Source: Psychromarinibacter sediminicola (GTDB taxonomy: Bacteria; Pseudomonadota; Alphaproteobacteria; Rhodobacterales; Rhodobacteraceae). From it: a stretch of 64,000 nucleotides of DNA. Below the pieces are notes generated by a model, which saw only the letters and a list, made by a program, of their open reading frames with translations, ran no database searches and was not told the DNA's origin. This document shows positions 1 through 64,000 of this stretch, piece after piece. Location: contig NZ_JARGYC010000004.1 of NCBI RefSeq assembly GCF_029168335.1, forward strand, positions 1 through 64,000. The letters run 5' to 3'. A program made the translations under genes and the position numbers. Numbering within the stretch: position 1 is the first letter of the stretch; the number at the start of each line of letters is the position of its first letter.

Positions 1-4
1 GGAT

Positions 5-24
5 CGGACCGCGCAAGCGGTCCG
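5..24 (-). terminator. Hairpin downstream of accC
   Basis: A perfect 8-bp stem (CGGACCGC / GCGGTCCG) encloses a 4-nt loop just beyond the accC stop codon. It could end the accB-accC transcript on the minus strand. No T-tract is visible because the window ends here, so it may only be a stabilising hairpin. Confidence 0.45.
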
Positions 25-32
25 AAACCACG

Positions 33-1379
33 CTACCCGAGCGTCTCGGCCAGCCACTTCTCCAGCCAGTGGATCGTGTAGTCGCCGGTCTGCACCGCCG
101 GCGCCTCCAGGAGGTCGCGGAACAGCGGCACCGTCGTGTCGATGCCGTCGACGATCAGCTCGCCCAGCGCCCGGTTCAGGCGGGCCAGCGCGGCGGGGCG
201 GTCCTGGGCGTGGACGATCAGCTTGCCGATCAGGCTGTCGTAATAGGGCGGGATGCGGTAGCCGTCATAGAGCGCCGAATCCATCCGCACGCCGAGCCCG
301 CCGGGCGCGTGATACTGGGTGATCCGGCCGGGGGACGGCGAGAAGCTGGGCAGTTTCTCGGCGTTGATACGCACCTCGATGGCGTGGCCGTTGACCGTCA
401 GATCCTCCTGGCGGAAGGACAGCGGCGCGCCGGCGGCCACGCGGATCTGCTCCTGCACCAGGTCGACGCCGAACACCGCCTCGGTCACCGGGTGCTCCAC
501 CTGCAGGCGGGTGTTCATCTCGATGAAGTAGAATTCGCCGTCCTCGTAGAGGAACTCGATGGTGCCGGCGCCGGCATAGCCGATCTCGGCCACCGCGTCG
601 GCACAGGTCTTGCCGATGCGGGCGCGGGTCTCGGCGTCGATCGCCGGGCCGGGCGCCTCTTCGAACACCTTCTGGTGGCGGCGCTGCAGCGAGCAGTCGC
701 GTTCGCCCAGATGCACGGCGTTGCCCTTGCCGTCGCCGAAGACCTGGATCTCGATATGCCGCGGGTTGCCGAGATATTTCTCGATATAGACCTCGTCATT
801 GCCGAAGGCGGCCCTGGCCTCGGCGCGCGCGGTGGGGAAGGCGTGGCCCATCTCCTCCTCGGAGCGGGCGAGCTTCATGCCGCGGCCGCCGCCGCCGGCC
901 GTGGCCTTGACGATGACCGGATAGCCGAATTCGGCGCCGATCCGCCTGGCCGCGTCCAGGTCCGGCACGCCGCCCTCGGAGCCGGGCACGCAGGGCACGC
1001 CCAGGTTCTTCATCGTCTCCTTGGCGGTGATCTTGTCGCCCATCAGGCGGATATGTTCCGCCGAGGGGCCGATGAAGGTGATCTCGTGATCCTCGACGAT
1101 CTGCACGAAGGAGGCGTTTTCCGACAGGAAGCCGTAGCCCGGGTGGATCGCCTGGGCGCCCGATATCTCGCAGGCGGCGATGATCGAGGGCACCGAAAGA
1201 TAGCTCTGCGTGGCCGAGGGCGGGCCGATGCAGATCGCCTCGTCGGCCATCCTCACATGCATCGCGTCGGCGTCGGCGGTGGAATGCACGGCGACCGAGG
1301 AAATCCCCATCTCGCGGCAGGCGCGGACGACGCGGAGGGCGATCTCGCCCCGGTTCGCGATCAGGATCTTGTCGAACAT
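33..1379 (-). CDS. accC: Acetyl-CoA carboxylase biotin carboxylase subunit
   Basis: This 448-aa protein carboxylates the biotin carried by AccB using ATP and bicarbonate, the first half-reaction of malonyl-CoA and fatty acid synthesis in the cytoplasm. The sequence starts with the biotin-carboxylase N-domain ([14 protein letters not shown]). It has the glycine-rich ATP loop GGGGRGMK around residues 162-169, lysines equivalent to K116 and K159, and the active-site segment [14 protein letters not shown]. Length matches the family. Its start codon directly follows the accB stop codon on the same strand, so the two are co-transcribed and probably translationally coupled. This is a housekeeping gene with no anomalies. 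Confidence 0.97.
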
Positions 1380-1868
1380 CTATTCGATGACCATCAGCGG
1401 GGCGCCGAACTCCACGGGCGTCGAGTCTTCGACCAGCACGCGCTTGACCGTTCCGGCGCGGGGCGAGGGGATGTGGTTCATGGTCTTCATCGCCTCGACG
1501 ATGAGCAGGGTCTGGCCCTCGGCCACGGCGTCGCCGACCTTGACGAAGGCGGCCGCGCCCGGTTCGGGCGACAGATAGGCGGTGCCGACCATCGGCGAGG
1601 TCACGGCGCCGGGCAGGTCGGCGGGATCCTCGACCGCCGGGGTCTCGGGCGGGGTCGGCGTGGCGGGGGTGTCCGGCGCCGCCGGAGGCGCGGGCGCCGC
1701 GGCGGGCGCGGCGGACTGCCGGGCGACCTTGGACAGGCGCAGGGTCAGCTTGCCGGTCTCCTTGCTGCCGCGCTCGACCTCCAGCTCGGCGAGGTCGTTC
1801 GAGCGCAGGATTTCCGCCATCGCCTGCACGAAGGCCACGTCGTCGTCGTCGTTCGTCGGATTCGCCAT
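1380..1868 (-). CDS. accB: Biotin carboxyl carrier protein of acetyl-CoA carboxylase
   Basis: This 162-aa protein carries the covalently bound biotin of acetyl-CoA carboxylase. The C-terminal biotinyl domain contains EAMKTMN with the target lysine at residue 128. A Pro/Ala/Thr-rich flexible linker (about residues 50-85) precedes it, and a short N-terminal helical domain comes first. The start ATG gives MANPTNDDDD, and the gene lies directly upstream of accC. It is divergent from the plus-strand gene at 2025, with about 150 bp between them. Order and sizes are typical of alphaproteobacteria. Confidence 0.96.
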   Translation of the reverse strand: MANPTNDDDDVAFVQAMAEILRSNDLAELEVERGSKETGKLTLRLSKVARQSAAPAAAPAPPAAPDTPATPTPPETPAVEDPADLPGAVTSPMVGTAYLSPEPGAAAFVKVGDAVAEGQTLLIVEAMKTMNHIPSPRAGTVKRVLVEDSTPVEFGAPLMVIE

Positions 1869-2024
1869 CAGTGTCTCGTTCCCGAAGCCGTTTCTGCCGC
1901 CGGGGGCGGTGTTCGGCGCTTATACGCGACCGGCCAGCCACATAAAAGCCGTTTCGGCCGCCCGCTTGACAAGGGGCGCGCGCATCGACAAGCCGTTCGC
2001 CGGATGTAACGGAGCAGGCAGGCG

Positions 2025-2912
2025 ATGGCAACGAACGGTCAGGCGCCCCGGTCGGGGCCGGGCGGCGGCGAGCGGCGGCTGATCATCTCGCTGTCGTCGA
2101 TCCCGTCGCGGTTCGACAAGCTGGGGCCGACGCTGAACGGCCTGTTGCGCCAGGAGGCGCGGGTGGAGCGGATCGAGCTCTATATCCCGAAGCGCTATCG
2201 CCGGTTCCCGGACTGGGACGGCACGTTGCCGGAGGTGCCCGGCGGCGTGGATATCGTCCGCTGCGACGACGATCTGGGGCCGGCGACCAAGGTGCTGTAT
2301 GCGGCGAAGAAGTACCGCGGGCAGGACGACGTGGACATCCTGCTGTGCGACGACGACCGGCGCTACAAGCCGCATTGGGCGCAGACCTATGTCGAGGCGC
2401 GCAAGGCGCATCCCGAGGCATGCCTGGCGATCGCCGGGTTCGAGGCGGACCGCTACGGGCAGTCGGCGATGAAGGACCGCCCGAAGCCGCGCGCGAAAAA
2501 GCGCAGCCGGTTCTGGGATCTGAAGTTCAAGGCGCAGATGGTCTGGGAATACCTGTTCCCGCCGGTCGAACGGAAATACCTGCGCGAGCCGGTGCGGCGG
2601 CTGTTCCGGCAGTCGGGCTATGCCGACTGTTTCGAGGGCTTCGCGGGGGCGATGGTCAAGCCCGACTTCTTCGACGACCTGGCCTTCGACATCCCGCCCG
2701 TGGTCTGGACGGTGGACGACGTGTGGCTCTCGGGGCACTTGGCGCGGCGCGGCGTGCCGATCTGGATCATCGCCGACCAGTTCGACACGCAGCACACGCC
2801 GGCCGGAATCTCCGACGCGCTGTATCTCTCCGAGATCGAGGGCGCCGACCGGGACGCGGCGAACAAGCGCTGCATCGCCTATTTCCGGGAGACCTACGGG
2901 ATCTGGCCATGA
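2025..2912 (+). CDS. Glycosyltransferase-like protein, paralog A
   Basis: This 295-aa protein has no signal peptide or membrane segment. I read it as a GT-A-like glycosyltransferase: the start is LIISLSSIPSRFDKLGPTLNGLL, typical of proteins taking apart a nucleotide-sugar fold. A DDD cluster follows a hydrophobic strand (ILLCDDDRRY), as in DXD metal-binding motifs, and there is a downstream WTVDDVWLSGHL block. It is a clear paralog of the next gene, sharing YRRFPDWDGTLPEVP, WGPATK, RSGYAD and a C-terminal YGIW. The stop overlaps the next start (ATGA), so both are translated from one mRNA. Donor and acceptor are unknown. Confidence 0.75.
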   Translation: MATNGQAPRSGPGGGERRLIISLSSIPSRFDKLGPTLNGLLRQEARVERIELYIPKRYRRFPDWDGTLPEVPGGVDIVRCDDDLGPATKVLYAAKKYRGQDDVDILLCDDDRRYKPHWAQTYVEARKAHPEACLAIAGFEADRYGQSAMKDRPKPRAKKRSRFWDLKFKAQMVWEYLFPPVERKYLREPVRRLFRQSGYADCFEGFAGAMVKPDFFDDLAFDIPPVVWTVDDVWLSGHLARRGVPIWIIADQFDTQHTPAGISDALYLSEIEGADRDAANKRCIAYFRETYGIWP

Positions 2913-3739
2913 GCCGCGAAGAGCTTGTCGTGTCGCTGTCCTCGATCCCGCCGCGGTTCGGGCGGATCGGGGCGACGCTGCGCTCGCTGGTGGCGCAGGA
3001 GGTGCCGGTCTCGGTCGAGCTGCAGGTGCCGCGCCGCTACCGCAGGTTTCCCGACTGGGACGGGACGCTGCCGGAAGTGCCCGACGGGGTGACGATCCGG
3101 CGGGTCGAGGAGGACTGGGGCCCGGCGACGAAGCTTCTGGGCGCGCTGGCCGGGCGGGCGGAGGACGCGCGGATCCTGTTCTGCGACGACGATCAGCATT
3201 ACCCGCCCGACTGGGCCGCGCGCTTCCTGGCGCTGGAGCGGGACCGGCCGAACGCGGCGCTGGCGCTGCTGGGGATGCAGGCCTATGACGCGGCCGGGGG
3301 CAGCCGGGAACGGGCGTTGCAGCCCCGGGCCACGCGGCGCTGGCGGGTGACGGATCTGGAGTTCCAGCTGCGCTTTCTCTGGCAGGACCTGACGCGCGGG
3401 CGCGGCCTGCCTTCGCCGGGGCGGCGGGTGGTCAAGCGGTCGGGCTATGCCGACATCTTCGAGGGGCGCGGCGGCGTGCTGGTGCGGCCCGCGTTCTTTC
3501 CCGACGACGTGTTCGACGTGCCCGCGCCCTGCTGGACGGTGGACGACGTCTGGCTGTCGGCCTGCGTCGCGCTGCAGGGGGTGCCGATCTGGGTGCAGGG
3601 CGGCTATCGCGACCCCACGGATACCGAGGCCGAAGCGGTCGACCCGCTGTGCCGCAGCGACGTGGGCGGCACGGACCGGGCGGCGCAGAACCGCGCGGCC
3701 ATTGAGTATCTGCGCAAGACCTACGGCATCTGGCGCTGA
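2909..3739 (+). CDS. Glycosyltransferase-like protein, paralog B
   Basis: This 276-aa protein is the tandem paralog of the preceding gene. The start ATG at 2909 overlaps the upstream TGA by four bases. It keeps the same order of blocks: SLSSIPPRFGRIGATLRSL at the N-terminus, YRRFPDWDGTLPEVP, WGPATK, ILFCDDDQHY, RSGYADIFEG, WTVDDVWLSACV and the C-terminal KTYGIWR. The middle third is less similar, so the two copies may use different acceptors. A cytoplasmic or membrane-associated glycosyl transfer role is inference from the GT-A-like pattern. The DDD motif suggests metal-dependent sugar-nucleotide binding. Confidence 0.75.
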   Translation: MSREELVVSLSSIPPRFGRIGATLRSLVAQEVPVSVELQVPRRYRRFPDWDGTLPEVPDGVTIRRVEEDWGPATKLLGALAGRAEDARILFCDDDQHYPPDWAARFLALERDRPNAALALLGMQAYDAAGGSRERALQPRATRRWRVTDLEFQLRFLWQDLTRGRGLPSPGRRVVKRSGYADIFEGRGGVLVRPAFFPDDVFDVPAPCWTVDDVWLSACVALQGVPIWVQGGYRDPTDTEAEAVDPLCRSDVGGTDRAAQNRAAIEYLRKTYGIWR

Positions 3740-3787
3740 ATCGGGCAGAACGGCTCCGAGACCGGCCGGCCCGTGCCGCGCCGAAAT

Positions 3788-3803
3788 TTTACCGTTTGAT
3801 AAA
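3788..3803. promoter_or_regulatory. Degenerate RutR-like operator upstream of preT
   Basis: TTTACCGTTTGATAAA matches 10 of 14 fixed positions of the E. coli RutR consensus TTGACCA-NN-TGGTCAA. It lies 53 nt upstream of the preT start, in an AT-rich patch unlike the surroundings. It would place preT-VOC-preA under the same regulator as the hydrolase operon. The site is predicted from sequence only. Confidence 0.4.
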
Positions 3804-3856
3804 AGATCAGCCTGTGGCACAGTTTCCCGACAAAAGACGCGACAGGGAGACGCGCG

Positions 3857-5194
3857 ATGGGCAATACGCAGTTCACCCCCGGCGTGGTGGCCGGGCGGCT
3901 TCCGGGCGACGTGCTGGACGACAACTTCGGCGACCTGCATCCGCCGCTCGACCCGCACGAGGCCGCCGTGGCCGCGGATCGCTGCTATTTCTGCTACGAC
4001 GCGCCCTGCGTCGAGGCGTGCCCGACCTCGATCGACATCCCGCTGTTCATCCGCCAGATCGCGACCGGCACGCCCGAGGCGGCGGCGGAGACGATCTTCG
4101 ACCAGAACATCCTGGGCGGCATGTGCGCCCGGGTCTGCCCGACCGAGACCCTGTGCGAGGAGGTCTGCGTGCGCGAGGTGGCCGAGGGCAAGCCGGTCGA
4201 GATCGGCCGGCTGCAGCGCTATGCCACCGATACGGTGATGGCGAAGAACTCGCATCCCTATGAGCGTGCCGCGGCCACCGGCAAGCGCGTGGCCGTTGTC
4301 GGCGCGGGGCCGGCGGGGCTGGCCTGCGCGCATCGGCTGGCGATGAAGGGGCATGACGTGGTGATCTACGATGCCCGGCCGAAGCCCGGCGGGCTGAACG
4401 AATACGGGATCGCCTCCTACAAGACGGTGGACGGGTTCGCGCAGAAAGAGGTCGACTGGCTGATGCAGATCGGCGGGATCGAGCTGCGCGCCGGCCAGGC
4501 GCTGGGCGAGGCGGTGACGCTGGAGGCCTTGCGCGAGGACTGCGACGCGGTGTTCCTCGGGATGGGGCTGGCGGGCGTGAACGCGCTGCGCGCCGAGGGC
4601 GAGGAGACCGGGAACGTCGCCGACGCGGTCGATTTCATCGCCGATCTGCGGCAGGCGGGCGATCTGTCGAAGCTGGCCATCGGTCGCAACGTGGTGGTGA
4701 TCGGCGGCGGAATGACCGCCATCGACGCGGCGGTGCAGTCGAAGCTTCTGGGCGCGGAGGCAGTCACGCTGGTCTACCGGCGCGGGCAGGAGCGGATGTC
4801 GGCCTCGGAGTACGAACAGGAACTGGCGGCGTCGCAGGGGGTGCGGATCGTGCATCACGCGATGCCGGTCCGCGTGATCGGCAACGGCGCGGTGCGCGAG
4901 GTGGAGTTCGAGTATACCCAGGACGGCCCCAACGGGCTGGAGCCCGCGGGCGAGACCTTCCGGCTGCCCGCCGACCAGGTGTTCCGCGCCATCGGCCAAC
5001 GGCTGGAGGGCGCGCCGGACGGGATCACGCTGGAGGGCGGCAAGATCGCCGTCTCCGGCGCCGGGCGGACCTCGGTGGCGGGCGTCTGGGCCGGCGGCGA
5101 CTGTGCCGCGGGCGGTGACGACCTGACCGTGACGGCGGTGGCCGAGGGGCGCGACGCCGCGGAGGACATCCATGCAAGACTCGCCGCAGAGTAG
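3857..5194 (+). CDS. preT: NAD-dependent dihydropyrimidine dehydrogenase, small (PreT-like) subunit
   Basis: This 445-aa subunit carries electrons from NAD(P)H to PreA for reducing uracil and thymine to their dihydro forms, step one of reductive pyrimidine breakdown. The N-terminus has two cysteine clusters for Fe-S centres (C43, C46, C51, C55 and C90, C94, C100, C104). A dinucleotide-binding GAGPAG follows near residues 149-154, and a second GGGMTA lies in the middle of the protein. This is the glutamate-synthase small-subunit-like architecture expected of PreT. GAGACGCGCG before the ATG is a modest ribosome binding site. The last 23 bp overlap the following VOC gene, so translation is coupled. 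Confidence 0.93.
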   Translation: MGNTQFTPGVVAGRLPGDVLDDNFGDLHPPLDPHEAAVAADRCYFCYDAPCVEACPTSIDIPLFIRQIATGTPEAAAETIFDQNILGGMCARVCPTETLCEEVCVREVAEGKPVEIGRLQRYATDTVMAKNSHPYERAAATGKRVAVVGAGPAGLACAHRLAMKGHDVVIYDARPKPGGLNEYGIASYKTVDGFAQKEVDWLMQIGGIELRAGQALGEAVTLEALREDCDAVFLGMGLAGVNALRAEGEETGNVADAVDFIADLRQAGDLSKLAIGRNVVVIGGGMTAIDAAVQSKLLGAEAVTLVYRRGQERMSASEYEQELAASQGVRIVHHAMPVRVIGNGAVREVEFEYTQDGPNGLEPAGETFRLPADQVFRAIGQRLEGAPDGITLEGGKIAVSGAGRTSVAGVWAGGDCAAGGDDLTVTAVAEGRDAAEDIHARLAAE

Positions 5195-5573
5195 CCGCTC
5201 GCTGTTCGAGCGCATCCACTTCCAGTCGATCGACGCGACCGACGTGGAGCGTGCGCGCGACTTCTACGTCGAAAAGCTGGGCTTCCGGGTCGAGCGCGAC
5301 GCGCCCTATGGCGACAGCCGGTGGATATTCGTCGAGATCCCGGACGCCGAGACCCTGCTGCATTTCAACGATGTCGACGAGATCGCGCCGCAGGACACGC
5401 CGGCGCTGGTGCTGGTGACCGGCAATGTGGACGTGGCCTGCGACGAGTTGGAGCGTCGCGGCGTGCCGATCCACATGGGGCCGGACGATGCGCCCTGGGA
5501 GCCCGGCATCCGCTGGGCGATGATCCATGACAGCGAGGGCAACCTCGTGCTGATCCAGACCGTGAAGAGCTAG
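5172..5573 (+). CDS. VOC (glyoxalase/bleomycin resistance fold) protein between preT and preA
   Basis: This 133-aa cytoplasmic protein has a single vicinal-oxygen-chelate unit pair. The pattern is HFQSIDATDVERARDFYVEKLGF at the N-terminus and GIRWAMIHDSEGNLVLI at the C-terminus. It starts inside the preT coding region and ends 35 nt before preA, so it is embedded in the dihydropyrimidine dehydrogenase operon. No substrate can be read from the sequence. A role in handling a reactive pyrimidine-breakdown product, such as a semialdehyde, is inference from position. Family members are very diverse (lyases, dioxygenases, resistance proteins). Confidence 0.85.
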   Translation: MQDSPQSSRSLFERIHFQSIDATDVERARDFYVEKLGFRVERDAPYGDSRWIFVEIPDAETLLHFNDVDEIAPQDTPALVLVTGNVDVACDELERRGVPIHMGPDDAPWEPGIRWAMIHDSEGNLVLIQTVKS

Positions 5574-5608
5574 CCGGCCGCGCCGGCGCAGCCAGAAGGA
5601 GACGACCA

Positions 5609-6913
5609 ATGGCCGACCTTTCCAGCGACTTCGTGGGGATCAAGTCCCCGAATCCGTTCTGGCTGGCCTCTGCCCCGCCGACGGACAAGGAATACAACGT
5701 CCGCCGCGCCTTCGAGGCGGGCTGGGGCGGCGTCGTGTGGAAGACGCTGGGCTCCGAGGGGCCGCCGGTGGTGAACGTGAACGGCCCGCGCTATGGCGCG
5801 ATCTGGGGGGCGGATCGGCGATTGCTGGGGCTGAACAATATCGAGCTGATCACCGACCGGCCTTTGCAGGCGAACCTGGAGGAGATGGCGCGGGTCAAGG
5901 CGAACTATCCCGACCGCGCGATCGTCGCCTCGATCATGGTGCCCTGCGAAGAGGACGCCTGGCGCGAGATCCTGGAGCGGGTGGCGGAGACCGGCGTGGA
6001 CGGGATCGAGCTGAACTTCGGCTGCCCGCACGGGATGTCCGAGCGCGGCATGGGCAGCGCCGTGGGGCAGGTGCCGGAATACATCGAGATGGTCACGCGG
6101 TGGTGCAAGACGTATTACGACAAGCCGGTGATCGTGAAGCTGACGCCGAACATCACCGATATCCGCAAGCCGGCGAAGGCGGCGAAGGACGGCGGCGCCG
6201 ATGCGGTCAGCCTGATCAACACGATCAATTCGATCACCGCGGTGGACCTCGACGATTTCTGCCCGGAGCCGACGATCGACGGCAAGGGGTCGCATGGCGG
6301 CTATTGCGGGCCGGCGGTCAAGCCCATCGCGCTGTCGATGGTGTCGGAGATCGCGCGCGATCCCGAGACGCACGGGCTGCCGATCTCCGGCATCGGCGGG
6401 GTGACGACCTGGCGCGACGCGGCGGAGTTCCTGGCGCTGGGCGCCGGCAACGTGCAGGTCTGCACGGCGGCGATGACCTACGGGTTCAAGGTGGTGCAGG
6501 AGATGATCTCGGGCCTGTCGCAGTACCTGGACGAGAAGGGCATGGCGCTGGACGACCTGGTAGGCCGGGCGGTGCCGAACGTGACCGACTGGCAGTACCT
6601 GAACCTGAACTACGTGACCAAGGCGCGGATCGACCAGGATCTGTGCATCAAGTGCGGCCGCTGCTACGCGGCCTGCGAGGATACCAGCCACCAGGCCATC
6701 GCGATGAAGCCGGGGCGGGTGTTCGAGGTGAAGGACGACGAATGCGTCGCCTGCAACCTGTGCGTCAATGTCTGCCCGGTGGAGGACTGCATCACCATGG
6801 AGCGGCTGACGCCGGGCACGCTGGACGAGCGGACGGGCCGGGTGGTGGAGTCGGACTATGCCAACTGGACGACGCATCCGAACAACCCGGCGGCCAAGGA
6901 AGCCGCGGAATAG
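5609..6913 (+). CDS. preA: NAD-dependent dihydropyrimidine dehydrogenase, catalytic (PreA-like) subunit
   Basis: This 434-aa subunit reduces the 5,6 double bond of uracil or thymine on FMN, using electrons delivered by PreT. Residues 1-330 form a dihydroorotate-dehydrogenase-like TIM barrel with NFGCPHGMSERGMG, where C139 is the expected active-site acid. The C-terminal part carries two 4Fe-4S motifs, CIKCGRCYAAC and CVACNLCVNVCPVEDC. AGAAGGAGACGACC gives a clear ribosome binding site. Length and domains match bacterial PreA. With preT and the intervening VOC gene it forms one operon. Confidence 0.95.
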   Translation: MADLSSDFVGIKSPNPFWLASAPPTDKEYNVRRAFEAGWGGVVWKTLGSEGPPVVNVNGPRYGAIWGADRRLLGLNNIELITDRPLQANLEEMARVKANYPDRAIVASIMVPCEEDAWREILERVAETGVDGIELNFGCPHGMSERGMGSAVGQVPEYIEMVTRWCKTYYDKPVIVKLTPNITDIRKPAKAAKDGGADAVSLINTINSITAVDLDDFCPEPTIDGKGSHGGYCGPAVKPIALSMVSEIARDPETHGLPISGIGGVTTWRDAAEFLALGAGNVQVCTAAMTYGFKVVQEMISGLSQYLDEKGMALDDLVGRAVPNVTDWQYLNLNYVTKARIDQDLCIKCGRCYAACEDTSHQAIAMKPGRVFEVKDDECVACNLCVNVCPVEDCITMERLTPGTLDERTGRVVESDYANWTTHPNNPAAKEAAE

Positions 6914-6999
6914 CTGGCGCCTCGGGGCGCTGGCCTCGGGCCGGGCCCCGTCGGTTGGCGGCGTCCTGCCGCGCCGGATGTCGTGAATTGCGACTGAGG

Positions 7000-7569
7000 T
7001 CAGGCGGCGGGTTCTGCCACCTCGGTGCCGGTGTCTTCGGGCACCTCGGCGTCACCGGTCGGGGCCGGGGAGGCGTTTGCCGTTTCGGGCGTGGTGGGCG
7101 TCGTCTTTTCGGGCGCCTCGGGCGCGTCCGGCAGATCGGCCGAGACCGCGGCCTCGGCGCTCTGCCTGGCCATCTCGGCCCGTTCGAGCGCCGCTTCGGC
7201 CTTCTCGACCTTGATCGCCGCCTCGGCCTCGGCGCGGCTGCGCTCGCCCTCCAGCCGTTCGATGGCGCGGCGGAGGTCGCGCTCCAGCTCCAGGATATTG
7301 GCCTGGAACGCGGGCGAGGGGCCCAGCAGCGTGTTGTCGTCGATCTTGGGCCGGTCGCGATAGGCCGGGCCGCTGTCGCCGTCCCCGTCGCGCCGGTCGC
7401 GCACCGGGATCCGGCCGGTCGATTGCGGCGCGGTGTCCATCCGGGCCTGCGGGCCGCGCCCGCCGGCGGACGCCTCGACCGGGGTCAGCGCCACCGCGCC
7501 GGCATCGGCCTGCGCCCGGATCGGTATGACACCCGCGCCCAATTGTGGAATTGGGGCCAATGCATCCAT
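7000..7569 (-). CDS. Hypothetical coiled-coil, Ala/Pro-rich protein
   Basis: This is a hypothetical 189-aa protein. The start at 7569 was chosen because AGGAG lies nine bases upstream; an in-frame longer form from 7629 is possible but lacks such a site. The N-terminal third is low-complexity. It is followed by LLGPSPAFQANILELERDL, which leads into a charged heptad-like helix (about residues 100-150, rich in E, R and A). The tail is Pro/Thr/Glu-rich and ends in AEPAA. No signal peptide or membrane segment is seen. It is convergent with preA. The function is not recognised, and nothing ties it to pyrimidine use except position. Confidence 0.6.
   Translation of the reverse strand: MDALAPIPQLGAGVIPIRAQADAGAVALTPVEASAGGRGPQARMDTAPQSTGRIPVRDRRDGDGDSGPAYRDRPKIDDNTLLGPSPAFQANILELERDLRRAIERLEGERSRAEAEAAIKVEKAEAALERAEMARQSAEAAVSADLPDAPEAPEKTTPTTPETANASPAPTGDAEVPEDTGTEVAEPAA
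7538..7555. repeat. Perfect 7-4-7 palindrome at the start of the hypothetical gene
   Basis: CCCAATT-GTGG-AATTGGG lies within codons 5 to 11 of the minus-strand gene that starts at 7569. In the mRNA it would form a hairpin about 14 nt after the start codon. As DNA it could be a dyad operator. Confidence 0.5.
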
Positions 7570-7664
7570 CTTCGTCAACTCCTGCACTCGGACTTCTCTG
7601 GGCTGCAGCATAGCGCAGGCGGACGGCACGAAGTGTTAACGGAAAGCGGAATCCGATCTCGTGG

Positions 7665-8279
7665 TTAACCGGGGCGCAGCGCGCGCCGGTAGAGCTGTTC
7701 GAGGAACTCCGCGGCGTCCGTGAAATGCGCCTCGCCCGGCCCGAGGATGCCGCGGACCTGGGCGTCGAAATCGGCGTAGTGCTGGGTGGTGGCCCAGATC
7801 GAGAAGATCAGGTGATGCGGGTCGACCCGCGCGATGCGGCCCGCGTCGGCCCAGTGCCCGATCAGCGCCGCCTTCTCGTCCACCAGCGTCTTCAGCGGGC
7901 CTTCGATGATGTCGGCGATGCGGGGGGCGCCCTGAACGATCTCGTTTGCAAAAAGCCGACTTTCGCGCGGAAATTCACGCGCCATTTCCAGCTTTCGTAG
8001 CACATATCCGACAATCTCCTCGACCGGCTCGCCGCTGTCGTCCAGCGCGCGCAGCGGGTCGAGCCAGAGGTCCAGCAGACCGGCCAGAAGCGCGACGTGG
8101 ATCGCCTCCTTGCCGGGGAAGTAGTACAGCAGGTTGGGCTTCGACAGACCGGCGGTCTTGGCGATCCGGTCCAGCGTCGCGCCGCGGAAGCCGGCCTGCG
8201 AGAACACGTCCAGCGCCGCCTCCAGAATGGCGGCGCGGTTTCTTTCCTGGATGCGTGTTCGGGGCGCGGATGCGTCCAT
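7665..8279 (-). CDS. rutR: TetR-family regulator, RutR-like
   Basis: This 204-aa DNA-binding protein is close in size to E. coli RutR, which senses uracil or thymine. The N-terminal TetR helix-turn-helix spans about residues 20-60, with the recognition segment GLSKPNLLYYFPGKEAIH. The helical ligand domain continues to residue 204 (IFSIWATTQHYADFDAQV). The ATG at 8279 was chosen over longer in-frame readings because the HTH then begins at the usual distance. It is divergent from the M20 hydrolase and lies within the pyrimidine catabolic locus. A near-consensus RutR operator lies between them, which supports the assignment and suggests autoregulation. Confidence 0.88.
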   Translation of the reverse strand: MDASAPRTRIQERNRAAILEAALDVFSQAGFRGATLDRIAKTAGLSKPNLLYYFPGKEAIHVALLAGLLDLWLDPLRALDDSGEPVEEIVGYVLRKLEMAREFPRESRLFANEIVQGAPRIADIIEGPLKTLVDEKAALIGHWADAGRIARVDPHHLIFSIWATTQHYADFDAQVRGILGPGEAHFTDAAEFLEQLYRRALRPG

Positions 8280-8342
8280 TTTTGTCCTTTTTTCCGGGCA
8301 GGATCGCGACCCGCGCGGGCCTCCGGCGAGAGTGCTTGACGT

Positions 8343-8361
8343 GCTACCATGCCGTGGTAGC
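8343..8361. promoter_or_regulatory. Second dyad in the rutR/hydrolase intergenic region
   Basis: GCTACCA-TGCCG-TGGTAGC is a perfect 7-5-7 inverted repeat six bases to the left of the RutR-like operator. It shares the ACCA...TGGT core with that operator but has wider spacing. A TTGACG hexamer at 8336-8341 could be a -35 element overlapping it. It may be a second, weaker site for RutR or a site for another regulator. Confidence 0.45.
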
Positions 8362-8367
8362 GTCCTT

Positions 8368-8383
8368 CTGACCATTTGGTCAA
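8368..8383. promoter_or_regulatory. Predicted RutR operator
   Basis: CTGACCATTTGGTCAA differs from the E. coli RutR consensus TTGACCA-NN-TGGTCAA at only the first base. It is the core of a near-perfect palindrome. It lies 73 nt upstream of the hydrolase start and about 90 nt upstream of rutR, positioned to control both directions. Confidence 0.75.
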
Positions 8384-8456
8384 ACTCTTTGCGGCCAGCG
8401 GCGGCGGCCTGGCGGAACGGAGCCGCACAAGAGGCGCGAATCGGAGAGGAGATACC

Positions 8457-9707
8457 ATGGCGGCACCCGGCGAGAACCTTCGGATCAACGGCGATCGGCT
8501 GTGGGAGTCGATCATGGAGATGGCCAGGATCGGCCCCGGCGTGGCGGGCGGCAACAATCGCCAGACGCTGACCGATGCGGATGCCGAGGGGCGCGCGCTG
8601 TTCCAGAGCTGGTGCGAGGCGGCGGGCCTGTCGATGGGGCTGGACACGATGGGCAACATGTTCGCCCGGCGCGAGGGCACCGACCCGGACGCGCTGCCGG
8701 TCTATGTGGGCTCGCATCTCGACACCCAGCCGACCGGCGGCAAGTATGACGGCGTGCTGGGCGTGCTGGGCGGGCTGGAGATCATCCGGTCGCTGAATGA
8801 CCTGGACATCAAGACGAAGCACCCGATCGTGGTGACCAACTGGACCAACGAGGAAGGCACGCGGTTCGCCCCCGCGATGCTGTCCTCGGGCGTGTTCGCC
8901 GGCGTTCACGAGCAGGACTGGGCCTATGATCGCGAGGATGCCGAGGGCAAGCGGTTCGGCGACGAGTTGGTGCGGATCGGCTGGAAGGGCGACGAAGAGG
9001 TGGGCCAGCGCAAGATGCATGCCTTCTTCGAATTGCATATCGAACAGGGCCCGATCCTGGAGGCCGAGGGCAAGGATATCGGCGTGGTCACCCACGGCCA
9101 GGGACTGTCCTGGACGCAGGTGACGATCACCGGGAAAGAGGCGCATACCGGCTCCACCCCGATGCCGATGCGGCGCAACGCCGGGCTGGGCATGGCGCGG
9201 GTGCTGGAGCTGGTGGACGACATCGCCCGCTCGCACAAGCCGCATGCCGTGGGCGCGGCGGGGCATATCGACATCTATCCCAACTCGCGCAACGTGATCC
9301 CGGGCAAGGCGGTGTTCACGGTGGATTTCCGCTCGCCCGACCTGGAGGTGATTAAGAAGATGGAGACGCGGATGCGGCAGGAGGCCGAGGAGATCTGCGA
9401 CGACATGGGGCTGAAGGTGAAGTTCGAGAAGGTCGGCGGCTTCGATCCGGTGGAATTCGACAAATCCTGCGTCGAGGCGGTGCGGAACGCGGCGGAACGC
9501 CTGGGATACTCGCACAGAAACATCGTCTCGGGCGCCGGGCACGATGCCTGCTGGATCAACCGGGTGGCGCCGACGGCGATGGTGATGTGCCCCTGCGTCG
9601 ACGGGCTGTCGCATAACGAGGCCGAGGAGATCTCGCCCGAATGGGCGCGCGCGGGCGCCGAGGTGCTGTTCCACGCGGTCGTCGAGACGGCGGAGATCGT
9701 GGAATGA
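8457..9707 (+). CDS. Zn-dependent N-carbamoyl-beta-alanine amidohydrolase-like (M20) hydrolase
   Basis: This 416-aa enzyme is probably the last step of reductive pyrimidine breakdown, hydrolysing N-carbamoyl-beta-alanine to beta-alanine, CO2 and ammonia. It shows the M20/M28 two-metal ligands: GSHLDTQPTGGKYDG (H87, D98), TNEEG (E132/E133), HIEQG (H194) and a C-terminal SHNEAEE histidine. The start at 8457 has GGAGAGGAGATACC upstream. Alternative family activities are allantoate or L-carbamoyl-amino-acid hydrolysis. Neighbouring dihydropyrimidinase and preTA favour beta-ureidopropionase. Its stop codon overlaps the next gene's start (ATGA). Confidence 0.9.
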   Translation: MAAPGENLRINGDRLWESIMEMARIGPGVAGGNNRQTLTDADAEGRALFQSWCEAAGLSMGLDTMGNMFARREGTDPDALPVYVGSHLDTQPTGGKYDGVLGVLGGLEIIRSLNDLDIKTKHPIVVTNWTNEEGTRFAPAMLSSGVFAGVHEQDWAYDREDAEGKRFGDELVRIGWKGDEEVGQRKMHAFFELHIEQGPILEAEGKDIGVVTHGQGLSWTQVTITGKEAHTGSTPMPMRRNAGLGMARVLELVDDIARSHKPHAVGAAGHIDIYPNSRNVIPGKAVFTVDFRSPDLEVIKKMETRMRQEAEEICDDMGLKVKFEKVGGFDPVEFDKSCVEAVRNAAERLGYSHRNIVSGAGHDACWINRVAPTAMVMCPCVDGLSHNEAEEISPEWARAGAEVLFHAVVETAEIVE

Positions 9708-9934
9708 GGGGGCCGGGATTTGTCGCCGTCGCCGCGCTGATCTTCGCGCTGCCCGCCGGGGCGGCCGAGCATCGCCAGACCGTAGAGGTGACCCCGCTGG
9801 ACCACGCGCTGCCGCTGGGCTTCGCCGAACAGCTTCCGGCCGGTGTCACGCCCGCGGACGTCTTCGTCAGCGAGGACGGCTGCTACTATTACCGCAAGGA
9901 CGGACAGTACTTCTTGCTCGACTGCGTCGGCTGA
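9704..9934 (+). CDS. Small exported protein of unknown function
   Basis: This 76-aa protein has a signal peptide: MRGPGFVAVAALIFALPAGAAEH with likely cleavage after AGA-A. The mature part is about 55 residues and ends DGQYFLLDCVG, with two cysteines (CYYY and DCV) that could form a disulfide. The start overlaps the hydrolase stop by four bases, so it belongs to this operon. The function is not recognised. It resembles small periplasmic proteins of Rhodobacteraceae, but I cannot tie it to transport or catalysis. Confidence 0.7.
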   Translation: MRGPGFVAVAALIFALPAGAAEHRQTVEVTPLDHALPLGFAEQLPAGVTPADVFVSEDGCYYYRKDGQYFLLDCVG

Positions 9935-9997
9935 CACGGCGCGCGAAACACCGAACCGAGGGCCGGCAACACGGCCCCAACACAACAGGGGACTGAC

Positions 9998-11455
9998 ATG
10001 ACCACAGTCATCAAGAACGGAACCGTCGTGACCGCCGACCTGACCTACAAGGCGGATGTCGCGGTCGACGGCGGCAAGATCGTCGAGATCGGGCCGAACC
10101 TGAAGGGCGACGAGGAGCTGGACGCGACGGGCTGCTACGTGATGCCCGGCGGGATCGACCCGCACACGCATCTGGAGATGCCGTTCATGGGGACCTACTC
10201 CACCGACGATTTCGAGAGCGGCACGCGCGCGGCGCTGGCCGGCGGGACCACGATGGTGGTGGACTTCGCGATCCCCAGCCCGGACGGGCAGGGCCTGCTG
10301 GACGCGATCCAGATGTGGGACAACAAGTCGACGCGCGCCGCCTGCGACTATTCCTTCCACATGGCGATCACCTGGTGGGGCGAGCAGGTGTTCAACGAGA
10401 TGGAAACGGTGGTGAAGGACCGCGGCATCACCACCTTCAAGCACTTCATGGCCTACAAGGGCGCGCTGATGGTCAATGACGACGAGCTGTTCGCGTCGTT
10501 CCAGCGCTGCGGCGAACTGGGCGCGCTGCCGCTGGTCCATGCCGAGAACGGCGACGTGGTGGCCGACCTGCAGGCCAAGCTGATGGCCGAGGGCAATAAC
10601 GGCCCCGAGGCGCATGCCTATTCCCGGCCGCCGGCCGTCGAGGGCGAGGCCGCGAACCGCGCGATCATGATCGCCGACATGGCGGGCGTGCCGCTTTACG
10701 TGGTGCATGTCTCCTGCGAGGAGGCGCACGAGGCGATCCGCCGGGCGCGGATGCAGGGCAAGCGGGTCTATGGCGAGCCGCTGATCCAGCACCTGACGCT
10801 GGACGAAGGCGAGTATTTCGACAAGGACTGGGACCATTCCGCCCGCCGCGTGATGTCGCCGCCCTTCCGCAACAAGCAGCACCAGGAGTCGCTCTGGGCG
10901 GGGCTGCAGTCGGGCTCGCTGTCGGTGGTGGCGACGGACCACTGCGCCTTCACCACCGAGCAGAAGCGCTACGGCGTGGGCGACTTCACCAAGATCCCCA
11001 ACGGCACCGGCGGGTTGGAAGACCGGATCCCGATGCTGTGGACCTATGGCGTGTCGACCGGGCGGCTGACCCCGAACGAGTTCGTCGCGGTCACCTCGAC
11101 GAACAGCGCCAAGATCCTGAATTGCTACCCGAAAAAGGGCGCGATTCTGGTGGGCGCGGATGCCGATATCATGGTGCTGGACCCGGAGAAGGAAAAGACG
11201 ATCAGTGCCAAGACCCAGCAGTCGGCCATCGACTACAACGTCTTCGAGGGCAAGCACGTGAAGGGCCTGCCGCGCTATGTCCTGACCCGCGGCAAGGTCG
11301 CGGTGCTGGACGGCGACATGAAGCACGAGCCCGGGCACGGGGAATTCGTCAAGCGCGAGCCGGTGAACCCGGTGAACAAGGCGCTGTCGACCTGGAAGGA
11401 GCTGACCGCGCCGCGCAAGGTGGAGCGGACGGGCATTCCGGCCAGCGGGGTCTGA
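9998..11455 (+). CDS. hydA: Dihydropyrimidinase (D-hydantoinase family)
   Basis: This 485-aa enzyme opens the ring of dihydrouracil or dihydrothymine to give N-carbamoyl-beta-alanine or its methyl analogue. It is a cyclic amidohydrolase with the binuclear zinc ligands DPHTHLE (H56, H58), the FMAYKG motif whose lysine (K154) is expected to be carbamylated, LVHAENGD, VVHVSCEEAH and ATDHCAF. Length fits the family. An AACAGGGGACTGAC ribosome binding site precedes the ATG. It acts between PreTA and the M20 hydrolase, completing the three-step reductive pathway encoded in the window. Confidence 0.96.
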   Translation: MTTVIKNGTVVTADLTYKADVAVDGGKIVEIGPNLKGDEELDATGCYVMPGGIDPHTHLEMPFMGTYSTDDFESGTRAALAGGTTMVVDFAIPSPDGQGLLDAIQMWDNKSTRAACDYSFHMAITWWGEQVFNEMETVVKDRGITTFKHFMAYKGALMVNDDELFASFQRCGELGALPLVHAENGDVVADLQAKLMAEGNNGPEAHAYSRPPAVEGEAANRAIMIADMAGVPLYVVHVSCEEAHEAIRRARMQGKRVYGEPLIQHLTLDEGEYFDKDWDHSARRVMSPPFRNKQHQESLWAGLQSGSLSVVATDHCAFTTEQKRYGVGDFTKIPNGTGGLEDRIPMLWTYGVSTGRLTPNEFVAVTSTNSAKILNCYPKKGAILVGADADIMVLDPEKEKTISAKTQQSAIDYNVFEGKHVKGLPRYVLTRGKVAVLDGDMKHEPGHGEFVKREPVNPVNKALSTWKELTAPRKVERTGIPASGV

Positions 11456-11470
11456 GCCGGAGGCCGGGGC

Positions 11471-11950
11471 GTGCAATGGATCGACCTGATCGCCGATATC
11501 TCGACGGTCGCCGCCGCGCTGGCGGTGATCGTCACCACGGTCTTCGTGTGGCGGCAGGTCGGGCTGCAGCGCACCGACGTGGACACCGAGGTGCGGCGGC
11601 TGCAGCGGGAATCGCTGGCGACCATCCACGAGGCGCTGCAGGACGAGAAGTTCCGGGATGCGCGGGCGGAGTTCTTTGCCGGCCCGCATCAGCGCGCCTA
11701 TGACGACCTGTCGGATGTCGAGAAACGCCGGGCGCGGTTCATCCTGGCGGTCTACACCCTGCTGGCCCGGATGGTGGAGAGCGGCGCGATCGACGAAGGG
11801 CTCTATCGCGACTACTGGCGCGGCACGCTGCTGCGCGACTGGGCGCGGCTGGAGAATTTCGTGGCCGGAGAACGGCTCGGCACGCGCAACCACGGGCTGT
11901 TCACCGGCACGGAGCGGCTGGCGGAAAGCTGGAGCAAGGCCGATGCCTGA
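11471..11950 (+). CDS. Membrane-anchored DUF4760-like protein
   Basis: This 159-aa protein begins with GTG, 15 nt after the hydA stop. One N-terminal membrane helix (ISTVAAALAVIVTTVFVWRQV) is followed by a soluble helical region with LATIHEALQDEKFRDARAEF and DVEKRRARFILAVYTLLARMV. The order is reminiscent of DUF4760-type proteins, but that match is from memory. It lies inside the pyrimidine operon with no known role there. The close spacing and shared strand make co-transcription likely. Confidence 0.7.
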   Translation: MQWIDLIADISTVAAALAVIVTTVFVWRQVGLQRTDVDTEVRRLQRESLATIHEALQDEKFRDARAEFFAGPHQRAYDDLSDVEKRRARFILAVYTLLARMVESGAIDEGLYRDYWRGTLLRDWARLENFVAGERLGTRNHGLFTGTERLAESWSKADA

Positions 11951-11959
11951 CGGGGTCCG

Positions 11960-12355
11960 GTGATGTTGCGGCTGCGCACGCTGACGGGCCTGATCGCGGC
12001 CTATGTGACGGGAACCTGGGTGATCGGGTTTCTCGCCGCCGGGCCGTCGGGGGCGGGGCTGGTGGACGTGCTGCGGCTGCCGTTCCAGCTGATGCTGCCG
12101 CTGGGCCTTCTGGCCCTGGGGATCGGCGCCCTGCTGGTGGTCTTCATCGGGCGGCGCGGGCCGAAGGGACCGGTCCCCTATGCGGTGGGCGTGGCCTTCC
12201 TGCCGCTTGTCTCGCTCGTCGCGCTGCGCGCGATGATGGGCGTGTCGCTGACCGAGCACCTGTTCGACAGCCCCGGTTTCCTGGCGGCGCTCTTCGCCGG
12301 GGGCGGGGTCGCCGGCCTGGTGTTCTGGTGCGTCTATCACTGGGGAGAGGCGTGA
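11960..12355 (+). CDS. Small integral membrane protein
   Basis: This hypothetical 131-aa protein has about four hydrophobic stretches (residues roughly 8-25, 35-60, 72-90, 103-127) and short polar loops. The start is GTG at 11960 or the adjacent ATG at 11963; I cannot decide between them. Its stop overlaps the next start. No motif identifies a transporter or enzyme. It is part of the tightly packed hydA-to-ABC-transporter run and may be an accessory membrane component. Confidence 0.65.
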   Translation: MMLRLRTLTGLIAAYVTGTWVIGFLAAGPSGAGLVDVLRLPFQLMLPLGLLALGIGALLVVFIGRRGPKGPVPYAVGVAFLPLVSLVALRAMMGVSLTEHLFDSPGFLAALFAGGGVAGLVFWCVYHWGEA

Positions 12356-12786
12356 TGGCGGCGCTGCGCGGGGTGCTCGAAGCGGCGGTCTATGTGGAGG
12401 ACCTGGACGCGGCGGCGGGCTTCTACGCGGGCCTGCTGGGGCTTGAGGAGATCCTGCGGGTCGAGGGGCGGCACGTGTTCTTCCGCTGCGGCACGACGGT
12501 CGTGCTGTGCTTCATCGCCGAAGCGACACGGGTGCCGACCGACAACGCCAGGCTGCCGGTGCCGCCGCACGGGGCCGACGGCGCGGGGCATATCTGCTTC
12601 GCCGTCGCGGGCGCGGAGCTTGACGAATGGCGCGGGCGGCTGGAGGCTGCCGGCGTGGGGATCGAGGCGGATTTCGAATGGCCGAACGGGGCGCGGTCGA
12701 TCTACGTGCGCGATCCGGCGGGAAACTCGGTAGAATTCGCCGAGCCGCGGCTGTGGAACATCGAGATGGGGGACGGATACGCTTGA
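12355..12786 (+). CDS. VOC-family protein in the pyrimidine operon
   Basis: This 143-aa protein has the glyoxalase/bleomycin fold pattern: AAVYVEDLDAAAGFYAGLLGLEE at the N-terminus and NGARSIYVRDPAGNSVEFAEP at the C-terminus. GGGGAGAGG precedes the start, which overlaps the previous stop (GTGATG). It is the second VOC gene in this locus and differs clearly from the one between preT and preA. The substrate is unknown. The next gene begins at a TTG overlapping this stop. Confidence 0.82.
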   Translation: MAALRGVLEAAVYVEDLDAAAGFYAGLLGLEEILRVEGRHVFFRCGTTVVLCFIAEATRVPTDNARLPVPPHGADGAGHICFAVAGAELDEWRGRLEAAGVGIEADFEWPNGARSIYVRDPAGNSVEFAEPRLWNIEMGDGYA

Positions 12787-13559
12787 GCGTCATCGAGGCA
12801 AGCGACCTGGGACTGACCTTCCAGACGAATGACGGGCCGGTGCATGCCCTGTCGAAGATCGGCCTGACCGTGGAGAAGGGCGACTTCGTCTCGTTCATCG
12901 GGCCGTCGGGCTGCGGCAAGACCACCTTCCTGCGCTGCATCGCGGCGCTGGAGACGCCGACCGAGGGCACGCTGACGGTGAACGGGATGACCGCCGACGA
13001 GGCGCGGCGCAACCGGGCCTACGGCTACGTGTTTCAGGCGGCAGGGCTGTACCCGTGGCGGACGATTGCGGGAAATGTGCGGCTTCCGCTGGAAATCATG
13101 GGGTATTCCAAGGCCGAAATGTCGGAAAGGGTCAAGCGGGTGCTGGACCTCGTCGACCTGGCGGGCTTCGAGAAGAAGTATCCCTGGCAATTGTCGGGCG
13201 GGATGCAGCAGCGCGCCTCGATCGCTCGGGCGCTGGCCTTCGACGCCGACATCCTGCTGATGGACGAGCCCTTCGGCGCGCTGGACGAGATCGTGCGCGA
13301 CCACCTGAACGAGCAGCTCCTGAAGCTCTGGGACCGGACCGAGAAGACCATCGCCTTCGTGACCCACTCGATCCCCGAGGCGGTGTATCTCTCGACCCGG
13401 ATCGTGGTGATGAGCCCGCGGCCGGGCCGGATCACCGACGTGATCGAAAGCCCGCTGCCGAAGGAGCGGCCGCTGGACATCCGCGACTCGACGGAGTTCC
13501 TGGAGGTGGCGCACCGGGTGCGCGAGGGCCTGCGCGCGGGGCACGCCTATGACGAGTGA
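12783..13559 (+). CDS. ABC transporter ATP-binding protein, NitT/TauT/ThiZ type
   Basis: This 258-aa cytoplasmic ATPase energises the importer encoded downstream. It shows Walker A GPSGCGKTT, Q-loop FQAAGLYPWRT, signature LSGGMQQR, Walker B ILLMDEPFGALD and switch THS. The start is TTG overlapping the upstream TGA; no ATG or GTG sits at a suitable place and the N-terminus then reads as expected for the family. The NMT1-type binding protein and the pathway genes suggest uptake of a pyrimidine or its degradation intermediate. Confidence 0.93.
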   Translation: MSVIEASDLGLTFQTNDGPVHALSKIGLTVEKGDFVSFIGPSGCGKTTFLRCIAALETPTEGTLTVNGMTADEARRNRAYGYVFQAAGLYPWRTIAGNVRLPLEIMGYSKAEMSERVKRVLDLVDLAGFEKKYPWQLSGGMQQRASIARALAFDADILLMDEPFGALDEIVRDHLNEQLLKLWDRTEKTIAFVTHSIPEAVYLSTRIVVMSPRPGRITDVIESPLPKERPLDIRDSTEFLEVAHRVREGLRAGHAYDE

Positions 13560-13568
13560 GGGCCGGAG

Positions 13569-13778
13569 ATGAGCGTGCGCCGCTGGCTGATGGCGATCGG
13601 GCTGGTGCTGTGGCTGGTGCTGCTCGGCGTCTGGGTGCTGGGCGAGCCGCCCGAGGAGGGCGCCCTGTCGACCGCGCTGGGCATCGCGATCGTGGTGCTG
13701 CCGCTGCTTCTGGCCAACGAGATCATGACCCTGTTCCAGGCCTGGCTGCGCAAGCGGCGGGAGAAGCGGGATGCGTAA
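13569..13778 (+). CDS. Small two-TM membrane protein within the ABC operon
   Basis: This 69-aa protein has two hydrophobic helices (about residues 7-25 and 34-57) and a basic tail RKRREKRDA. It lies between the ATPase and the first permease gene and overlaps the latter by 8 bp. A GAGGGCCGGAG ribosome binding site precedes the ATG. It is too short for a permease. An accessory role in the transporter is inference from its place. Confidence 0.65.
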   Translation: MSVRRWLMAIGLVLWLVLLGVWVLGEPPEEGALSTALGIAIVVLPLLLANEIMTLFQAWLRKRREKRDA

Positions 13779-14628
13779 CGTCTTTCCGATCCTGACCGTC
13801 GTCGCGGCCATCGTGCTTCTGTGGTACGCGGGGGCGGTGTGGATGAACAGCGCCTGGACGCTGGACCGCGCGGACGGGCCGCTGAGCTTCGGCGAGGTCG
13901 TGCGCGACACGATGAGCCAGGACCGCCCGCGGCTGCCGGCGCCGCACCAGATCGGCGCCGAGCTCTACGACACGGTGATCGACAAGGCTGTCACCTCGAA
14001 ACGGAGCCTCGTGTTCCACGGCTGGGTGACGCTGCGCTCGACGCTGACGGGCTTCGCGCTGGGCACGATCATGGGCATCCTCATGGCGGTCGCGGTGGTC
14101 TATTCGCGCACGGCGAGCATGACGCTGATGCCGTGGGCGATCATCAGCCAGACCATCCCCATCGTCGCCATCGCGCCGATGATCATCGTGCTGCTGGCCT
14201 CCATCGGCGTCGAGGGGCGCGCGGTGCCGAAGGCGATCATCTCGGCCTATCTGTGCTATTTCCCGGTGCTCGTGGGCATGGTGAAGGGCCTGCGCTCGCC
14301 CGACGCGATGCAGCTGGACCTGATGCGCACCTACAATGCGAGCGCGTCGCAGGCGTTCTGGAAGCTGCGGCTGCCCTCGTCGGTGCCCTACCTGTTCACC
14401 TCGCTGAAGGTCGGGATCGCGGCGGCGCTGGTGGGCACCATCGTGGGCGAGCTGCCGACCGGCGCGATCCGCGGGCTGGGCGCGCGCATCCTGATCGGCG
14501 ACCAGTTCGGCAACCCGATCATGATCTGGTCGGCGCTGATCGCCGCGGCGGTGCTGGCCGGCGTGCTGGTGAGCCTGGTGGCCGTGATGCAGGGCGTGGC
14601 GATGAAGCGGATGGGGTTCGCGCGATGA
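13771..14628 (+). CDS. ABC transporter permease 1 (NitT/TauT-like)
   Basis: This 285-aa inner-membrane permease has about six hydrophobic segments. The EAA-like loop region is around DLMRTYNASASQAFWKLRLPSSVPYLF, the usual ATPase contact of BPD transport permeases. A long first periplasmic segment (about residues 25-85) precedes the BPD domain. It pairs with the second permease gene at 14696, so the transporter has a heterodimeric membrane part. The gene overlaps the preceding small membrane protein. Confidence 0.92.
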   Translation: MRNVFPILTVVAAIVLLWYAGAVWMNSAWTLDRADGPLSFGEVVRDTMSQDRPRLPAPHQIGAELYDTVIDKAVTSKRSLVFHGWVTLRSTLTGFALGTIMGILMAVAVVYSRTASMTLMPWAIISQTIPIVAIAPMIIVLLASIGVEGRAVPKAIISAYLCYFPVLVGMVKGLRSPDAMQLDLMRTYNASASQAFWKLRLPSSVPYLFTSLKVGIAAALVGTIVGELPTGAIRGLGARILIGDQFGNPIMIWSALIAAAVLAGVLVSLVAVMQGVAMKRMGFAR

Positions 14629-14651
14629 TCCGGGGTCGGTCGAGATTTCAT

Positions 14652-14684
14652 GCCTCCGGCGGGCGTATTCTTGCCAAGATGAAG
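14652..14684 (+). repeat. Short intergenic repeat, copy 1
   Basis: A 33-bp segment between the two permease genes shares its right half (CGTATTYTTGCCARGATGAA) with the copy at 35383-35403. That is 19 of 21 identical bases when the last G is included. Similar GTATTTTTGCCAAGATGAAG strings are, from memory, common between genes of Rhodobacteraceae. Confidence 0.6.
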
Positions 14685-14695
14685 CGGGGGACGGC

Positions 14696-15541
14696 ATGGG
14701 ACTGGTGATCGCCGCGCTGATCGTCTGGGGCGTGGGCTGGGGCCTGAACGTGGCCGTGGCCAATTCGCGCCGGTCCGACACGCTCGCGGGGAAGATCGCG
14801 GTGCCCGTGGTCTTCGGGATCACCGTGATCGTGATGTGGGAACTCATGGTGCGCGGGCTGGAGGTGTCGCCCGTCATCCTGCCGGCGCCCACCGCCATCG
14901 CCGCCACCTTCGCGGCCGAGACCGAAACGCTCTGGGGCGATTTCCGGCAGACGGTGATGAAGGGCGCGCTGTCGGGCTTCGTCATCGGTTGCGCGGCGGC
15001 CTTCGCGGCGTCGCTCTTGGTGGACCGGGTGCCGTTCCTGCAGCGCGGGCTGCTGCCGATCGGGAACTTCGTGGCGGCGCTGCCGATCGTGGGGATCGCG
15101 CCGATTCTGGTGGGCTGGTTCGGCTTCGACTGGCAGTCGAAGGCGGCGGTCGTGGTGGTGATGGTGTTCTTCCCGATGCTGGTCAACACCGTCTCGGGGC
15201 TGGCCGATACCGGGCCGATGCAGCGCGACCTGATGAAGACCTATTCGGCAAGCTATTGGCAGACCTTGTGGAAACTGCGCCTGCCGGCCGCGATGCCGTT
15301 CATCTTCAACGGGCTGAAGATCTCGACGACGCTGGCGCTGATCGGGGCGATCGTGGCGGAGTATTTCGGCTCGCCGACGCGCGGCATGGGGTTTCGCATC
15401 TCGACGGAGGTGGGCCGCCTGGGCATTGATATGGTCTGGGCGGAAATCACGGTCGCCGCCATCGCGGGCTCGGTCTTTTACGGGCTGGTGGCGGCGATCG
15501 AACGGGGGCTGACCTTTTGGCATCCCTCGCAACGGACCTGA
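14696..15541 (+). CDS. ABC transporter permease 2 (NitT/TauT-like)
   Basis: This 281-aa inner-membrane permease has the EAA-like region DLMKTYSASYWQTLWKLRLPAAMPFIFN, nearly the same layout as permease 1. That indicates a duplicated pair forming a heterodimeric channel. A GCGGGGGACGGC stretch before the ATG serves as a ribosome binding site. It is followed after 34 nt by the binding-protein gene. Role: passage of the pyrimidine-type ligand across the inner membrane. Confidence 0.92.
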   Translation: MGLVIAALIVWGVGWGLNVAVANSRRSDTLAGKIAVPVVFGITVIVMWELMVRGLEVSPVILPAPTAIAATFAAETETLWGDFRQTVMKGALSGFVIGCAAAFAASLLVDRVPFLQRGLLPIGNFVAALPIVGIAPILVGWFGFDWQSKAAVVVVMVFFPMLVNTVSGLADTGPMQRDLMKTYSASYWQTLWKLRLPAAMPFIFNGLKISTTLALIGAIVAEYFGSPTRGMGFRISTEVGRLGIDMVWAEITVAAIAGSVFYGLVAAIERGLTFWHPSQRT

Positions 15542-15575
15542 GACAGGTCGCAACGACAACAAGGAGGTAACGACC

Positions 15576-16559
15576 ATGATGAAACGGATGATGGGGGCGC
15601 TGGCGCTGGGCCTGGCGGCCACCGGGGCCCAGGCCCAGGACGAGGTGACGCTGCAGCTGAAATGGGTCACCCAGGCGCAGTTCGCGGGCTACTACGTGGC
15701 CAAGGAGAAGGGGTTCTACGAGGACGAGAATCTCGACGTCACGATCAAGCCGGGCGGCCCCGACATCGCGCCGACCCAGGTGATCGCCGGCGGCGGCGCC
15801 GACGTGATCGTGGAATGGATGCCCGCGGCGCTGGCCGCGCGCGAGCGGGGCTTGCCGCTGGTCAATATCGCGCAGCCGTTCAAGTCGTCGGGCATGATGC
15901 TGACCTGCCTGAAGGAGACCGGCATCGAGGGGCCCGAGGACTTCCCCGGCCGCACGCTGGGCGTGTGGTTCTTCGGCAACGAGTACCCGTTCCTGAGCTG
16001 GATGAGCCAGCTGGAGATCCCGACCGACGGCGGCGAGGACGGGGTCGAGGTGCTCAAGCAGGGCTTCAACGTCGATCCGCTCTTGAACAAGCAGGCCGAC
16101 TGCATCTCGACCATGACCTATAACGAGTACTGGCAGGTGATCGACGCCGGCATCACCGAGGACGAACTGATCACCTTCAAGTACGAGGACCAGGGCGTCG
16201 CGACGCTGGAGGACGGCCTGTGGGTCATGGAGGACGATCTGAAGGATCCGGCCTTCGTGGACAAGATGGTGCGGTTCGTGCGCGCCTCGATGGAAGGCTG
16301 GAAATACGCCGAGGAGAACCCCGACGAGGCGGCCGAGATCGTGCTGGAATACGACGAGACCGGCGCCCAGACGGAAAAGCACCAGAAGCGGATGATGGGC
16401 GAGATCGCCAAGCTGACCCAGGGGTCGGAAGGCGCGCTGGACCCGGCCGATTTCGAGCGGACGGTGGAATCGCTGCTGTCCGGCGGCTCGGACCCGGTGA
16501 TCACAGAGCATCCGGGCGACGCGGCCTGGACGCATGAGATCACGGACGAGGCGCTGTAG
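15576..16559 (+). CDS. NMT1/THI5-like periplasmic substrate-binding protein
   Basis: This 327-aa protein has a signal peptide (MMKRMMGALALGLAATGAQAQDE). The mature start LQLKWVTQAQFAGYYVAKEKGFYEDENLDVTI is diagnostic of the NMT1/ThiY family, which binds formylaminopyrimidine, HMP or other pyrimidine-like ligands. AAGGAGGT lies upstream of the start, the strongest ribosome binding site in this operon, as expected for an abundant binding protein. Placement at the end of a pyrimidine-degradation operon supports uracil/thymine or a hydantoin-like ligand. A clear terminator follows. Confidence 0.93.
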   Translation: MMKRMMGALALGLAATGAQAQDEVTLQLKWVTQAQFAGYYVAKEKGFYEDENLDVTIKPGGPDIAPTQVIAGGGADVIVEWMPAALAARERGLPLVNIAQPFKSSGMMLTCLKETGIEGPEDFPGRTLGVWFFGNEYPFLSWMSQLEIPTDGGEDGVEVLKQGFNVDPLLNKQADCISTMTYNEYWQVIDAGITEDELITFKYEDQGVATLEDGLWVMEDDLKDPAFVDKMVRFVRASMEGWKYAEENPDEAAEIVLEYDETGAQTEKHQKRMMGEIAKLTQGSEGALDPADFERTVESLLSGGSDPVITEHPGDAAWTHEITDEAL

Positions 16560-16585
16560 GCATCCCGCCCGCCGGATCAACGAAA

Positions 16586-16613
16586 AAAGGCCCCGTTCCG
16601 GCGGGGCCTTTCT
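16586..16613. terminator. Bidirectional rho-independent terminator
   Basis: The stem AAAGGCCCC / GGGGCCTTT with loop GTTCCGGC has an A-run on the left and TTTCTT on the right. It ends the pyrimidine operon on the plus strand and can end the lipoprotein gene on the minus strand. Confidence 0.85.
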
Positions 16614-16632
16614 TCATGGCGGCGTCCGGGCC

Positions 16633-16911
16633 TTACGGGCAGGGCGCCGTGTAGTAGGTGCCGTCGCCGCGCGCGTAGGCGCATTCGTTGGCGGCCTGGT
16701 TGCGGGCCACGAGCGTGCCGGCCGCGGCGCCGGCGAGCGCGCCGATGATCGTCCATTCGGTGTTGGCGCCGAGCGCCTTGGCGGTGATCGTGCCGAAGCC
16801 CGCGCCGATGCCGGCGGCGATCGCCTCGTCGCGGTTCAGGTAACCGCCTTCGGTGCAGGCGCCGAGCGCCATGGTCGCGGTCAGGGCGATGGCAGTCGCG
16901 GTGCGTTTCAT
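16633..16911 (-). CDS. Glycine-zipper lipoprotein
   Basis: This 92-aa protein starts at 16911, with GAGGAG about ten bases upstream. A lipobox LGAC after residues about 1-19 (MKRTATAIALTATMALGAC) predicts a lipid-anchored protein. Glycine-rich helices follow (AAGIGAGFGTI and GALAGAAAGTLV), the glycine-zipper pattern of outer-membrane-associated proteins. A Cys near each end of the mature tail (NECAYA, APCP) may form a disulfide. The precise role is unknown. It is monocistronic and convergent with the pyrimidine operon. Confidence 0.8.
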   Translation of the reverse strand: MKRTATAIALTATMALGACTEGGYLNRDEAIAAGIGAGFGTITAKALGANTEWTIIGALAGAAAGTLVARNQAANECAYARGDGTYYTAPCP

Positions 16912-17076
16912 AAAGGCCTTCTCCTCGAAGATGTTTATTGGCGGAGCGTCCACGACAGAGTGGATCGCCCCCTTGCGCTCAGGGTCAACACGGCGGGGGC
17001 GGCGATGTTCCGCCCGGCCGGCCCTTGCGCGGCATGCCGCCGGGTGAGGTTGCCGCGATCGGCGGATCGCCGCGGA

Positions 17077-18621
17077 TCAGGGGCAGACGAGCTCGATCAG
17101 CGAGGGCCCCTCGGCCGCGATGCCGTCGGTCAGGGCGCGGGCGAACGTCTCCATGTCCTCGGCGCGGGTGGCGGGGACGCCGTGGCCGCGGGCCAGGGCC
17201 ACGAAGTCGAGCGTCGGGTTCTCGACATCGAGCATGGCGGAGGCGTTGGCGCCGTAGCCGCGGATGCCGACATTGGTCATCTCGCCGCGCAGGATCTGGT
17301 AGCCGCGATTGGCGAGGACGACGACGGTGACGTCGAGCCCCTCGCGCGCCATGGTCCAGAGCGACTGCATCGTGTACATCGCCGAGCCGTCGCCGGTGAC
17401 GGCCACGACCTTGCGGTCCGGACAGGCGGTCGCCGCGCCCACGGCGCCGGGCAGGCACCAGCCGATGGAGCCGCCGGTGCTGCCCAGCACGTCGATCGGG
17501 CGGGCGGCGCGCAGCGCGCTGGCGTAGTTGCGGCCGTTCGAGACCGCCTCGTTCAGGAAGATCGCATTGTCGGGCAGCAGCGCGGCGAGGGCGAGGCCGG
17601 TCTTTTCGCCCGTCGCCGGGCCGGTGGGCACCGCGGGGGGCGGCATGTCGTTGACCGCCGGCGCGGTGCTTTGCGCGCCGGTGGCGTCGGCCAGGGCGCG
17701 CAGGGTCCAGGAGATGTCCATCTCCGGGCGGCAGAGGTCGTCGATCTCGCAGTCGGCCGGCTCGGGCAGGCTGGACGTGCCGGGATAGGCGAAGAAGGTC
17801 ACCGGCCGGTGCAGGCCGACGAGCGTGATCGAGCTGGCGCCCTCCAGCGCGGCGGCCTTCTGCGGCACCGCATAGGGCAACTGGGTGATCCGCGGCGCGC
17901 CGGCGCCCAGCGACAGGCGCGAGATCGCCGTGTCGGAGAACAGCCGCGCCCCGGTCTTGGCGGCGATGCGGGCGGCAAGCTCCAGATCCTCGCCGAAGAG
18001 CGCGTGCCGGCCGAGCATCAGGACCGCGCCGAGCTGAGAGAGGCGGCGGGCGGCGGCGTCGATCCGCTCCGGCTCGGGGCGGTGGAGGGGTGCGGGCGCG
18101 GCGGCGGTCACGTGGGTCTCGGCCGGGGTCCAGGCGGTGTCGGCGGGCAGGACGAGCGTGGCGATCTGGCCGTTCAGGGCGCGGGCGGCGCGCACAGTCT
18201 CGGCCCCGTCGCGCGCGACCGAGGGGGCGTCGGTGCTGCGGCGGGACCATTGGCTGACCGTCGCCACCATGCCGTCGAGATCGCCCTTCAGCGGCGACTC
18301 GTAGGCGAGGTGGTGGGTGGCGTGCTCGCCCACGATATTCACGATGCCGGAGCCGGCCTTGCGGCCGTTGTGCATGTTGGCGAAGGCGTTGCCGAAGCCG
18401 GGGGCGAGGTGCAGGAGCGTCGCCGAGACGTCGCGCTTCATGCGGAAATAGCTGTCGGCGGCGCCGGAGGTGCCGCCTTCGAACAGGCAGAGGATGCAGC
18501 GCATCTCGGGATGGGAATCGAGGGCGCCGACGAAGTGCATCTCGGATGTGCCGGGATTGGCGAAGACGGTGTCGACGCCGCTGGCCAGCAGGGTTTTGAC
18601 GAGCGACTCGGCGCCGTTCAT
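17077..18621 (-). CDS. ThDP-dependent enzyme, acetolactate-synthase large-subunit-like
   Basis: This 514-aa enzyme has the three domains of the acetolactate synthase/benzoylformate decarboxylase fold. The N-terminal PYR domain has FANPGTSEMHFVGAL and a catalytic-type Glu in LFEGGTSGAADSY. The C-terminal ThDP motif is GDGSAMYTMQSLW ending in VLANRGY. The start at 18621 has GGAG eight bases upstream; the 19-residue longer reading is not supported. No regulatory subunit gene is nearby, so classic branched-chain synthesis is unlikely. A decarboxylase or carboligase for another 2-oxo acid is more probable. A paralog lies at 54208-55818. Confidence 0.85.
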   Translation of the reverse strand: MNGAESLVKTLLASGVDTVFANPGTSEMHFVGALDSHPEMRCILCLFEGGTSGAADSYFRMKRDVSATLLHLAPGFGNAFANMHNGRKAGSGIVNIVGEHATHHLAYESPLKGDLDGMVATVSQWSRRSTDAPSVARDGAETVRAARALNGQIATLVLPADTAWTPAETHVTAAAPAPLHRPEPERIDAAARRLSQLGAVLMLGRHALFGEDLELAARIAAKTGARLFSDTAISRLSLGAGAPRITQLPYAVPQKAAALEGASSITLVGLHRPVTFFAYPGTSSLPEPADCEIDDLCRPEMDISWTLRALADATGAQSTAPAVNDMPPPAVPTGPATGEKTGLALAALLPDNAIFLNEAVSNGRNYASALRAARPIDVLGSTGGSIGWCLPGAVGAATACPDRKVVAVTGDGSAMYTMQSLWTMAREGLDVTVVVLANRGYQILRGEMTNVGIRGYGANASAMLDVENPTLDFVALARGHGVPATRAEDMETFARALTDGIAAEGPSLIELVCP

Positions 18622-18727
18622 GGGGGTCTCCGGTTTGTTGAACGGGCGGAGTTTGGGGGAGAGCGAAAGCGGGTGCAAGCCGAAGTGTCCGAGGTTGGAC
18701 GGGGTGCTATGTCGCTGATATTGCTAT

Positions 18728-18741
18728 GGATAGCGCTAACA
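18728..18741. promoter_or_regulatory. LacI-type operator-like dyad
   Basis: GGATAGCGCTAACA matches 12 of 14 bases of TGTTAGCGCTAACA, a typical LacI-family operator, with a perfect TAGCGCTA core. It overlaps a second dyad GCTAT-GG-ATAGC (18723-18734). It lies about 107 nt upstream of the ThDP gene start. No LacI-family gene is in the window. Confidence 0.35.
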
Positions 18742-18795
18742 GGAAGTCCCGGACGCCGTGATGTCCGAGGCATCTGTCTCGAAATCATGTGTATA

Positions 18796-18811
18796 TTTTG
18801 TATTTACAAAA
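18796..18811. repeat. AT-rich 7-2-7 palindrome
   Basis: TTTTGTA-TT-TACAAAA is a perfect inverted repeat in a high-GC genome. It contains the octamer TTTACAAA, whose complement TTTGTAAA recurs before the ScfR-like gene at 26428. Confidence 0.5.
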
Positions 18812-18923
18812 AGTAGCCGATACCTGCCATGAGACCCGTGCGCAGGAAAGCGAGGCATGAAGGAAGCCGGGCCATGACCGTCGTGACGGCAAGGGGCGCT
18901 GCTGCCCTGTCGCCCGGCGACGA

Positions 18924-18955
18924 AAAAGGGCCGGAGCGCGCGCTCCGGCCCTTTT
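18924..18955 (-). terminator. Strong terminator of acsA
   Basis: A 15-bp perfect stem (AAAAGGGCCGGAGCG and its complement) has a 2-nt centre. The A-run on the left becomes a T-run on the minus strand. It lies 20 bp past the acsA stop codon. Confidence 0.88.
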
Positions 18956-18975
18956 CACGTGCGGTGCGGTCCCGC

Positions 18976-20931
<1,956 letters not shown>

Positions 20932-21010
20932 GTGATCTCCTCCATCCCATTGCGCCGCCGGCCCAGTGCGGTGCGGGCCGGGGCGGGTGTCTCTCTGGGG
21001 TCGCGGGCCG

Positions 21011-21795
<785 letters not shown>

Positions 21796-21796
<1 letters not shown>

Positions 21797-22551
21797 CAGT
21801 GCGCCTCTCCGAGATAGGCTTCGCGGACCTTCGGGTGGCCCTTGATGTTGTCCGGCGTGTCCTCGACCAGGGGCGTGCCCTGGGCCAGGACGGTGATCCG
21901 CTGGGCGAGCGAGAAGACGACGTGCATGTCGTGCTCGATGATGCACATGGTGATGTCGCGCCGGTCGTTGATCTCCTTGAGCAGGTCGATCGTGTTGTTG
22001 GTGTCGGCGCGGGCCATGCCCGCCGTCGGCTCGTCCAGCAGCAGAAGCTTCGGGCGCTGCACCAGGCACATCGCCATCTCCAGCCGCCGCTTGTCGCCGC
22101 GCGACAGCGACGAGGCGAGCATGTGCCGTTTCTCCAGCATGCTGACGTCGGCCAGCATCTTCTCGGCCTCGTCGTTCAGCTCGCCCTCGTTGGCCACCGT
22201 CTCGAAGGCGTGCAGCCGGAACGAGCCGTCGCGCTTGGCGAAGCAGGGGATCAGCACGTTCTCCATCACGCTGAGATCGGCGAAGATCTCGGGCGTCTGG
22301 AACACCCGGCTGATGCCCATCTGGTTGATCTCGTGCGGCTTGCGGCCGAGCACCGAGTTGCCGTCGAACATGACGCTGCCGGTGTCGGGGATCAGCTTGC
22401 CCACGAGGCAGTTCAGGAGCGTCGACTTGCCGGCGCCGTTCGGGCCGATGATGGCGTGGACCGAGCGTTCCTGCACGCTGAGGTTCACGTCACCCAGGGC
22501 CTGCAGGCCGCCGAAGCGCTTGTTGACGCCTTTGACTTCGAGGATTCCCAT
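21796..22551 (-). CDS. livG: Branched-chain-type ABC transporter ATP-binding protein LivG
   Basis: This 251-aa ATPase belongs to the LivG class. It shows Walker A IGPNGAGKSTLLN, the helix EINQMGISRVFQTPEIF, signature SRGDKRRLEMAM (a divergent LSGG position) and Walker B LLLLDEPTAGMARADTN. The switch region is CIIEHDMHVVF. AAGGGGACACC precedes the ATG. It partners LivF on the cytoplasmic side of the HAAT importer. Confidence 0.93.
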
Positions 22552-22564
22552 GGTGTCCCCTTCC

Positions 22565-23773
22565 TTACTCGGCCACGTGCGGCGCGGGTTTCGGGTGATG
22601 CTCGGGGTCGTCGCCCGAGCCCTTCTTGCGCCTGCCGCGGACCCAGCGGGCGATCCGCTGGCCGCCCTCGACGAGGCCGCCGGGCAGGAAGATCACCACC
22701 AGCATGAACAGCAGGCCGAGCGTCAGGTGCCAGGACTTGCCGACGAAGAAGTGCGAGATGAAGATCAGCGCGTCCTCCATGCCGTCGGGCATCCAGCCGA
22801 ACCACTGGTGCAGCATGTTGTCGTTGATCTTCGAGAAGATGTTCTCGAAGTACTTGATGAAGCCCGCGCCCAGGATCGGCCCCATCAGGGTGCCCGCGCC
22901 GCCGAGGATCGTCATCAGCACGACCTCGCCCGAGGCGGTCCACTGCATCCGCTCGGCGCCCGCCAGCGGGTCCATCGCCGCCATCAGGCCGCCGGCCAGG
23001 CCGGCATACATGCCCGAGATCACGAAGGCCGCCAGGGTGTAGGGCCGCGAGTTCAGGCCGGTGTAGTTGAGCCGGGTCTGGTTGGTCTTGATCGCGCGCA
23101 GCATCATGCCGAAGGGCGAGCGGAAGATCCTGAGGCTCAGGTAGAAGGCGAGGATCGCGATGACGGCGCAGAAGTAGTAGCCGATGTTGAAGGTGAACAG
23201 CCACCCGCCGATGTCGATCTGCACGCTGTCGCGCATCACCAGGCCGAACAGGTGCGGCGAGGTGGGAGAGTTCTCGCCCATCAGGATCTGCGGGTCGTCG
23301 GTATAGACCTGCAGGCCGGTCTCGCCGTTGGTCAGCGGCGTCAGCACCGAGTAGGCCAGGTTGAACGACATCTGCGCGAAGGCCAGCGTCAGGATCGAGA
23401 AGTAGATGCCGGTGCGCCGCAGGCTGACATAGCCGATCGCCAGGGCGAAGATGGCCGAGGTGACGATCGCCAGCAACAGGCCCGGGATGACGTTGTAGTC
23501 CAGAAGCTTGTACATCCAGACCACCGAGTACGATCCGACCCCCAGAAAGGCCGCGTGGCCGAAGGAGAGGTAGCCGGTCAGCCCGAACAGGATGTTGAAG
23601 CCGATGGCGAAGATCCCGAAGATCGCGAAGCGCTGCATCAGGTCCGGGTAGCCGGCGTTGAAGGTGGCCCCGGCGGAGCCCTCGGGGAAGGGCTGCAGCA
23701 GGATCGGCGTCGCCAGCGTCAGAAAGCAGACGATCAGCAGGAAGGTGGTGTCTTTCTTGGACAGGCCGAACAT
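22565..23773 (-). CDS. livM: Branched-chain-type ABC transporter permease LivM
   Basis: This 402-aa inner-membrane permease has eight to ten hydrophobic segments. The LivM signature region is [17 protein letters not shown] near residue 70, and [22 protein letters not shown] comes later. The C-terminus ends in a basic, soluble tail. It follows livH by four bases and precedes livG by 13 bases, on one mRNA. It is longer than typical LivM (about 320 to 360 aa) through extra loops in the middle. Confidence 0.92.
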
Positions 23774-23777
23774 TGGC

Positions 23778-24809
23778 TTATTCCTCCATCACGCCCTTGC
23801 GACCCATCAGGCCGCGCGGCCGGGTCAGCAGGATGACGATTGCAACGAGATAGATGATGATCTGGTCGATGCCCGGCAGGATGTCCTTGATCCAGTTCAT
23901 CGAGGCGAAGGCTTCGAGGATGCCCAGCATGAAGCCGGCCAGCACCGCGCCGGGCAGCGAGCCCATGCCGCCCACCACGACCACGACGAAGGACAGCACC
24001 AGGAAGTCCATCCCCATGTGGTAGTTGGGCGAGTTGATCGGCGTGTACATCACCCCGGCAAGCCCGGCCACGGCGGCGGCGATGCCGAACATGATGGTGA
24101 ACTTGCGGTCGATGTTGATGCCCAGCATCCCCACGGTCTCGCGGTCGGCCATGCCGGCGCGCACGACCATCCCGAAGGTGGTGAACTGCAAAAAGGCGAA
24201 GACGGCGCCGATGATGACGAGCGCGAAGACGAAGTAGATCATCCGCCAGTAGGGATAGATGATCGCGTTCTCGGCAAAGCCGATCATCGCGCCGAAGTCG
24301 AACGACCCGGTGAAGGCGTCGGGCGCCGGGGTGGGGATCGGGTTGGCGCCGAAGAAGTACTTGATCAGCTCCTGCAGCACGATGGCCAGGCCGAAGGTCA
24401 CGAGGATCTGGTCGGCATGCGGGCGCTTGTAGAAGTGCTTGATCAGGCCGCGCTCCATGATGAAGCCGATCAGCAGCATCACCGGGATCGCGAACAGGAT
24501 CGCCAGGGGCACCGACCATTCGATGATCGCCTGCCCGGTCGCCTCGCCGAACCATCCCTCGACATAGGGGACATCCACCTTCAGCGGGTTGCCGAGAAAG
24601 TCGGTCCGGGTCTCGTCGACCACGGTGTAGGACAGCGACAGAATCCGCTGCAGCGTGACGGCGCAGAAGGCGCCCAGCATGAAGATCGCGCCGTGGGCGA
24701 AGTTCACCACCCCGAGCGTCCCGAAGATCAGTGTCAGGCCCAGCGCGATGAGCGCATAGGCGGAGCCCTTGTCGAGCCCGTTCAGCACCTGAAGAATGAT
24801 TGCGTCCAT
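23778..24809 (-). CDS. livH: Branched-chain-type ABC transporter permease LivH
   Basis: This 343-aa inner-membrane permease begins [30 protein letters not shown], the classic LivH opening. The gate region reads [20 protein letters not shown]. The start was set at ATG 24809; a TTG three codons upstream is possible but less likely. About 50 residues (around 50-100) form an extra periplasmic loop not found in E. coli LivH. It is preceded by a strong hairpin that separates it from livK. Confidence 0.92.
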
Positions 24810-24871
24810 GGTCCCCAACCCTGTGTCATAAGGGATGCGCCCGCCGGCGGTCTCCGCGGCGGCGACTTGCG

Positions 24872-24898
24872 GCAGGGCGGGGGTTAACCCCGCCCTGC
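24872..24898 (-). other. Intercistronic hairpin between livK and livH
   Basis: An 11-bp stem (GCAGGGCGGGG / CCCCGCCCTGC) has a 5-nt loop and no following T-tract. Such hairpins after a binding-protein gene usually protect the upstream mRNA or partly terminate, giving more binding protein than permease. Confidence 0.65.
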
Positions 24899-24920
24899 GT
24901 AACGATTTTCCGGAAGGCGC

Positions 24921-26264
24921 TCAGGCGCCCGGGTTGCACTCGCCCAGGTTGCCGCCGTCGAACATCGGGTGGTCGGGCTCGTAGGTGACCTGCTCGGCCG
25001 GGGTGACCTCGACGACTTCGAGGAGGTCGAATTCCGACTGCGGGTTCTCCTTGCCCTGCACGACCAGCACGTCCTTGAAGCACTGGTGGTCGGCGGCGCG
25101 GTAGAGCGTCGGGCCGTTGCCCAGGCCGTCGAACTCGTAGCCTTCCAGCGCCTCGGCCACGGCGCAGGGGTTGAACGACCCGGCGCGGGTGACGGCATCG
25201 GCATAGAGCAGCGTCTGCACGTAGCAGGTATGCGCGGCCTGGCTCGGCGGGAAACCGTACTTGGTGCCGAAGGAGCGCACGAAGGCCTGGCTGCCCTCGT
25301 CCTGCAGCGACCAGTGCCAGTTGGTCGACCCCAGGATGCCCTTGACGTTCTCGCCGGCGCCGCGCGCCATCAGGCGCGAGTAGAGCGGCACGACGATCTC
25401 GAAGTTCTTGCCGTTTACCTGCTTCTCGCGCAGGCCGAACTGCACCGCGTTGGTCAGCGAGTTGACCATGTTGCCGCCGTAGTGGTTCAGCACCAGCACG
25501 TCGGCGCCCGAGTTCAGCACGGGGGCGATATAGGAGGAGAAGTCGGTCGCGGCGAGCGGGGTCTTGACGGTGTTCACCGTCTCCCAGCCCAGCGCCTCGG
25601 TGGCCGAGACGATCGACTCTTCCTGCGTCCAGCCCCAGGTGTAGTCGGCGGTCAGGTGATAGGCCTTGCGGTCCTTGCCGTAGCGCTGGGCCAGCACCGG
25701 CGCCAGCGCGGCGCCCGACATGTAGGCGTTGAAGAAGTGGCGGAAGCCGTTGGCCTTCTTGTCCTTGCCAGTGGTGTCGTTGGAGTGGGTCAGGCCGGCC
25801 ATGAAGATGACGCCCGCCTCCTGGCAGAGGCCCTGCACCGCGATCGCCACGCCCGAGGACGAGCCGCCGGTGATCATGATCGCGCCGTCCTTCTCGATCA
25901 TCGACTTCGCCGAGGCGCGCGCGGCGTCCGACTTGGTCTGGGTGTCGCCGGTGACGTATTTCACCTCGCGGCCCAGGATGCCGGTGCCGTCCAGCGCCTT
26001 CGACGAGAAGGTCGACAGCATGCCGCCGTCGCCGCCGCCGTTCAGGTGCTCGACCGCCAGTTCGTAGGCGCGCAGCTCGTCGGCGCCCTCGTCGGCATAG
26101 GGGCCGGTCTGCGGCACGTTGAAGCCCAGCGTCACCTCGCTGTCGCCCGGCGCGTTGGTGAAGGCCGAGGCGGCGGAAGTGAAGATCGTGGGCAGCGCAA
26201 GACCGGCGCCGGTGGCGGCACCGGTACGCAGTACCCCGCGGCGAGTCAGGTTCGTTTTGGACAT
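24921..26264 (-). CDS. HAAT-family periplasmic substrate-binding protein (LivK-like)
   Basis: This 447-aa exported binding protein starts MSKTNLTRRGVLRTGAATGAGLALPTIF, a twin-arginine-like signal with an RR pair and a hydrophobic stretch. The mature region has VTLGFNVPQTGPYADEGADEL and later ITGGSSSGVAIAVQGLCQEAGV, typical of type I periplasmic binding proteins. GGGAGGATTAC precedes the start at 26264. It is divergent from the ScfR-like regulator and heads a likely livK-H-M-G-F-acsA operon. The ligand is unknown. The acsA linkage hints at a short acyl compound or something degraded to acetate. Confidence 0.88.
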   Translation of the reverse strand: MSKTNLTRRGVLRTGAATGAGLALPTIFTSAASAFTNAPGDSEVTLGFNVPQTGPYADEGADELRAYELAVEHLNGGGDGGMLSTFSSKALDGTGILGREVKYVTGDTQTKSDAARASAKSMIEKDGAIMITGGSSSGVAIAVQGLCQEAGVIFMAGLTHSNDTTGKDKKANGFRHFFNAYMSGAALAPVLAQRYGKDRKAYHLTADYTWGWTQEESIVSATEALGWETVNTVKTPLAATDFSSYIAPVLNSGADVLVLNHYGGNMVNSLTNAVQFGLREKQVNGKNFEIVVPLYSRLMARGAGENVKGILGSTNWHWSLQDEGSQAFVRSFGTKYGFPPSQAAHTCYVQTLLYADAVTRAGSFNPCAVAEALEGYEFDGLGNGPTLYRAADHQCFKDVLVVQGKENPQSEFDLLEVVEVTPAEQVTYEPDHPMFDGGNLGECNPGA

Positions 26265-26484
26265 GTAATCCTCCCGTTGCGTGAACGTCCTGGCGGGCCG
26301 ATCCTCCACGGCCCACCGCACCCTTTTACAGGATGTCATCATTAATGAGTGGCGCAGGAAAACATCGCAACAAGGGCTTTTAACGCAACGGAAAATCTGT
26401 AAAGAAATACACAGTGCGCGCGCCGCATTTGTAAAGGAATTTTCAGCGCGGCGCGGAAACCGTTGCGATTCAAGGGGGTGGCCG
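26265..26484. promoter_or_regulatory. Divergent livK/scfR-like control region
   Basis: This 220-bp AT-richer interval separates the liv-acsA operon from the regulator gene. It holds a PccR-type site at 26428-26447, TGTA-N6-TACA at 26398-26411, and four copies of GTTGC/GCAAC (26276, 26367, 26385, 26462). Confidence 0.6.
26428..26447. promoter_or_regulatory. ScfR/PccR-type operator candidate
   Basis: TTTGTAAA-GGAA-TTTTCAGC matches 12 of 16 bases of the PccR motif TTTGCAAA-N4-TTTGCAAA known from Rhodobacter. It ends 37 nt before the start of the ScfR-like gene, consistent with autoregulation and possible control of the divergent operon. Confidence 0.5.
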
Positions 26485-27795
26485 ATGCCCGCCGGAGCGT
26501 TGACAGGAAGCCGGATCCGCGAGCGCCGGACGATGCTGGGACTCAAGCAGTCGGTGTTAGCGCGCACAGTCGGAATTAGTGCGGCATATCTGAATCTTAT
26601 CGAGCACAACAAGCGCAGAATCGCGGGCAAGTTGCTGACCGACATCGCCCGTGCCCTGGAGGTGGACCCGGCGGTGCTGGCCGACCGGGCCGAAGCGTCG
26701 CTGGTCGCCGGCCTGCGCGACGCGGCGGCGGTGACCCCGGATGCCGGCGCCGAGGAGGGCCGGGCGGAGGAGTTCGCCGGCCGCTTTCCGGGCTGGGCGG
26801 CGCTGGTGGCGGCGCAGCGGCGGCGGATCGCGCATCTGGAGCGCGTGGTCGAGGGGCTGTCCGACCGGATGACCCACGACCCGCATCTCGCCGCCTCGCT
26901 GCACGAGCTTTTGTCGACGGTCACGGCGATCAACTCCACCGCCTCGATCCTGGTGGAGCCGGGCGAGATCGCGCCGGAATGGCGCGACCGCTTTCACCGC
27001 AACATCCACGAGGACAGCCAGCGGCTGGCCGAAACCAGCCAGGCGCTGGTGAACTACCTCGACGCCACCGGCGAGCAGGCGCAGCCGGTGGGCGCGCCGC
27101 AGGAGGAACTCGAGGCCTGGCTGGAAGCGCGCGACTATCACCTGCGCGAGATGGAGCGGCTCTTGCCCGCGACGCCCGCGGCGATGGTGCAGGAGGCGCC
27201 GGAGCTGACGACCACCGCCGGGCGGGCGCTGGCGGAGGAATGGCTGGCCCGCTACCGCGCGGATGCCGAGGCACTGCCGCTGGCGTCGTTCGAGCCCGCC
27301 GCGCGCGAGGCCGGGTACGACCCGGGTCCGCTGGCCGCGCGCTTCGGGGTCGGGATGGGCACCGTCCTGCGCCGGCTGGCGGCGCTGCCGCCGCCGGAGG
27401 GGGCAGGGCGGCTGGGGCTGGTCGTCTGCGACGGCTCGGGCACGCTGACCTTCCGCAAGCCGGTCGACGGCTTCCCGCTGCCGCGCTTCGGGGCGGCGTG
27501 CCCGCTCTGGCCGCTCTACCAGGCGCTGAGCCGGCCGCTGGCGCCGGTCCGCGCGGCGGTGGAGATGGCCGGCCGCGACCCGCGGCGCTTCATGGCCTAT
27601 GCGGTGGCCGAGCCGATGGGCGTGCCGGGCTTCGACGCGCCGCCGGTCTTCGAGGCTGTCATGCTGATCGTGCCGGGCGACCGGATGCGGGTGCCCGCCG
27701 AGGGCGCGCTGCGGGTCGGCACCTCGTGCCGGATCTGTCCGCGCGGCGACTGCACGGCCCGGCGCGAGCCGTCGATCCTGGCGGAGGTCGCGTGA
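26485..27795 (+). CDS. ScfR/PccR-like XRE regulator with a histidine-kinase-like DHp segment
   Basis: This 436-aa cytoplasmic regulator has three parts. Residues 8-65 are an XRE helix-turn-helix (SRIRERRTMLGLKQSVLART). Residues about 105-195 contain LHELLSTVTAINSTASIL and FHRNIHEDSQRLAETSQALV, which look like the two helices of a HisKA/DHp domain, with H140 at the H-box position. The C-terminal part has CRICPRGDCTARREPS, a cysteine motif of the ScfR/RamB group. No ATPase domain and no HExxH peptidase motif are seen. AAGGGGGTG precedes the ATG at 26485; longer readings run through the promoter region. Probable target: the liv-acsA operon. Confidence 0.8.
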   Translation: MPAGALTGSRIRERRTMLGLKQSVLARTVGISAAYLNLIEHNKRRIAGKLLTDIARALEVDPAVLADRAEASLVAGLRDAAAVTPDAGAEEGRAEEFAGRFPGWAALVAAQRRRIAHLERVVEGLSDRMTHDPHLAASLHELLSTVTAINSTASILVEPGEIAPEWRDRFHRNIHEDSQRLAETSQALVNYLDATGEQAQPVGAPQEELEAWLEARDYHLREMERLLPATPAAMVQEAPELTTTAGRALAEEWLARYRADAEALPLASFEPAAREAGYDPGPLAARFGVGMGTVLRRLAALPPPEGAGRLGLVVCDGSGTLTFRKPVDGFPLPRFGAACPLWPLYQALSRPLAPVRAAVEMAGRDPRRFMAYAVAEPMGVPGFDAPPVFEAVMLIVPGDRMRVPAEGALRVGTSCRICPRGDCTARREPSILAEVA

Positions 27796-27957
27796 GCGTG
27801 CTTCCGGGCCGTTCGCACGCACTCGCCCGCCGGCGCGAGGCGGCGGAGGCGTTAAGGCTCTGGGGCCGCGTTGGCTTTTGACACCCGCCCGGCCTTGGGC
27901 GATAGTCGCCGGAACGCGCGGGACGACCGGGGCGGAACCAGGGGAGGGGTTCGGCGA

Positions 27958-28326
27958 ATGGGCAAGCGTGTTCTTCTGATCGAGGATGAACCGAACATAA
28001 TCCAGGCCATCAGCTTCATCCTGTCCCGCGACGGATGGACCGTCGACACGCATGCCGACGGCCGCACCGCGATGGACGAGGTCGCCCGGCGCCGGCCGGA
28101 CCTGATCATCCTCGACGTGATGCTGCCCAATCGCTCGGGCTTCGACATCCTGGCGGATTTGCGCGCCGATCCGGGCACCGAGAGCCTGCCGGTGCTGATG
28201 CTGACCGCCCGCGGCCAGGCGCGCGACCGCGACCTGGCCGAGCGGATGGGGGCGAGCCGCTTCATGACCAAGCCGTTCTCCAACGCCGAAGTGCTGGAGG
28301 CGGTGCGCGATCTGGTGACGGCATGA
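27958..28326 (+). CDS. Single-domain response regulator (CheY-like)
   Basis: This 122-aa receiver has no output domain. All key residues are present: E9/D10, phosphoacceptor D53 (LIILDVMLPNRSG), T83 (LMLTARG) and K105 (FMTKPF). AGGGGAGGGG lies upstream of the ATG. The stop overlaps the next start (ATGA), leading to a small membrane protein and then a histidine kinase, so it is the kinase's likely partner. Without an output domain it must act by protein contact or by passing phosphate to another protein. Confidence 0.93.
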   Translation: MGKRVLLIEDEPNIIQAISFILSRDGWTVDTHADGRTAMDEVARRRPDLIILDVMLPNRSGFDILADLRADPGTESLPVLMLTARGQARDRDLAERMGASRFMTKPFSNAEVLEAVRDLVTA

Positions 28327-28634
28327 GCCGGCGCCCCGTCTTCCTGGAGCGCCGCGGCTATCGCCGCCGCCGGATGATGGACGGGGCGCGGATGCTGCCC
28401 GTGCTGGGGGCGTTCCTGTGGCTGATGCCGCTGGTCTGGGCGCTGGCGCCGGAGCGGGTGATCGGCACGGCGGGCGGCGGCATCTATGTCTTCGCGGTCT
28501 GGGCGGCGCTGATCGGCGGCGCCTGGGCATTCTCGCGGGCGCTGGTCCGGCCGGACGCGCCGGCAGTGCCCGAGACCGGGGCCGGCCCGGACAGGACGGA
28601 CGGCTCGGGCGGGCCGGACGGGTCGGGCGGATGA
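28323..28634 (+). CDS. Small two-TM protein, candidate symporter small subunit
   Basis: This 103-aa protein starts with a basic RRGYRRRRMMDGARM segment. Two membrane helices follow (about residues 25-41 and 53-73, the second with GIYVFAVWAALIGG). The tail is soluble and Gly/Pro/Asp-rich. The layout resembles DUF485/DUF4212 proteins (such as YjcH) that sit beside SSS-family symporters, including a similar IYVF motif. It overlaps both the receiver and the kinase genes by four bases. The equivalence is inferred from layout, not from full-length similarity. Confidence 0.7.
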   Translation: MSRRPVFLERRGYRRRRMMDGARMLPVLGAFLWLMPLVWALAPERVIGTAGGGIYVFAVWAALIGGAWAFSRALVRPDAPAVPETGAGPDRTDGSGGPDGSGG

Positions 28635-31315
28635 TCGGCTTCAACATGCTGGTCGCGGTGTGCCTCGCCTATGTGGCGCTGCTGTTCGGCGTGGCCTTCG
28701 CCGCCGAGCGGCGGGCGGAGCGGGGCGATGTCGGCTGGCTGCGCTCGCCGCTGGTCTACACGCTGTCGCTGTCGATCTACTGCACCGCCTGGACCTTCTA
28801 TGGCGCGGTCGGCTACGCGGTGAATTCCGGCCTGGAATTCGTGACCATCTACCTTGGCCCGACGCTGGTGATGGTGGGCTGGTGGTGGCTCCTGCGCAAG
28901 CTGGTGCGGATCGGCCGGTCGCAGCGGATCACCTCCATCGCCGACCTGATCTCGTCGCGCTACGGCAAGTCGAACCTCCTGGGGGTCTTCGTGACGCTGC
29001 TGGCGGTGATCGGCACCACGCCGTATATCGCGCTGCAACTTCAGTCGGTCACGCTGTCCTTCGCCGTCTTCTCGGCCGATGGCGGTGGGGTGCCGGAATT
29101 CGAGCAGCTCGACACCACGGCGGTGGTGGTGGCGGCGGGGCTGACGCTGTTCACCATCCTGTTCGGCACAAGGACGCTGGACGCCAACGAGCGGCATCAC
29201 GGCGTGGTCACCGCCATCGCGCTGGAGGCGGTGGTGAAGCTGTTCGCCCTGCTGGCGGTCGGGGTCTTCGTGGTCTGGGGGATCGCCGGCGGGCCGGCCG
29301 ATATCGCGGCGCGGATCGCTCAGTCCGACATCGCCCGGTGGGAGCCGGCGGCGGGGCGCTGGGCGGGGCTGATCTTTCTGTCGGGGGCCGCGTTCCTGTG
29401 CCTGCCGCGCATGTTCCAGGTGATGGTGGTGGAGAATTCCGACGAGCGGCACGTGGCCGTCGCGTCCTGGGCCTTCCCGCTCTACCTGTTCCTGATGTCG
29501 CTCTTCGTGATCCCCATCGCGGTAGTGGGGCTGGAATTGCTGCCGCAGGGGAACGCGGACCTCTACGTGCTGACCGTGCCGCTGGCAGAGGACCGGGACG
29601 GGCTGGCGATGCTGTCCTTTCTGGGGGGCTTTTCCAGCGCGACCTCGATGGTGATCGTCGCGGCGATCGCGCTGTCGACCATGGTGTCGAACCATATCGT
29701 GATGCCGATCTGGCTGTCGCTTCGGCGCGAGGCGGCCAGCATGTCGGGCGACGTGCGCGACGTGGTGATCACCGCGCGGCGCATCTCCATCGCCGCGGTG
29801 CTGCTCTTGGGCTATCTCTATTTCCACTTCTCCGGCGGCTCGACGGCGCTGGCCGCGATCGGGCTGATTTCCTTCGCCGGCGTGGCGCAGGTGCTGCCGG
29901 CGCTGCTGGGCGGGCTGTTCTGGCGCGGCGCGTCGCGCAACGGGGCGGCGGTGGGGCTGGCCGTGGGCTTCGTCGTCTGGGCCTACACGCTGTTTTTGCC
30001 CAGCTTCGGCGAGAGCTTCCTGATGTCGGGCGCCGCCGTGGCCGAGGGGCCGTTCGGGATCGGCTGGCTGCGGCCGCGGGCGCTGTTCGGGATGGACGGG
30101 CTGGACCCGGTCGTACATTCGGTCTTCTGGTCGATGCTGCTGAACACGGCGGCCTTCGTCATGGTCTCGCTTTTCAGCTTTCCCGGCCCGCTGGAGCGGC
30201 TGCAGGGCGCCCAGTTCGTCAACGTCTTCGAGCATTCCAGCAGCGCGCGCGGCTGGGCGCAGGGCGGGGCGGAGGCGGAGGATCTCTTGATCATGTCGCA
30301 GCGCATCCTCGGGTCCGACGCGGCGCAGGCGCTGTTCCAGCGCGAGGCGGCGCGGCAGGGCGGGGGCGGCTATCTGCCGGACACCACGCCGGACTTCATC
30401 GAGACGCTGGAGCGCGAGCTTGCGGGCTCGGTGGGCGCCGCGACGGCGCATGCGATGGTCGGCCAGATCACCGGCGGCGCGTCGGTCTCGGTCGAGGACC
30501 TGATGGCGGTGGCCGACGAGACGGCGCAGATCATGGAGCACACCACGCAGCTGGAAGCGCAGCGCGAGGAGCTGTCGCGCACCGCCCGCCAGCTGCGCGA
30601 GGCGAACGAGAAGCTGACGCTGCTGTCGATCCAGAAGGACGCCTTTCTCAGCCAGATCAGCCACGAGCTGCGCACGCCGATGACGTCGATCCGCGCGTTT
30701 TCCGAGATCATGATGGCCGAGGCGCCGATGGCCGAGGCGGATCAGCAGCGCTTTGCGACGATCATCCACGACGAGGCGATCCGGCTCACGCGGCTTCTGG
30801 ACGATCTGCTGGATCTGAGCGTGCTGGAGAACGGGCAGGTCTCGCTCAACTGGCAGGAGGCGGACCTGCATCTGGTGATCGAACGCGCGGTTGCCGCGGC
30901 GGGCCTGCAGGGCAGCGCGCTGACGATCCGGCGGGATCCGGCGCTGGAGAAGGTGCGGCTTCTGACCGACACCGACCGGTTGGCGCAAGTGTTCATCAAC
31001 CTGATCGCGAATGCCGAGAAATACTGCGATGCCGCGCGGCCCGAACTGCGCATCGCCGTCGCGCAGCGGGGCGAGGGCGTGCGCGTGGACTTCGTCGACA
31101 ACGGCTCGGGCATTCCGAAGGAAAGCCAGTCGATGATCTTCGAGAAGTTCTCGCGCCTGACGGATCAGAGCCGGGCCGGCGGCGCCGGGCTGGGGCTGGC
31201 GATCTGCCGCGAGATCGTCGACCGGCTGGGCGGGTCCATCGCCTATCTGCCGGGGCAGGGGGGCGCGGCCTTTCGGGTGACCCTGCCGCTGGCGCAGGCG
31301 AAGGCGGCCGAATAG
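28631..31315 (+). CDS. Sodium:solute-symporter-type sensor histidine kinase (CrbS/MxtR-like)
   Basis: This 894-aa membrane protein carries an SSS (sodium:solute symporter) domain with about 12-13 TM helices over residues 1-530. A linker with a coiled coil (QLEAQREELSRTARQLREANEKL) follows. Then come HisKA with H678 (ISHELRTPM) and HATPase with N794 (NLIANAEKY), DNGSGIP and GAGLGLA. The arrangement is like CrbS/MxtR, which control acetate use and acsA in gammaproteobacteria, but it lacks a fused receiver, supplied here by the gene at 27958. Linkage to acsA and a ScfR-like regulator supports acetate or short-chain-acid sensing. No PAS domain is obvious. Confidence 0.92.
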   Translation: MIGFNMLVAVCLAYVALLFGVAFAAERRAERGDVGWLRSPLVYTLSLSIYCTAWTFYGAVGYAVNSGLEFVTIYLGPTLVMVGWWWLLRKLVRIGRSQRITSIADLISSRYGKSNLLGVFVTLLAVIGTTPYIALQLQSVTLSFAVFSADGGGVPEFEQLDTTAVVVAAGLTLFTILFGTRTLDANERHHGVVTAIALEAVVKLFALLAVGVFVVWGIAGGPADIAARIAQSDIARWEPAAGRWAGLIFLSGAAFLCLPRMFQVMVVENSDERHVAVASWAFPLYLFLMSLFVIPIAVVGLELLPQGNADLYVLTVPLAEDRDGLAMLSFLGGFSSATSMVIVAAIALSTMVSNHIVMPIWLSLRREAASMSGDVRDVVITARRISIAAVLLLGYLYFHFSGGSTALAAIGLISFAGVAQVLPALLGGLFWRGASRNGAAVGLAVGFVVWAYTLFLPSFGESFLMSGAAVAEGPFGIGWLRPRALFGMDGLDPVVHSVFWSMLLNTAAFVMVSLFSFPGPLERLQGAQFVNVFEHSSSARGWAQGGAEAEDLLIMSQRILGSDAAQALFQREAARQGGGGYLPDTTPDFIETLERELAGSVGAATAHAMVGQITGGASVSVEDLMAVADETAQIMEHTTQLEAQREELSRTARQLREANEKLTLLSIQKDAFLSQISHELRTPMTSIRAFSEIMMAEAPMAEADQQRFATIIHDEAIRLTRLLDDLLDLSVLENGQVSLNWQEADLHLVIERAVAAAGLQGSALTIRRDPALEKVRLLTDTDRLAQVFINLIANAEKYCDAARPELRIAVAQRGEGVRVDFVDNGSGIPKESQSMIFEKFSRLTDQSRAGGAGLGLAICREIVDRLGGSIAYLPGQGGAAFRVTLPLAQAKAAE

Positions 31316-31327
31316 GCCGCGCCGGCC
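31315..31327 (+). terminator. Weak terminator after the kinase
   Basis: GGCCG-CGC-CGGCC overlaps the last base of the kinase stop codon and is followed by GCGTTTCTTT. The stem is only 5 bp. Confidence 0.3.
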
Positions 31328-31414
31328 GCGTTTCTTTCCGTGTTCGGGGGTTTCTCAACCCTTTCGTAACCCCGGTCTGGCAGGTCTGGGGCGACGGGCG
31401 GATCGGGCAGAGGC

Positions 31415-32485
31415 ATGGGCGACGACAAGGACATCCCGGTATTGCGGCGCAAGGCGGCGGCGCGGCGGGCCGCGCTGGGCCTGGCCGAAATGACGCCGAC
31501 CAAGGCGATGCGCCTGGCGCTGGCCAAGGCCGGCGATGCGGCGCTGTGCGTGCCCGTCGCGCTGCGCGGGATGACGGAGGGCAGCCTGTCGCCCGACGGC
31601 CTGGCCGACGCGCTGCCGGAGCGCGCCCTGACCCTGCGGCTCGACGGGCCGGGCGGCGCGGTGGCGCTGGCGGTTCTGTGCCCGCAGGCCGTCGCCGCGG
31701 CGACCGAGGCGCAGACGATGGGCCGGGTCCTGAAGGCACCGGCGGCGGAGCGGCGGCCGACCGGCACCGACGCGCTGCTGGTGCGCGACTTCGTGGAGCA
31801 GATCCTCGCCGCCTTCGCCGCCCTGGCGGCGGACTGCCGCGGTCTGCCGCCGATCGACGGCTACGGCTTCGCCGGCCGCATCCCCGAGGCGCGGGTGGCC
31901 GCGATGGCGATACAGGACGCCCCGCACCTGCATCTGACGGTCGACATGACCTTCGCCTCCGACGCGAAGGAGGGCAGCCTGCACCTGATCCTGCCGACAC
32001 GGGTTCCGGCCCGGCCGGACCCGCCGGCGGCGGAAACCGATTGGTCCGCCGCCATGGAAAAGGCGGTTCTTGCAAGCGCGGTGCGGCTGGAGGGCGTGTT
32101 GTGCCGGATCAGGCTGCCTTTGGCGGAGATCACGACGCTGGAGGCCGGGCAGGTGGTGCCCTTGGGGCGGGCCACGCTGGACGGTGTGGAACTGCGCGCG
32201 GTGGACGGGCGCCGCATCATCACGGCGCGGCTGGGACGCTCCGGCGCGATGCGTGCGGTGCGGCTGCATGTCGGCGGCGACGACGCGGCGTCGGGCGGCG
32301 CCGGGCCGCAGGCGGCCCTGGCGCCGGAGACCCCGACGGACACGCCACCAGACGATGCGCCGGCCGCCGATGCGCCCGCCGCCAGCGCGCCGCCGCCGGC
32401 GCCGATGGCCGAGCCGGCATTTCCGGAGGCACCGGCCGATCTGGACCCGATGCCGATGGCCGCGCCGCTGGATCTGCCGGAGTGA
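31415..32485 (+). CDS. FliM/FliN-family (SpoA domain) protein
   Basis: This 356-aa protein has MGDDKDIPVLRRKAAARRAALG at the N-terminus and a middle domain with DALLVRDFVEQILAAFAAL. Its SpoA-like C-terminal unit is CRIRLPLAEITTLEAGQVVPLGRATLDGVEL, the flagellar motor switch fold. A disordered Pro/Ala/Asp-rich tail follows (residues about 285-356). There are no flagellar or secretion genes near it in the window. In Rhodobacterales such FliM-like proteins often lie apart from the main flagellar cluster. A motor or export switch role is plausible but unproven. Confidence 0.75.
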   Translation: MGDDKDIPVLRRKAAARRAALGLAEMTPTKAMRLALAKAGDAALCVPVALRGMTEGSLSPDGLADALPERALTLRLDGPGGAVALAVLCPQAVAAATEAQTMGRVLKAPAAERRPTGTDALLVRDFVEQILAAFAALAADCRGLPPIDGYGFAGRIPEARVAAMAIQDAPHLHLTVDMTFASDAKEGSLHLILPTRVPARPDPPAAETDWSAAMEKAVLASAVRLEGVLCRIRLPLAEITTLEAGQVVPLGRATLDGVELRAVDGRRIITARLGRSGAMRAVRLHVGGDDAASGGAGPQAALAPETPTDTPPDDAPAADAPAASAPPPAPMAEPAFPEAPADLDPMPMAAPLDLPE

Positions 32486-32502
32486 GCGGGACGCAGCCGC
32501 GG

Positions 32503-32934
32503 TCAGCCCTTGGCGAGTTGGTCGATCTGGCCGCGCAGGCCGGCCAGGTCATAGCCGGCGTCGGCCGCCGCCTTCACCAGCGCGTCGGTGGGCTGCTTGC
32601 CCGCCTGGCTGAGCGCCCAGACGATGGTGCAGCGGGTGCCGGAGCGGCACCAGGCAAAGACCGGGCCCTCCGCCTCGGCCAGCGCCTTGCCCTGCGTCTC
32701 GACCATGTCCATCGTCATCGCGCCGTTGACCACCGGGTTCTCGACATAGGTCAGCCCCGCCGCCTCGGCCGCGTCGCGCATGGCGGCGGACTGGTGGCTG
32801 GGCGGGACCTCGTCGTCGGGCCGGTTGTTGATGACGGTGGTGAAGCCCTCGGACGCCAGGGCGGCGAAGTCCGAGGGCTCGATCTGCGGGGCGACCGCGT
32901 AGTCGGGGGAGATGCGCCGTATGTCCATGCGCAT
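32503..32934 (-). CDS. DUF442/TIGR01244 family protein (Blh-type phosphatase or sulfur transferase)
   Basis: This 143-aa cytoplasmic protein has a PTP-like loop FAWCRSGTRC around residues 93-102, the hallmark of the TIGR01244 (DUF442) family. Its members occur fused to or beside sulfur dioxygenases and YeeE/YedE permeases. FTTVINNRPDDEVPPSHQS near residue 31 is also typical. It lies 9 bp after a YeeE-type half and completes a three-gene minus-strand operon. A role in sulfide or persulfide handling is inferred from family and neighbours. Confidence 0.85.
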   Translation of the reverse strand: MRMDIRRISPDYAVAPQIEPSDFAALASEGFTTVINNRPDDEVPPSHQSAAMRDAAEAAGLTYVENPVVNGAMTMDMVETQGKALAEAEGPVFAWCRSGTRCTIVWALSQAGKQPTDALVKAAADAGYDLAGLRGQIDQLAKG

Positions 32935-32943
32935 GGTGTACGA

Positions 32944-33369
32944 CTATGCGGCCATGGCGTCTACCCAGCGGCGCGCCGGCGGGGCGACGGCCATGCCGGC
33001 CAGCATCGCGGCGAGGAAGACGAGCCCGCCCCAGCCGCCGAAGGAGACCGAGGCCAGCGCCGGCCCCGGGCAGAGCCCGGCCAGCCCCCAGCCCGCGCCG
33101 AACAGCAGCGAGCCGACGACGAGGTTGTGGCCGAGCCGCGGCTCGGGCTTTGGCGGGAAGGTGCCGCCGAGCTTCGGCGCCCGGCCCACGGTGAAGCGCC
33201 AGGCGACGGCCATCGGCAGGATCGCGCCGCCGAGCACGAAGGCGAGCGTCGGATCCCAGGCCCCGAACACGTCGAGCCAGCCCTGCACCTTGGTGGTGTC
33301 GACCATGCCCGAGACGAGCAGACCGGCCCCGAACAGGCCGCCGGAAATCAGTGCGAAAAGCAGGCGCAT
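32944..33369 (-). CDS. YeeE/YedE (DUF6691) membrane protein, second half
   Basis: This 141-aa membrane protein has about four TM segments and the conserved GAGWGLAGLCPGPAL motif, whose cysteine is the sulfur-handling residue of YeeE-type transporters. Its start follows the preceding gene's stop by one base. YeeE/YedE transporters are often split into two such halves (PmpA/PmpB) next to Blh/BigR systems. Expected role: moving thiosulfate or persulfide across the inner membrane. Confidence 0.88.
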   Translation of the reverse strand: MRLLFALISGGLFGAGLLVSGMVDTTKVQGWLDVFGAWDPTLAFVLGGAILPMAVAWRFTVGRAPKLGGTFPPKPEPRLGHNLVVGSLLFGAGWGLAGLCPGPALASVSFGGWGGLVFLAAMLAGMAVAPPARRWVDAMAA

Positions 33370-33370
33370 G

Positions 33371-33799
33371 TCAGATCACCCCCAACAGATGCTTGAACAG
33401 CAGGACGGACATGCCGCCCGCGAGAAGATAGAAGACCGTCGCCACGATCCCGCGCAGCGAGAAGCGCGAGATGCCGCAGACGCCGTGGCCCGAGGTGCAG
33501 CCGTTGGCCAGCCGCGAGCCGATGCCCACCAAGAGGCCGGCGGCGACGATGACGAAGACGTTCTGCGAGATATGCGTGTCGACCTCGGCATAGAGCGGCA
33601 CCAGCATCGGCGGCACCGCCACCAGCCCTGCGACGAAGGCCGCGCGCTCGCGCCAGTTCGACTTGCCGGAGCCGTCCACCAGCCCGCCGACGATCCCCGA
33701 GGCGCCCATGATGCGCCCGTTCACCAGCAGGAACAGCGCCGCCGCCCCGCCGATCATCAAGCCTCCGAGGAAGCCGTGTATCCAGTCCTGTTCGATCAT
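33371..33799 (-). CDS. YeeE/YedE membrane protein, first half
   Basis: This 142-aa protein was given the start ATG 33799; a longer reading to 33892 would run through the control region. The motif RLANGCTSGHGVCGISRFSLR with two cysteines is the YeeE/YedE signature, and about four TM segments flank it. It is the first gene of the operon and diverges from the DksA-like gene. An FNR-type box lies about 100 bp upstream. The Rhodobacter relatives are sulfide-induced through SqrR/BigR; I do not see a clear SqrR box here. Confidence 0.88.
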   Translation of the reverse strand: MIEQDWIHGFLGGLMIGGAAALFLLVNGRIMGASGIVGGLVDGSGKSNWRERAAFVAGLVAVPPMLVPLYAEVDTHISQNVFVIVAAGLLVGIGSRLANGCTSGHGVCGISRFSLRGIVATVFYLLAGGMSVLLFKHLLGVI

Positions 33800-33895
33800 T
33801 CTTCCTGTCCTTGCAGCCAACTGCGATGCGCCCCGCGGCGGGGCTCTGTCCGAAACCTCGGCATCATATAGTGTTTTTTGCATGTGTTGCAACGC

Positions 33896-33909
33896 TTGAC
33901 CTGTATCAA
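33896..33909. promoter_or_regulatory. FNR/FnrL-type box
   Basis: TTGAC-CTGT-ATCAA fits the TTGAT-N4-ATCAA anaerobic regulator motif in nine of ten positions. It lies 48 nt before the DksA-like gene and 97 nt before the YeeE gene start. Either could be the target. Confidence 0.55.
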
Positions 33910-33957
33910 TGTGGCCGGGGCGGATTTTGCCTCTAAATGTCGCGAAGGGAGACAGAC

Positions 33958-34296
33958 ATGCCGATGAAGACGATCGAAGAGCGCCGCGCGGATCTGGAGG
34001 CGCGGCTGGCCGAGCTGGAGAACCGGCTGCACGGAATCGAGGAGGAGCTCGATTCGCATCAGGCGCGCGACTGGGAGGAGATGGCCACCGAACGCGAAGG
34101 CGAAGAGGTGCTCGAAGGGCTCGGGTCCAGCGGTCAGGCGGAAATCCGCAAGATCAAGGCGGCGCTTCAGCGGATGGACGAGGGAGAATACGGGTACTGC
34201 GCCCGATGCGGCGATTCCATTCAGCCGGAGCGGCTGGATGTGGTACCCTATACGCCGTTGTGCCGCGCCTGCGCCGGAGCGACCGCGAAGCCCTGA
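33958..34296 (+). CDS. DksA/TraR-type C4 zinc-finger protein
   Basis: This 112-aa protein has an N-terminal coiled coil (residues about 5-45, DLEARLAELENRLHGIEEEL) and a C-terminal zinc finger CARCGDS...PLCRAC. The layout is that of short DksA relatives that bind in the RNA polymerase secondary channel. GAAGGGAGACAGAC precedes the ATG, which supports 33958 rather than an upstream in-frame ATG. The stop codon lies inside the first copy of an 11-bp repeat array. The role in stringent or redox transcription is inferred from the family. Confidence 0.87.
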   Translation: MPMKTIEERRADLEARLAELENRLHGIEEELDSHQARDWEEMATEREGEEVLEGLGSSGQAEIRKIKAALQRMDEGEYGYCARCGDSIQPERLDVVPYTPLCRACAGATAKP

Positions 34297-34346
34297 CACG
34301 GGCCTGACACGGGCCTGACACGGGCCTGACACGGGCCTGACACGGG
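34292..34346 (+). repeat. Five perfect 11-bp tandem repeats
   Basis: The unit CCTGACACGGG is repeated five times without a mismatch. The first copy includes the stop codon of the DksA-like gene. The period is close to one DNA helical turn. The array ends 36 bp before the next gene. Confidence 0.95.
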
Positions 34347-34381
34347 CGCGGACGACTGGGGGAACCAAGGAGATGACTGCC

Positions 34382-34594
34382 ATGGCATTCGAGGACATGA
34401 AGGCGGCGATCAGCGCCCTTCTCGACGAGATCGCGAAACGGCCCGAGGACCGGCACGTGCTGCAGGAGCAGCTGCGCGAGAAGATCTCGGAGCTGGAGTC
34501 GATGGGCCTCCCGGTGCCGGAGGACTACCGCAGGTTCGAGGCGCAGCTCGAGGACGAGGACGCGGACGACCTGTTCGACAACATGCCGGTCTGA
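34382..34594 (+). CDS. Small acidic protein of unknown function
   Basis: This 70-aa cytoplasmic protein starts at 34382, where AAGGAG lies nine bases upstream; the ATG at 34373 directly abuts that site. It is helical and highly acidic, with MAFEDMKAAISALLDEI, then EQLREKISELESMGLPVPEDYRRFE and a C-terminus EDEDADDLFDNMPV. No known motif is recognised. Its position after the DksA-like gene and the repeat array suggests one transcript, but the array may separate them. Confidence 0.65.
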   Translation: MAFEDMKAAISALLDEIAKRPEDRHVLQEQLREKISELESMGLPVPEDYRRFEAQLEDEDADDLFDNMPV

Positions 34595-34662
34595 TCGGCC
34601 ATTCTGAACGGCCAGTCTGAACGGTGGCGCCGGACGGCCGGGGTGCGCGGCCCGGCCGGCGG

Positions 34663-34878
34663 TCAGCCGAGGACGATGCCGACGATCACCAGGATCAGCC
34701 CGAAGACCGACAGGAGCAGGGCGCCCATGTTCAGCGGGATCACCCGGCGCACCCGCTCGCGCAGTTCCGCGTCGGGCAGCTGCGCGCGGCGGGCCTTCCA
34801 GACCAGCACGATGCACCAGACCAGGCCCGCCAGGCCCACCAGCGACACCGCCGCGCCTATCCAGATCAGCCAGTCCAT
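34663..34878 (-). CDS. Small two-TM membrane protein
   Basis: This 71-aa protein has two hydrophobic helices (MDWLIWIGAAVSLVGLAGLVWCIVLVW and IPLNMGALLLSVFGLILVIVG). A basic RRAQLPDAELRERVRR loop separates them. GGGAG lies eight bases before the ATG at 34878. The function is unknown. The gene is monocistronic and divergent from the GapR-type gene. Confidence 0.7.
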   Translation of the reverse strand: MDWLIWIGAAVSLVGLAGLVWCIVLVWKARRAQLPDAELRERVRRVIPLNMGALLLSVFGLILVIVGIVLG

Positions 34879-35008
34879 GCCGCTTTCTCCCGTCTTGCGT
34901 CCGGTCGGGTAGCGCGGATGCCGCCGCCGGGCAAGCCCGGCCTTGCGGGGCGCGGGCGGGGGCGGTATTTCGCGGGGCCTGAGACGAGAGGCAGGAGACC
35001 CCCCGAGA

Positions 35009-35272
35009 ATGAGCGACACCGCCACCGACGCCCCCGACAGCTATCGCGTGACCGCCGACGAGCTGCGCCAGTTCATCGAGCGATTCGAGCGGCTGGAGGC
35101 CGAGAAGAAGGATCTCGCCGACCAGCAGAAGGAGGTGATGGCCGAGGCCAAGGCCCGCGGCTACGACACCAAGGTGATGCGCAAGGTCATCGCCCTGCGC
35201 AAGCGCGAGCCCGACGACATCGCCGAGGAAGAGGCGGTGCTGGAGATGTACAAGTCCGCCCTGGGGATGTGA
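35009..35272 (+). CDS. gapR: DUF2312 / GapR-like nucleoid-associated protein
   Basis: This 87-aa basic-acidic helical protein matches the DUF2312 family, whose Caulobacter member GapR clamps on overtwisted DNA ahead of polymerases. Diagnostic stretches are TADELRQFIERFERLEAEKK and the following ARGYDTKVMRKVIALRKRE. The GGCAGGAGACCCCCCGAGA stretch before the ATG gives a ribosome binding site. The conserved length and sequence make the family call confident; the symbol is by analogy. Confidence 0.88.
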   Translation: MSDTATDAPDSYRVTADELRQFIERFERLEAEKKDLADQQKEVMAEAKARGYDTKVMRKVIALRKREPDDIAEEEAVLEMYKSALGM

Positions 35273-35371
35273 GCGCGCGCGGGGGCGTTCCGAAAGGCGC
35301 GCGTCCGCGCAAGATCTTTCCCGAAATCGGCGCCGCGACGCGCCGGTCCGGCCGCCTTGTCGGGTTTTGCG

Positions 35372-35403
35372 GGCGGGATGCGCGTATTTTTGCCAGGATG
35401 AAG
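35372..35403 (+). repeat. Short intergenic repeat, copy 2
   Basis: The right part, CGTATTTTTGCCAGGATGAA at 35383-35402 plus G at 35403, matches the copy at 14664-14684 at 19 of 21 positions. It lies 71 bp before an ABC permease gene, as copy 1 also lies before one. Confidence 0.6.
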
Positions 35404-35473
35404 CCTGCGGGGCGTGCCGGCGGCGGCGGGCGCGCGCTGGACAGGGCGGCGGGGCTGGAGTAGGGCGCAGGTC

Positions 35474-37129
35474 ATGGCCGAGCAAAACGCTCAACTAAGC
35501 GCGCCGCGACGGCGGCTGCGGATCGACCGGTGGTCGGCGGGCGCCGTGGCGATCGCGGCGCTGGTCCTGATGCCGATCCTGTCGGTCGTGTGGATCGCGT
35601 TGCACCCGACCGAGAATATCTGGCCGCACCTGATCACGACCACGCTGCCGCGGTATTTCGGGAACACGCTGCTGCTGACGCTGTCGGTGGGCGTGCTTTG
35701 CGCGGCGACGGGGACGGGGCTCGCCTGGCTGATGGCGATGTACCGGTTTCCCGGCAGCCGGGTGCTGCAGTGGCTGAACCTGCTGCCGCTGGCGATCCCG
35801 GCCTATGTCGGGGCCTATGCGCTGGTCGACTTCCTGGAATATGCGGGGCCGGTGCAGACGGCGCTGCGCGAGCTGTTCGGCTGGCAGTCGGCGCGGGACT
35901 ACTGGTTTCCCGAGATCCGGTCGCGCGGCGCGGCGATCGTGGTGCTGTCGGCGGCGCTTTATCCATACGTGTTCCTGCTGGCGCGGCAGGCGTTCCGCGA
36001 GCAGTCGGGCTGTTCCTACGAGGTGGCGCAGGCGCTGGGCGCGGGGCCGGTGCGGCGGTTCTTTGCCGTCGGGCTGCCGCTGGCGCGGCCGGCGATCGCG
36101 GCGGGGACGGCCGTGGCGATGATGGAATGCGTCAGCGATTTCGGCACGGTCGACTATTTCGCGGTGCAGACGCTGACCACCGGCATCTTCAGCGTCTGGC
36201 TGCAATCGGGCAATGCCGGCGGCGCGGCGCAGATCGCCAGCGTCATCCTGGTGCTGATCTTCGCGCTGGTGGCGATGGAGAAGCTGGGCCGGCGCCGGGC
36301 CAAGTTCTACCGCCTGTCGCGGTCGCAGCGGCCGATGGAGCCGGTGCGGCTGTCGGGCGGGCGCGGCTGGGTCGCCTTCGGCTTCTGCGCCTTTCCCTTC
36401 GCCTTGGGCTTCCTGTTGCCGGGCGGCGTGATCCTGGCGCATGCGCTGGACAATCCCGAGCACTGGGTCGATCCCGGGCTGGGTCGCGCGCTGCTGCACA
36501 CGCTGACGGTGGGCGGCACGGCGGCGGTGCTGACCGTGGCGGCGGCGCTGTTTCTGGTCTATGGCGTGCGGCTGGCGCGCAGCCCGCTGCCGCGGATGCT
36601 TTTGCCCTTCACCACCATCGGCTATGCCGCGCCGGGCGCGGTGCTGGGGGTCGGGCTGCTGATCCCGATGGCCGCGGCGGACAACGCGATCGCCGACGCG
36701 GTGGAGGCGGCGACGGGCTGGGACCTGGGGCTTCTGATGACCGGCTCGGCCTTTGCCATCGTCTATGCCTATGTCGTGCGGTTCTTCGCCATCGCGCAGG
36801 GGGCGGCGGATGCCGCCTTGGGGCGGGTGTCGCCCAGCCTGCCGATGGCGGCGCGGTCGCTGGGGCGGTCGGCCGGCGGCGCGCTGCGCGACGTCTATGT
36901 GCCGCTGATCCGGGGGTCGGTGGGCACGGCGCTGCTCCTGGTCTTCGTGGATTGCGTGAAGGAGTTGCCGGCGACGCTGCTTTTGCGCCCGTTCAACTAC
37001 AACACGCTGGCCACGCGGGTGCACGAGAAGGCGTCGCTCGAGAAGATCGGCGAGGCGTCGCCGGCCGCGTTGCTCGTCGTCGGGGTGGGGCTGCTGGCGG
37101 TCCTGTTGCTGGCCCGCACGAACCGCTGA
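35474..37129 (+). CDS. Iron(III)-type ABC transporter permease, fused two-domain (FbpB/AfuB-like)
   Basis: This 551-aa inner-membrane protein has about 12 TM segments in two homologous halves, the usual build of ferric-iron permeases. Each half carries a BPD-type loop: SCSYEVAQALGAGPVRRFF in the first and SLPMAARSLGRSAGGALRDVY in the second. CVKELPATLLLRPFNYNTLATRV near the C-terminus is a signature of FbpB relatives. No binding protein or ATPase gene is beside it in the window, so partners must be encoded elsewhere. Confidence 0.9.
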   Translation: MAEQNAQLSAPRRRLRIDRWSAGAVAIAALVLMPILSVVWIALHPTENIWPHLITTTLPRYFGNTLLLTLSVGVLCAATGTGLAWLMAMYRFPGSRVLQWLNLLPLAIPAYVGAYALVDFLEYAGPVQTALRELFGWQSARDYWFPEIRSRGAAIVVLSAALYPYVFLLARQAFREQSGCSYEVAQALGAGPVRRFFAVGLPLARPAIAAGTAVAMMECVSDFGTVDYFAVQTLTTGIFSVWLQSGNAGGAAQIASVILVLIFALVAMEKLGRRRAKFYRLSRSQRPMEPVRLSGGRGWVAFGFCAFPFALGFLLPGGVILAHALDNPEHWVDPGLGRALLHTLTVGGTAAVLTVAAALFLVYGVRLARSPLPRMLLPFTTIGYAAPGAVLGVGLLIPMAAADNAIADAVEAATGWDLGLLMTGSAFAIVYAYVVRFFAIAQGAADAALGRVSPSLPMAARSLGRSAGGALRDVYVPLIRGSVGTALLLVFVDCVKELPATLLLRPFNYNTLATRVHEKASLEKIGEASPAALLVVGVGLLAVLLLARTNR

Positions 37130-37165
37130 GCGGGGGCGAGCGCCGGGCCCGCGTTGTCGGCGCGG

Positions 37166-38200
37166 TCAGCCGAGCCTTGGGCCCGCCCCGTCGGCCTCGG
37201 CGTCGATGATCTCGGTGGCGCGGACGGCGAAGCGCTCGGCCAGCGGCGCGAGCGAGGCCGCGTTGTCCGCCGCGGCGCTGCCGGCGCGGGCGCGCTCGGC
37301 GATGCCGATGAAGATGACGGCGAAGCGGAACAGCGCGAAGACCATGTGGAACGGCCGCAGCGGCGGTGTCGGCGGCGCGTGGCGGCGATACTCGGCCACG
37401 AATTCGGCGCGGGTCGGGATGCCGGCCGTCTCCCAGTCGGTGCCGATCAGGCCGCCGTATTCGTCGTGGCCGGTGGTCCATGGCATCACGCAGAAGCCCA
37501 GGTCGGCCAGCGGGTGGCCGAGCGTGGACAACTCCCAGTCGAGGATCCCGATCACCTTGGGCTCTTCGGGGTGGACCATCAGGTTGCCCAGCCGGAAATC
37601 GCCATGCGCGATGGCGGCCGCGCCGTCCTCCTCGGGCATGTTCGCGTCGAGCCAGGCCGCCACTCGGTCCAGCGCCGCGATCCGAGGCATTTCGGAGGCG
37701 TCGTACTGGCCCGACCAGCGGCGCAACTGGCGTTCGAAATAGCTGCCCGGCTTGCCGTAATCGCCCAGGCCGACCGTCTCGGGGCGGACGGCGTGAAGCC
37801 GGGCGAGGCTGCGCGCCATGGCGAAATAGATCCCGCGGCGCTCGGCCGGCGTCATTCCCGGCAGGGTGCTGTCGGTGAAGACCCGCCCGTCGAGCCAGGC
37901 CATGACGTAGAACGGCGTGCCGAGCACCTGCGCATCCTCTTCCAGCCACAGCGCCTCGGGGACCGGCACCTCGGTGCCGGCGAGCGCCTGCAGCACCCGG
38001 AACTCGCGTTCGATGGCGTGGGCGCCTTTCAGGATCGGCCCTTCGGGCTTTTTGCGCAGGGCCAGGCGGCGGCGGTCTGTGACGAGTTTCCAGGTCGGGT
38101 TCGACTGGCCGCCGGCGATGGGCTCGGCGCGGCGGAGCGACTCGCCCGGCGACCGGCGCGCCAGCCAGCCCCGGAGGGCGTCGAGATCAAGCCCGTTCAT
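37166..38200 (-). CDS. APH-family phosphotransferase (LvaA/ACAD10-like kinase)
   Basis: This 344-aa cytoplasmic protein is of the aminoglycoside-phosphotransferase fold. It has AGGQSNPTWKLV near residue 30, the Brenner-type catalytic HGDFRLGNLMVHP, and IGILDWELSTLGHPLADLGF for metal binding. It is not a resistance enzyme: relatives next to or fused with acyl-CoA dehydrogenases (ACAD10/11, LvaA) phosphorylate 4-hydroxyacyl-CoA. It follows such a dehydrogenase by 41 bp on the same strand, which supports that reading. The acyl substrate is unknown. Confidence 0.85.
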   Translation of the reverse strand: MNGLDLDALRGWLARRSPGESLRRAEPIAGGQSNPTWKLVTDRRRLALRKKPEGPILKGAHAIEREFRVLQALAGTEVPVPEALWLEEDAQVLGTPFYVMAWLDGRVFTDSTLPGMTPAERRGIYFAMARSLARLHAVRPETVGLGDYGKPGSYFERQLRRWSGQYDASEMPRIAALDRVAAWLDANMPEEDGAAAIAHGDFRLGNLMVHPEEPKVIGILDWELSTLGHPLADLGFCVMPWTTGHDEYGGLIGTDWETAGIPTRAEFVAEYRRHAPPTPPLRPFHMVFALFRFAVIFIGIAERARAGSAAADNAASLAPLAERFAVRATEIIDAEADGAGPRLG

Positions 38201-38241
38201 GTGCGGGCGTCTCGTGGGACGGGCGCGGCCGCAGCGGGGGA

Positions 38242-39450
38242 TCAGCCGCCGGCATCGGGCCATGTCCAGAAGTCGCGCCCCTCGTCGGCGAGGTGGCGGT
38301 TCAGCACCATCTGGTGCACCTCGTCGGCGCCGTCGACGAGCCGCGCCTGCCGGGCATAGCGATAGATCCATTCCAGCACGGTATCGCCGGAGTAGCCGCG
38401 TGCGCCGTTGATCTGAATGCCCACGTCGGCCGCCTTGTGCAGCAGATTGGCGACGTGGATCTTCGCCATCGAGACCTCCTTGCGCGCCCGGCTGCCCTGG
38501 TCCAGCGCCCAGGCGGCCTTCATCACCAGCAGGCGCCCGATCTCGATCCGCATCGCCAGGTCGCCCAGCATGATCTGCACGCTCTCGCGGTCGGCCAGGC
38601 GCATGCCGAAGCCGTGGCGGGTTTCGGCATAGGCACGCGCGATCTCGACGCAGCGCTTGGCGAGGCCGAGCCAGCGCATGCAATGCGTCAGCCGGGCGGG
38701 GCCGAGGCGCATCTGGGTCGCCCGGAGCCCCAGCCCCTCGCCCAGCAGCACCCGGTCGGCGGGCAGGCGCAGGCCGTCATAGACGATCTCGCAATGGCCG
38801 CCGTGCTCTTCCGGTCCCATGATCGGGATGCGCCGTTCGATCCGCCAGCCGGGATCGTCCCGGTGATGCAGGAAGGCGGTCAGCCCGCGCCGCGCGTCGT
38901 CGGAGGTGCGGGCGATGGTGATGAAATGGGCGGCGTCCTCGGCCCCGGTGATGAACCATTTCCGGCCGCGCAGGACATAGTCGTCGCCGTCCCGTTCGGC
39001 CGTGGTCCGGATCATGCCCGGGTCGGAGCCGCCGCCGGGATGCGGCTCGGTCATGGCAAAGGAGGACCGGACTTCGCCGGCGGCGATGGGGGCCAGCCAG
39101 CGCGCCTTCTGCGCGTCGTCGGCGGCCATCTCCAGCAGCATCATGTTGCCGTCGTCGGGCGCGGCGGAGTTGAACACGACGGGGCCGAAGACCGAGCGGT
39201 TCATCTCCTCGTAGCAGACGGCCATGTCGGTCTTGCTCAGCCCCTGGCCGCCGGACTCGGGTTTCAGCTGGAGACACCACAGCCCCTCGGCCCTGGCCCG
39301 CGCGCGCAGCTCGCTCAGCCGCGGCTCGGCGATGTTGCCATGCGCGTCCCAGGCGTCCGGCTCGGCCTCGGCCGGAAGGATCTCGTCGGCGACGAACCGC
39401 GCGATGCGGGCGCGATAGGCCTCGACCTCCGGGGGTATCGTGAAGTCCAT
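38242..39450 (-). CDS. ACAD10/11-type acyl-CoA dehydrogenase (LvaC-like)
   Basis: This 402-aa protein has the acyl-CoA dehydrogenase fold. N-terminal helices include MDFTIPPEVEAYRARIARFVADEI. The FAD region contains FAMTEPHPGGGSDPG, and KWFITGAEDAAHF follows. The C-terminus reads RLVDGADEVHQM, which is the ACAD10/11-type DGxDEVH rather than the classic YEGT. LvaC-like members remove phosphate from 4-phosphoacyl-CoA instead of oxidising. The adjacent kinase supports this over beta-oxidation. The start at 39450 follows GGGGACCGGACAG. Confidence 0.85.
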   Translation of the reverse strand: MDFTIPPEVEAYRARIARFVADEILPAEAEPDAWDAHGNIAEPRLSELRARARAEGLWCLQLKPESGGQGLSKTDMAVCYEEMNRSVFGPVVFNSAAPDDGNMMLLEMAADDAQKARWLAPIAAGEVRSSFAMTEPHPGGGSDPGMIRTTAERDGDDYVLRGRKWFITGAEDAAHFITIARTSDDARRGLTAFLHHRDDPGWRIERRIPIMGPEEHGGHCEIVYDGLRLPADRVLLGEGLGLRATQMRLGPARLTHCMRWLGLAKRCVEIARAYAETRHGFGMRLADRESVQIMLGDLAMRIEIGRLLVMKAAWALDQGSRARKEVSMAKIHVANLLHKAADVGIQINGARGYSGDTVLEWIYRYARQARLVDGADEVHQMVLNRHLADEGRDFWTWPDAGG

Positions 39451-39677
39451 CTGTCCGGTCCCCTGTCCTCGGGCGCCCGCGGGGCGCCGCGATCCCGGTC
39501 CGGCCGTGCCCGGCGGCCGACCGGCCGCGATATCCGCCCGCCTGACGCGCGCGGACATCGAGCGGTCGTCGGTTCCTAGCCCTCCGCCCCGGCTGCGTCA
39601 ATCGAGCGCCGGTTTCGGACGGGTAGGCGCCTGCGCGGCCGCGTGCGCCCGGGCATGACGTGCGGCGCCCGGCAATA

Positions 39678-41285
39678 TCATTGCGCCGTTTCCATGATCT
39701 CCGCATAGGCCGCGTGATCCGCCTGCATGCGGCGGAAGACGCGGTACTTGCGGTCGTGGTAGCCGGCCAGCGCCGGGCGCGGCGCGCGGGTCTCGGCGGC
39801 GGGGGCCATCGCGGCCATCGCCGCCGCAGCGTCCGCATGGTGGCCGGCGGCGACCGCGCCCAGCATCGCCGCGCCCAGAAGCACCGGTTCGTCGACCTGC
39901 GGGCAGGCGACGGCGCAGGCGGTCGCGTCGGCCATCTCGCGCAGAAACAGCTCCGACCGGGCGAGGCCGCCCGAGGGCACCAGCGTGTCGACCGCCAGGC
40001 CGGCCGCGCGCATCTCCTCGACGATGTGGCGCGTGCCGTAGGCCAGCGCCTGGATCGCGGCGAGGTAGTCGAGCGCGAGGTCGTCCGCGCCGGTCTCCAG
40101 CGTCAGCCCGTCGATGGTGCCGCGCCGCCACGGCTCGGCCAGGGGCGAGCGGTTGCCGTGCCAGTCGGGCTGGACGTGGCGCCGCGCCGTCAGCGTGGCG
40201 GTCTCGCCGCCGGGGCCGGCCAGCGCCGCCAGCCGCTCGGCGAGCGCGGCGTGGACGCCGCCCGGCGCGGCGGCCAGCTCGGCCGCGGCCGCGTGGCGGG
40301 CGATCACCGCGTCGAGCAACGCGCCGGCGGCGGACTGGCCGCCCTCGTTGCACCAGGTCCCGGGCGTGACCGCGCCCCAGTAGGGCCCCCAGACGCCGGG
40401 GACGAAGGCGGGCTCGGGGGACAGCGCGATATGGCAGGTCGAGGTGCCCGCGATCACCGCCAGCCGCCCTGCCGCGCCCTCTCCGCCCGCGCCGAGCGTG
40501 CCGAGCGCGCCGGCATGGGCGTCGATCAGGGCGGCGCCGACCGGCGTGCCCTCGGCCAGCCCCAACTCGTCCGCCGCCCGCGCGTCGAGCACCCCGGCGG
40601 GCGTTCCCGGCGCGAGAAAGCGGCTGCCGATCCGCGCGCGCCCTTCCCGCGTCAGCTCGCCCAGCCCGATGGCGTCGAGAAAGCCGTCGTCCCAGCCCTC
40701 GCCCTGCAGGCCGCGATGGCCCATATAGGTCCACTTGCACACGGCGGCGCAGAGCGAGCGCGCCTCGGTCCCGGTCGCGTGGTGGACCAGCCAGTCGGAC
40801 AGATCCCAGACCCGCGCCGCCCTGGCCCAGGCGTCCGGCGCCTCGCGGCGCAGCCAGCGCAGCTTGGGCATCTGCATCTCGGGGCTGATCCGCCCGCCGA
40901 CATGCGCCAGGGGGTCGCCGCCGATAGCGTTGATCTCCGCCGCGTCGTCGAGCGCTCGGTGGTCCATCCAGACGATCACGTCCTGATCCTCGGCGCCGTC
41001 GGGATCGACCGAGACCGGGGCGCCGTCCGGGCCGGCCGCCACCAGCGAGCAGGTCGCGTCCATGCCGATCCCGTCGACACCGCCCACGCCGGCGGCGGCG
41101 CGCGCCGCGGCGGTCGCGCGGCAGACCGCCTGCCAGATATCGGCGCTCGCGTGCTGCGCCCAGCCGGGGCGCGGCCGCCACAGCCCGATCGCCGCCTCGC
41201 CCGTCCCCAACAGCGCGCCCGACCCGTCGACGATCCCGGCCCGCGCCGAGCCGGTCCCAACGTCGATCCCAAGATAGCGCGGCAT
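39678..41285 (-). CDS. FGGY-family carbohydrate kinase (pentulokinase-like)
   Basis: This 535-aa cytoplasmic kinase opens with LGIDVGTGSARAGIVDGSG, the phosphate-binding loop of the ASKHA fold. WMDHRALDDAAEIN and GTPVGAALIDAHAGALG are typical of ribulokinase-like FGGY members. Length fits ribulokinase or the FGGY pentulose kinases. It stands alone between the dehydrogenase and the ABC exporter, so the sugar cannot be read from context. D-ribulose or L-ribulose are the first guesses. Confidence 0.88.
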   Translation of the reverse strand: MPRYLGIDVGTGSARAGIVDGSGALLGTGEAAIGLWRPRPGWAQHASADIWQAVCRATAAARAAAGVGGVDGIGMDATCSLVAAGPDGAPVSVDPDGAEDQDVIVWMDHRALDDAAEINAIGGDPLAHVGGRISPEMQMPKLRWLRREAPDAWARAARVWDLSDWLVHHATGTEARSLCAAVCKWTYMGHRGLQGEGWDDGFLDAIGLGELTREGRARIGSRFLAPGTPAGVLDARAADELGLAEGTPVGAALIDAHAGALGTLGAGGEGAAGRLAVIAGTSTCHIALSPEPAFVPGVWGPYWGAVTPGTWCNEGGQSAAGALLDAVIARHAAAAELAAAPGGVHAALAERLAALAGPGGETATLTARRHVQPDWHGNRSPLAEPWRRGTIDGLTLETGADDLALDYLAAIQALAYGTRHIVEEMRAAGLAVDTLVPSGGLARSELFLREMADATACAVACPQVDEPVLLGAAMLGAVAAGHHADAAAAMAAMAPAAETRAPRPALAGYHDRKYRVFRRMQADHAAYAEIMETAQ

Positions 41286-41313
41286 CGCTCCTCCCGAGTC
41301 TTGCCAATCCGCG

Positions 41314-41338
41314 GTGGGCCGGCCCCGGCCGGCCCCAC
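41314..41338 (-). terminator. Hairpin downstream of the ABC exporter pair
   Basis: A 10-bp stem (GTGGGCCGGC / GCCGGCCCCAC, one bulge) and 4-nt loop lies between the exporter and the kinase gene. No T-run follows on the minus strand. Confidence 0.35.
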
Positions 41339-41465
41339 GGGCACTCTATCGAACCGACGGCAGATGGACAGCACCGAGTGGGCGCGTGGCACGGGGTGCG
41401 GTCGGCGACGAGCGGGGCCGGCACCGGAGGGAACGCGGGCTCGGCGATGCGACCCGCCCCGCGCC

Positions 41466-43358
41466 CTATGTCGCGATGGCGCGGTCGGCCTCGCTCAGAT
41501 CCTCCGGCAGGTCGTCGAAGCTGGCGTAGTTCAGGTCGTAGAGCTTCGCGTAGAGCCCCTTCTGCGCCATCAGCGTCTCGTGGTCGCCCTCTTCGATCTT
41601 GTGGCCCTGCTGCAGCACGACGATCCGGTCGGCGTTGCGGATGGTCGCCAGCCGGTGGGCGATCACCAGCCCGGTGCGGCCTTCCAGAAGCCGTTGCAGC
41701 GCCTTCTGGATCTGCATCTCGGTATAGCTGTCGATATTCGCCGTCGCCTCGTCCAGCACCAGGATCTTCGCATCCGCCACCAGCGCCCGTGCAAAGCTGA
41801 GAAGCTGGCGCTGGCCGAGGCTGAGATTGCTGCCGCGCTCTTCCAGCATGGTCTCGTAGCCCAGCGGCATCGCCTGGACGAACTCGTGCGCGCCGACGGC
41901 CTTCGCGGCCTCGACCACGTCGTCGTCCGAGGCCCAGTGCGAGGAATAGCGGATGTTCTCCATCACGGTCCCGGTGAACAGGTACGGCTCCTGCAGCACC
42001 ATCGCGATATGGCGGCCCAGGCTTTCCTGGGTGACGTCGCGCACGTCGTGGCCGCCGACCCGCACCGCGCCCGCCTGGACGTCGTAGAACCGGTGGATCA
42101 GCGAGATCGAGCTGGACTTGCCCGAGCCGGTGGGGCCGACCAGCGCGACCCGCTCGCCGGACTTCACGTGGAAGCTCACGTCCTTCAGCACCGGATGCTC
42201 CGGATCGTAACCGAAGGTCACGCCCCGGAACTCCACCGAGCCGTCGTCCTCGGGCCCCAGCGGCACCGCGTCCGGGGCGTCGGTCACGTCGACCTCGACG
42301 TCGAGCACCTCGGTCAGCCGGTGGCCCGAGGCCATCGCGCGCTGCATCACCGAGTATTGCATCGTCAGCGAGCGGATCGGATCGAAGAAGCGCTGGATGT
42401 AGAACAGGAAGGCGACCATCACGCCCACCTCGATCCGGCCCGACACGACCATCAGGCCGCCGCCGACGACGACCACCGCCATGGCGATGCCGGTCAGCGT
42501 GTCGACGATGGGGATCATGATCTGCGCCAGCCGCGAGGCCCTGAGATGCGCCTGATAGGTACGCCCCACCAGCTGGCCGTAGAGCTCGGCGTTCAGATGC
42601 GCCCGGCCCATCGCCTGCACCGCGCGCACGCCGTGGATCGCCTCGGCCAGGGCGCCGTTGGCGACCGAATTCGCCTCGTGCGCCGCCATGAAGGCCGCCC
42701 GCGCCTTGGCCAGCCACAGCACCCGCACGCCCAGCAGCACCGGCAGCACCATCAGCACCATTGCCGCGAGCTGCCAGTCGAGCCACAGCATCACGCCGAC
42801 GATCCCGACCAGCAGCGCGATGTCGCCGACCGACTGCACCGAGGTCTCCAGGAATTCCTGCATCGAGTTCACGTCGCCCTGCAGGCGCGACATCAGGCGG
42901 CCCACCTCGGTCTTGTCCATGAAGGACAGCGACACGTGCTGGAGGTGAGCGAACATCTTGCGGCGGATGTCGAACAGCACGTTCTCGGCCATCCAGCCGG
43001 TCACCCGCTCCTGCGTCAGCGAGGCCGCGTAGTTGACCGCGATCGCCACCCCGAACAGCGCGACGATCCCGGCGAGCAGGCCCGGCGGCGCGTCGGGCGC
43101 CATGCCGTGGTCGATGGCGTAGCGGATCAGAAGCGGGATCGTCAGCTGCGAGACGGTAAAGACCAGCACCGCCGCGACGGCGATCCACACGCGGCGGCGG
43201 TAGGGATGCACGAAGGCCCAGATGCGGCGCACGACCTTCCCGTCGAAGACCCGGCCGAAGATCTCCTCCTCGATCCGGTCCGAGCCGACGACGGCCCGCA
43301 TCCGGGCCCGCCCGTCATCGTGCGGATCGCGCGGTTCGCCTGTGCGGGTCGGGCTCAT
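41466..43358 (-). CDS. ABC exporter subunit B (consensus Walker B)
   Basis: This 630-aa half-transporter has six N-terminal TM helices and a C-terminal ATPase. It has Walker A VGPTGSGKSSS, Walker B ILVLDEATANID with the catalytic Glu, and H-loop VIAHRLATI. Its signature is LSLGQRQLL instead of LSGGQ. Paired with the next gene this matches heterodimeric exporters such as TM287/288. Its start overlaps the upstream gene by four bases. Substrate is unknown: drugs, lipids or peptides are possible. Confidence 0.92.
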   Translation of the reverse strand: MSPTRTGEPRDPHDDGRARMRAVVGSDRIEEEIFGRVFDGKVVRRIWAFVHPYRRRVWIAVAAVLVFTVSQLTIPLLIRYAIDHGMAPDAPPGLLAGIVALFGVAIAVNYAASLTQERVTGWMAENVLFDIRRKMFAHLQHVSLSFMDKTEVGRLMSRLQGDVNSMQEFLETSVQSVGDIALLVGIVGVMLWLDWQLAAMVLMVLPVLLGVRVLWLAKARAAFMAAHEANSVANGALAEAIHGVRAVQAMGRAHLNAELYGQLVGRTYQAHLRASRLAQIMIPIVDTLTGIAMAVVVVGGGLMVVSGRIEVGVMVAFLFYIQRFFDPIRSLTMQYSVMQRAMASGHRLTEVLDVEVDVTDAPDAVPLGPEDDGSVEFRGVTFGYDPEHPVLKDVSFHVKSGERVALVGPTGSGKSSSISLIHRFYDVQAGAVRVGGHDVRDVTQESLGRHIAMVLQEPYLFTGTVMENIRYSSHWASDDDVVEAAKAVGAHEFVQAMPLGYETMLEERGSNLSLGQRQLLSFARALVADAKILVLDEATANIDSYTEMQIQKALQRLLEGRTGLVIAHRLATIRNADRIVVLQQGHKIEEGDHETLMAQKGLYAKLYDLNYASFDDLPEDLSEADRAIAT

Positions 43359-45244
43359 CGGGCGTCCTCCGTCTGGTCCAGCACATCGGCCTCGGGATGC
43401 ATCTGCAGGTCGTAGAGCGCCTTGTAGCGGCCGCCCAGTGCCAGGAGTTCCTCATGCGTGCCCCGCTCGACGATCCGGCCGTTCTCCAGAAACAGGATGC
43501 GGTCGGCGTGCATCAGGCTGGCCAGCCGGTGCGCCACGATCAGCGTGACGCGGTCCCTGGCATAGTCCTTCAACGCGGCGCGGATGCGGGTTTCGGTGCC
43601 GGCGTCGATCGCGGCCGTGGAATCGTCGAAGATCAGCACCGCGGGCTCCATCATCAGCGTCCGCGCGATGGACAGCCGCTGGCGCTGGCCGCCCGACAGC
43701 GACACGCCGCGTTCGCCCACGACGGTGCGGTACTGGTGCGGCAGGCCGAGCACGTAGTCGTGCAGCTGCGCCGAGTCCGCGCTGCCGCGGATCCGGCGAT
43801 CCTCGCTGAACGGGGCGGCATAGGCGATGTTGTTCTCGATGGTGGTGGTGAACAGGAAGCTGTCCTGCTGCACGATCGCCACCGCCTGGCGCACCGAGGA
43901 CAGCGTCACGTCGCGGATATCCTGCCCGTCGATGGTGATCGCGCCCTCGGTCGCGTCGTAGAAGCGCGGGATCAGGTGCATCAGCGTGGTCTTGCCGGCC
44001 CCGGGCGGGCCGATGATGCCGATGGTCTCGCCGCGCGTCGCCTCGAAGGAGATGCCGGATATCGCGCGCTGTTCGCCGGCGCCGTGATAGGCGAAACCCA
44101 CATTGTCCAGCCGCAGCGTGCCGTCGGTGATCTTCAGGTCCTGCGCGCCCGGCGCGTCGTCGATCTCGACCGGCATGTCCAAGAGCTGGAACAGCCGCGC
44201 CCCGCAGGTGGAGGCGCGGGCATAGGCATTGACCATCAGGCCGAGCTGGCGGACCGGCATCTGCAGGATCGTCATGAAGGTCAGGAAGGTCGCCAGCGTG
44301 CCCACCGTGATCTCGCCCGACGCCACCTGCCGGCCGCCGAACAGCAACACCAGCCCCATCGCGGCGAAGAAGGCAAAGGTCATGGCCGAGGTGTTGCGCA
44401 CCCGCACGTCGATGCGGCGGTGGCTGAGCTCCAGCGCGTCCTTCGACGAGCGGTCGAACTTCGCCATCTCGTGATCCTGCGCGGCGAAGGCGCGGACCAC
44501 GCGGATGCCGGCCAGGTTCTCCTCCATCTTCTGGCTCAGCACGCCCAGCTTCTCCTGCAGGATCAGCCAGGTGCGCCGCAGGGTCAGCTGCATGACCGAG
44601 CTGCGCCAGGCCGCGAAGGGCACGAAGGACAGCGCCAGCAGCCCCAGCACCACGTCGGTGGACAGCAAAAGCCACGCACCGATGCCGATCAGCAGGGTCA
44701 GGAGCAGCGTGCGCACCAGCGCGGTAGAGAAATACATCCGCACCCCCTCCAGGTCGAGCATGCCCACCGTGATCAGGTCGCCCGAATGGGTGCGGTCGTG
44801 GAACGAGAAGGGCAGCCTTTGCACCTTGTCGTAGATCGCGTTGCGCAGATCCTGCGCCAGCGCGTGGCCCACCGATTCCGCGGCGTAGTTCTGCGCCAGC
44901 GTGAACAGCCCGCGCAGCACGCTCGCGCCCAGGAGCGTCAGCGCGATGACGACCAGCGCCCCGACATCCGGGTCCGCGCCGGCCATTGCCTGGGTCCGGT
45001 CGACCGCGTCGCCCAGGATGACGGGGATCGCCAGCTGCATCACCACCGCCGCCACGGTGGCGGCAAAGGCGATCCCGGCCCGCCGGGGATAGCGAAAGCA
45101 CATCCGGGTGATGCGCGCGATCGCGCCCAGGCCCTTCTGGGTGTCGACGGCGGCGGTCCGGCGAAACATGCGGTCGTCGGGCGCATTGTCGGGCGCGGCG
45201 TCGGGCGCAGTTTCGGGCGCGGAGGCGTGATCTGGCCGTGTCAT
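43355..45244 (-). CDS. ABC exporter subunit A (degenerate Walker B)
   Basis: This 629-aa half-transporter has an N-terminal acidic leader (MTRPDHASAPETAPDAA), six TM helices and an ATPase domain. It has Walker A IGPPGAGKTTLM, canonical signature LSGGQRQRL and H-loop VAHRLASL. The Walker B is AVLIFDDSTAAID with Asp in place of the catalytic Glu. It supplies the degenerate half of the asymmetric pair described for subunit B. Start ATG at 45244 was chosen as the first in-frame codon after the intergenic region. Confidence 0.92.
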   Translation of the reverse strand: MTRPDHASAPETAPDAAPDNAPDDRMFRRTAAVDTQKGLGAIARITRMCFRYPRRAGIAFAATVAAVVMQLAIPVILGDAVDRTQAMAGADPDVGALVVIALTLLGASVLRGLFTLAQNYAAESVGHALAQDLRNAIYDKVQRLPFSFHDRTHSGDLITVGMLDLEGVRMYFSTALVRTLLLTLLIGIGAWLLLSTDVVLGLLALSFVPFAAWRSSVMQLTLRRTWLILQEKLGVLSQKMEENLAGIRVVRAFAAQDHEMAKFDRSSKDALELSHRRIDVRVRNTSAMTFAFFAAMGLVLLFGGRQVASGEITVGTLATFLTFMTILQMPVRQLGLMVNAYARASTCGARLFQLLDMPVEIDDAPGAQDLKITDGTLRLDNVGFAYHGAGEQRAISGISFEATRGETIGIIGPPGAGKTTLMHLIPRFYDATEGAITIDGQDIRDVTLSSVRQAVAIVQQDSFLFTTTIENNIAYAAPFSEDRRIRGSADSAQLHDYVLGLPHQYRTVVGERGVSLSGGQRQRLSIARTLMMEPAVLIFDDSTAAIDAGTETRIRAALKDYARDRVTLIVAHRLASLMHADRILFLENGRIVERGTHEELLALGGRYKALYDLQMHPEADVLDQTEDAR

Positions 45245-45335
45245 CTCGCTTGTACCGCCGGCGCTGCGCCGCGGCCTCCTGCTGGGTCCGGCGTCGCGCC
45301 GGTGTGTGGATAACTGCGCGTTTCGAAGCCAGCCG

Positions 45336-45357
45336 CTGCAGGTCCGCACTGCAGGTC
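45336..45357 (+). repeat. Two direct CTGCAGGTC copies
   Basis: CTGCAGGTC occurs at 45336-45344 and 45349-45357, a 13-bp period, about 100 bp upstream of the exporter operon. It may be a regulator site. Confidence 0.4.
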
Positions 45358-45518
45358 AGAGGGGATGGCACGGCGCCAAGCACGCCCGGACCGGGCGTAG
45401 CTCGCGTATAGCAGCCTGGTTCACGGATTTACAAGATTGCCCGGACAAAGCGATGACGGCTTTGCCGCGATCGGCATCGAGCGCCTCGGGCCACGGGCCG
45501 GCCGCGTCCGCCGCGCCG

Positions 45519-46346
45519 TCAGGCGTCCGGGTCGGGTTTCGGCGGCCGGCCCGAATGCGTCCAGCCGGCGGGTCTGACGGTCCGCTCGGCGTCGAGCGCC
45601 TCTTCGGTCAGGAACTTCGTCGTGCTCCAGCCGCCGTCCACGGCCAGCGTCTGCCCGTTGATCCAGCCCGAGGCGGGCGAGGAGAGAAACCAGATCGCCT
45701 CGGCCACGTCCTCGGGACGGCCCATGCGGGGCGAGGGCGTCATGTCCAGGTTCATCCGGCGGAAGCCCTCGACCTGCAGCCGGTCCTCCGTCATCGGGGT
45801 CGGCACCACCCCGGGCGCGACCGAGTTGCTGCGGATGCCGGCGGATCCGTACTGGCAGGCCATGTGCCGGGTCAGCCCGTCGAGCCCCGCCTTGGCCGCG
45901 GCATAGGCGCCGCCGCGCAGCCCGCCGAGGATGGCGAAAGTGGAGGAGACGTTGACGATGGTGGCCTCGTCGCCGAAGGCGCTAAGCGCCGCGCGGCACA
46001 TGCGGAACGGGGCGCGCAGCATCAGCCCGAGGAACCGGTCGAGCGTCGCGTCGTCGGTGTCGTGGACGGGCTTCGGCCCGCCCATGCCGGCGTTGTTGAC
46101 AAGGTGGTCGAGCCGCCCGAAGGCCGCGGTGGCCGCGGCCACCGCCCGCTCCGGGGCGTCGTCGGCCGTCACGTCGACCGCGAGCGTCTCCAGCGGCGCG
46201 TCGAGGTCGGAACACTCCGCCCGCATCCGGTCGAGTTTCTCCGGATCCCGGCCGACGCCGACCACGGCGCAGCCGTTCTTCAGGAAGGTGCGGGCCGTGG
46301 CCAGGCCGATCCCGCTGGAAGCTCCGGTGATCAGGGCGACGCGCAT
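45519..46346 (-). CDS. Short-chain dehydrogenase/reductase
   Basis: This 275-aa NAD(P)-dependent SDR has the Rossmann motif TGASSGIGLA at residues 7-16. It also has NNAG around residue 88, VNVSSTFAI and the catalytic YAAAK. Its start lies inside the small acyl-CoA dehydrogenase gene (16-bp overlap), so it is the last gene of a minus-strand operon with the dehydrogenase pair. In this setting it probably oxidises a 3-hydroxyacyl or ring hydroxyl of a CoA-bound intermediate. Confidence 0.92.
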   Translation of the reverse strand: MRVALITGASSGIGLATARTFLKNGCAVVGVGRDPEKLDRMRAECSDLDAPLETLAVDVTADDAPERAVAAATAAFGRLDHLVNNAGMGGPKPVHDTDDATLDRFLGLMLRAPFRMCRAALSAFGDEATIVNVSSTFAILGGLRGGAYAAAKAGLDGLTRHMACQYGSAGIRSNSVAPGVVPTPMTEDRLQVEGFRRMNLDMTPSPRMGRPEDVAEAIWFLSSPASGWINGQTLAVDGGWSTTKFLTEEALDAERTVRPAGWTHSGRPPKPDPDA

Positions 46347-47335
46347 GGGGTCCTCCTAGGCCGGTTGGTGCGGGGCGCGAGGGCGGCCGGCAGATCGAGC
46401 AGCGGCGCCGGTTCGCCCAGCCGTATCAGGACATGGGCCTGTTTCAGATAGTGGTGGATGTCGGCCTCGGCCGAGAAACCGATGCCGCCATGGACCTGGA
46501 TCGCGGTGCGCGTGTTGAACAGCGCGGCCCGCGGCGCCAGGCGGCGCAGGGCGGCGACCTGGAAGGCGGCGTCGTCGCGGCCGTCGCGGGCGGCTATGGC
46601 GGCCATGTCGAGCTGGGCCGACAGCATCTCGGCCTGCAGGCCCATATTCGCGCAATGGTGCTTGATGGCCTGGAACGCGCCGATCGGCTTGCCAAACTGG
46701 CGCCGGGTCTGCGCGTAGTCGACGGCGAGGTCGCGGGCGGCCTCGGCGATGCCCAGAAGCTGGGCGGAGACCAGCAGGTCGGCGGTCAGACAGGCCCTGT
46801 CGTCGCCCTCGGCGATCCTGCGGCCGCGGCCCGGGGCCAGCCGGCTGGTGGCGATGCCGCCGTGGCCGAGCCCCGCGACCGGCTCGGGCGCCGTGCCGCC
46901 GAGCTCGATGAGCGACAGCCGCCGGCCCTCGAACGCAAGCGCGAGCGCGGCGCCCTCGGCGTCGATCAGCAGGTGGCCGTCGCCGTGCGGGAGGGCGGGG
47001 CAGACCTCGGCCGCGCCGGCGGCGATGCGCTCGGCGAGCGCCGGTTCCGCCTGCCGCGCGGCCAGACGGCAGGCCAGCGCCCCCGCGACGGCCCTTGGCG
47101 AGACGAGATGGTGGCCGAGACGGACATGCAGCAGCGCCTCCTCGACCAGCGTGAAGCCCGCGCCGCCGTCCTCTTCTGACGCCGCCAGGAGGAAGCCGCC
47201 GAACTCCGCAAGCGCCGCCATGCTGTCGGTGCGGGGCTCCCGAAGCCGGGCGACCGGGTAATGCGCCGCCAGCATCGCCGTCGCGGCGTCGAGGATCTGG
47301 CGCTGGTCGTCGGTGCGGTTCAGATCGCAGGTCAT
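46331..47335 (-). CDS. Small acyl-CoA dehydrogenase subunit, pair 1
   Basis: This 334-aa protein is an acyl-CoA dehydrogenase-type chain shorter than the usual 380 aa. It has a weakly conserved N-terminal part and RDLAVDYAQTRRQFGKPIGAFQAIKHH in the C-terminal FAD-binding helical bundle. The end reads AIQVHGGIGFSAEADIHHYL. The normal YEGT catalytic motif is absent. It follows a larger dehydrogenase gene by four bases, which suggests a heteromeric enzyme like ChsE/FadE pairs used for steroid or branched acyl chains. Confidence 0.85.
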   Translation of the reverse strand: MTCDLNRTDDQRQILDAATAMLAAHYPVARLREPRTDSMAALAEFGGFLLAASEEDGGAGFTLVEEALLHVRLGHHLVSPRAVAGALACRLAARQAEPALAERIAAGAAEVCPALPHGDGHLLIDAEGAALALAFEGRRLSLIELGGTAPEPVAGLGHGGIATSRLAPGRGRRIAEGDDRACLTADLLVSAQLLGIAEAARDLAVDYAQTRRQFGKPIGAFQAIKHHCANMGLQAEMLSAQLDMAAIAARDGRDDAAFQVAALRRLAPRAALFNTRTAIQVHGGIGFSAEADIHHYLKQAHVLIRLGEPAPLLDLPAALAPRTNRPRRTPCASP

Positions 47336-47339
47336 GGCC

Positions 47340-48461
47340 CTAGCTCCGCGGCAGGCCGAGAATGCGCTCGGCGATGATGTTGCGCTGGATCTCGGCGGTG
47401 CCGCCGGCGATCGTTTCCGAATAGGCCTCCAGGTAGTCGTGGGTCGGCGGCGTGTCGGTCAGCGCCTCGGCCCCCAGGATGTCCATCGACGCCTGCGCGA
47501 TGCGCTGGGCGAGTTCGGCGAAGACCAGGCGCATCAGCGAGCCGTCGGAGGATGTGGCGGAGTCGCGGAACACGGTGCGGTAGGTCATGGCGCGCAGCGC
47601 GGCGGCCTCGGCCCGCAGATCGGCCAGCCGCTCGGCCGTGGCGCTGCCGGGGGCGGGCTCGGCCCGGGCGATCAGGTCCTCGACCTTGATCGACAGGGCC
47701 AGTTGCACGCCCATCGCGGCGGTCCGGCGCTCGAACCCCAGGGTCGTCATCGCGGTGCGCCAGCCGTCGTGGAGGCCGCCGACGACGTTCGACAGCGGAA
47801 TGCGCACGTCGTCGTAGAACACTTCGGCGAAATGCGTCACGCCGGCCATGTTGCGGATCGGACGTACGGTGATGCCGGGGGCCGTCATGTCGCAGATCAC
47901 CCAGGACAGGCCGCGGTGGCGGTCCTGGTCGGGATCGGTGCGGATCAGCAGTTCCTGGTAGTCGGCGATGTCGGCGAAACTGGTCCAGATCTTCTGGCCG
48001 TTGACGACGATCTCGTCGCCCTCGACGCGGCCGGTCGCGGCGAGCGACGCGAGGTCCGAGCCGGCGCCGGGTTCCGAGAAGCCCTGGCACCAGACGGAGC
48101 GGCCCTCCAGGATGCGGGGCAGGTGAAACGCCTTCTGCGCGTCGCTGCCCAGCGCGATCAGCGTGGGGCCGGCATGGTTGACCGCGACGAAGGTGCAGTC
48201 GAGCACCGAGGGCGCCCGGGCGCGGACGTATTCCTCGTACCACAGGATCAGCTTTTCCCCCGGGGCGCCTTGGCCGCCGTATTCGCGGGGCCAGCCGAGG
48301 CCGGACCAGCCGCCCGCGTGGCAGGTCGCGAGCCAGTCGAGCGCATAGTCGCGGGCGGGCTGGCCGTCGTAGGGCGCAGGCGCCGCGGGCACGTTGTCGG
48401 CCAGCCAGTCGCGGGCGGCGCGGCGGAAGCATTCGTCGTCCTCGGTGATGTCCAGGCGCAT
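47340..48461 (-). CDS. Large acyl-CoA dehydrogenase subunit, pair 1
   Basis: This 373-aa protein has the full acyl-CoA dehydrogenase layout: VWCQGFSEPGAGSDLASL for FAD and substrate, NGQKIWTSFADIADY, and a C-terminal ETIAGGTAEIQRNIIAERIL. At the place of the classic Y-E-G-T catalytic glutamate there is A-G-G-T, so the base must be elsewhere or in the partner chain. The start at 48461 gives MRLDITEDDECF. It heads the minus-strand operon with the small chain and the SDR. A 17-bp candidate operator lies 120 bp upstream. Confidence 0.87.
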   Translation of the reverse strand: MRLDITEDDECFRRAARDWLADNVPAAPAPYDGQPARDYALDWLATCHAGGWSGLGWPREYGGQGAPGEKLILWYEEYVRARAPSVLDCTFVAVNHAGPTLIALGSDAQKAFHLPRILEGRSVWCQGFSEPGAGSDLASLAATGRVEGDEIVVNGQKIWTSFADIADYQELLIRTDPDQDRHRGLSWVICDMTAPGITVRPIRNMAGVTHFAEVFYDDVRIPLSNVVGGLHDGWRTAMTTLGFERRTAAMGVQLALSIKVEDLIARAEPAPGSATAERLADLRAEAAALRAMTYRTVFRDSATSSDGSLMRLVFAELAQRIAQASMDILGAEALTDTPPTHDYLEAYSETIAGGTAEIQRNIIAERILGLPRS

Positions 48462-48580
48462 TGCGGGCTCAGCGCCTTCCGGCCGGGGCGGCCCGGCGGC
48501 GCCCGCGGACGCCCGCGCCGCATGTGACTCCGGGCTGGCCGGTGGTCGACGACATGCGCAAATCCTTCCTCCCGTTCGCG

Positions 48581-48597
48581 ATCCCATTATATGGACC
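48581..48597. promoter_or_regulatory. IclR-type operator candidate, site A
   Basis: ATCCC-ATTATAT-GGACC is a degenerate copy of the 17-bp dyad found at 48740 and 55842. It lies upstream of the minus-strand dehydrogenase operon. Confidence 0.4.
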
Positions 48598-48739
48598 GTG
48601 CTGGCCGCCACCCGTCCGGCAGCGCCGGCCGGAAGGGTAAAGCCCTGACCGGCATTGTTCAACTCCGATGTGCCGCCGCTCAGCTTGACAGGCGCACGGT
48701 CTCGCGGCACGGTTCGGGGACTGCACCGACAGGAATGCC

Positions 48740-48756
48740 GTCCCGAATAATGGGAT
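48740..48756. promoter_or_regulatory. IclR-type operator candidate, site B
   Basis: GTCCC-GAATAAT-GGGAT is a near-perfect dyad with an AT-rich 7-bp centre. It ends 31 bp before the plus-strand dehydrogenase start, a position typical for repression or activation at a promoter. Confidence 0.5.
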
Positions 48757-48787
48757 AACGATCGGATAAGGCGGGGGGAGGACGCGC

Positions 48788-49942
48788 TTGCATTTCGACT
48801 GGACCGAGGAGGATCGCGCGTATCGGGCACGGGTTCGGGACTTCCTGCACCGCGAGCTTCCGCCGGACTGGCCGGAGATCGCGCGCCACGGGCCGGGGTC
48901 GAGGGCGCAGACCGATTTCAGCCTGGAGTTCTGCCCGAAGCTGGCCGAGGCCGGGCTTCTGGTACCGCACTGGCCCGAGGACTGGGGCGGCGCCGACCGC
49001 CCGACCTGGGAGCATTTCATCCTGGGCGAGGAGATGTGGGCCGCCGGCGAGCCGCGCGGGGCGCAATACATGAACGTCAACTGGATCGGCCCGACGCTGA
49101 TGCGCTTCGGCACCGAGGAGCAGAAACGCCGCTACATCCCGCCGATGGCGGCCGGCCGGGCGATCTGGTGCCAGGGGTTCTCGGAGCCGAACGCCGGCTC
49201 CGACCTGGCCGCGTTGCGCACGCGCGCGGTGCGGGACGGCGACGACTATGTCATCGACGGAACCAAGATCTGGACCTCCTATGCCGGGATGGCCGAGACT
49301 TGCTTTTTGCTGGCGCGCACCGGCGGGCCCGAGAGCGGCAAGGCGGGCATCGCGATCTTCCTCGTCCCGATGGACACGCCGGGCATCGAGGTCAGGGCGA
49401 TTCCCAGCCTGATCGGTCACGGCGACATCCACGAGGTGTTCTTCACCGGGATGCGCGTGCCGGCGACGGCGCGGCTGGGCGAGGAGGGCGAGGCCTGGTC
49501 GATCATCCGCTTCGCGCTCGCGAACGAGCGGGTCGGCATCCCGCGCTACGAGCTGTCCGCCCGCGTGCTGGAGCAGATGGTGGAGGATCTCAGGCAGCAG
49601 GGGCGCTTCGACGACCCGGTGATACAAAGCCGCGCCGGCGCGGCGGCCGCGGATTGCGAGGCGGCGCGGATGCTGACCTACCGCGTCGTCGACGGCAAGG
49701 CGCGCGGCGCGGCGCCGGGCGCCGAGGCCAGCGTCGCGCGGGTCGCGGTGGTGGCGGCCGAGAACGCGGTGATGGATTTCGGGCTCGACTTCCTGCCCGA
49801 GGCCTTCTCGGGCGGGGCGCGGCCCGCCTACTTGTCGCATCACGAGCGCGCCATCGTGACCGGTATCGCGGCCGGCGCGGCGGAAATCCAGCTCAATCTG
49901 ATCGCGCACCGGTTTCTCGATCTGCCGAAGGTGGCCTCCTGA
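48788..49942 (+). CDS. Large acyl-CoA dehydrogenase subunit, pair 2
   Basis: This 384-aa acyl-CoA dehydrogenase starts at TTG after GGGGGGAGG. MHFDWTEEDRAYRARVRDFLHREL opens the N-terminal helices. WCQGFSEPNAGSDLAAL and GTKIWTSYAGMAE form the middle. The C-terminus is ATVTGIAAGAAEIQLN-like (IVTGIAAGAAEIQ), so the classic catalytic Glu is replaced by Ala. It is followed with a one-base overlap by a small subunit, mirroring the divergent operon. Substrate unknown. Confidence 0.86.
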   Translation: MHFDWTEEDRAYRARVRDFLHRELPPDWPEIARHGPGSRAQTDFSLEFCPKLAEAGLLVPHWPEDWGGADRPTWEHFILGEEMWAAGEPRGAQYMNVNWIGPTLMRFGTEEQKRRYIPPMAAGRAIWCQGFSEPNAGSDLAALRTRAVRDGDDYVIDGTKIWTSYAGMAETCFLLARTGGPESGKAGIAIFLVPMDTPGIEVRAIPSLIGHGDIHEVFFTGMRVPATARLGEEGEAWSIIRFALANERVGIPRYELSARVLEQMVEDLRQQGRFDDPVIQSRAGAAAADCEAARMLTYRVVDGKARGAAPGAEASVARVAVVAAENAVMDFGLDFLPEAFSGGARPAYLSHHERAIVTGIAAGAAEIQLNLIAHRFLDLPKVAS

Positions 49943-50862
49943 TGCGGTTCGAGCCGAACGAAGACCAGGCCACGTTCCTCTCGGTCCTCGACCAGATGGC
50001 CGAGGACGCGGGCGCGGCCTGGGAGGTTCCGGCCGACTGGTCGCGGTTCCAGTGGGCCGCAGGGCTCGACCGGACGCTGGAGGAGAACGGCTTTTTCGAT
50101 TGCGCGGCCGAAGAGTCGCTCGGCCCCGTGGCGGCGGCGGCGATGGTGCACCGGCTGGCGCGGCTGCCGGTAACGCTGGAGGTCGCGGCCTCGGCCCTGC
50201 TGCGCCCGTTCCTGCCCAAGGGCCTGCCGCGCCCGGTCGCGGTGATCGACGACAGCCCGGCGGCGCCGATCCGGTTCCTGCCGGTCGCGGCGTCGGTTCT
50301 GTCGCTCTCGGGCGACGCGGTGCGCGTGGCGGTCCTGGCGGAGGGCGACGTACGGCCGGTGGACAGCCTATTCGCCTATCCGATGGGGGTGTTCGCCCGG
50401 ACCATCGGCGACTGGCAAAGGCTCGACGCCGACCCGAACGCGGTGCGCGAGGCCTGGCGCGTCGCGCTGGCGGCCGAGCTGGGCGGCACCCTGCGCGGCG
50501 GCCAGGACGCCGTGCTGGCGCATGTGCGCGAGCGGCGCCAGTTCGGCCAGCCGCTGGGCAGCTTCCAGGGGGTTCAGCACCGGCTCGCGGGCGCGGGCAC
50601 GAAGATCGAGGCGGCCTACTGGATGACGCTGCGCGCGGCGCAGGGCGTGGATCCGGCCGACTCCGCCGTCGCGCTGGGCTATGTCCAGAATGCCGCGACG
50701 GCGGCGGTCTACGACCTGCACCAGTTCATGGGCGCCATGGGCCTGACCCTGGAACACCCGTTGCACCGCTGGACCTATCGCGCGCGGCTGCTGAAATCCG
50801 CGTTGGGCGGCCCGAGCGGCAATTTCGGGCTCGTCGCGCGCCGGAAATGGAGAGCCGCATGA
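49942..50862 (+). CDS. Small acyl-CoA dehydrogenase subunit, pair 2
   Basis: This 306-aa chain is truncated compared with normal acyl-CoA dehydrogenases and lacks the N-terminal substrate-binding blocks. RERRQFGQPLGSFQGVQHRLAG and HQFMGAMGLTLEHPLHRWTYRARLL mark the C-terminal FAD-binding bundle. It overlaps both neighbours (TGATG and ATGA), so it is made together with the large subunit, probably as a heterotetramer. Confidence 0.83.
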   Translation: MRFEPNEDQATFLSVLDQMAEDAGAAWEVPADWSRFQWAAGLDRTLEENGFFDCAAEESLGPVAAAAMVHRLARLPVTLEVAASALLRPFLPKGLPRPVAVIDDSPAAPIRFLPVAASVLSLSGDAVRVAVLAEGDVRPVDSLFAYPMGVFARTIGDWQRLDADPNAVREAWRVALAAELGGTLRGGQDAVLAHVRERRQFGQPLGSFQGVQHRLAGAGTKIEAAYWMTLRAAQGVDPADSAVALGYVQNAATAAVYDLHQFMGAMGLTLEHPLHRWTYRARLLKSALGGPSGNFGLVARRKWRAA

Positions 50863-51653
50863 GCGAGCCGCCCGCCTTCGAGATGCTGACGCTGTCCCGC
50901 CGGGGGCGCCGGCTGGACATCACGCTGAACCGGCCCGAGGCAATGAACGCCTTCGGCAAGGTGATGCATGCCGAACTGGTCGACGCGCTGCGCTTCGCCG
51001 CGGGCGACGACGGCTCGGACGTGATCGTGCTGACCGGGGCGGGCAAGGCGTTCTCGGCCGGGGGCGACCTGGCGCGGATCGAGGAGTTCCAGGCCGACCC
51101 GTCCGAGTTCGACCGCGAGGCCGAGGATGCCAAGCGGATCGTCTTCACGCTGCTCGACATCGAAAAGCCGGTGATCGCGCGGCTGAACGGCGCGGCCGTG
51201 GGGCTGGGCGCGACGCTGGCGCTGCTCTGCGACGTGATCTTCGCCGCCGATCACGCCAAGATCGGCGATCCGCACGTGACGGTCGGGCTGGTGGCGGGCG
51301 ATGGCGGCGCGGTGATCTGGCCGCAGCTCATAGGCTTCGCGCGGGCCAAGGAATACCTGATGACCGGCCGGCTCCTGACCGCGGCCGAGGCGGCGGAGAT
51401 CGGGCTGATCAACCACGCCGTTCCGGCCGCCGAGCTGGATGCGCGCGTGGATGCGTTCTGCGACGAGCTGCTCGGCGGTTCGACGCAGGCGATCCGCTGG
51501 ACCAAGACGGTGGTGAACCTGGAGCTCAAGCGCATCGCGCATGCGCTGATGGATCCGGGGATCGCCTACGAGTCGCTGTCGGTGCGCAGCGAGGACCATG
51601 CCCGCGCGGTCCGCGCGATGCGGCAGGAGATCGCCCGGAAGAAGGGCGGCTAG
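50859..51653 (+). CDS. Enoyl-CoA hydratase/isomerase family protein
   Basis: This 264-aa crotonase-fold protein has the oxyanion-hole blocks AFSAGGDLARI and ARLNGAAVGLGATLALL. IGDPHVTVGLVAGDGGAVIW replaces the usual PEITLG...GAGG block, so neither of the two standard catalytic glutamates is obvious. It may hydrate, isomerise or cleave a CoA-thioester. It lies in the plus-strand dehydrogenase operon, immediately after the small subunit. Confidence 0.9.
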   Translation: MSEPPAFEMLTLSRRGRRLDITLNRPEAMNAFGKVMHAELVDALRFAAGDDGSDVIVLTGAGKAFSAGGDLARIEEFQADPSEFDREAEDAKRIVFTLLDIEKPVIARLNGAAVGLGATLALLCDVIFAADHAKIGDPHVTVGLVAGDGGAVIWPQLIGFARAKEYLMTGRLLTAAEAAEIGLINHAVPAAELDARVDAFCDELLGGSTQAIRWTKTVVNLELKRIAHALMDPGIAYESLSVRSEDHARAVRAMRQEIARKKGG

Positions 51654-51662
51654 GATGTCCCG

Positions 51663-53258
51663 ATGACGCGGCTGGACGACAGGGTGGCGGCGTTGCGGCG
51701 GGCCGGGCGCACGCGGCGGGCGCAGGGCGAGGGGCTGGGCACGCTGGCGCTGCGGCGCGCGGCCGCCGACCCCGACCGCGTGGTCGTCAGCGAGGCGGCG
51801 CGGTCGGTCACCCGCGGCGAGATGCTGGACATGGCGCTGCGGCTCGGCGGGGCGCTTCTGGCCCGCGGGCTGCGCCCCGGCGCGGCGGTCGCGGTGCAAT
51901 TGCCCAACTGGTGGGAAGCCTGCGCGATCAACCTGGCCGCGGCGCTGTTCGGGTTCCGGCTGGTGCCGCTCTTGCCGATCTACCGCGCGGCGGAGCTGGG
52001 CGCGATCCTGCCCGCCTGCGAGGTCGCGGCGATCTTCGTGCCCGAGCGGCTGGGGGACACGGCGTATCCTTCGCTCGTCGCCGGGCTGCCGTGGCGGCCC
52101 GCGCAGGTGTTCACGGTCCGCGGCAGCGGCCCGCAGGATTTCGCCGCGCTGGTGCGCGAGGCGCCGGCGGAGCCGCAGCTGCCGGACAGCGACGACGCGA
52201 AGATCGTGCTCTTCACCTCCGGCAGCACCGGGCAGCCGAAGGGCGTGCTGCACGGCCACGCGAACCTCGACGCGATGATCCGCGAGGTGGCGACGTTCTG
52301 GGAGATCGGCGCGCAGGACACGCTCTACGTGCCGTCGCCCATCGGCCATATCGGCGGGTCGATCTATGCGTTCGAGTTCCCCTGGATCACCGGCTGCCGC
52401 GCCGTGCTGGCCGAGCGATGGGATCCGGACCGCGCGGTGCGCGAGATCGAGGCGGAGGGCGCGAGCTTCATGGCCGGGGCCACGCCGTTCCTGTCGGGCC
52501 TCCTGACGGCCTCCGAACGGGCGGGGTCGCGGCTGCCGACGCTCCGCCGCTTCATCTGCGGCGGGGCGAGCGTGCCGCCGGAACTGGTGCTGCGCGGGCT
52601 GGACCGGTTCGAGAACGCGGTCGTCTCGCGCGCCTACGGCTCGTCCGAGGTGCCGCTGGTCTGCCCCGGCATTGCGACCCGGGACGAGGCGGCGCGGCGG
52701 GCCGACACCGACGGCGAATGCACGGCGGAGCTGCGGCTGCTGGCCCCCGACGGCACGCCCGCCGCCGAGGGCGAGGCCGGAGAGATCGCGGTGCGGGCGC
52801 CGCGGATGCTTCTGGGCTATCTCGACCCGGCCGACGAGGAGGGCGCCTTTACCGCGGACGGGTTCGTCCGCATGGGCGATCTGGGCCAGCTGATCGAGGG
52901 CCGGTTCCTGCGGATCACCGGCCGGATCAAGGACATCATCATCCGCAAGGGCGAGAACATCAGCCCGCTGGAGATCGAGAACGCGCTGGCGCGGCACGAA
53001 GCCGTGCGCCAGTCCGCCGTCGTCGGGATTCCCGACACCGAGCGCGGCGAACTCGTCGTCGCCTTCGTGGTCCCGCGGGCGGGGCAGGCGTTCGACCTCG
53101 CCGCGATGACCGCCCACCTGACGGCGCTCGGCCTGGCGAAGCAGAAGTTTCCCGAGCGGCTGGAGATCGTCGACAGCCTGCCCGTCACCGCCGTCGGCAA
53201 GGTGAAGAAGGCCGAGCTGCGCGAGATCGCGATGCACGGGACGGGGACGACGGCATGA
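51663..53258 (+). CDS. Acyl-CoA synthetase (AMP-forming)
   Basis: This 531-aa adenylate-forming ligase activates a carboxylic acid to its CoA thioester. It has P-loop FTSGSTGQPKGVLHGHAN, A5 RAYGSSEVPL, A7 GFVRMGDLGQ, A8 GRIKDIIIRKGENISPLEIE and the A10 lysine in AVGKVKKAELRE. Length is typical for medium- or unusual-chain ligases. As the fourth gene of the operon it supplies the CoA ester for the dehydrogenase pairs. Substrate cannot be read from motifs. Confidence 0.93.
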   Translation: MTRLDDRVAALRRAGRTRRAQGEGLGTLALRRAAADPDRVVVSEAARSVTRGEMLDMALRLGGALLARGLRPGAAVAVQLPNWWEACAINLAAALFGFRLVPLLPIYRAAELGAILPACEVAAIFVPERLGDTAYPSLVAGLPWRPAQVFTVRGSGPQDFAALVREAPAEPQLPDSDDAKIVLFTSGSTGQPKGVLHGHANLDAMIREVATFWEIGAQDTLYVPSPIGHIGGSIYAFEFPWITGCRAVLAERWDPDRAVREIEAEGASFMAGATPFLSGLLTASERAGSRLPTLRRFICGGASVPPELVLRGLDRFENAVVSRAYGSSEVPLVCPGIATRDEAARRADTDGECTAELRLLAPDGTPAAEGEAGEIAVRAPRMLLGYLDPADEEGAFTADGFVRMGDLGQLIEGRFLRITGRIKDIIIRKGENISPLEIENALARHEAVRQSAVVGIPDTERGELVVAFVVPRAGQAFDLAAMTAHLTALGLAKQKFPERLEIVDSLPVTAVGKVKKAELREIAMHGTGTTA

Positions 53259-53356
53259 CCGCGGCGCCCGTCCTCCCGCCCGTCCCGCGCCGAACTTGCC
53301 GGGCCGGGCGGCGCTGTCTAGGGATGTCAGAACGCAACGCACCGGAGGCGAGCCCC

Positions 53357-54145
53357 ATGGCGCAAGACGGAACCCAGGCCATCCGCCGTGCCGCTGCCAT
53401 CCTGCAGCGCATCGCGCGGGTGTCCGAGGCGGCGCCGCCGACGCTGCGCGAGATTTCCCGGGCGATGGACCTGCCGCGGTCGACGACGCACCGCATCCTG
53501 AAATGCCTGACCGAGACCGGGCTGGCCGACTACGACCCGCAGACCCGCCGCTACGAGATCGGCCTGCTGAGCTACGAGCTCGGCCTGGCGGTCACCGATC
53601 GGGTGCTCGACCTCCTGCCGCTGCGCCGGGCGGTCGACCGGGTGGCGGCGCGGACCGGGGCGACCTCCTACCTGATGCGCCGCTCCGGGATTGAGGCGGT
53701 CTGCATCCACAAGGCCGACGGCACCGCCGTGATCCGGGTGATCCCGGTCGAGGTGGGCCAGCGCCGGTTCATGGGTGTCGGGGCCGGGGCGACCGCGCTG
53801 CTGGCGGAACTGGACGACGCCGCCGTGGAGCGCATCCTGGCGGAGATCGAGGGCGAGCTCGACGCGTATGCCGACCTGAGCGCGGACCGCATCCGCCGCG
53901 CCGTCCAAGCGACGCGCGAGAGGGGCTATGCCGAAAGCGCGCGGCAGGTTTACAGTTCGACCTACGGACTCGGCGTCGCGGTGCGCACGGCGCACGGGCA
54001 GGCCGATTTCGCCGTCTCGATCGCCGCCCATGCGCCCGAGGTAAGCGACGATCTGATCGGCACCTGGCGGGCGATCATCGACGAGGAGATCGCCCGCGCG
54101 ACGGGCGACCGGGCCGGCCCGGGTCCGGCCACGCAGAGCGGATAG
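53357..54145 (+). CDS. IclR-family transcriptional regulator
   Basis: This 262-aa regulator has an N-terminal winged HTH (TLREISRAMDLPRSTTHRILKCL) and a C-terminal effector domain ending GVAVRTAHGQADFAVSIAAHAP. The start at 53357 has GGAGG nine bases upstream; an ATG 33 bp earlier has no such site. It sits between the CoA-ligase operon and the ThDP/TRAP genes and is the likely controller of both. Three similar dyads occur in the relevant upstream regions. Confidence 0.92.
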   Translation: MAQDGTQAIRRAAAILQRIARVSEAAPPTLREISRAMDLPRSTTHRILKCLTETGLADYDPQTRRYEIGLLSYELGLAVTDRVLDLLPLRRAVDRVAARTGATSYLMRRSGIEAVCIHKADGTAVIRVIPVEVGQRRFMGVGAGATALLAELDDAAVERILAEIEGELDAYADLSADRIRRAVQATRERGYAESARQVYSSTYGLGVAVRTAHGQADFAVSIAAHAPEVSDDLIGTWRAIIDEEIARATGDRAGPGPATQSG

Positions 54146-54151
54146 CCTCCG

Positions 54152-54174
54152 CCGCCGGAGGTTCGCTCCGGCGG
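54152..54174 (+). terminator. Hairpin after the IclR gene
   Basis: CCGCCGGAG-GTTCG-CTCCGGCGG is a perfect 9-bp stem with a 5-nt loop seven bp past the stop codon. No T-run follows, so it may only slow or stabilise. Confidence 0.45.
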
Positions 54175-54207
54175 TGGCGCAGCTGGGCACGGAGGAGCGG
54201 AACGACC

Positions 54208-55818
54208 ATGCCGAAAGTATACGAGGAACTCGCGCGCGCCCTGGCCGCGGCGGACCAGGGGCCCGTCTTCGGGCTCGTCGGGGATGCCAATCTCTATCTG
54301 GTGGATTGCTTCATCCGCGCACATGGCGGCGACTACGTCGCGGCCGCGAACGAGAACGGCGCGGTCCTGGCGGCGCTGGGCTATGCCTCGGTCTCGGGCC
54401 GGGTGGGCGTGGCGACGGTCACGCACGGCCCCGCCGTTACCAACACGTTGACCGCCCTGGCCGATGGCGTCCGCTCCGGCCTGCCGGCGCTCTTGATCTG
54501 CGGCGACACGGCCGTTGCCGACCGCCAGAACCTGCAGAACATCGCGCAGCGCGAGGCCGTCCTGTCCACCGGCGCCGGCTTCGAGCAGGTGCATTCGGCC
54601 GAGACCGCGCGCGACGATCTGATCCGCGCGATGCGGGCGGCGGCGGCCGAGCGGCGGCCCTATGCGCTGAACCTGCCCACCGACCTGCAGCACGAAACCG
54701 TCGCCGCGGCGCAGGGCGCGATCCGGATCGCGCCGACGCCGCCCGCGGTGGTGCCGCAGGAGGGCGACGACCTGCACGAGGCCGTCGCAGTCCTCGCGGC
54801 GGCGAAGCGCCCGCTGGTGCTGGCCGGGCGGGGGGCCTGCGATGCGGAGTCGCGCGCGGCGCTCCTGCGGCTGGCCGACCGGCTGGAGGCGCCGCTGGCC
54901 ACGACGCTGAAGGCGCGCGAGCTGTTCCGCGGCGAGGACTGGGACCTCGGCATCTTCGGCACCCTGTCGGCGCCCGGCGCGGTGGAGGCGATCCTGCAGG
55001 CCGACTGCGTGATCTCCTTCGGGGCGAGCCTGTCGAGCTACACCACCTCCGACGGCGCGTATGTGGAGGGCAAGCGCGTGGTCCAGGTCAGCCCGCGCGC
55101 GGCCGACCTGGGGTGCTGGCACCGGCCCGACGTCGCGGTGCTGGGCGACGCGGCGCCGACGGTGGAGGCGCTGCTGCGCTGGCTGGACGAGGCCGAGATC
55201 GCGCCGTCGGGCTTCCGGGGAGAGCTTGCGCCCCGGGGGCTCGGCGACTTTCCGGCGGCCGAGGCGCCGGCCGAGGGGCTGGACTGTGTCGCGGCGCTGT
55301 CGCGGCTGGAGGCGCTCCTGCCGCGGCCCCGGACCTTCGTGATGGATGGCGGCCGGCACATGATCAATGCGCTGCAATACGTCACGGCCGGCGACCCGCA
55401 GCACTATGTCCACACGACCTCGTTCGGGGCCATCGGGCTGGGCATGGCCTATGCCGTCGGGGCCGCCAAGGCCGCGCCCGACCGGCCGGCGGTGCTGATC
55501 TGCGGCGACGGCGGTTTCATGCTGGGCGGCCTGGCGGAGTTCAACACGGCGGTCCGGCACGCGCTGGACCTGACGGTCGTGGTCGCCAACGACGGCAGCT
55601 ACGGGGCCGAGCACGTGCAGTTGCGCAACAAGCAGATGGACCCGGCGGTCAGCCTGTTCGCCTGGCCCGACATCGCCCCGGTGGCCGAGGCGCTGGGCGG
55701 GCGCGGCGTGACCGTGCGCGAACTGGCGGACTTCGCGGCGGTCGAGGCCGCGATCGCCGAGGGCCGGCGGCCGCTCCTGATCGAGCTGAAGCTCGACCCG
55801 GACAGGATCGGGACATAG
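54208..55818 (+). CDS. ThDP-dependent enzyme, acetolactate synthase/2-oxoacid decarboxylase-like
   Basis: This 536-aa enzyme has the PYR domain with AANENGAVLAALGYA (the Glu is the ThDP-activating residue). Its C-terminal ThDP motif is CGDGGFMLGGLAEFNTAVRH with VVANDGSYGAEHVQ. It is a distant paralog of the gene at 17077, also without a small subunit. Its place between an IclR regulator and a TRAP transporter suggests decarboxylation or ligation of the transported 2-oxo or hydroxy acid. The exact reaction is unknown. Confidence 0.85.
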   Translation: MPKVYEELARALAAADQGPVFGLVGDANLYLVDCFIRAHGGDYVAAANENGAVLAALGYASVSGRVGVATVTHGPAVTNTLTALADGVRSGLPALLICGDTAVADRQNLQNIAQREAVLSTGAGFEQVHSAETARDDLIRAMRAAAAERRPYALNLPTDLQHETVAAAQGAIRIAPTPPAVVPQEGDDLHEAVAVLAAAKRPLVLAGRGACDAESRAALLRLADRLEAPLATTLKARELFRGEDWDLGIFGTLSAPGAVEAILQADCVISFGASLSSYTTSDGAYVEGKRVVQVSPRAADLGCWHRPDVAVLGDAAPTVEALLRWLDEAEIAPSGFRGELAPRGLGDFPAAEAPAEGLDCVAALSRLEALLPRPRTFVMDGGRHMINALQYVTAGDPQHYVHTTSFGAIGLGMAYAVGAAKAAPDRPAVLICGDGGFMLGGLAEFNTAVRHALDLTVVVANDGSYGAEHVQLRNKQMDPAVSLFAWPDIAPVAEALGGRGVTVRELADFAAVEAAIAEGRRPLLIELKLDPDRIGT

Positions 55819-55841
55819 GCGGCGCGCTGCACCCCCGATGT

Positions 55842-55858
55842 GTCCCGTATTATGAGAC
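55842..55858. promoter_or_regulatory. IclR-type operator candidate, site C
   Basis: GTCCC-GTATTAT-GAGAC shares GTCCC, the AT-rich 7-bp centre and GRGAY with site B. It lies between the ThDP gene and the TRAP operon, about 208 bp before the TRAP start. Confidence 0.45.
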
Positions 55859-56065
55859 GAGATCGGCGTTGCGGACGGTCGGTACATGCGAAAACCATCG
55901 CGCGATGGGCAAGAGATGGGAAGGAATTGCCTGATACCGCATTTCGCCGGCGCGGGCGTCACTGAGCAGTTGTCCCACATGGTAGGAGGTGTTAGCCTTC
56001 CGTCGATTGCGGGGCGACACTGCAGACCGCAAGTCGTCCGTTGTGTCGATCGGGAGGAGAAAACG

Positions 56066-57274
56066 ATGCGAATGGGGATAACGAAGGGCGTCTCCGCGCT
56101 GGTGCTGGCGACCGCGATGGCGGCCGGGCCGGTCTCGGCGCAGGAATGGCTGGACAACCTGGAGCCGCGGGTGCTGCAACTCGCCGACTTCTCGGGCGAC
56201 CAGACCGCCAATTTCGGCAAGGCGATGGTCGAGTGGGAAGAGGCGATCACCGAGTTCACCGACGGCAAGATCACGTTCGAGAACTACTGGTCCTCGTCGC
56301 TTCTGAACGCGCTGAACACGCTGGAGGGCGTGGGCGACGGGGTCGCGGATGTCGGTCTGATCATCCCCAGCTACTATCCCCAGCAGCTGCCCGTCGGCAC
56401 CTGGCTGTTCGGCCTCGGCGGCGCGCTCAGCGGCTCGACGGTGCATGACGTGGCCGCCGGCGGCGCCACCGCGCTGGAGACCGTCCTGACCCTGCCCGCG
56501 CTGGAAGAAGAGTATGCCCGCCACAACCTCGTGGTCATGCAGGGCACCTCGACCCCGGCCTACAACCTGCTGTGTAACACGCCGATCTCGTCGCTGGAAG
56601 AGGCCGAGGGCAAGCGCGCCCGCGCCATTGGCGGCGTCTGGTCCGACACCGTCGAGGCGCTGGGCATGACGCCGGTCAGCATCGCCTGGAACGAGGCCTA
56701 CGAGGGGCTGCAGCGCGGCGTGTTCGACTGCATGGTGATCAACCCCAACCAGTATGCCGACGGGCTGATCCTGAAGGACGTGGCGCCGGAATACGTGCCG
56801 GTGACCTTCGCGCAGCTGCAGGCGTCGACCTGGGTGATGAACAAGGACACCTGGGAAAGCTTCCCGGTGGAGCTGCAGAACTTCATCATCAAGGAAAACG
56901 TCCGCGCCGCCTACAACATCTGGAAGGGCTATCTGGAGATCGAGGCGAAGGCGGGCGACCTGATCGCCGAAGGCGAAGAGATCCGCACCCACGACGTGTC
57001 CGAGCTGGAACCGGTGGCCAAGGCGCAGCGCGAGGCGGCGCTGGACGAGCTGGCCGAGAGCGCGCCGCCCAGCGTCGAGAACCCGCAGCAGGTGGTCGAC
57101 GAGTACCAGGAGCGCATCGACTACTGGACCGGCGTTCTGGAAGAGCAGGGCTATCCGGTGGCCGAGCGCACGCCGGAAGCGATCGTCGACGCCTTCGCCG
57201 GGCTGCGCGACGTGGACCTGTCGGCCTTCTACGAGCGCTACAAGGACGAGGTTCTGCCGACGCTCCTGAAGTGA
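56066..57274 (+). CDS. dctP: TRAP transporter substrate-binding protein (DctP-type)
   Basis: This 402-aa exported protein has a signal peptide ending AAGPVSAQEW. The mature body has YWSSSLLNALNTLEGVGDGVADVGLI and the DctP-type block EEAEGKRARAIGGVWSDTVEALGMTPVSI. GGGAGGAGAAAACG precedes the start. It delivers a carboxylate-type ligand to the DctQM permease downstream. The organic acid is unknown; neighbours suggest one degraded through CoA thioesters. Confidence 0.93.
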   Translation: MRMGITKGVSALVLATAMAAGPVSAQEWLDNLEPRVLQLADFSGDQTANFGKAMVEWEEAITEFTDGKITFENYWSSSLLNALNTLEGVGDGVADVGLIIPSYYPQQLPVGTWLFGLGGALSGSTVHDVAAGGATALETVLTLPALEEEYARHNLVVMQGTSTPAYNLLCNTPISSLEEAEGKRARAIGGVWSDTVEALGMTPVSIAWNEAYEGLQRGVFDCMVINPNQYADGLILKDVAPEYVPVTFAQLQASTWVMNKDTWESFPVELQNFIIKENVRAAYNIWKGYLEIEAKAGDLIAEGEEIRTHDVSELEPVAKAQREAALDELAESAPPSVENPQQVVDEYQERIDYWTGVLEEQGYPVAERTPEAIVDAFAGLRDVDLSAFYERYKDEVLPTLLK

Positions 57275-57280
57275 CGCCGC

Positions 57281-57310
57281 GCCGCCGCCCGGCGCGGTCC
57301 GGGCGGCGGC
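57281..57310 (+). other. Intercistronic hairpin between dctP and dctQ
   Basis: GCCGCCGCCCG / CGGGCGGCGGC forms an 11-bp stem with an 8-nt loop and no T-run. Like the hairpin after livK, it follows a binding-protein gene and may raise its expression over the permease genes. Confidence 0.6.
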
Positions 57311-57350
57311 CGCGCGCCCCCTTGCGGCCCCGACAGAAGGAACGCCGTTC

Positions 57351-57911
57351 GTGACCGACCGCAGCGATCCGCCCGCCCGGCGCGCGCCGGCCGCGCTCCG
57401 TCTGATCGACGGGCTGGCGGGGCTCTTCGCCTACGGGGCGGCGGCCGCGCTGATCCTGCTGGCCGCGTCGGTCTTCGTCGACGTCGTCGGCCGCAGCTTC
57501 TTCAACGCGCCGTTCACCGGGACGCTGGAGATGACGGCGAACTGGTGGATGCCGACGCTGACCCTCTTCGCCTTCGCCTATACCGAACGCCGGCAGGAGC
57601 ATATCAAGGTGACGATCCTGCTCGACGCGCTGCCCTTGCGGATGCGCCAGATCGTCGAGGGCGCCTTCGGCGTGCTGGCGACGGCGCTGCTGATCGCGCT
57701 GACCTGGTACACGCTGGTCGACGCGCTCGACAGCGCCGGCTACCGCGAGACCACCTCCTCGCGCCCGCCGGTCGCGATCTGGCCGTTCAAGTTCGTCGCG
57801 GTCGCCGGGATCGGCCTGTTCGCGCTGCAATACGCCGCCAGCACGTGCCGCTACTTCCTCGGGCACCTGCCGCGCTATCACGCCTACGACACGGACGCGG
57901 ATCTGGGATGA
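57351..57911 (+). CDS. dctQ: TRAP transporter small permease (DctQ-type)
   Basis: This 186-aa inner-membrane protein has four TM helices and begins at GTG after AGAAGGAAC. VDVVGRSFFNAPFTGTLEM and ERRQEHIKVTILLDALP are typical of DctQ. Its stop overlaps the dctM start by four bases (ATGA). It connects the large permease with the periplasmic ligand-loaded DctP. Confidence 0.92.
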   Translation: MTDRSDPPARRAPAALRLIDGLAGLFAYGAAAALILLAASVFVDVVGRSFFNAPFTGTLEMTANWWMPTLTLFAFAYTERRQEHIKVTILLDALPLRMRQIVEGAFGVLATALLIALTWYTLVDALDSAGYRETTSSRPPVAIWPFKFVAVAGIGLFALQYAASTCRYFLGHLPRYHAYDTDADLG

Positions 57912-59401
57912 CGCCCCCCGACGAGACCGGCGGCGACACGGCGGCCCCGGCCCGCTACGGCCGCAGCAAGGTGCCGCTGGTGCTGTTCGCCATCGGGCTC
58001 GCCGTGGCGGCCGGCGCGGTCGCGGCGATGCTCTGGCTGGACATCTCGAACCGCCAGATCGGCGGGCTGGTGATCGCGCTCAGCATCGTGCTTCTGCTGA
58101 TGGGCATTCCCGTGGGGGTCGCCATGCTGGGCGCCGCGCTCCTGGGCCTCTATGCCATCAGCGGCCTTCGGGTGGTGACCTCGACGATGGAATCGGCGGT
58201 CTTCGACGGCGCCGAATCCTGGTCCTACAGCGTGATCCCGATGTTCATCCTGATGGGGATGATCCTGTGGAAGTCGGGCCTGACCGAAACCGCCTTCGAA
58301 AGCGCGCGCCGCTGGCTCGGCTGGCTGCCGGGCGGGCTGGCCGTGGCCACGAATTTCGCCGGCGCCGCGCTGGCGGCGTCGAGCGGCAGCACCATCGGCA
58401 TCACCTATGCGCTGGGCCGCGTGTCGATCCCCGAGATGCTGAAATCGGGCTATCACCCGCGCCTCGCGGTCGGCAGCGTCGCCGCCGCCGGCACGCTGGG
58501 CCAGATCATCCCGCCGAGCCTTCTGCTCGTCGTCTATGCCGGCGCCGCGGCGGTGCCGGTCGGCCACCAGCTGCTCGCCGGCGTCCTGCCGGGGCTGATC
58601 CTGGCGGCCGCCTTCGCGCTGATGATCGTGGTCCATGCCAGCCTGCGCCCCGGGCTCGCGCCGCGCGTCGACATGAGCACGGTCACCTGGGCCATGCGGT
58701 GGACCTCGCTGGTGGGCGTGCTGCCGATCCTGCTGGTGATCGTCGTGGTGATCGGCGGCCTCTTCGCCGGCATCTTCACCGCCACCGAGGCCGGCGTCTT
58801 CGGCATGCTCACCGCGCTGGTCTTCGGCACGTTCCACCAGCTGCGCGGCGGCCGCGGCTGGCGCGCCGTCGGCACCATGTGCCGCGAGTCCGTCGTGGGC
58901 ACGCTCCTCGGGACCGCGTCGGTCTTCCTGCTGATCATCGGGGTCGAGGTTCTGACCCGCGCGATGGCGCTCAGCCAGGTGCCGAACATGCTGGCCCAGG
59001 GCATCCTGGACATGGGGCTGGGGCGCGTCGAGATCCTGCTGATGCTGATCCTCGTCTACCTGTTTCTCGGCATGTTCATGGACACGCTGGCGATGATGCT
59101 GCTGACGATCCCGGTCCTGCTGACGCCGCTGCAGGCCGTCGGCGTGGACCCGCTGTGGTTCGGCGTGTTCCTGGTGGTGATGGCCGAGGTCGGGCTGCTG
59201 ACGCCGCCGCTGGGCATCCTGACCTTCATCGTCCACCGCATCGCCTCGGACCCCGAGGCCAATCTCGGAACGACGATCACCCTGGCCACGGTGTTCCGCG
59301 GCGTCGCCCCGTTCGCCGTCACCGCGATCCTGGTGCTGCTGCTGCTGATCGCGTTCCCGCAGATCGCGACCTGGCTTCCCGAGGCCGGGGCGGGGTCCTG
59401 A
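57908..59401 (+). CDS. dctM: TRAP transporter large permease (DctM-type)
   Basis: This 497-aa inner-membrane protein has about 12-13 hydrophobic segments. Family blocks include GIPVGVAMLGAALLG, ATNFAGAALAASSGSTIGIT, TLGQIIPPSLLLVVYAG and AEVGLLTPPLGI. It is somewhat longer than standard DctM (about 430 aa) because of an N-terminal extra helix region. It uses the sodium gradient to move the ligand delivered by DctP. Confidence 0.93.
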   Translation: MTPPDETGGDTAAPARYGRSKVPLVLFAIGLAVAAGAVAAMLWLDISNRQIGGLVIALSIVLLLMGIPVGVAMLGAALLGLYAISGLRVVTSTMESAVFDGAESWSYSVIPMFILMGMILWKSGLTETAFESARRWLGWLPGGLAVATNFAGAALAASSGSTIGITYALGRVSIPEMLKSGYHPRLAVGSVAAAGTLGQIIPPSLLLVVYAGAAAVPVGHQLLAGVLPGLILAAAFALMIVVHASLRPGLAPRVDMSTVTWAMRWTSLVGVLPILLVIVVVIGGLFAGIFTATEAGVFGMLTALVFGTFHQLRGGRGWRAVGTMCRESVVGTLLGTASVFLLIIGVEVLTRAMALSQVPNMLAQGILDMGLGRVEILLMLILVYLFLGMFMDTLAMMLLTIPVLLTPLQAVGVDPLWFGVFLVVMAEVGLLTPPLGILTFIVHRIASDPEANLGTTITLATVFRGVAPFAVTAILVLLLLIAFPQIATWLPEAGAGS

Positions 59402-59575
59402 CCGGCGCGGGCCCCGCGCCGCCGTCGCAAGACAGCACTCCCGCATCCGCGCACCAACGGTCATCTGGCCCGTCCGCTATCGAGGGTATATGGCGCCCCG
59501 ATCCGCCCCTGTATCAGGTGGGCACGGCCGGTCGTCGCCGACGCCCCGCCCGCCAGACCAAGGAGACCCGACACG

Positions 59576-60112
59576 ATGCCAAAGCTTCTCTTCATCCCCG
59601 GCAGCCTCCGCGCGGCCTCGTCGTCGCGCGCCACCGCAGAGGCGCTGATGCGCCGGCTGGAGGAGGTGGCCGCGTGCGATCTGGCCGATCCCGGCCGGCT
59701 GCCGCATTACAATGCCGATGTCACCGACGACGCCGCGGTCGCCGCCTTCGTCGCGGCCATCGACCAGGCCGACGGGCTGGTCTTCGTCACCCCGGAATAC
59801 AACTACTCGATCCCCGGGCTTCTGAAGAACGCCATCGACTGGGCGTCGCGCCCGGCCTATGCGTCGGTCTTCGTCGGCAAGCCCTGCGCCATCGTGTCGA
59901 CCTCGGGCGGGGCGCTCGGCGGCGTGCGGGCGCAGGCGCATCTGAAATACGTCCTGAGCGGGATGCTGGCCGCGGTTCACCCGTGCCGGGAGCTGGTCAT
60001 CACCCATGCCAATGCCCGGCTGTCCGACGGCACGCTGGACAGCGACGAAACGCTCGGCATGGCCGAGGACACCCTACGCGCCTTTACCGCCGCGCTCAGC
60101 CGGGCCGCCTGA
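59576..60112 (+). CDS. NAD(P)H-dependent FMN reductase family protein
   Basis: This 178-aa flavodoxin-like protein has the FMN phosphate loop PGSLRAASSSRATAEAL and the motif TPEYNYSIPGLLKNAIDWASRP. It is typical of flavin or quinone/chromate reductases of the NADPH-dependent FMN-reductase group. An AAGGAGACCCGACACG stretch precedes the ATG. It is separated by 174 bp from dctM, so it may have its own promoter. Confidence 0.92.
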   Translation: MPKLLFIPGSLRAASSSRATAEALMRRLEEVAACDLADPGRLPHYNADVTDDAAVAAFVAAIDQADGLVFVTPEYNYSIPGLLKNAIDWASRPAYASVFVGKPCAIVSTSGGALGGVRAQAHLKYVLSGMLAAVHPCRELVITHANARLSDGTLDSDETLGMAEDTLRAFTAALSRAA

Positions 60113-60137
60113 CACAGGGCCGCGGCAAGGGACCCCG

Positions 60138-61130
60138 TCATCCCTCGGCCCGCAAGCGTGACCGGGCCAGCGCCCGGTCGCGCAGAAGGCCCAGGACACG
60201 CTCGGCCGCCGGGCTCATGCCGCCTTCGGACCGGCTGACCAGTCCGTAGGCCTTCACCACGATGTCCGAGCGCACCCGCAGGCGGTCCAGCCGGCTGCCG
60301 AGCCCGGAGTCGTTGATGTAGAAATCCGCGACCGCGCTGGCCAGCGGCGCGATCGCGTTGGTCCCGTGAACCAGCGCCAGGGTGAACAGCGTCGAGGTCG
60401 TGCCCAGCACCCGCCGCGGCAGGTCGTGGCCGTTGGCCAGCAGGTAGCTCTCCGCCGTCTGCCGCAACAGTCCGCCCGGCGGCTGCATGACCCAGTCATA
60501 GTTCAGGCAGTCCTCGAGCCCCGCGTCGCTGCGGCGGGTCAGCGGGTGGCCGCGGCGGACGATCAGGCTGATCGGTTCCTCCTGCAGCGGCACGAACCGG
60601 AACGGGCGGCTGTCCGCCCCGTCGGGGATGCGGCCGATGAAGAAGTCGAGATCGCGCGACAGCAGCGCCTCGGCCAGCTTGACCGAGGTGTCGATCTCGA
60701 TCCCCAGCTCGATGCCGGGATAGGCGACGCGCAGGTCGCGCACGACGGGCAGCAGCAGTTGCAGCGACGGCCCGGTGACCGAGCCCACGCGGATCTGGCC
60801 GCTGGTGCCCAGGCTGGCCTGGGTCACGCGCTCATGCGCCAGGTCCAGCTCGTTCAGCACGCGGGCGGCGTCCCGTGCCAGGCTGCGGCCCGCCTCGGTC
60901 AGCGTGATGCCGCGGGGGTGGCGGCTGTAGAGCTGCGAGCCGGTCACGTCTTCCAGTTGCGCCAGCAGCCGCGACGCGGCGGGTTGCGTCAGCCCCACCC
61001 GCTGCGCCGCTGCCGCGACCTGCCCGGTCTCCGCCACGGCGGCGATCAGCCGGAGCTGCGACATCTTCAGCCCGCGGCGGGCCAGGGTGTCCGTCCGCGC
61101 CGCGCGCGGCTGCTGGTCCAGCGTGTCCAT
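60138..61130 (-). CDS. LysR-family regulator (GbpR-like)
   Basis: This 330-aa regulator has an N-terminal HTH (MSQLRLIAAVAETGQVAAAAQRVGLTQPAASRLLAQLE). An effector domain follows, with GTSGQIRVGSVTGPSLQLLLP. The start at 61130 gives a leader of about 20 residues before the HTH. It is divergent from the GguC/AraD1-like gene, as GbpR is next to sugar-use genes in Agrobacterium-like species. A LysR-type box lies between them. Confidence 0.9.
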   Translation of the reverse strand: MDTLDQQPRAARTDTLARRGLKMSQLRLIAAVAETGQVAAAAQRVGLTQPAASRLLAQLEDVTGSQLYSRHPRGITLTEAGRSLARDAARVLNELDLAHERVTQASLGTSGQIRVGSVTGPSLQLLLPVVRDLRVAYPGIELGIEIDTSVKLAEALLSRDLDFFIGRIPDGADSRPFRFVPLQEEPISLIVRRGHPLTRRSDAGLEDCLNYDWVMQPPGGLLRQTAESYLLANGHDLPRRVLGTTSTLFTLALVHGTNAIAPLASAVADFYINDSGLGSRLDRLRVRSDIVVKAYGLVSRSEGGMSPAAERVLGLLRDRALARSRLRAEG

Positions 61131-61189
61131 TGCGACGGCTCCGCGTTGTGTCGGTCCCGGCCAGTGTGGCCGGGATGCGGAGGCCGTGC

Positions 61190-61236
61190 AATTCCCGATA
61201 TGCCATTTCTGCATGTCCAGAAAGAAAATCGGAATT
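61190..61236. promoter_or_regulatory. LysR-type control site with nested dyads
   Basis: ATGC-N7-GCAT (61200-61214) matches the LysR T-N11-A dyad. It is flanked by AATTCCCGAT (61190-61199) and ATCGGAATT (61228-61236), an imperfect outer inverted repeat. The site lies between the divergent LysR and GguC-like genes. Confidence 0.5.
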
Positions 61237-61400
61237 ATCTAGGAATGACAGGCAGTGCTACCTGTGTCGCTGCGTCAGGCTCGGTCGAGCCGGCACCGCC
61301 CGGCCCGGGCGGTCGAGGGAGGACAGCAAGAGACGGACCGCAAGCGCGCGCGAAAGCCTTGTCGCGTGACAGGAGAGGTTCGCCTGGAGGCACGCCGGAC

Positions 61401-62405
61401 ATGCTGCTTTCGCAATTCCTGCGGGACGACGGGCGCATCCAGCTGGTTGCGCGCGAAGGCTCCGAGGCGTTCGAGGTCGCCACCTCCGACACGCTCTACG
61501 ATCTGGCCCGCGCCTGCGCCGCCACCGGCGAGGGGCTGCGCGAGCGGGTGCTGGCGCTGGGCCTGTCCGGCCCGGTCGACCTGGAGGCGCTCTACGACGA
61601 ACACCGCCTGCTGCCGCCGCTCACCCATCCCGACCCGGCGCATCTGTGGCTCACCGGCACCGGGCTGACCCATCTCGGCGCCGCCGTCCCGCGCGCGGAG
61701 ATGCCCGATGCGGGGCCCGATGTGGAGGCGGCCGAGGACAGCGATGCGATGAGGATGTTCCGCATGGGTGTCGAGGGCGGCAAGCCGCGCCACGGCATCG
61801 CGGGGGTCCAGCCGGAATGGTTCTTCAAGGGCACCGGCGTCGCGCTGGTGGCCCCTGGCGCGGCGCTGACCCGGCCGGCCTTCGCCGAGGACGGCGGCGA
61901 GGAACCGGAGGTCGCCGGCCTCTACGTGGTGGCCGAGGACGGCACGCCGGTCCGCATCGGCTTTGCGCTGGCCAACGAGTTCTCCGACCACGTGATGGAG
62001 CGGCGCAACGCCCTCTACCTGTCGCATTCCAAGCTGCGGCAGGCGTCGGTCGGCCCCGAAGTGCTGATCTCCGACCTGCCCGAGACCGTCGCCGGGATCA
62101 GCCGCATCCGGCGCGGCAACGAACTGGTGTTCGAGGCGCCGTTCCTGACCGGCGAGACGAACATGTCCCACAGCCTCGCCAACCTGGAGCATCACCACTT
62201 CAAGTACGACGTCTTCCGCCAGCCGGGCGACGTCCATATCCACATGTTCGGCACGGCGACGCTGTCGTTCAGCGAAGGCGTCATGGCGCAGGCCGGCGAC
62301 GTCTTCGAGATTGAGGCCGAGGGCTTCGGCCTGCCGCTGCGCAATCCGCTCGCGGTCAGCGCGAAGCCGTCGCCCGACCGCGCGGTGGAGGTGCAGACGC
62401 TATGA
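61401..62405 (+). CDS. GguC/AraD1-family protein (fumarylacetoacetase-like fold)
   Basis: This 334-aa cytoplasmic protein of the FAH-like superfamily shows GEPRH-like GKPRHGIAGVQPEWFFKG, IGFALANEFSDHVMERRN and LYLSHSKLRQASVGPEVL. These match GguC/AraD1 proteins that act on sugar-acid dehydration products, for example L-2-keto-3-deoxyarabonate. GGAGG lies ten bases before the ATG. Followed by an arabinofuranosidase, it suggests oxidative arabinose breakdown. Confidence 0.85.
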   Translation: MLLSQFLRDDGRIQLVAREGSEAFEVATSDTLYDLARACAATGEGLRERVLALGLSGPVDLEALYDEHRLLPPLTHPDPAHLWLTGTGLTHLGAAVPRAEMPDAGPDVEAAEDSDAMRMFRMGVEGGKPRHGIAGVQPEWFFKGTGVALVAPGAALTRPAFAEDGGEEPEVAGLYVVAEDGTPVRIGFALANEFSDHVMERRNALYLSHSKLRQASVGPEVLISDLPETVAGISRIRRGNELVFEAPFLTGETNMSHSLANLEHHHFKYDVFRQPGDVHIHMFGTATLSFSEGVMAQAGDVFEIEAEGFGLPLRNPLAVSAKPSPDRAVEVQTL

Positions 62406-62481
62406 GACCCGCCCGGACCCGACATCGGAACACCCCGCAGACCGCCCGGCCCACGGGCGGCGCGACAGAACGAGGACACGC

Positions 62482-63993
62482 ATGAAAGTCAACGCCGCCA
62501 TCCATCGCGACTTCCGCATCGCCGAGATCGACGACCGGCTCTACGCCGCCTTCATCGAGCATATGGGCCGCGCCATCTATTCCGGCATCTACGAGCCCGG
62601 CCACCCCGAGGCCGACGAAATGGGCTTTCGCCGCGACGTGATGAAATTCGTCAAGGATCTCAACATCCCGGCGATCCGCTATCCCGGCGGCAATTTCGTC
62701 AGTGCCTACGACTGGAAGGACGGGATCGGCCCGAAGGAGGAGCGGCCGGTGCGGCTGGATCTCGCCTGGCGGTCGAAGGAGACCAACCAGGTCGGCATCA
62801 ACGAGTTCGCCTGGTGGGCGAAGGAGGCCGACATCGAGATGATGCTGGCCATCAACCTGGGCTCCAAGGGCCTGCAGGACGCGCGCGAGTTCGTCGAATA
62901 CGTCAACCACCCCTCGGGCAGCTTCTGGTCCGACCTGCGCCGCAGCCACGGCGTCGAGGATCCTTACGACGTCAAGATGTGGTGCCTGGGCAACGAGATG
63001 GACGGTCCCTGGCAGATCGGCCACAAGGAGGCGCCGGAATACGGCCGCCTCGCCAACGAGACCGCCAAGGCGCTGCGCCAGCTGACGCCGGATGCCGAGA
63101 TGGTGGTCTGCGGCTCGTCCAACGACCAGATGCCGACCTATCCCGAATGGGAGCGCGAGGTGCTGGAGGAGTGCTACGAGAACGTCCACCACATCTCGCT
63201 GCACAAGTATTTCGGCAACAACTCCAAGGACACGCTGAACTTCTTCGGCAAGATCGAGGAGACCGGCCGCTACATCCAGTCCATCGCCGGGGTCATCGAC
63301 TATGTGAAGGCGAAGAAGCGGGCGAAGAACGACGTCCATATCTGCTTCGACGAGTGGAACGTCTGGTATCACATTCGCGAAAGCGACACCCAGCGCTGGA
63401 AGACGTGGGACTGGCCCGAGGCGCCGGACCTGCTGGAAGAGGACTACAACTTCGAGGACGCGCTGTTCATCGGCGGGCTGCTGAACGAGTTCATCCGCCG
63501 CTCGGACCGCGTGAAGATCGCCTGCATCGCGCAGCTGGTCAACGTGATCGCGCCGATCCGGGCGGAGCGCGGCGGGCCAGCCTGGCGGCAGACGATCTAC
63601 TGGCCCTACCAGATGGCCTCGCTGCACGGCCGCGGCACCGCGCTGCGCGTGGCGGTGGATGCGCCGACCTACGACTGCCGGGTGGCGGACGACGTGTCCT
63701 ACCTGGACATCGCCGCGACGCATGACGCGGGCGCCGGCACCGTCACCGTCTTCGCGCTGAACCGCCACCTGACCGAGACGGCCGAGCTGGACATGGCGCT
63801 GACCGGGTTCCCGGGCGCGTCGCTCGTCATGCACAAGGTGATGGAGGGCCACGACCTTGCCGCCACGAACGGGCCGGACAAGCCCGACGCCATCGCGCCG
63901 CGGGACGGCACCGGCGTCGGCATCGAGGACGGCGCGCTCAAGGGGCGGCTGGCGCCGCTGTCCTACCACGTCCTGAAATTCAAGGTGGCGTAA
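62482..63993 (+). CDS. abfA: Alpha-L-arabinofuranosidase, GH51
   Basis: This 503-aa glycoside hydrolase releases terminal L-arabinose from oligosaccharides. The acid/base Glu is E172 in CLGNEMDGPW and the nucleophile is E291 in CFDEWNVWYH. IRYPGGNFVSAYDWKDGIG is a family block near residue 65. There is no signal peptide, so it is cytoplasmic and probably acts on imported arabino-oligosaccharides. GAGGACACGC precedes the ATG. It ends a few bases before the window edge; the locus may continue. Confidence 0.95.
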   Translation: MKVNAAIHRDFRIAEIDDRLYAAFIEHMGRAIYSGIYEPGHPEADEMGFRRDVMKFVKDLNIPAIRYPGGNFVSAYDWKDGIGPKEERPVRLDLAWRSKETNQVGINEFAWWAKEADIEMMLAINLGSKGLQDAREFVEYVNHPSGSFWSDLRRSHGVEDPYDVKMWCLGNEMDGPWQIGHKEAPEYGRLANETAKALRQLTPDAEMVVCGSSNDQMPTYPEWEREVLEECYENVHHISLHKYFGNNSKDTLNFFGKIEETGRYIQSIAGVIDYVKAKKRAKNDVHICFDEWNVWYHIRESDTQRWKTWDWPEAPDLLEEDYNFEDALFIGGLLNEFIRRSDRVKIACIAQLVNVIAPIRAERGGPAWRQTIYWPYQMASLHGRGTALRVAVDAPTYDCRVADDVSYLDIAATHDAGAGTVTVFALNRHLTETAELDMALTGFPGASLVMHKVMEGHDLAATNGPDKPDAIAPRDGTGVGIEDGALKGRLAPLSYHVLKFKVA

Positions 63994-64000
63994 GGGGGTC

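Follow-up and report, generated by a model that had tools for sequence, protein, structure and literature searches.

One close known relative of the system reported here is Escherichia coli RutR, which, according to PMC10891134, recognises a palindromic consensus of approximately 16 bp, contacts uracil through W77, Y97, W167, Q171 and Q179', and requires lysines K52 and K62 for DNA binding. Its targets are rutABCDEFG and carAB. A second described system is PydR of Pseudomonas putida, a RutR-like control of the reductive pathway according to the title of Hidese et al. 2012 as cited in PMC7332683; what it probably shares with the present locus is a RutR-like TetR protein in control of reductive pyrimidine breakdown, with the dihydropyrimidine dehydrogenase gene as the point of control. 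RutR regulons have also been predicted for 68 genomes across 13 taxa of Proteobacteria, the motif varying from taxon to taxon (RegPrecise/PMC5343134). The main text of that study, in the sections covered, names no reductive-pathway RutR targets and no operator embedded in a -35 box. Because PydR control and RutR regulons have been published, the basic principle is already known, and the association of RutR with the reductive pathway was preceded by PydR, as far as the cited title describes it. The arrangement analysed here is real, widely conserved and mostly known; a variant operator upstream of preT and a single switch are its new parts. Literature searches on RutR in Rhodobacterales or together with preTA returned nothing relevant, and no description of a -35-embedded preT operator or of a single switch was found in the literature searched.

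The window (the whole 64 kb stretch of Psychromarinibacter sediminicola DNA that was analysed) contains a reductive (Pyd/PreTA) pyrimidine locus, as had been proposed from the sequence, in which PreT, PreA, a dihydropyrimidinase and a putative beta-ureidopropionase occur together. On one side of the regulator lie preT (3857-5194, plus strand; PF14691 and PF07992), the NAD(P)-binding subunit of dihydropyrimidine dehydrogenase, which adjoins preA in relatives, and preA itself (5609-6913, plus strand), the catalytic subunit (NF006183, 720 bits against a cut-off of 335). On the other side, all on the plus strand, are an M20 amidohydrolase and probable beta-ureidopropionase (8457-9707; NF006769 702 bits, TIGR01879 397 bits), the dihydropyrimidinase hydA (9998-11455; TIGR02033 595 bits, cut-off 393), and a probable pyrimidine ABC importer (12780-16559) comprising an ATPase (12780-13559), two permeases (13771-14628 and 14696-15541) and a binding protein (15576-16559). 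The importer was recognised by family matches, and in most relatives it accompanies the cluster; its substrate is deduced. PreA and the dihydropyrimidinase exceed equivalog cut-offs and PreT was identified by its domains; since the family match of the hydrolase reaches the subfamily level only, its beta-ureidopropionase role is taken from the cluster. No RutA was found in the genome, the best match being 28% identical over 113 aa (E 8e-5).

Several further features of these loci were observed. NCBIfam labels the 8457-9707 product an allantoate amidohydrolase, where the neighbourhood implies a beta-ureidopropionase, and this label is likely a systematic misnaming here. In many relatives a probable beta-alanine:pyruvate transaminase is the first gene after the operator (e.g. 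L044 5986-7302 and L048 11071-12393); it is missing at this position in the window (8384-8456), the aminotransferases of the genome being just 28-37% identical to it, and in three same-genus genomes 400-650 bp at this place hold no recognised gene. Only some relatives share the small protein of glyoxalase fold encoded between the two pre genes (5172-5573) or the DUF4760 protein encoded after hydA (11471-11950). At L314, a mixed locus, rut genes are accompanied by an ABC transporter of the kind found here (54-71% identical). Rfam searches of window positions 1-20000 found no families.

The regulator is encoded on the minus strand (rutR-type TetR gene, 7665-8279, 204 aa) and is the only protein of the genome with the YcdC/RutR C-terminal domain PF08362, which it matches at 158 bits against a cut-off of 25. 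It is 47% identical to E. coli RutR, and solved RutR structures exist at this 47% identity. The NCBIfam RutR equivalog cut-offs are missed (TIGR03613, 234.7 of 368 bits; NF011584, 212.1 of 230 bits). As the TIGR03613 cut-off was passed in a single one of 398 genomes sampled across the phylum, it is very narrow; we name the protein RutR-type and not an equivalog of the E. coli regulator. The E. coli uracil contacts correspond to W72, Y92, W162, Q166 and Q174, and lysines K52 and K62 to K47 and K57, all seven residues being invariant across 11 aligned RutR-type proteins. From this conservation of contact residues, the regulator likely senses uracil and recognises the same DNA as E. coli RutR. 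The likeness between the two comprises sequence identity, the uracil contacts and tested DNA lysines, a divergent gene layout and the type of operator.

Operator 1 (TCTGACCATTTGGTCAAA, 8367-8384, no strand assigned) was located where the original prediction had placed it, in the divergent region between the minus-strand RutR-family TetR gene (7665-8279) and the plus-strand M20 hydrolase gene (8457-9707), the divergent promoter there carrying a TTGACCAnnTGGTCAA-type operator. The letters at 8368-8383 are CTGACCATTTGGTCAA, with the core TGACCA-TT-TGGTCA (8369-8382), and differ, as was claimed, by one base from TTGACCAWWTGGTCAA, which we take to be the E. coli RutR consensus. The E. coli rutA/rutR box itself, GTGGACTAAACGGTCAAA (NC_000913), has three mismatches to that consensus. 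The site is the sole match in the 64 kb at up to three mismatches, where shuffled sequence yields 0.05 expected matches to the consensus. Its 14-bp core, TGACCATTTGGTCA, is a perfect dyad, expected by base composition 0.11 times per genome and 3.6e-6 times in this 177-bp intergenic stretch, and the exact TGACCANNTGGTCA occurs as a single copy in the whole 5.03 Mb genome. Allowing one mismatch in the core recovers several further matches across the genome; their PWM scores are mostly low, and we adopted none of them as a target. With a PWM trained on rutR-adjacent sites of relatives only, operator 1 scores 30.7, the top of the window, where the 99th percentile of the best score per 400 bp is 7.0.

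A predicted promoter for the hydrolase/hydA operon lies immediately upstream of the dyad, on the plus strand, with a -35 box TTGACG (8336-8341) and a -10 box TAGCGT preceded by TGG (8358-8363). In relatives this appears as a conserved CTTGAC-N16-TAGCGT: TTGAC was found at the fixed offset in 39 of 42 genomes, and TAGC or TAAC in 37 of 42, with a spacer of 16 in all 37. Generic sigma-70 scans found no promoter at operator 1 or at the preT operator described below, so both promoter calls rest on conservation. Operator 1 starts a few bases after the -10 box and spans the predicted start site, which is the classical blocking position expected of a repressor. A second dyad (8343-8361, GCTACCA/TGGTAGC) was considered as an extra operator and discarded, its left arm lacking conservation and its right arm being the -10 region, which is conserved.

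Loss of the dyad in close relatives, which would have counted against the site, was looked for and not seen: it is intact in all four same-genus genomes examined. More widely, 42 of 54 RutR-bearing Rhodobacteraceae genomes, the window's own counted in, have a dyad with up to two mismatches no more than 350 bp from rutR; together with PF08362 and the contact residues, this bears out the earlier view of a RutR-type regulator with a conserved operator. Among the 12 genomes with no close dyad within 350 bp, at least six have a second RutR paralogue and one (G055) has a hybrid site. The same promoter and operator layout was found in Rhizobiales, with a degenerate left half (TTTGTCCAATCGGTCAAA, GTTTACCAATCGGTCAAA).

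The second RutR paralogue (about 40% identical) occurs in the cluster of many Rhodobacteraceae and Mesorhizobium, with two operator-like dyads upstream, 33-34 bp apart (TGACCGTATGGTCA, TGACCANNCGGTCA; L203 9179-9229, L213 5911-5964, L217 7634-7686 and L245 9256-9309). This has the appearance of a regulator that was duplicated and has a pair of operators to itself. A third strong RutR-like match in the genome, TTTGACCGTTTGATAAAA, was also noted at C234:117394-117411 (L072 1500-1517), between rlmB and a CoA-binding-protein gene; among the matches listed, its surroundings had no counterpart in loci from ten relatives.

Having labelled RutR relatives from across the phylum by their neighbouring genes (rut or reductive), we reconstructed trees of 94 rows, and of 58 rows with bootstraps, in which, for roughly one row in three, the stretch examined contained neither pathway; the outgroup rows were hand-picked from the larger tree. 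All rut-linked RutRs, including that of E. coli, form one clade (100/99) nested among reductive-linked proteins, which lie both around that clade and in the outgroup, so that one change of state is enough. This nesting suggests that the reductive pathway is likely the older partner and Rut the newcomer, and linkage to Rut looks like a single later event. The original prediction, in which regulator and site were kept while enzymes were exchanged, therefore stands in part: the tree bears out that a single type of regulator works with two unrelated sets of enzymes, but the direction it implies is the reverse. An unlikely though serious alternative is that no exchange took place, the rut-linked and the reductive-linked RutRs being two ancient families whose operators have stayed alike. 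The reductive-linked inner RutRs form a single group in 22% of bootstrap trees, and such a group would leave the state of the node to the outgroup. However, the outgroup proteins, which are of PydR type, are reductive-linked too, none of the 40 outer rows being rut-linked, and the mixed locus L314 combines rut genes with the transporter type of the reductive clusters. Reductive-linked RutR-like proteins from outside the Alphaproteobacteria sit on more distant branches than the regulator studied here.

On the question of a PydR-type repressor acting at the dihydropyrimidine dehydrogenase gene, a variant operator was seen ahead of preT whose occurrence follows that of RutR. This second site, missed in the original prediction, is TTTTACCGTTTGATAAAA (3787-3804, plus strand), 70 bp upstream of preT, with the second best PWM score in the window (17.3). 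Its right half supplies the predicted preT -35 box, TTGATA (3796-3801, plus strand), called from its -35 spacing to the TGTGG motif in an alignment of preT-upstream regions, and the orientation of operator 2 is fixed because this half contains the -35 box. The proposed -10 box, CACAGT after TGG (3818-3823, plus strand), is weakly defined. Of 61 family genomes, 42 contain the pattern TTTACCNNTTGATAAA, all but one of them (41) as a single copy, and control matches came to 4 in total. All 45 preT-bearing genomes with RutR that were examined have operator 2, a hybrid or a canonical RutR dyad upstream of preT, as against one of five with preT and no RutR ortholog (Fisher p 2e-5, shared ancestry ignored). 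Canonical dyads were found upstream of preT in G017 and G059, hybrids in G005 and G022, and a hybrid site, ATTGACCAATTGATAAAA, in Rhizobiales; these intermediates tie operator 2 and the canonical form to one protein. No good operator was found at the pathway clusters of G049, G078 and G079 (L167, L161 and L169), which are kept with no RutR beside them, and no RutR-type site on the stretch examined in G018, which carries preTA.

It might be argued that operator 2 belongs to another regulator or to an unusual promoter, and that RutR controls the hydrolase operon alone, given that its halves (TTTTACC/TGATAAAA) differ from the canonical ones, that its orientation is fixed with part of the site forming a -35 box, and that G048 keeps it with no RutR detected, in an assembly that is 86% complete. 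We consider this improbable: the site is missing upstream of preT in the four other RutR-negative genomes, it is replaced by canonical or hybrid RutR sites in some relatives, it is nearly single-copy per genome, and its TTTTACC half is shared with the rutR-adjacent operators of seven genomes (G008, G046, G052, G061, G067, G072 and G075). On balance we lean, with some reservation, toward a broader reading in which the evolution of RutR and its operator went along with reductive uracil breakdown, both were captured once, and later, by the Rut pathway, and alphaproteobacterial preTA is tuned by a second operator fused with a -35 box, a symmetric G-to-T change in both halves allowing a graded response from one regulator.

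From sequence, conservation, promoter geometry, residue conservation and the co-occurrence of operator 2 with RutR, we infer binding, ligand response, a start site and repression along the following lines. Operator 1 is very probably bound by the RutR-type TetR repressor encoded next to it, which would govern the reductive pathway. Weighing against this are the missed equivalog cut-offs, the 12 RutR-bearing genomes with no close dyad near rutR, and the presence of operator 2 in RutR-negative G048. At low uracil or thymine, a RutR dimer would occupy operator 1, just downstream of the -10 box and covering the start site, thereby blocking the promoter of the hydrolase-hydA-transporter operon, and would probably also occupy operator 2, over the preT -35 box, holding preTA down. 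Entry of uracil, and probably of thymine, into the conserved pocket would take RutR off the DNA, upon which the transporter and the reductive pathway would be made, converting uracil to dihydrouracil, N-carbamoyl-beta-alanine and beta-alanine. A role for RutR here mainly as an activator or anti-repressor, modelled on the indirect activation of carAB described for the E. coli protein in PMC10891134, is very doubtful, since the sites lie where they would block polymerase, one over the predicted start site and the other over a -35 box, and P. putida PydR was published, as its citation has it, as a repressor. It is scarcely credible that the 14-bp dyad arose as a palindrome by chance or serves an unrelated TetR protein, for while TetR-family operators are often alike and several one-mismatch matches exist in the genome, the sole exact copy adjoins the sole PF08362 regulator and the dyad is conserved in two orders, always at the same distance from the promoter.

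The locus offers a test case for a ligand sensor that, together with its operator, may have outlasted a complete change of the enzymes served, and suggests that the textbook Rut circuit of E. coli could be a derived form. Its canonical and -35-embedded operators may provide a simple system in which one repressor acts with two thresholds on two operons of one pathway. In practical terms, these features would allow confident annotation of pyrimidine regulons across Rhodobacterales and Rhizobiales.
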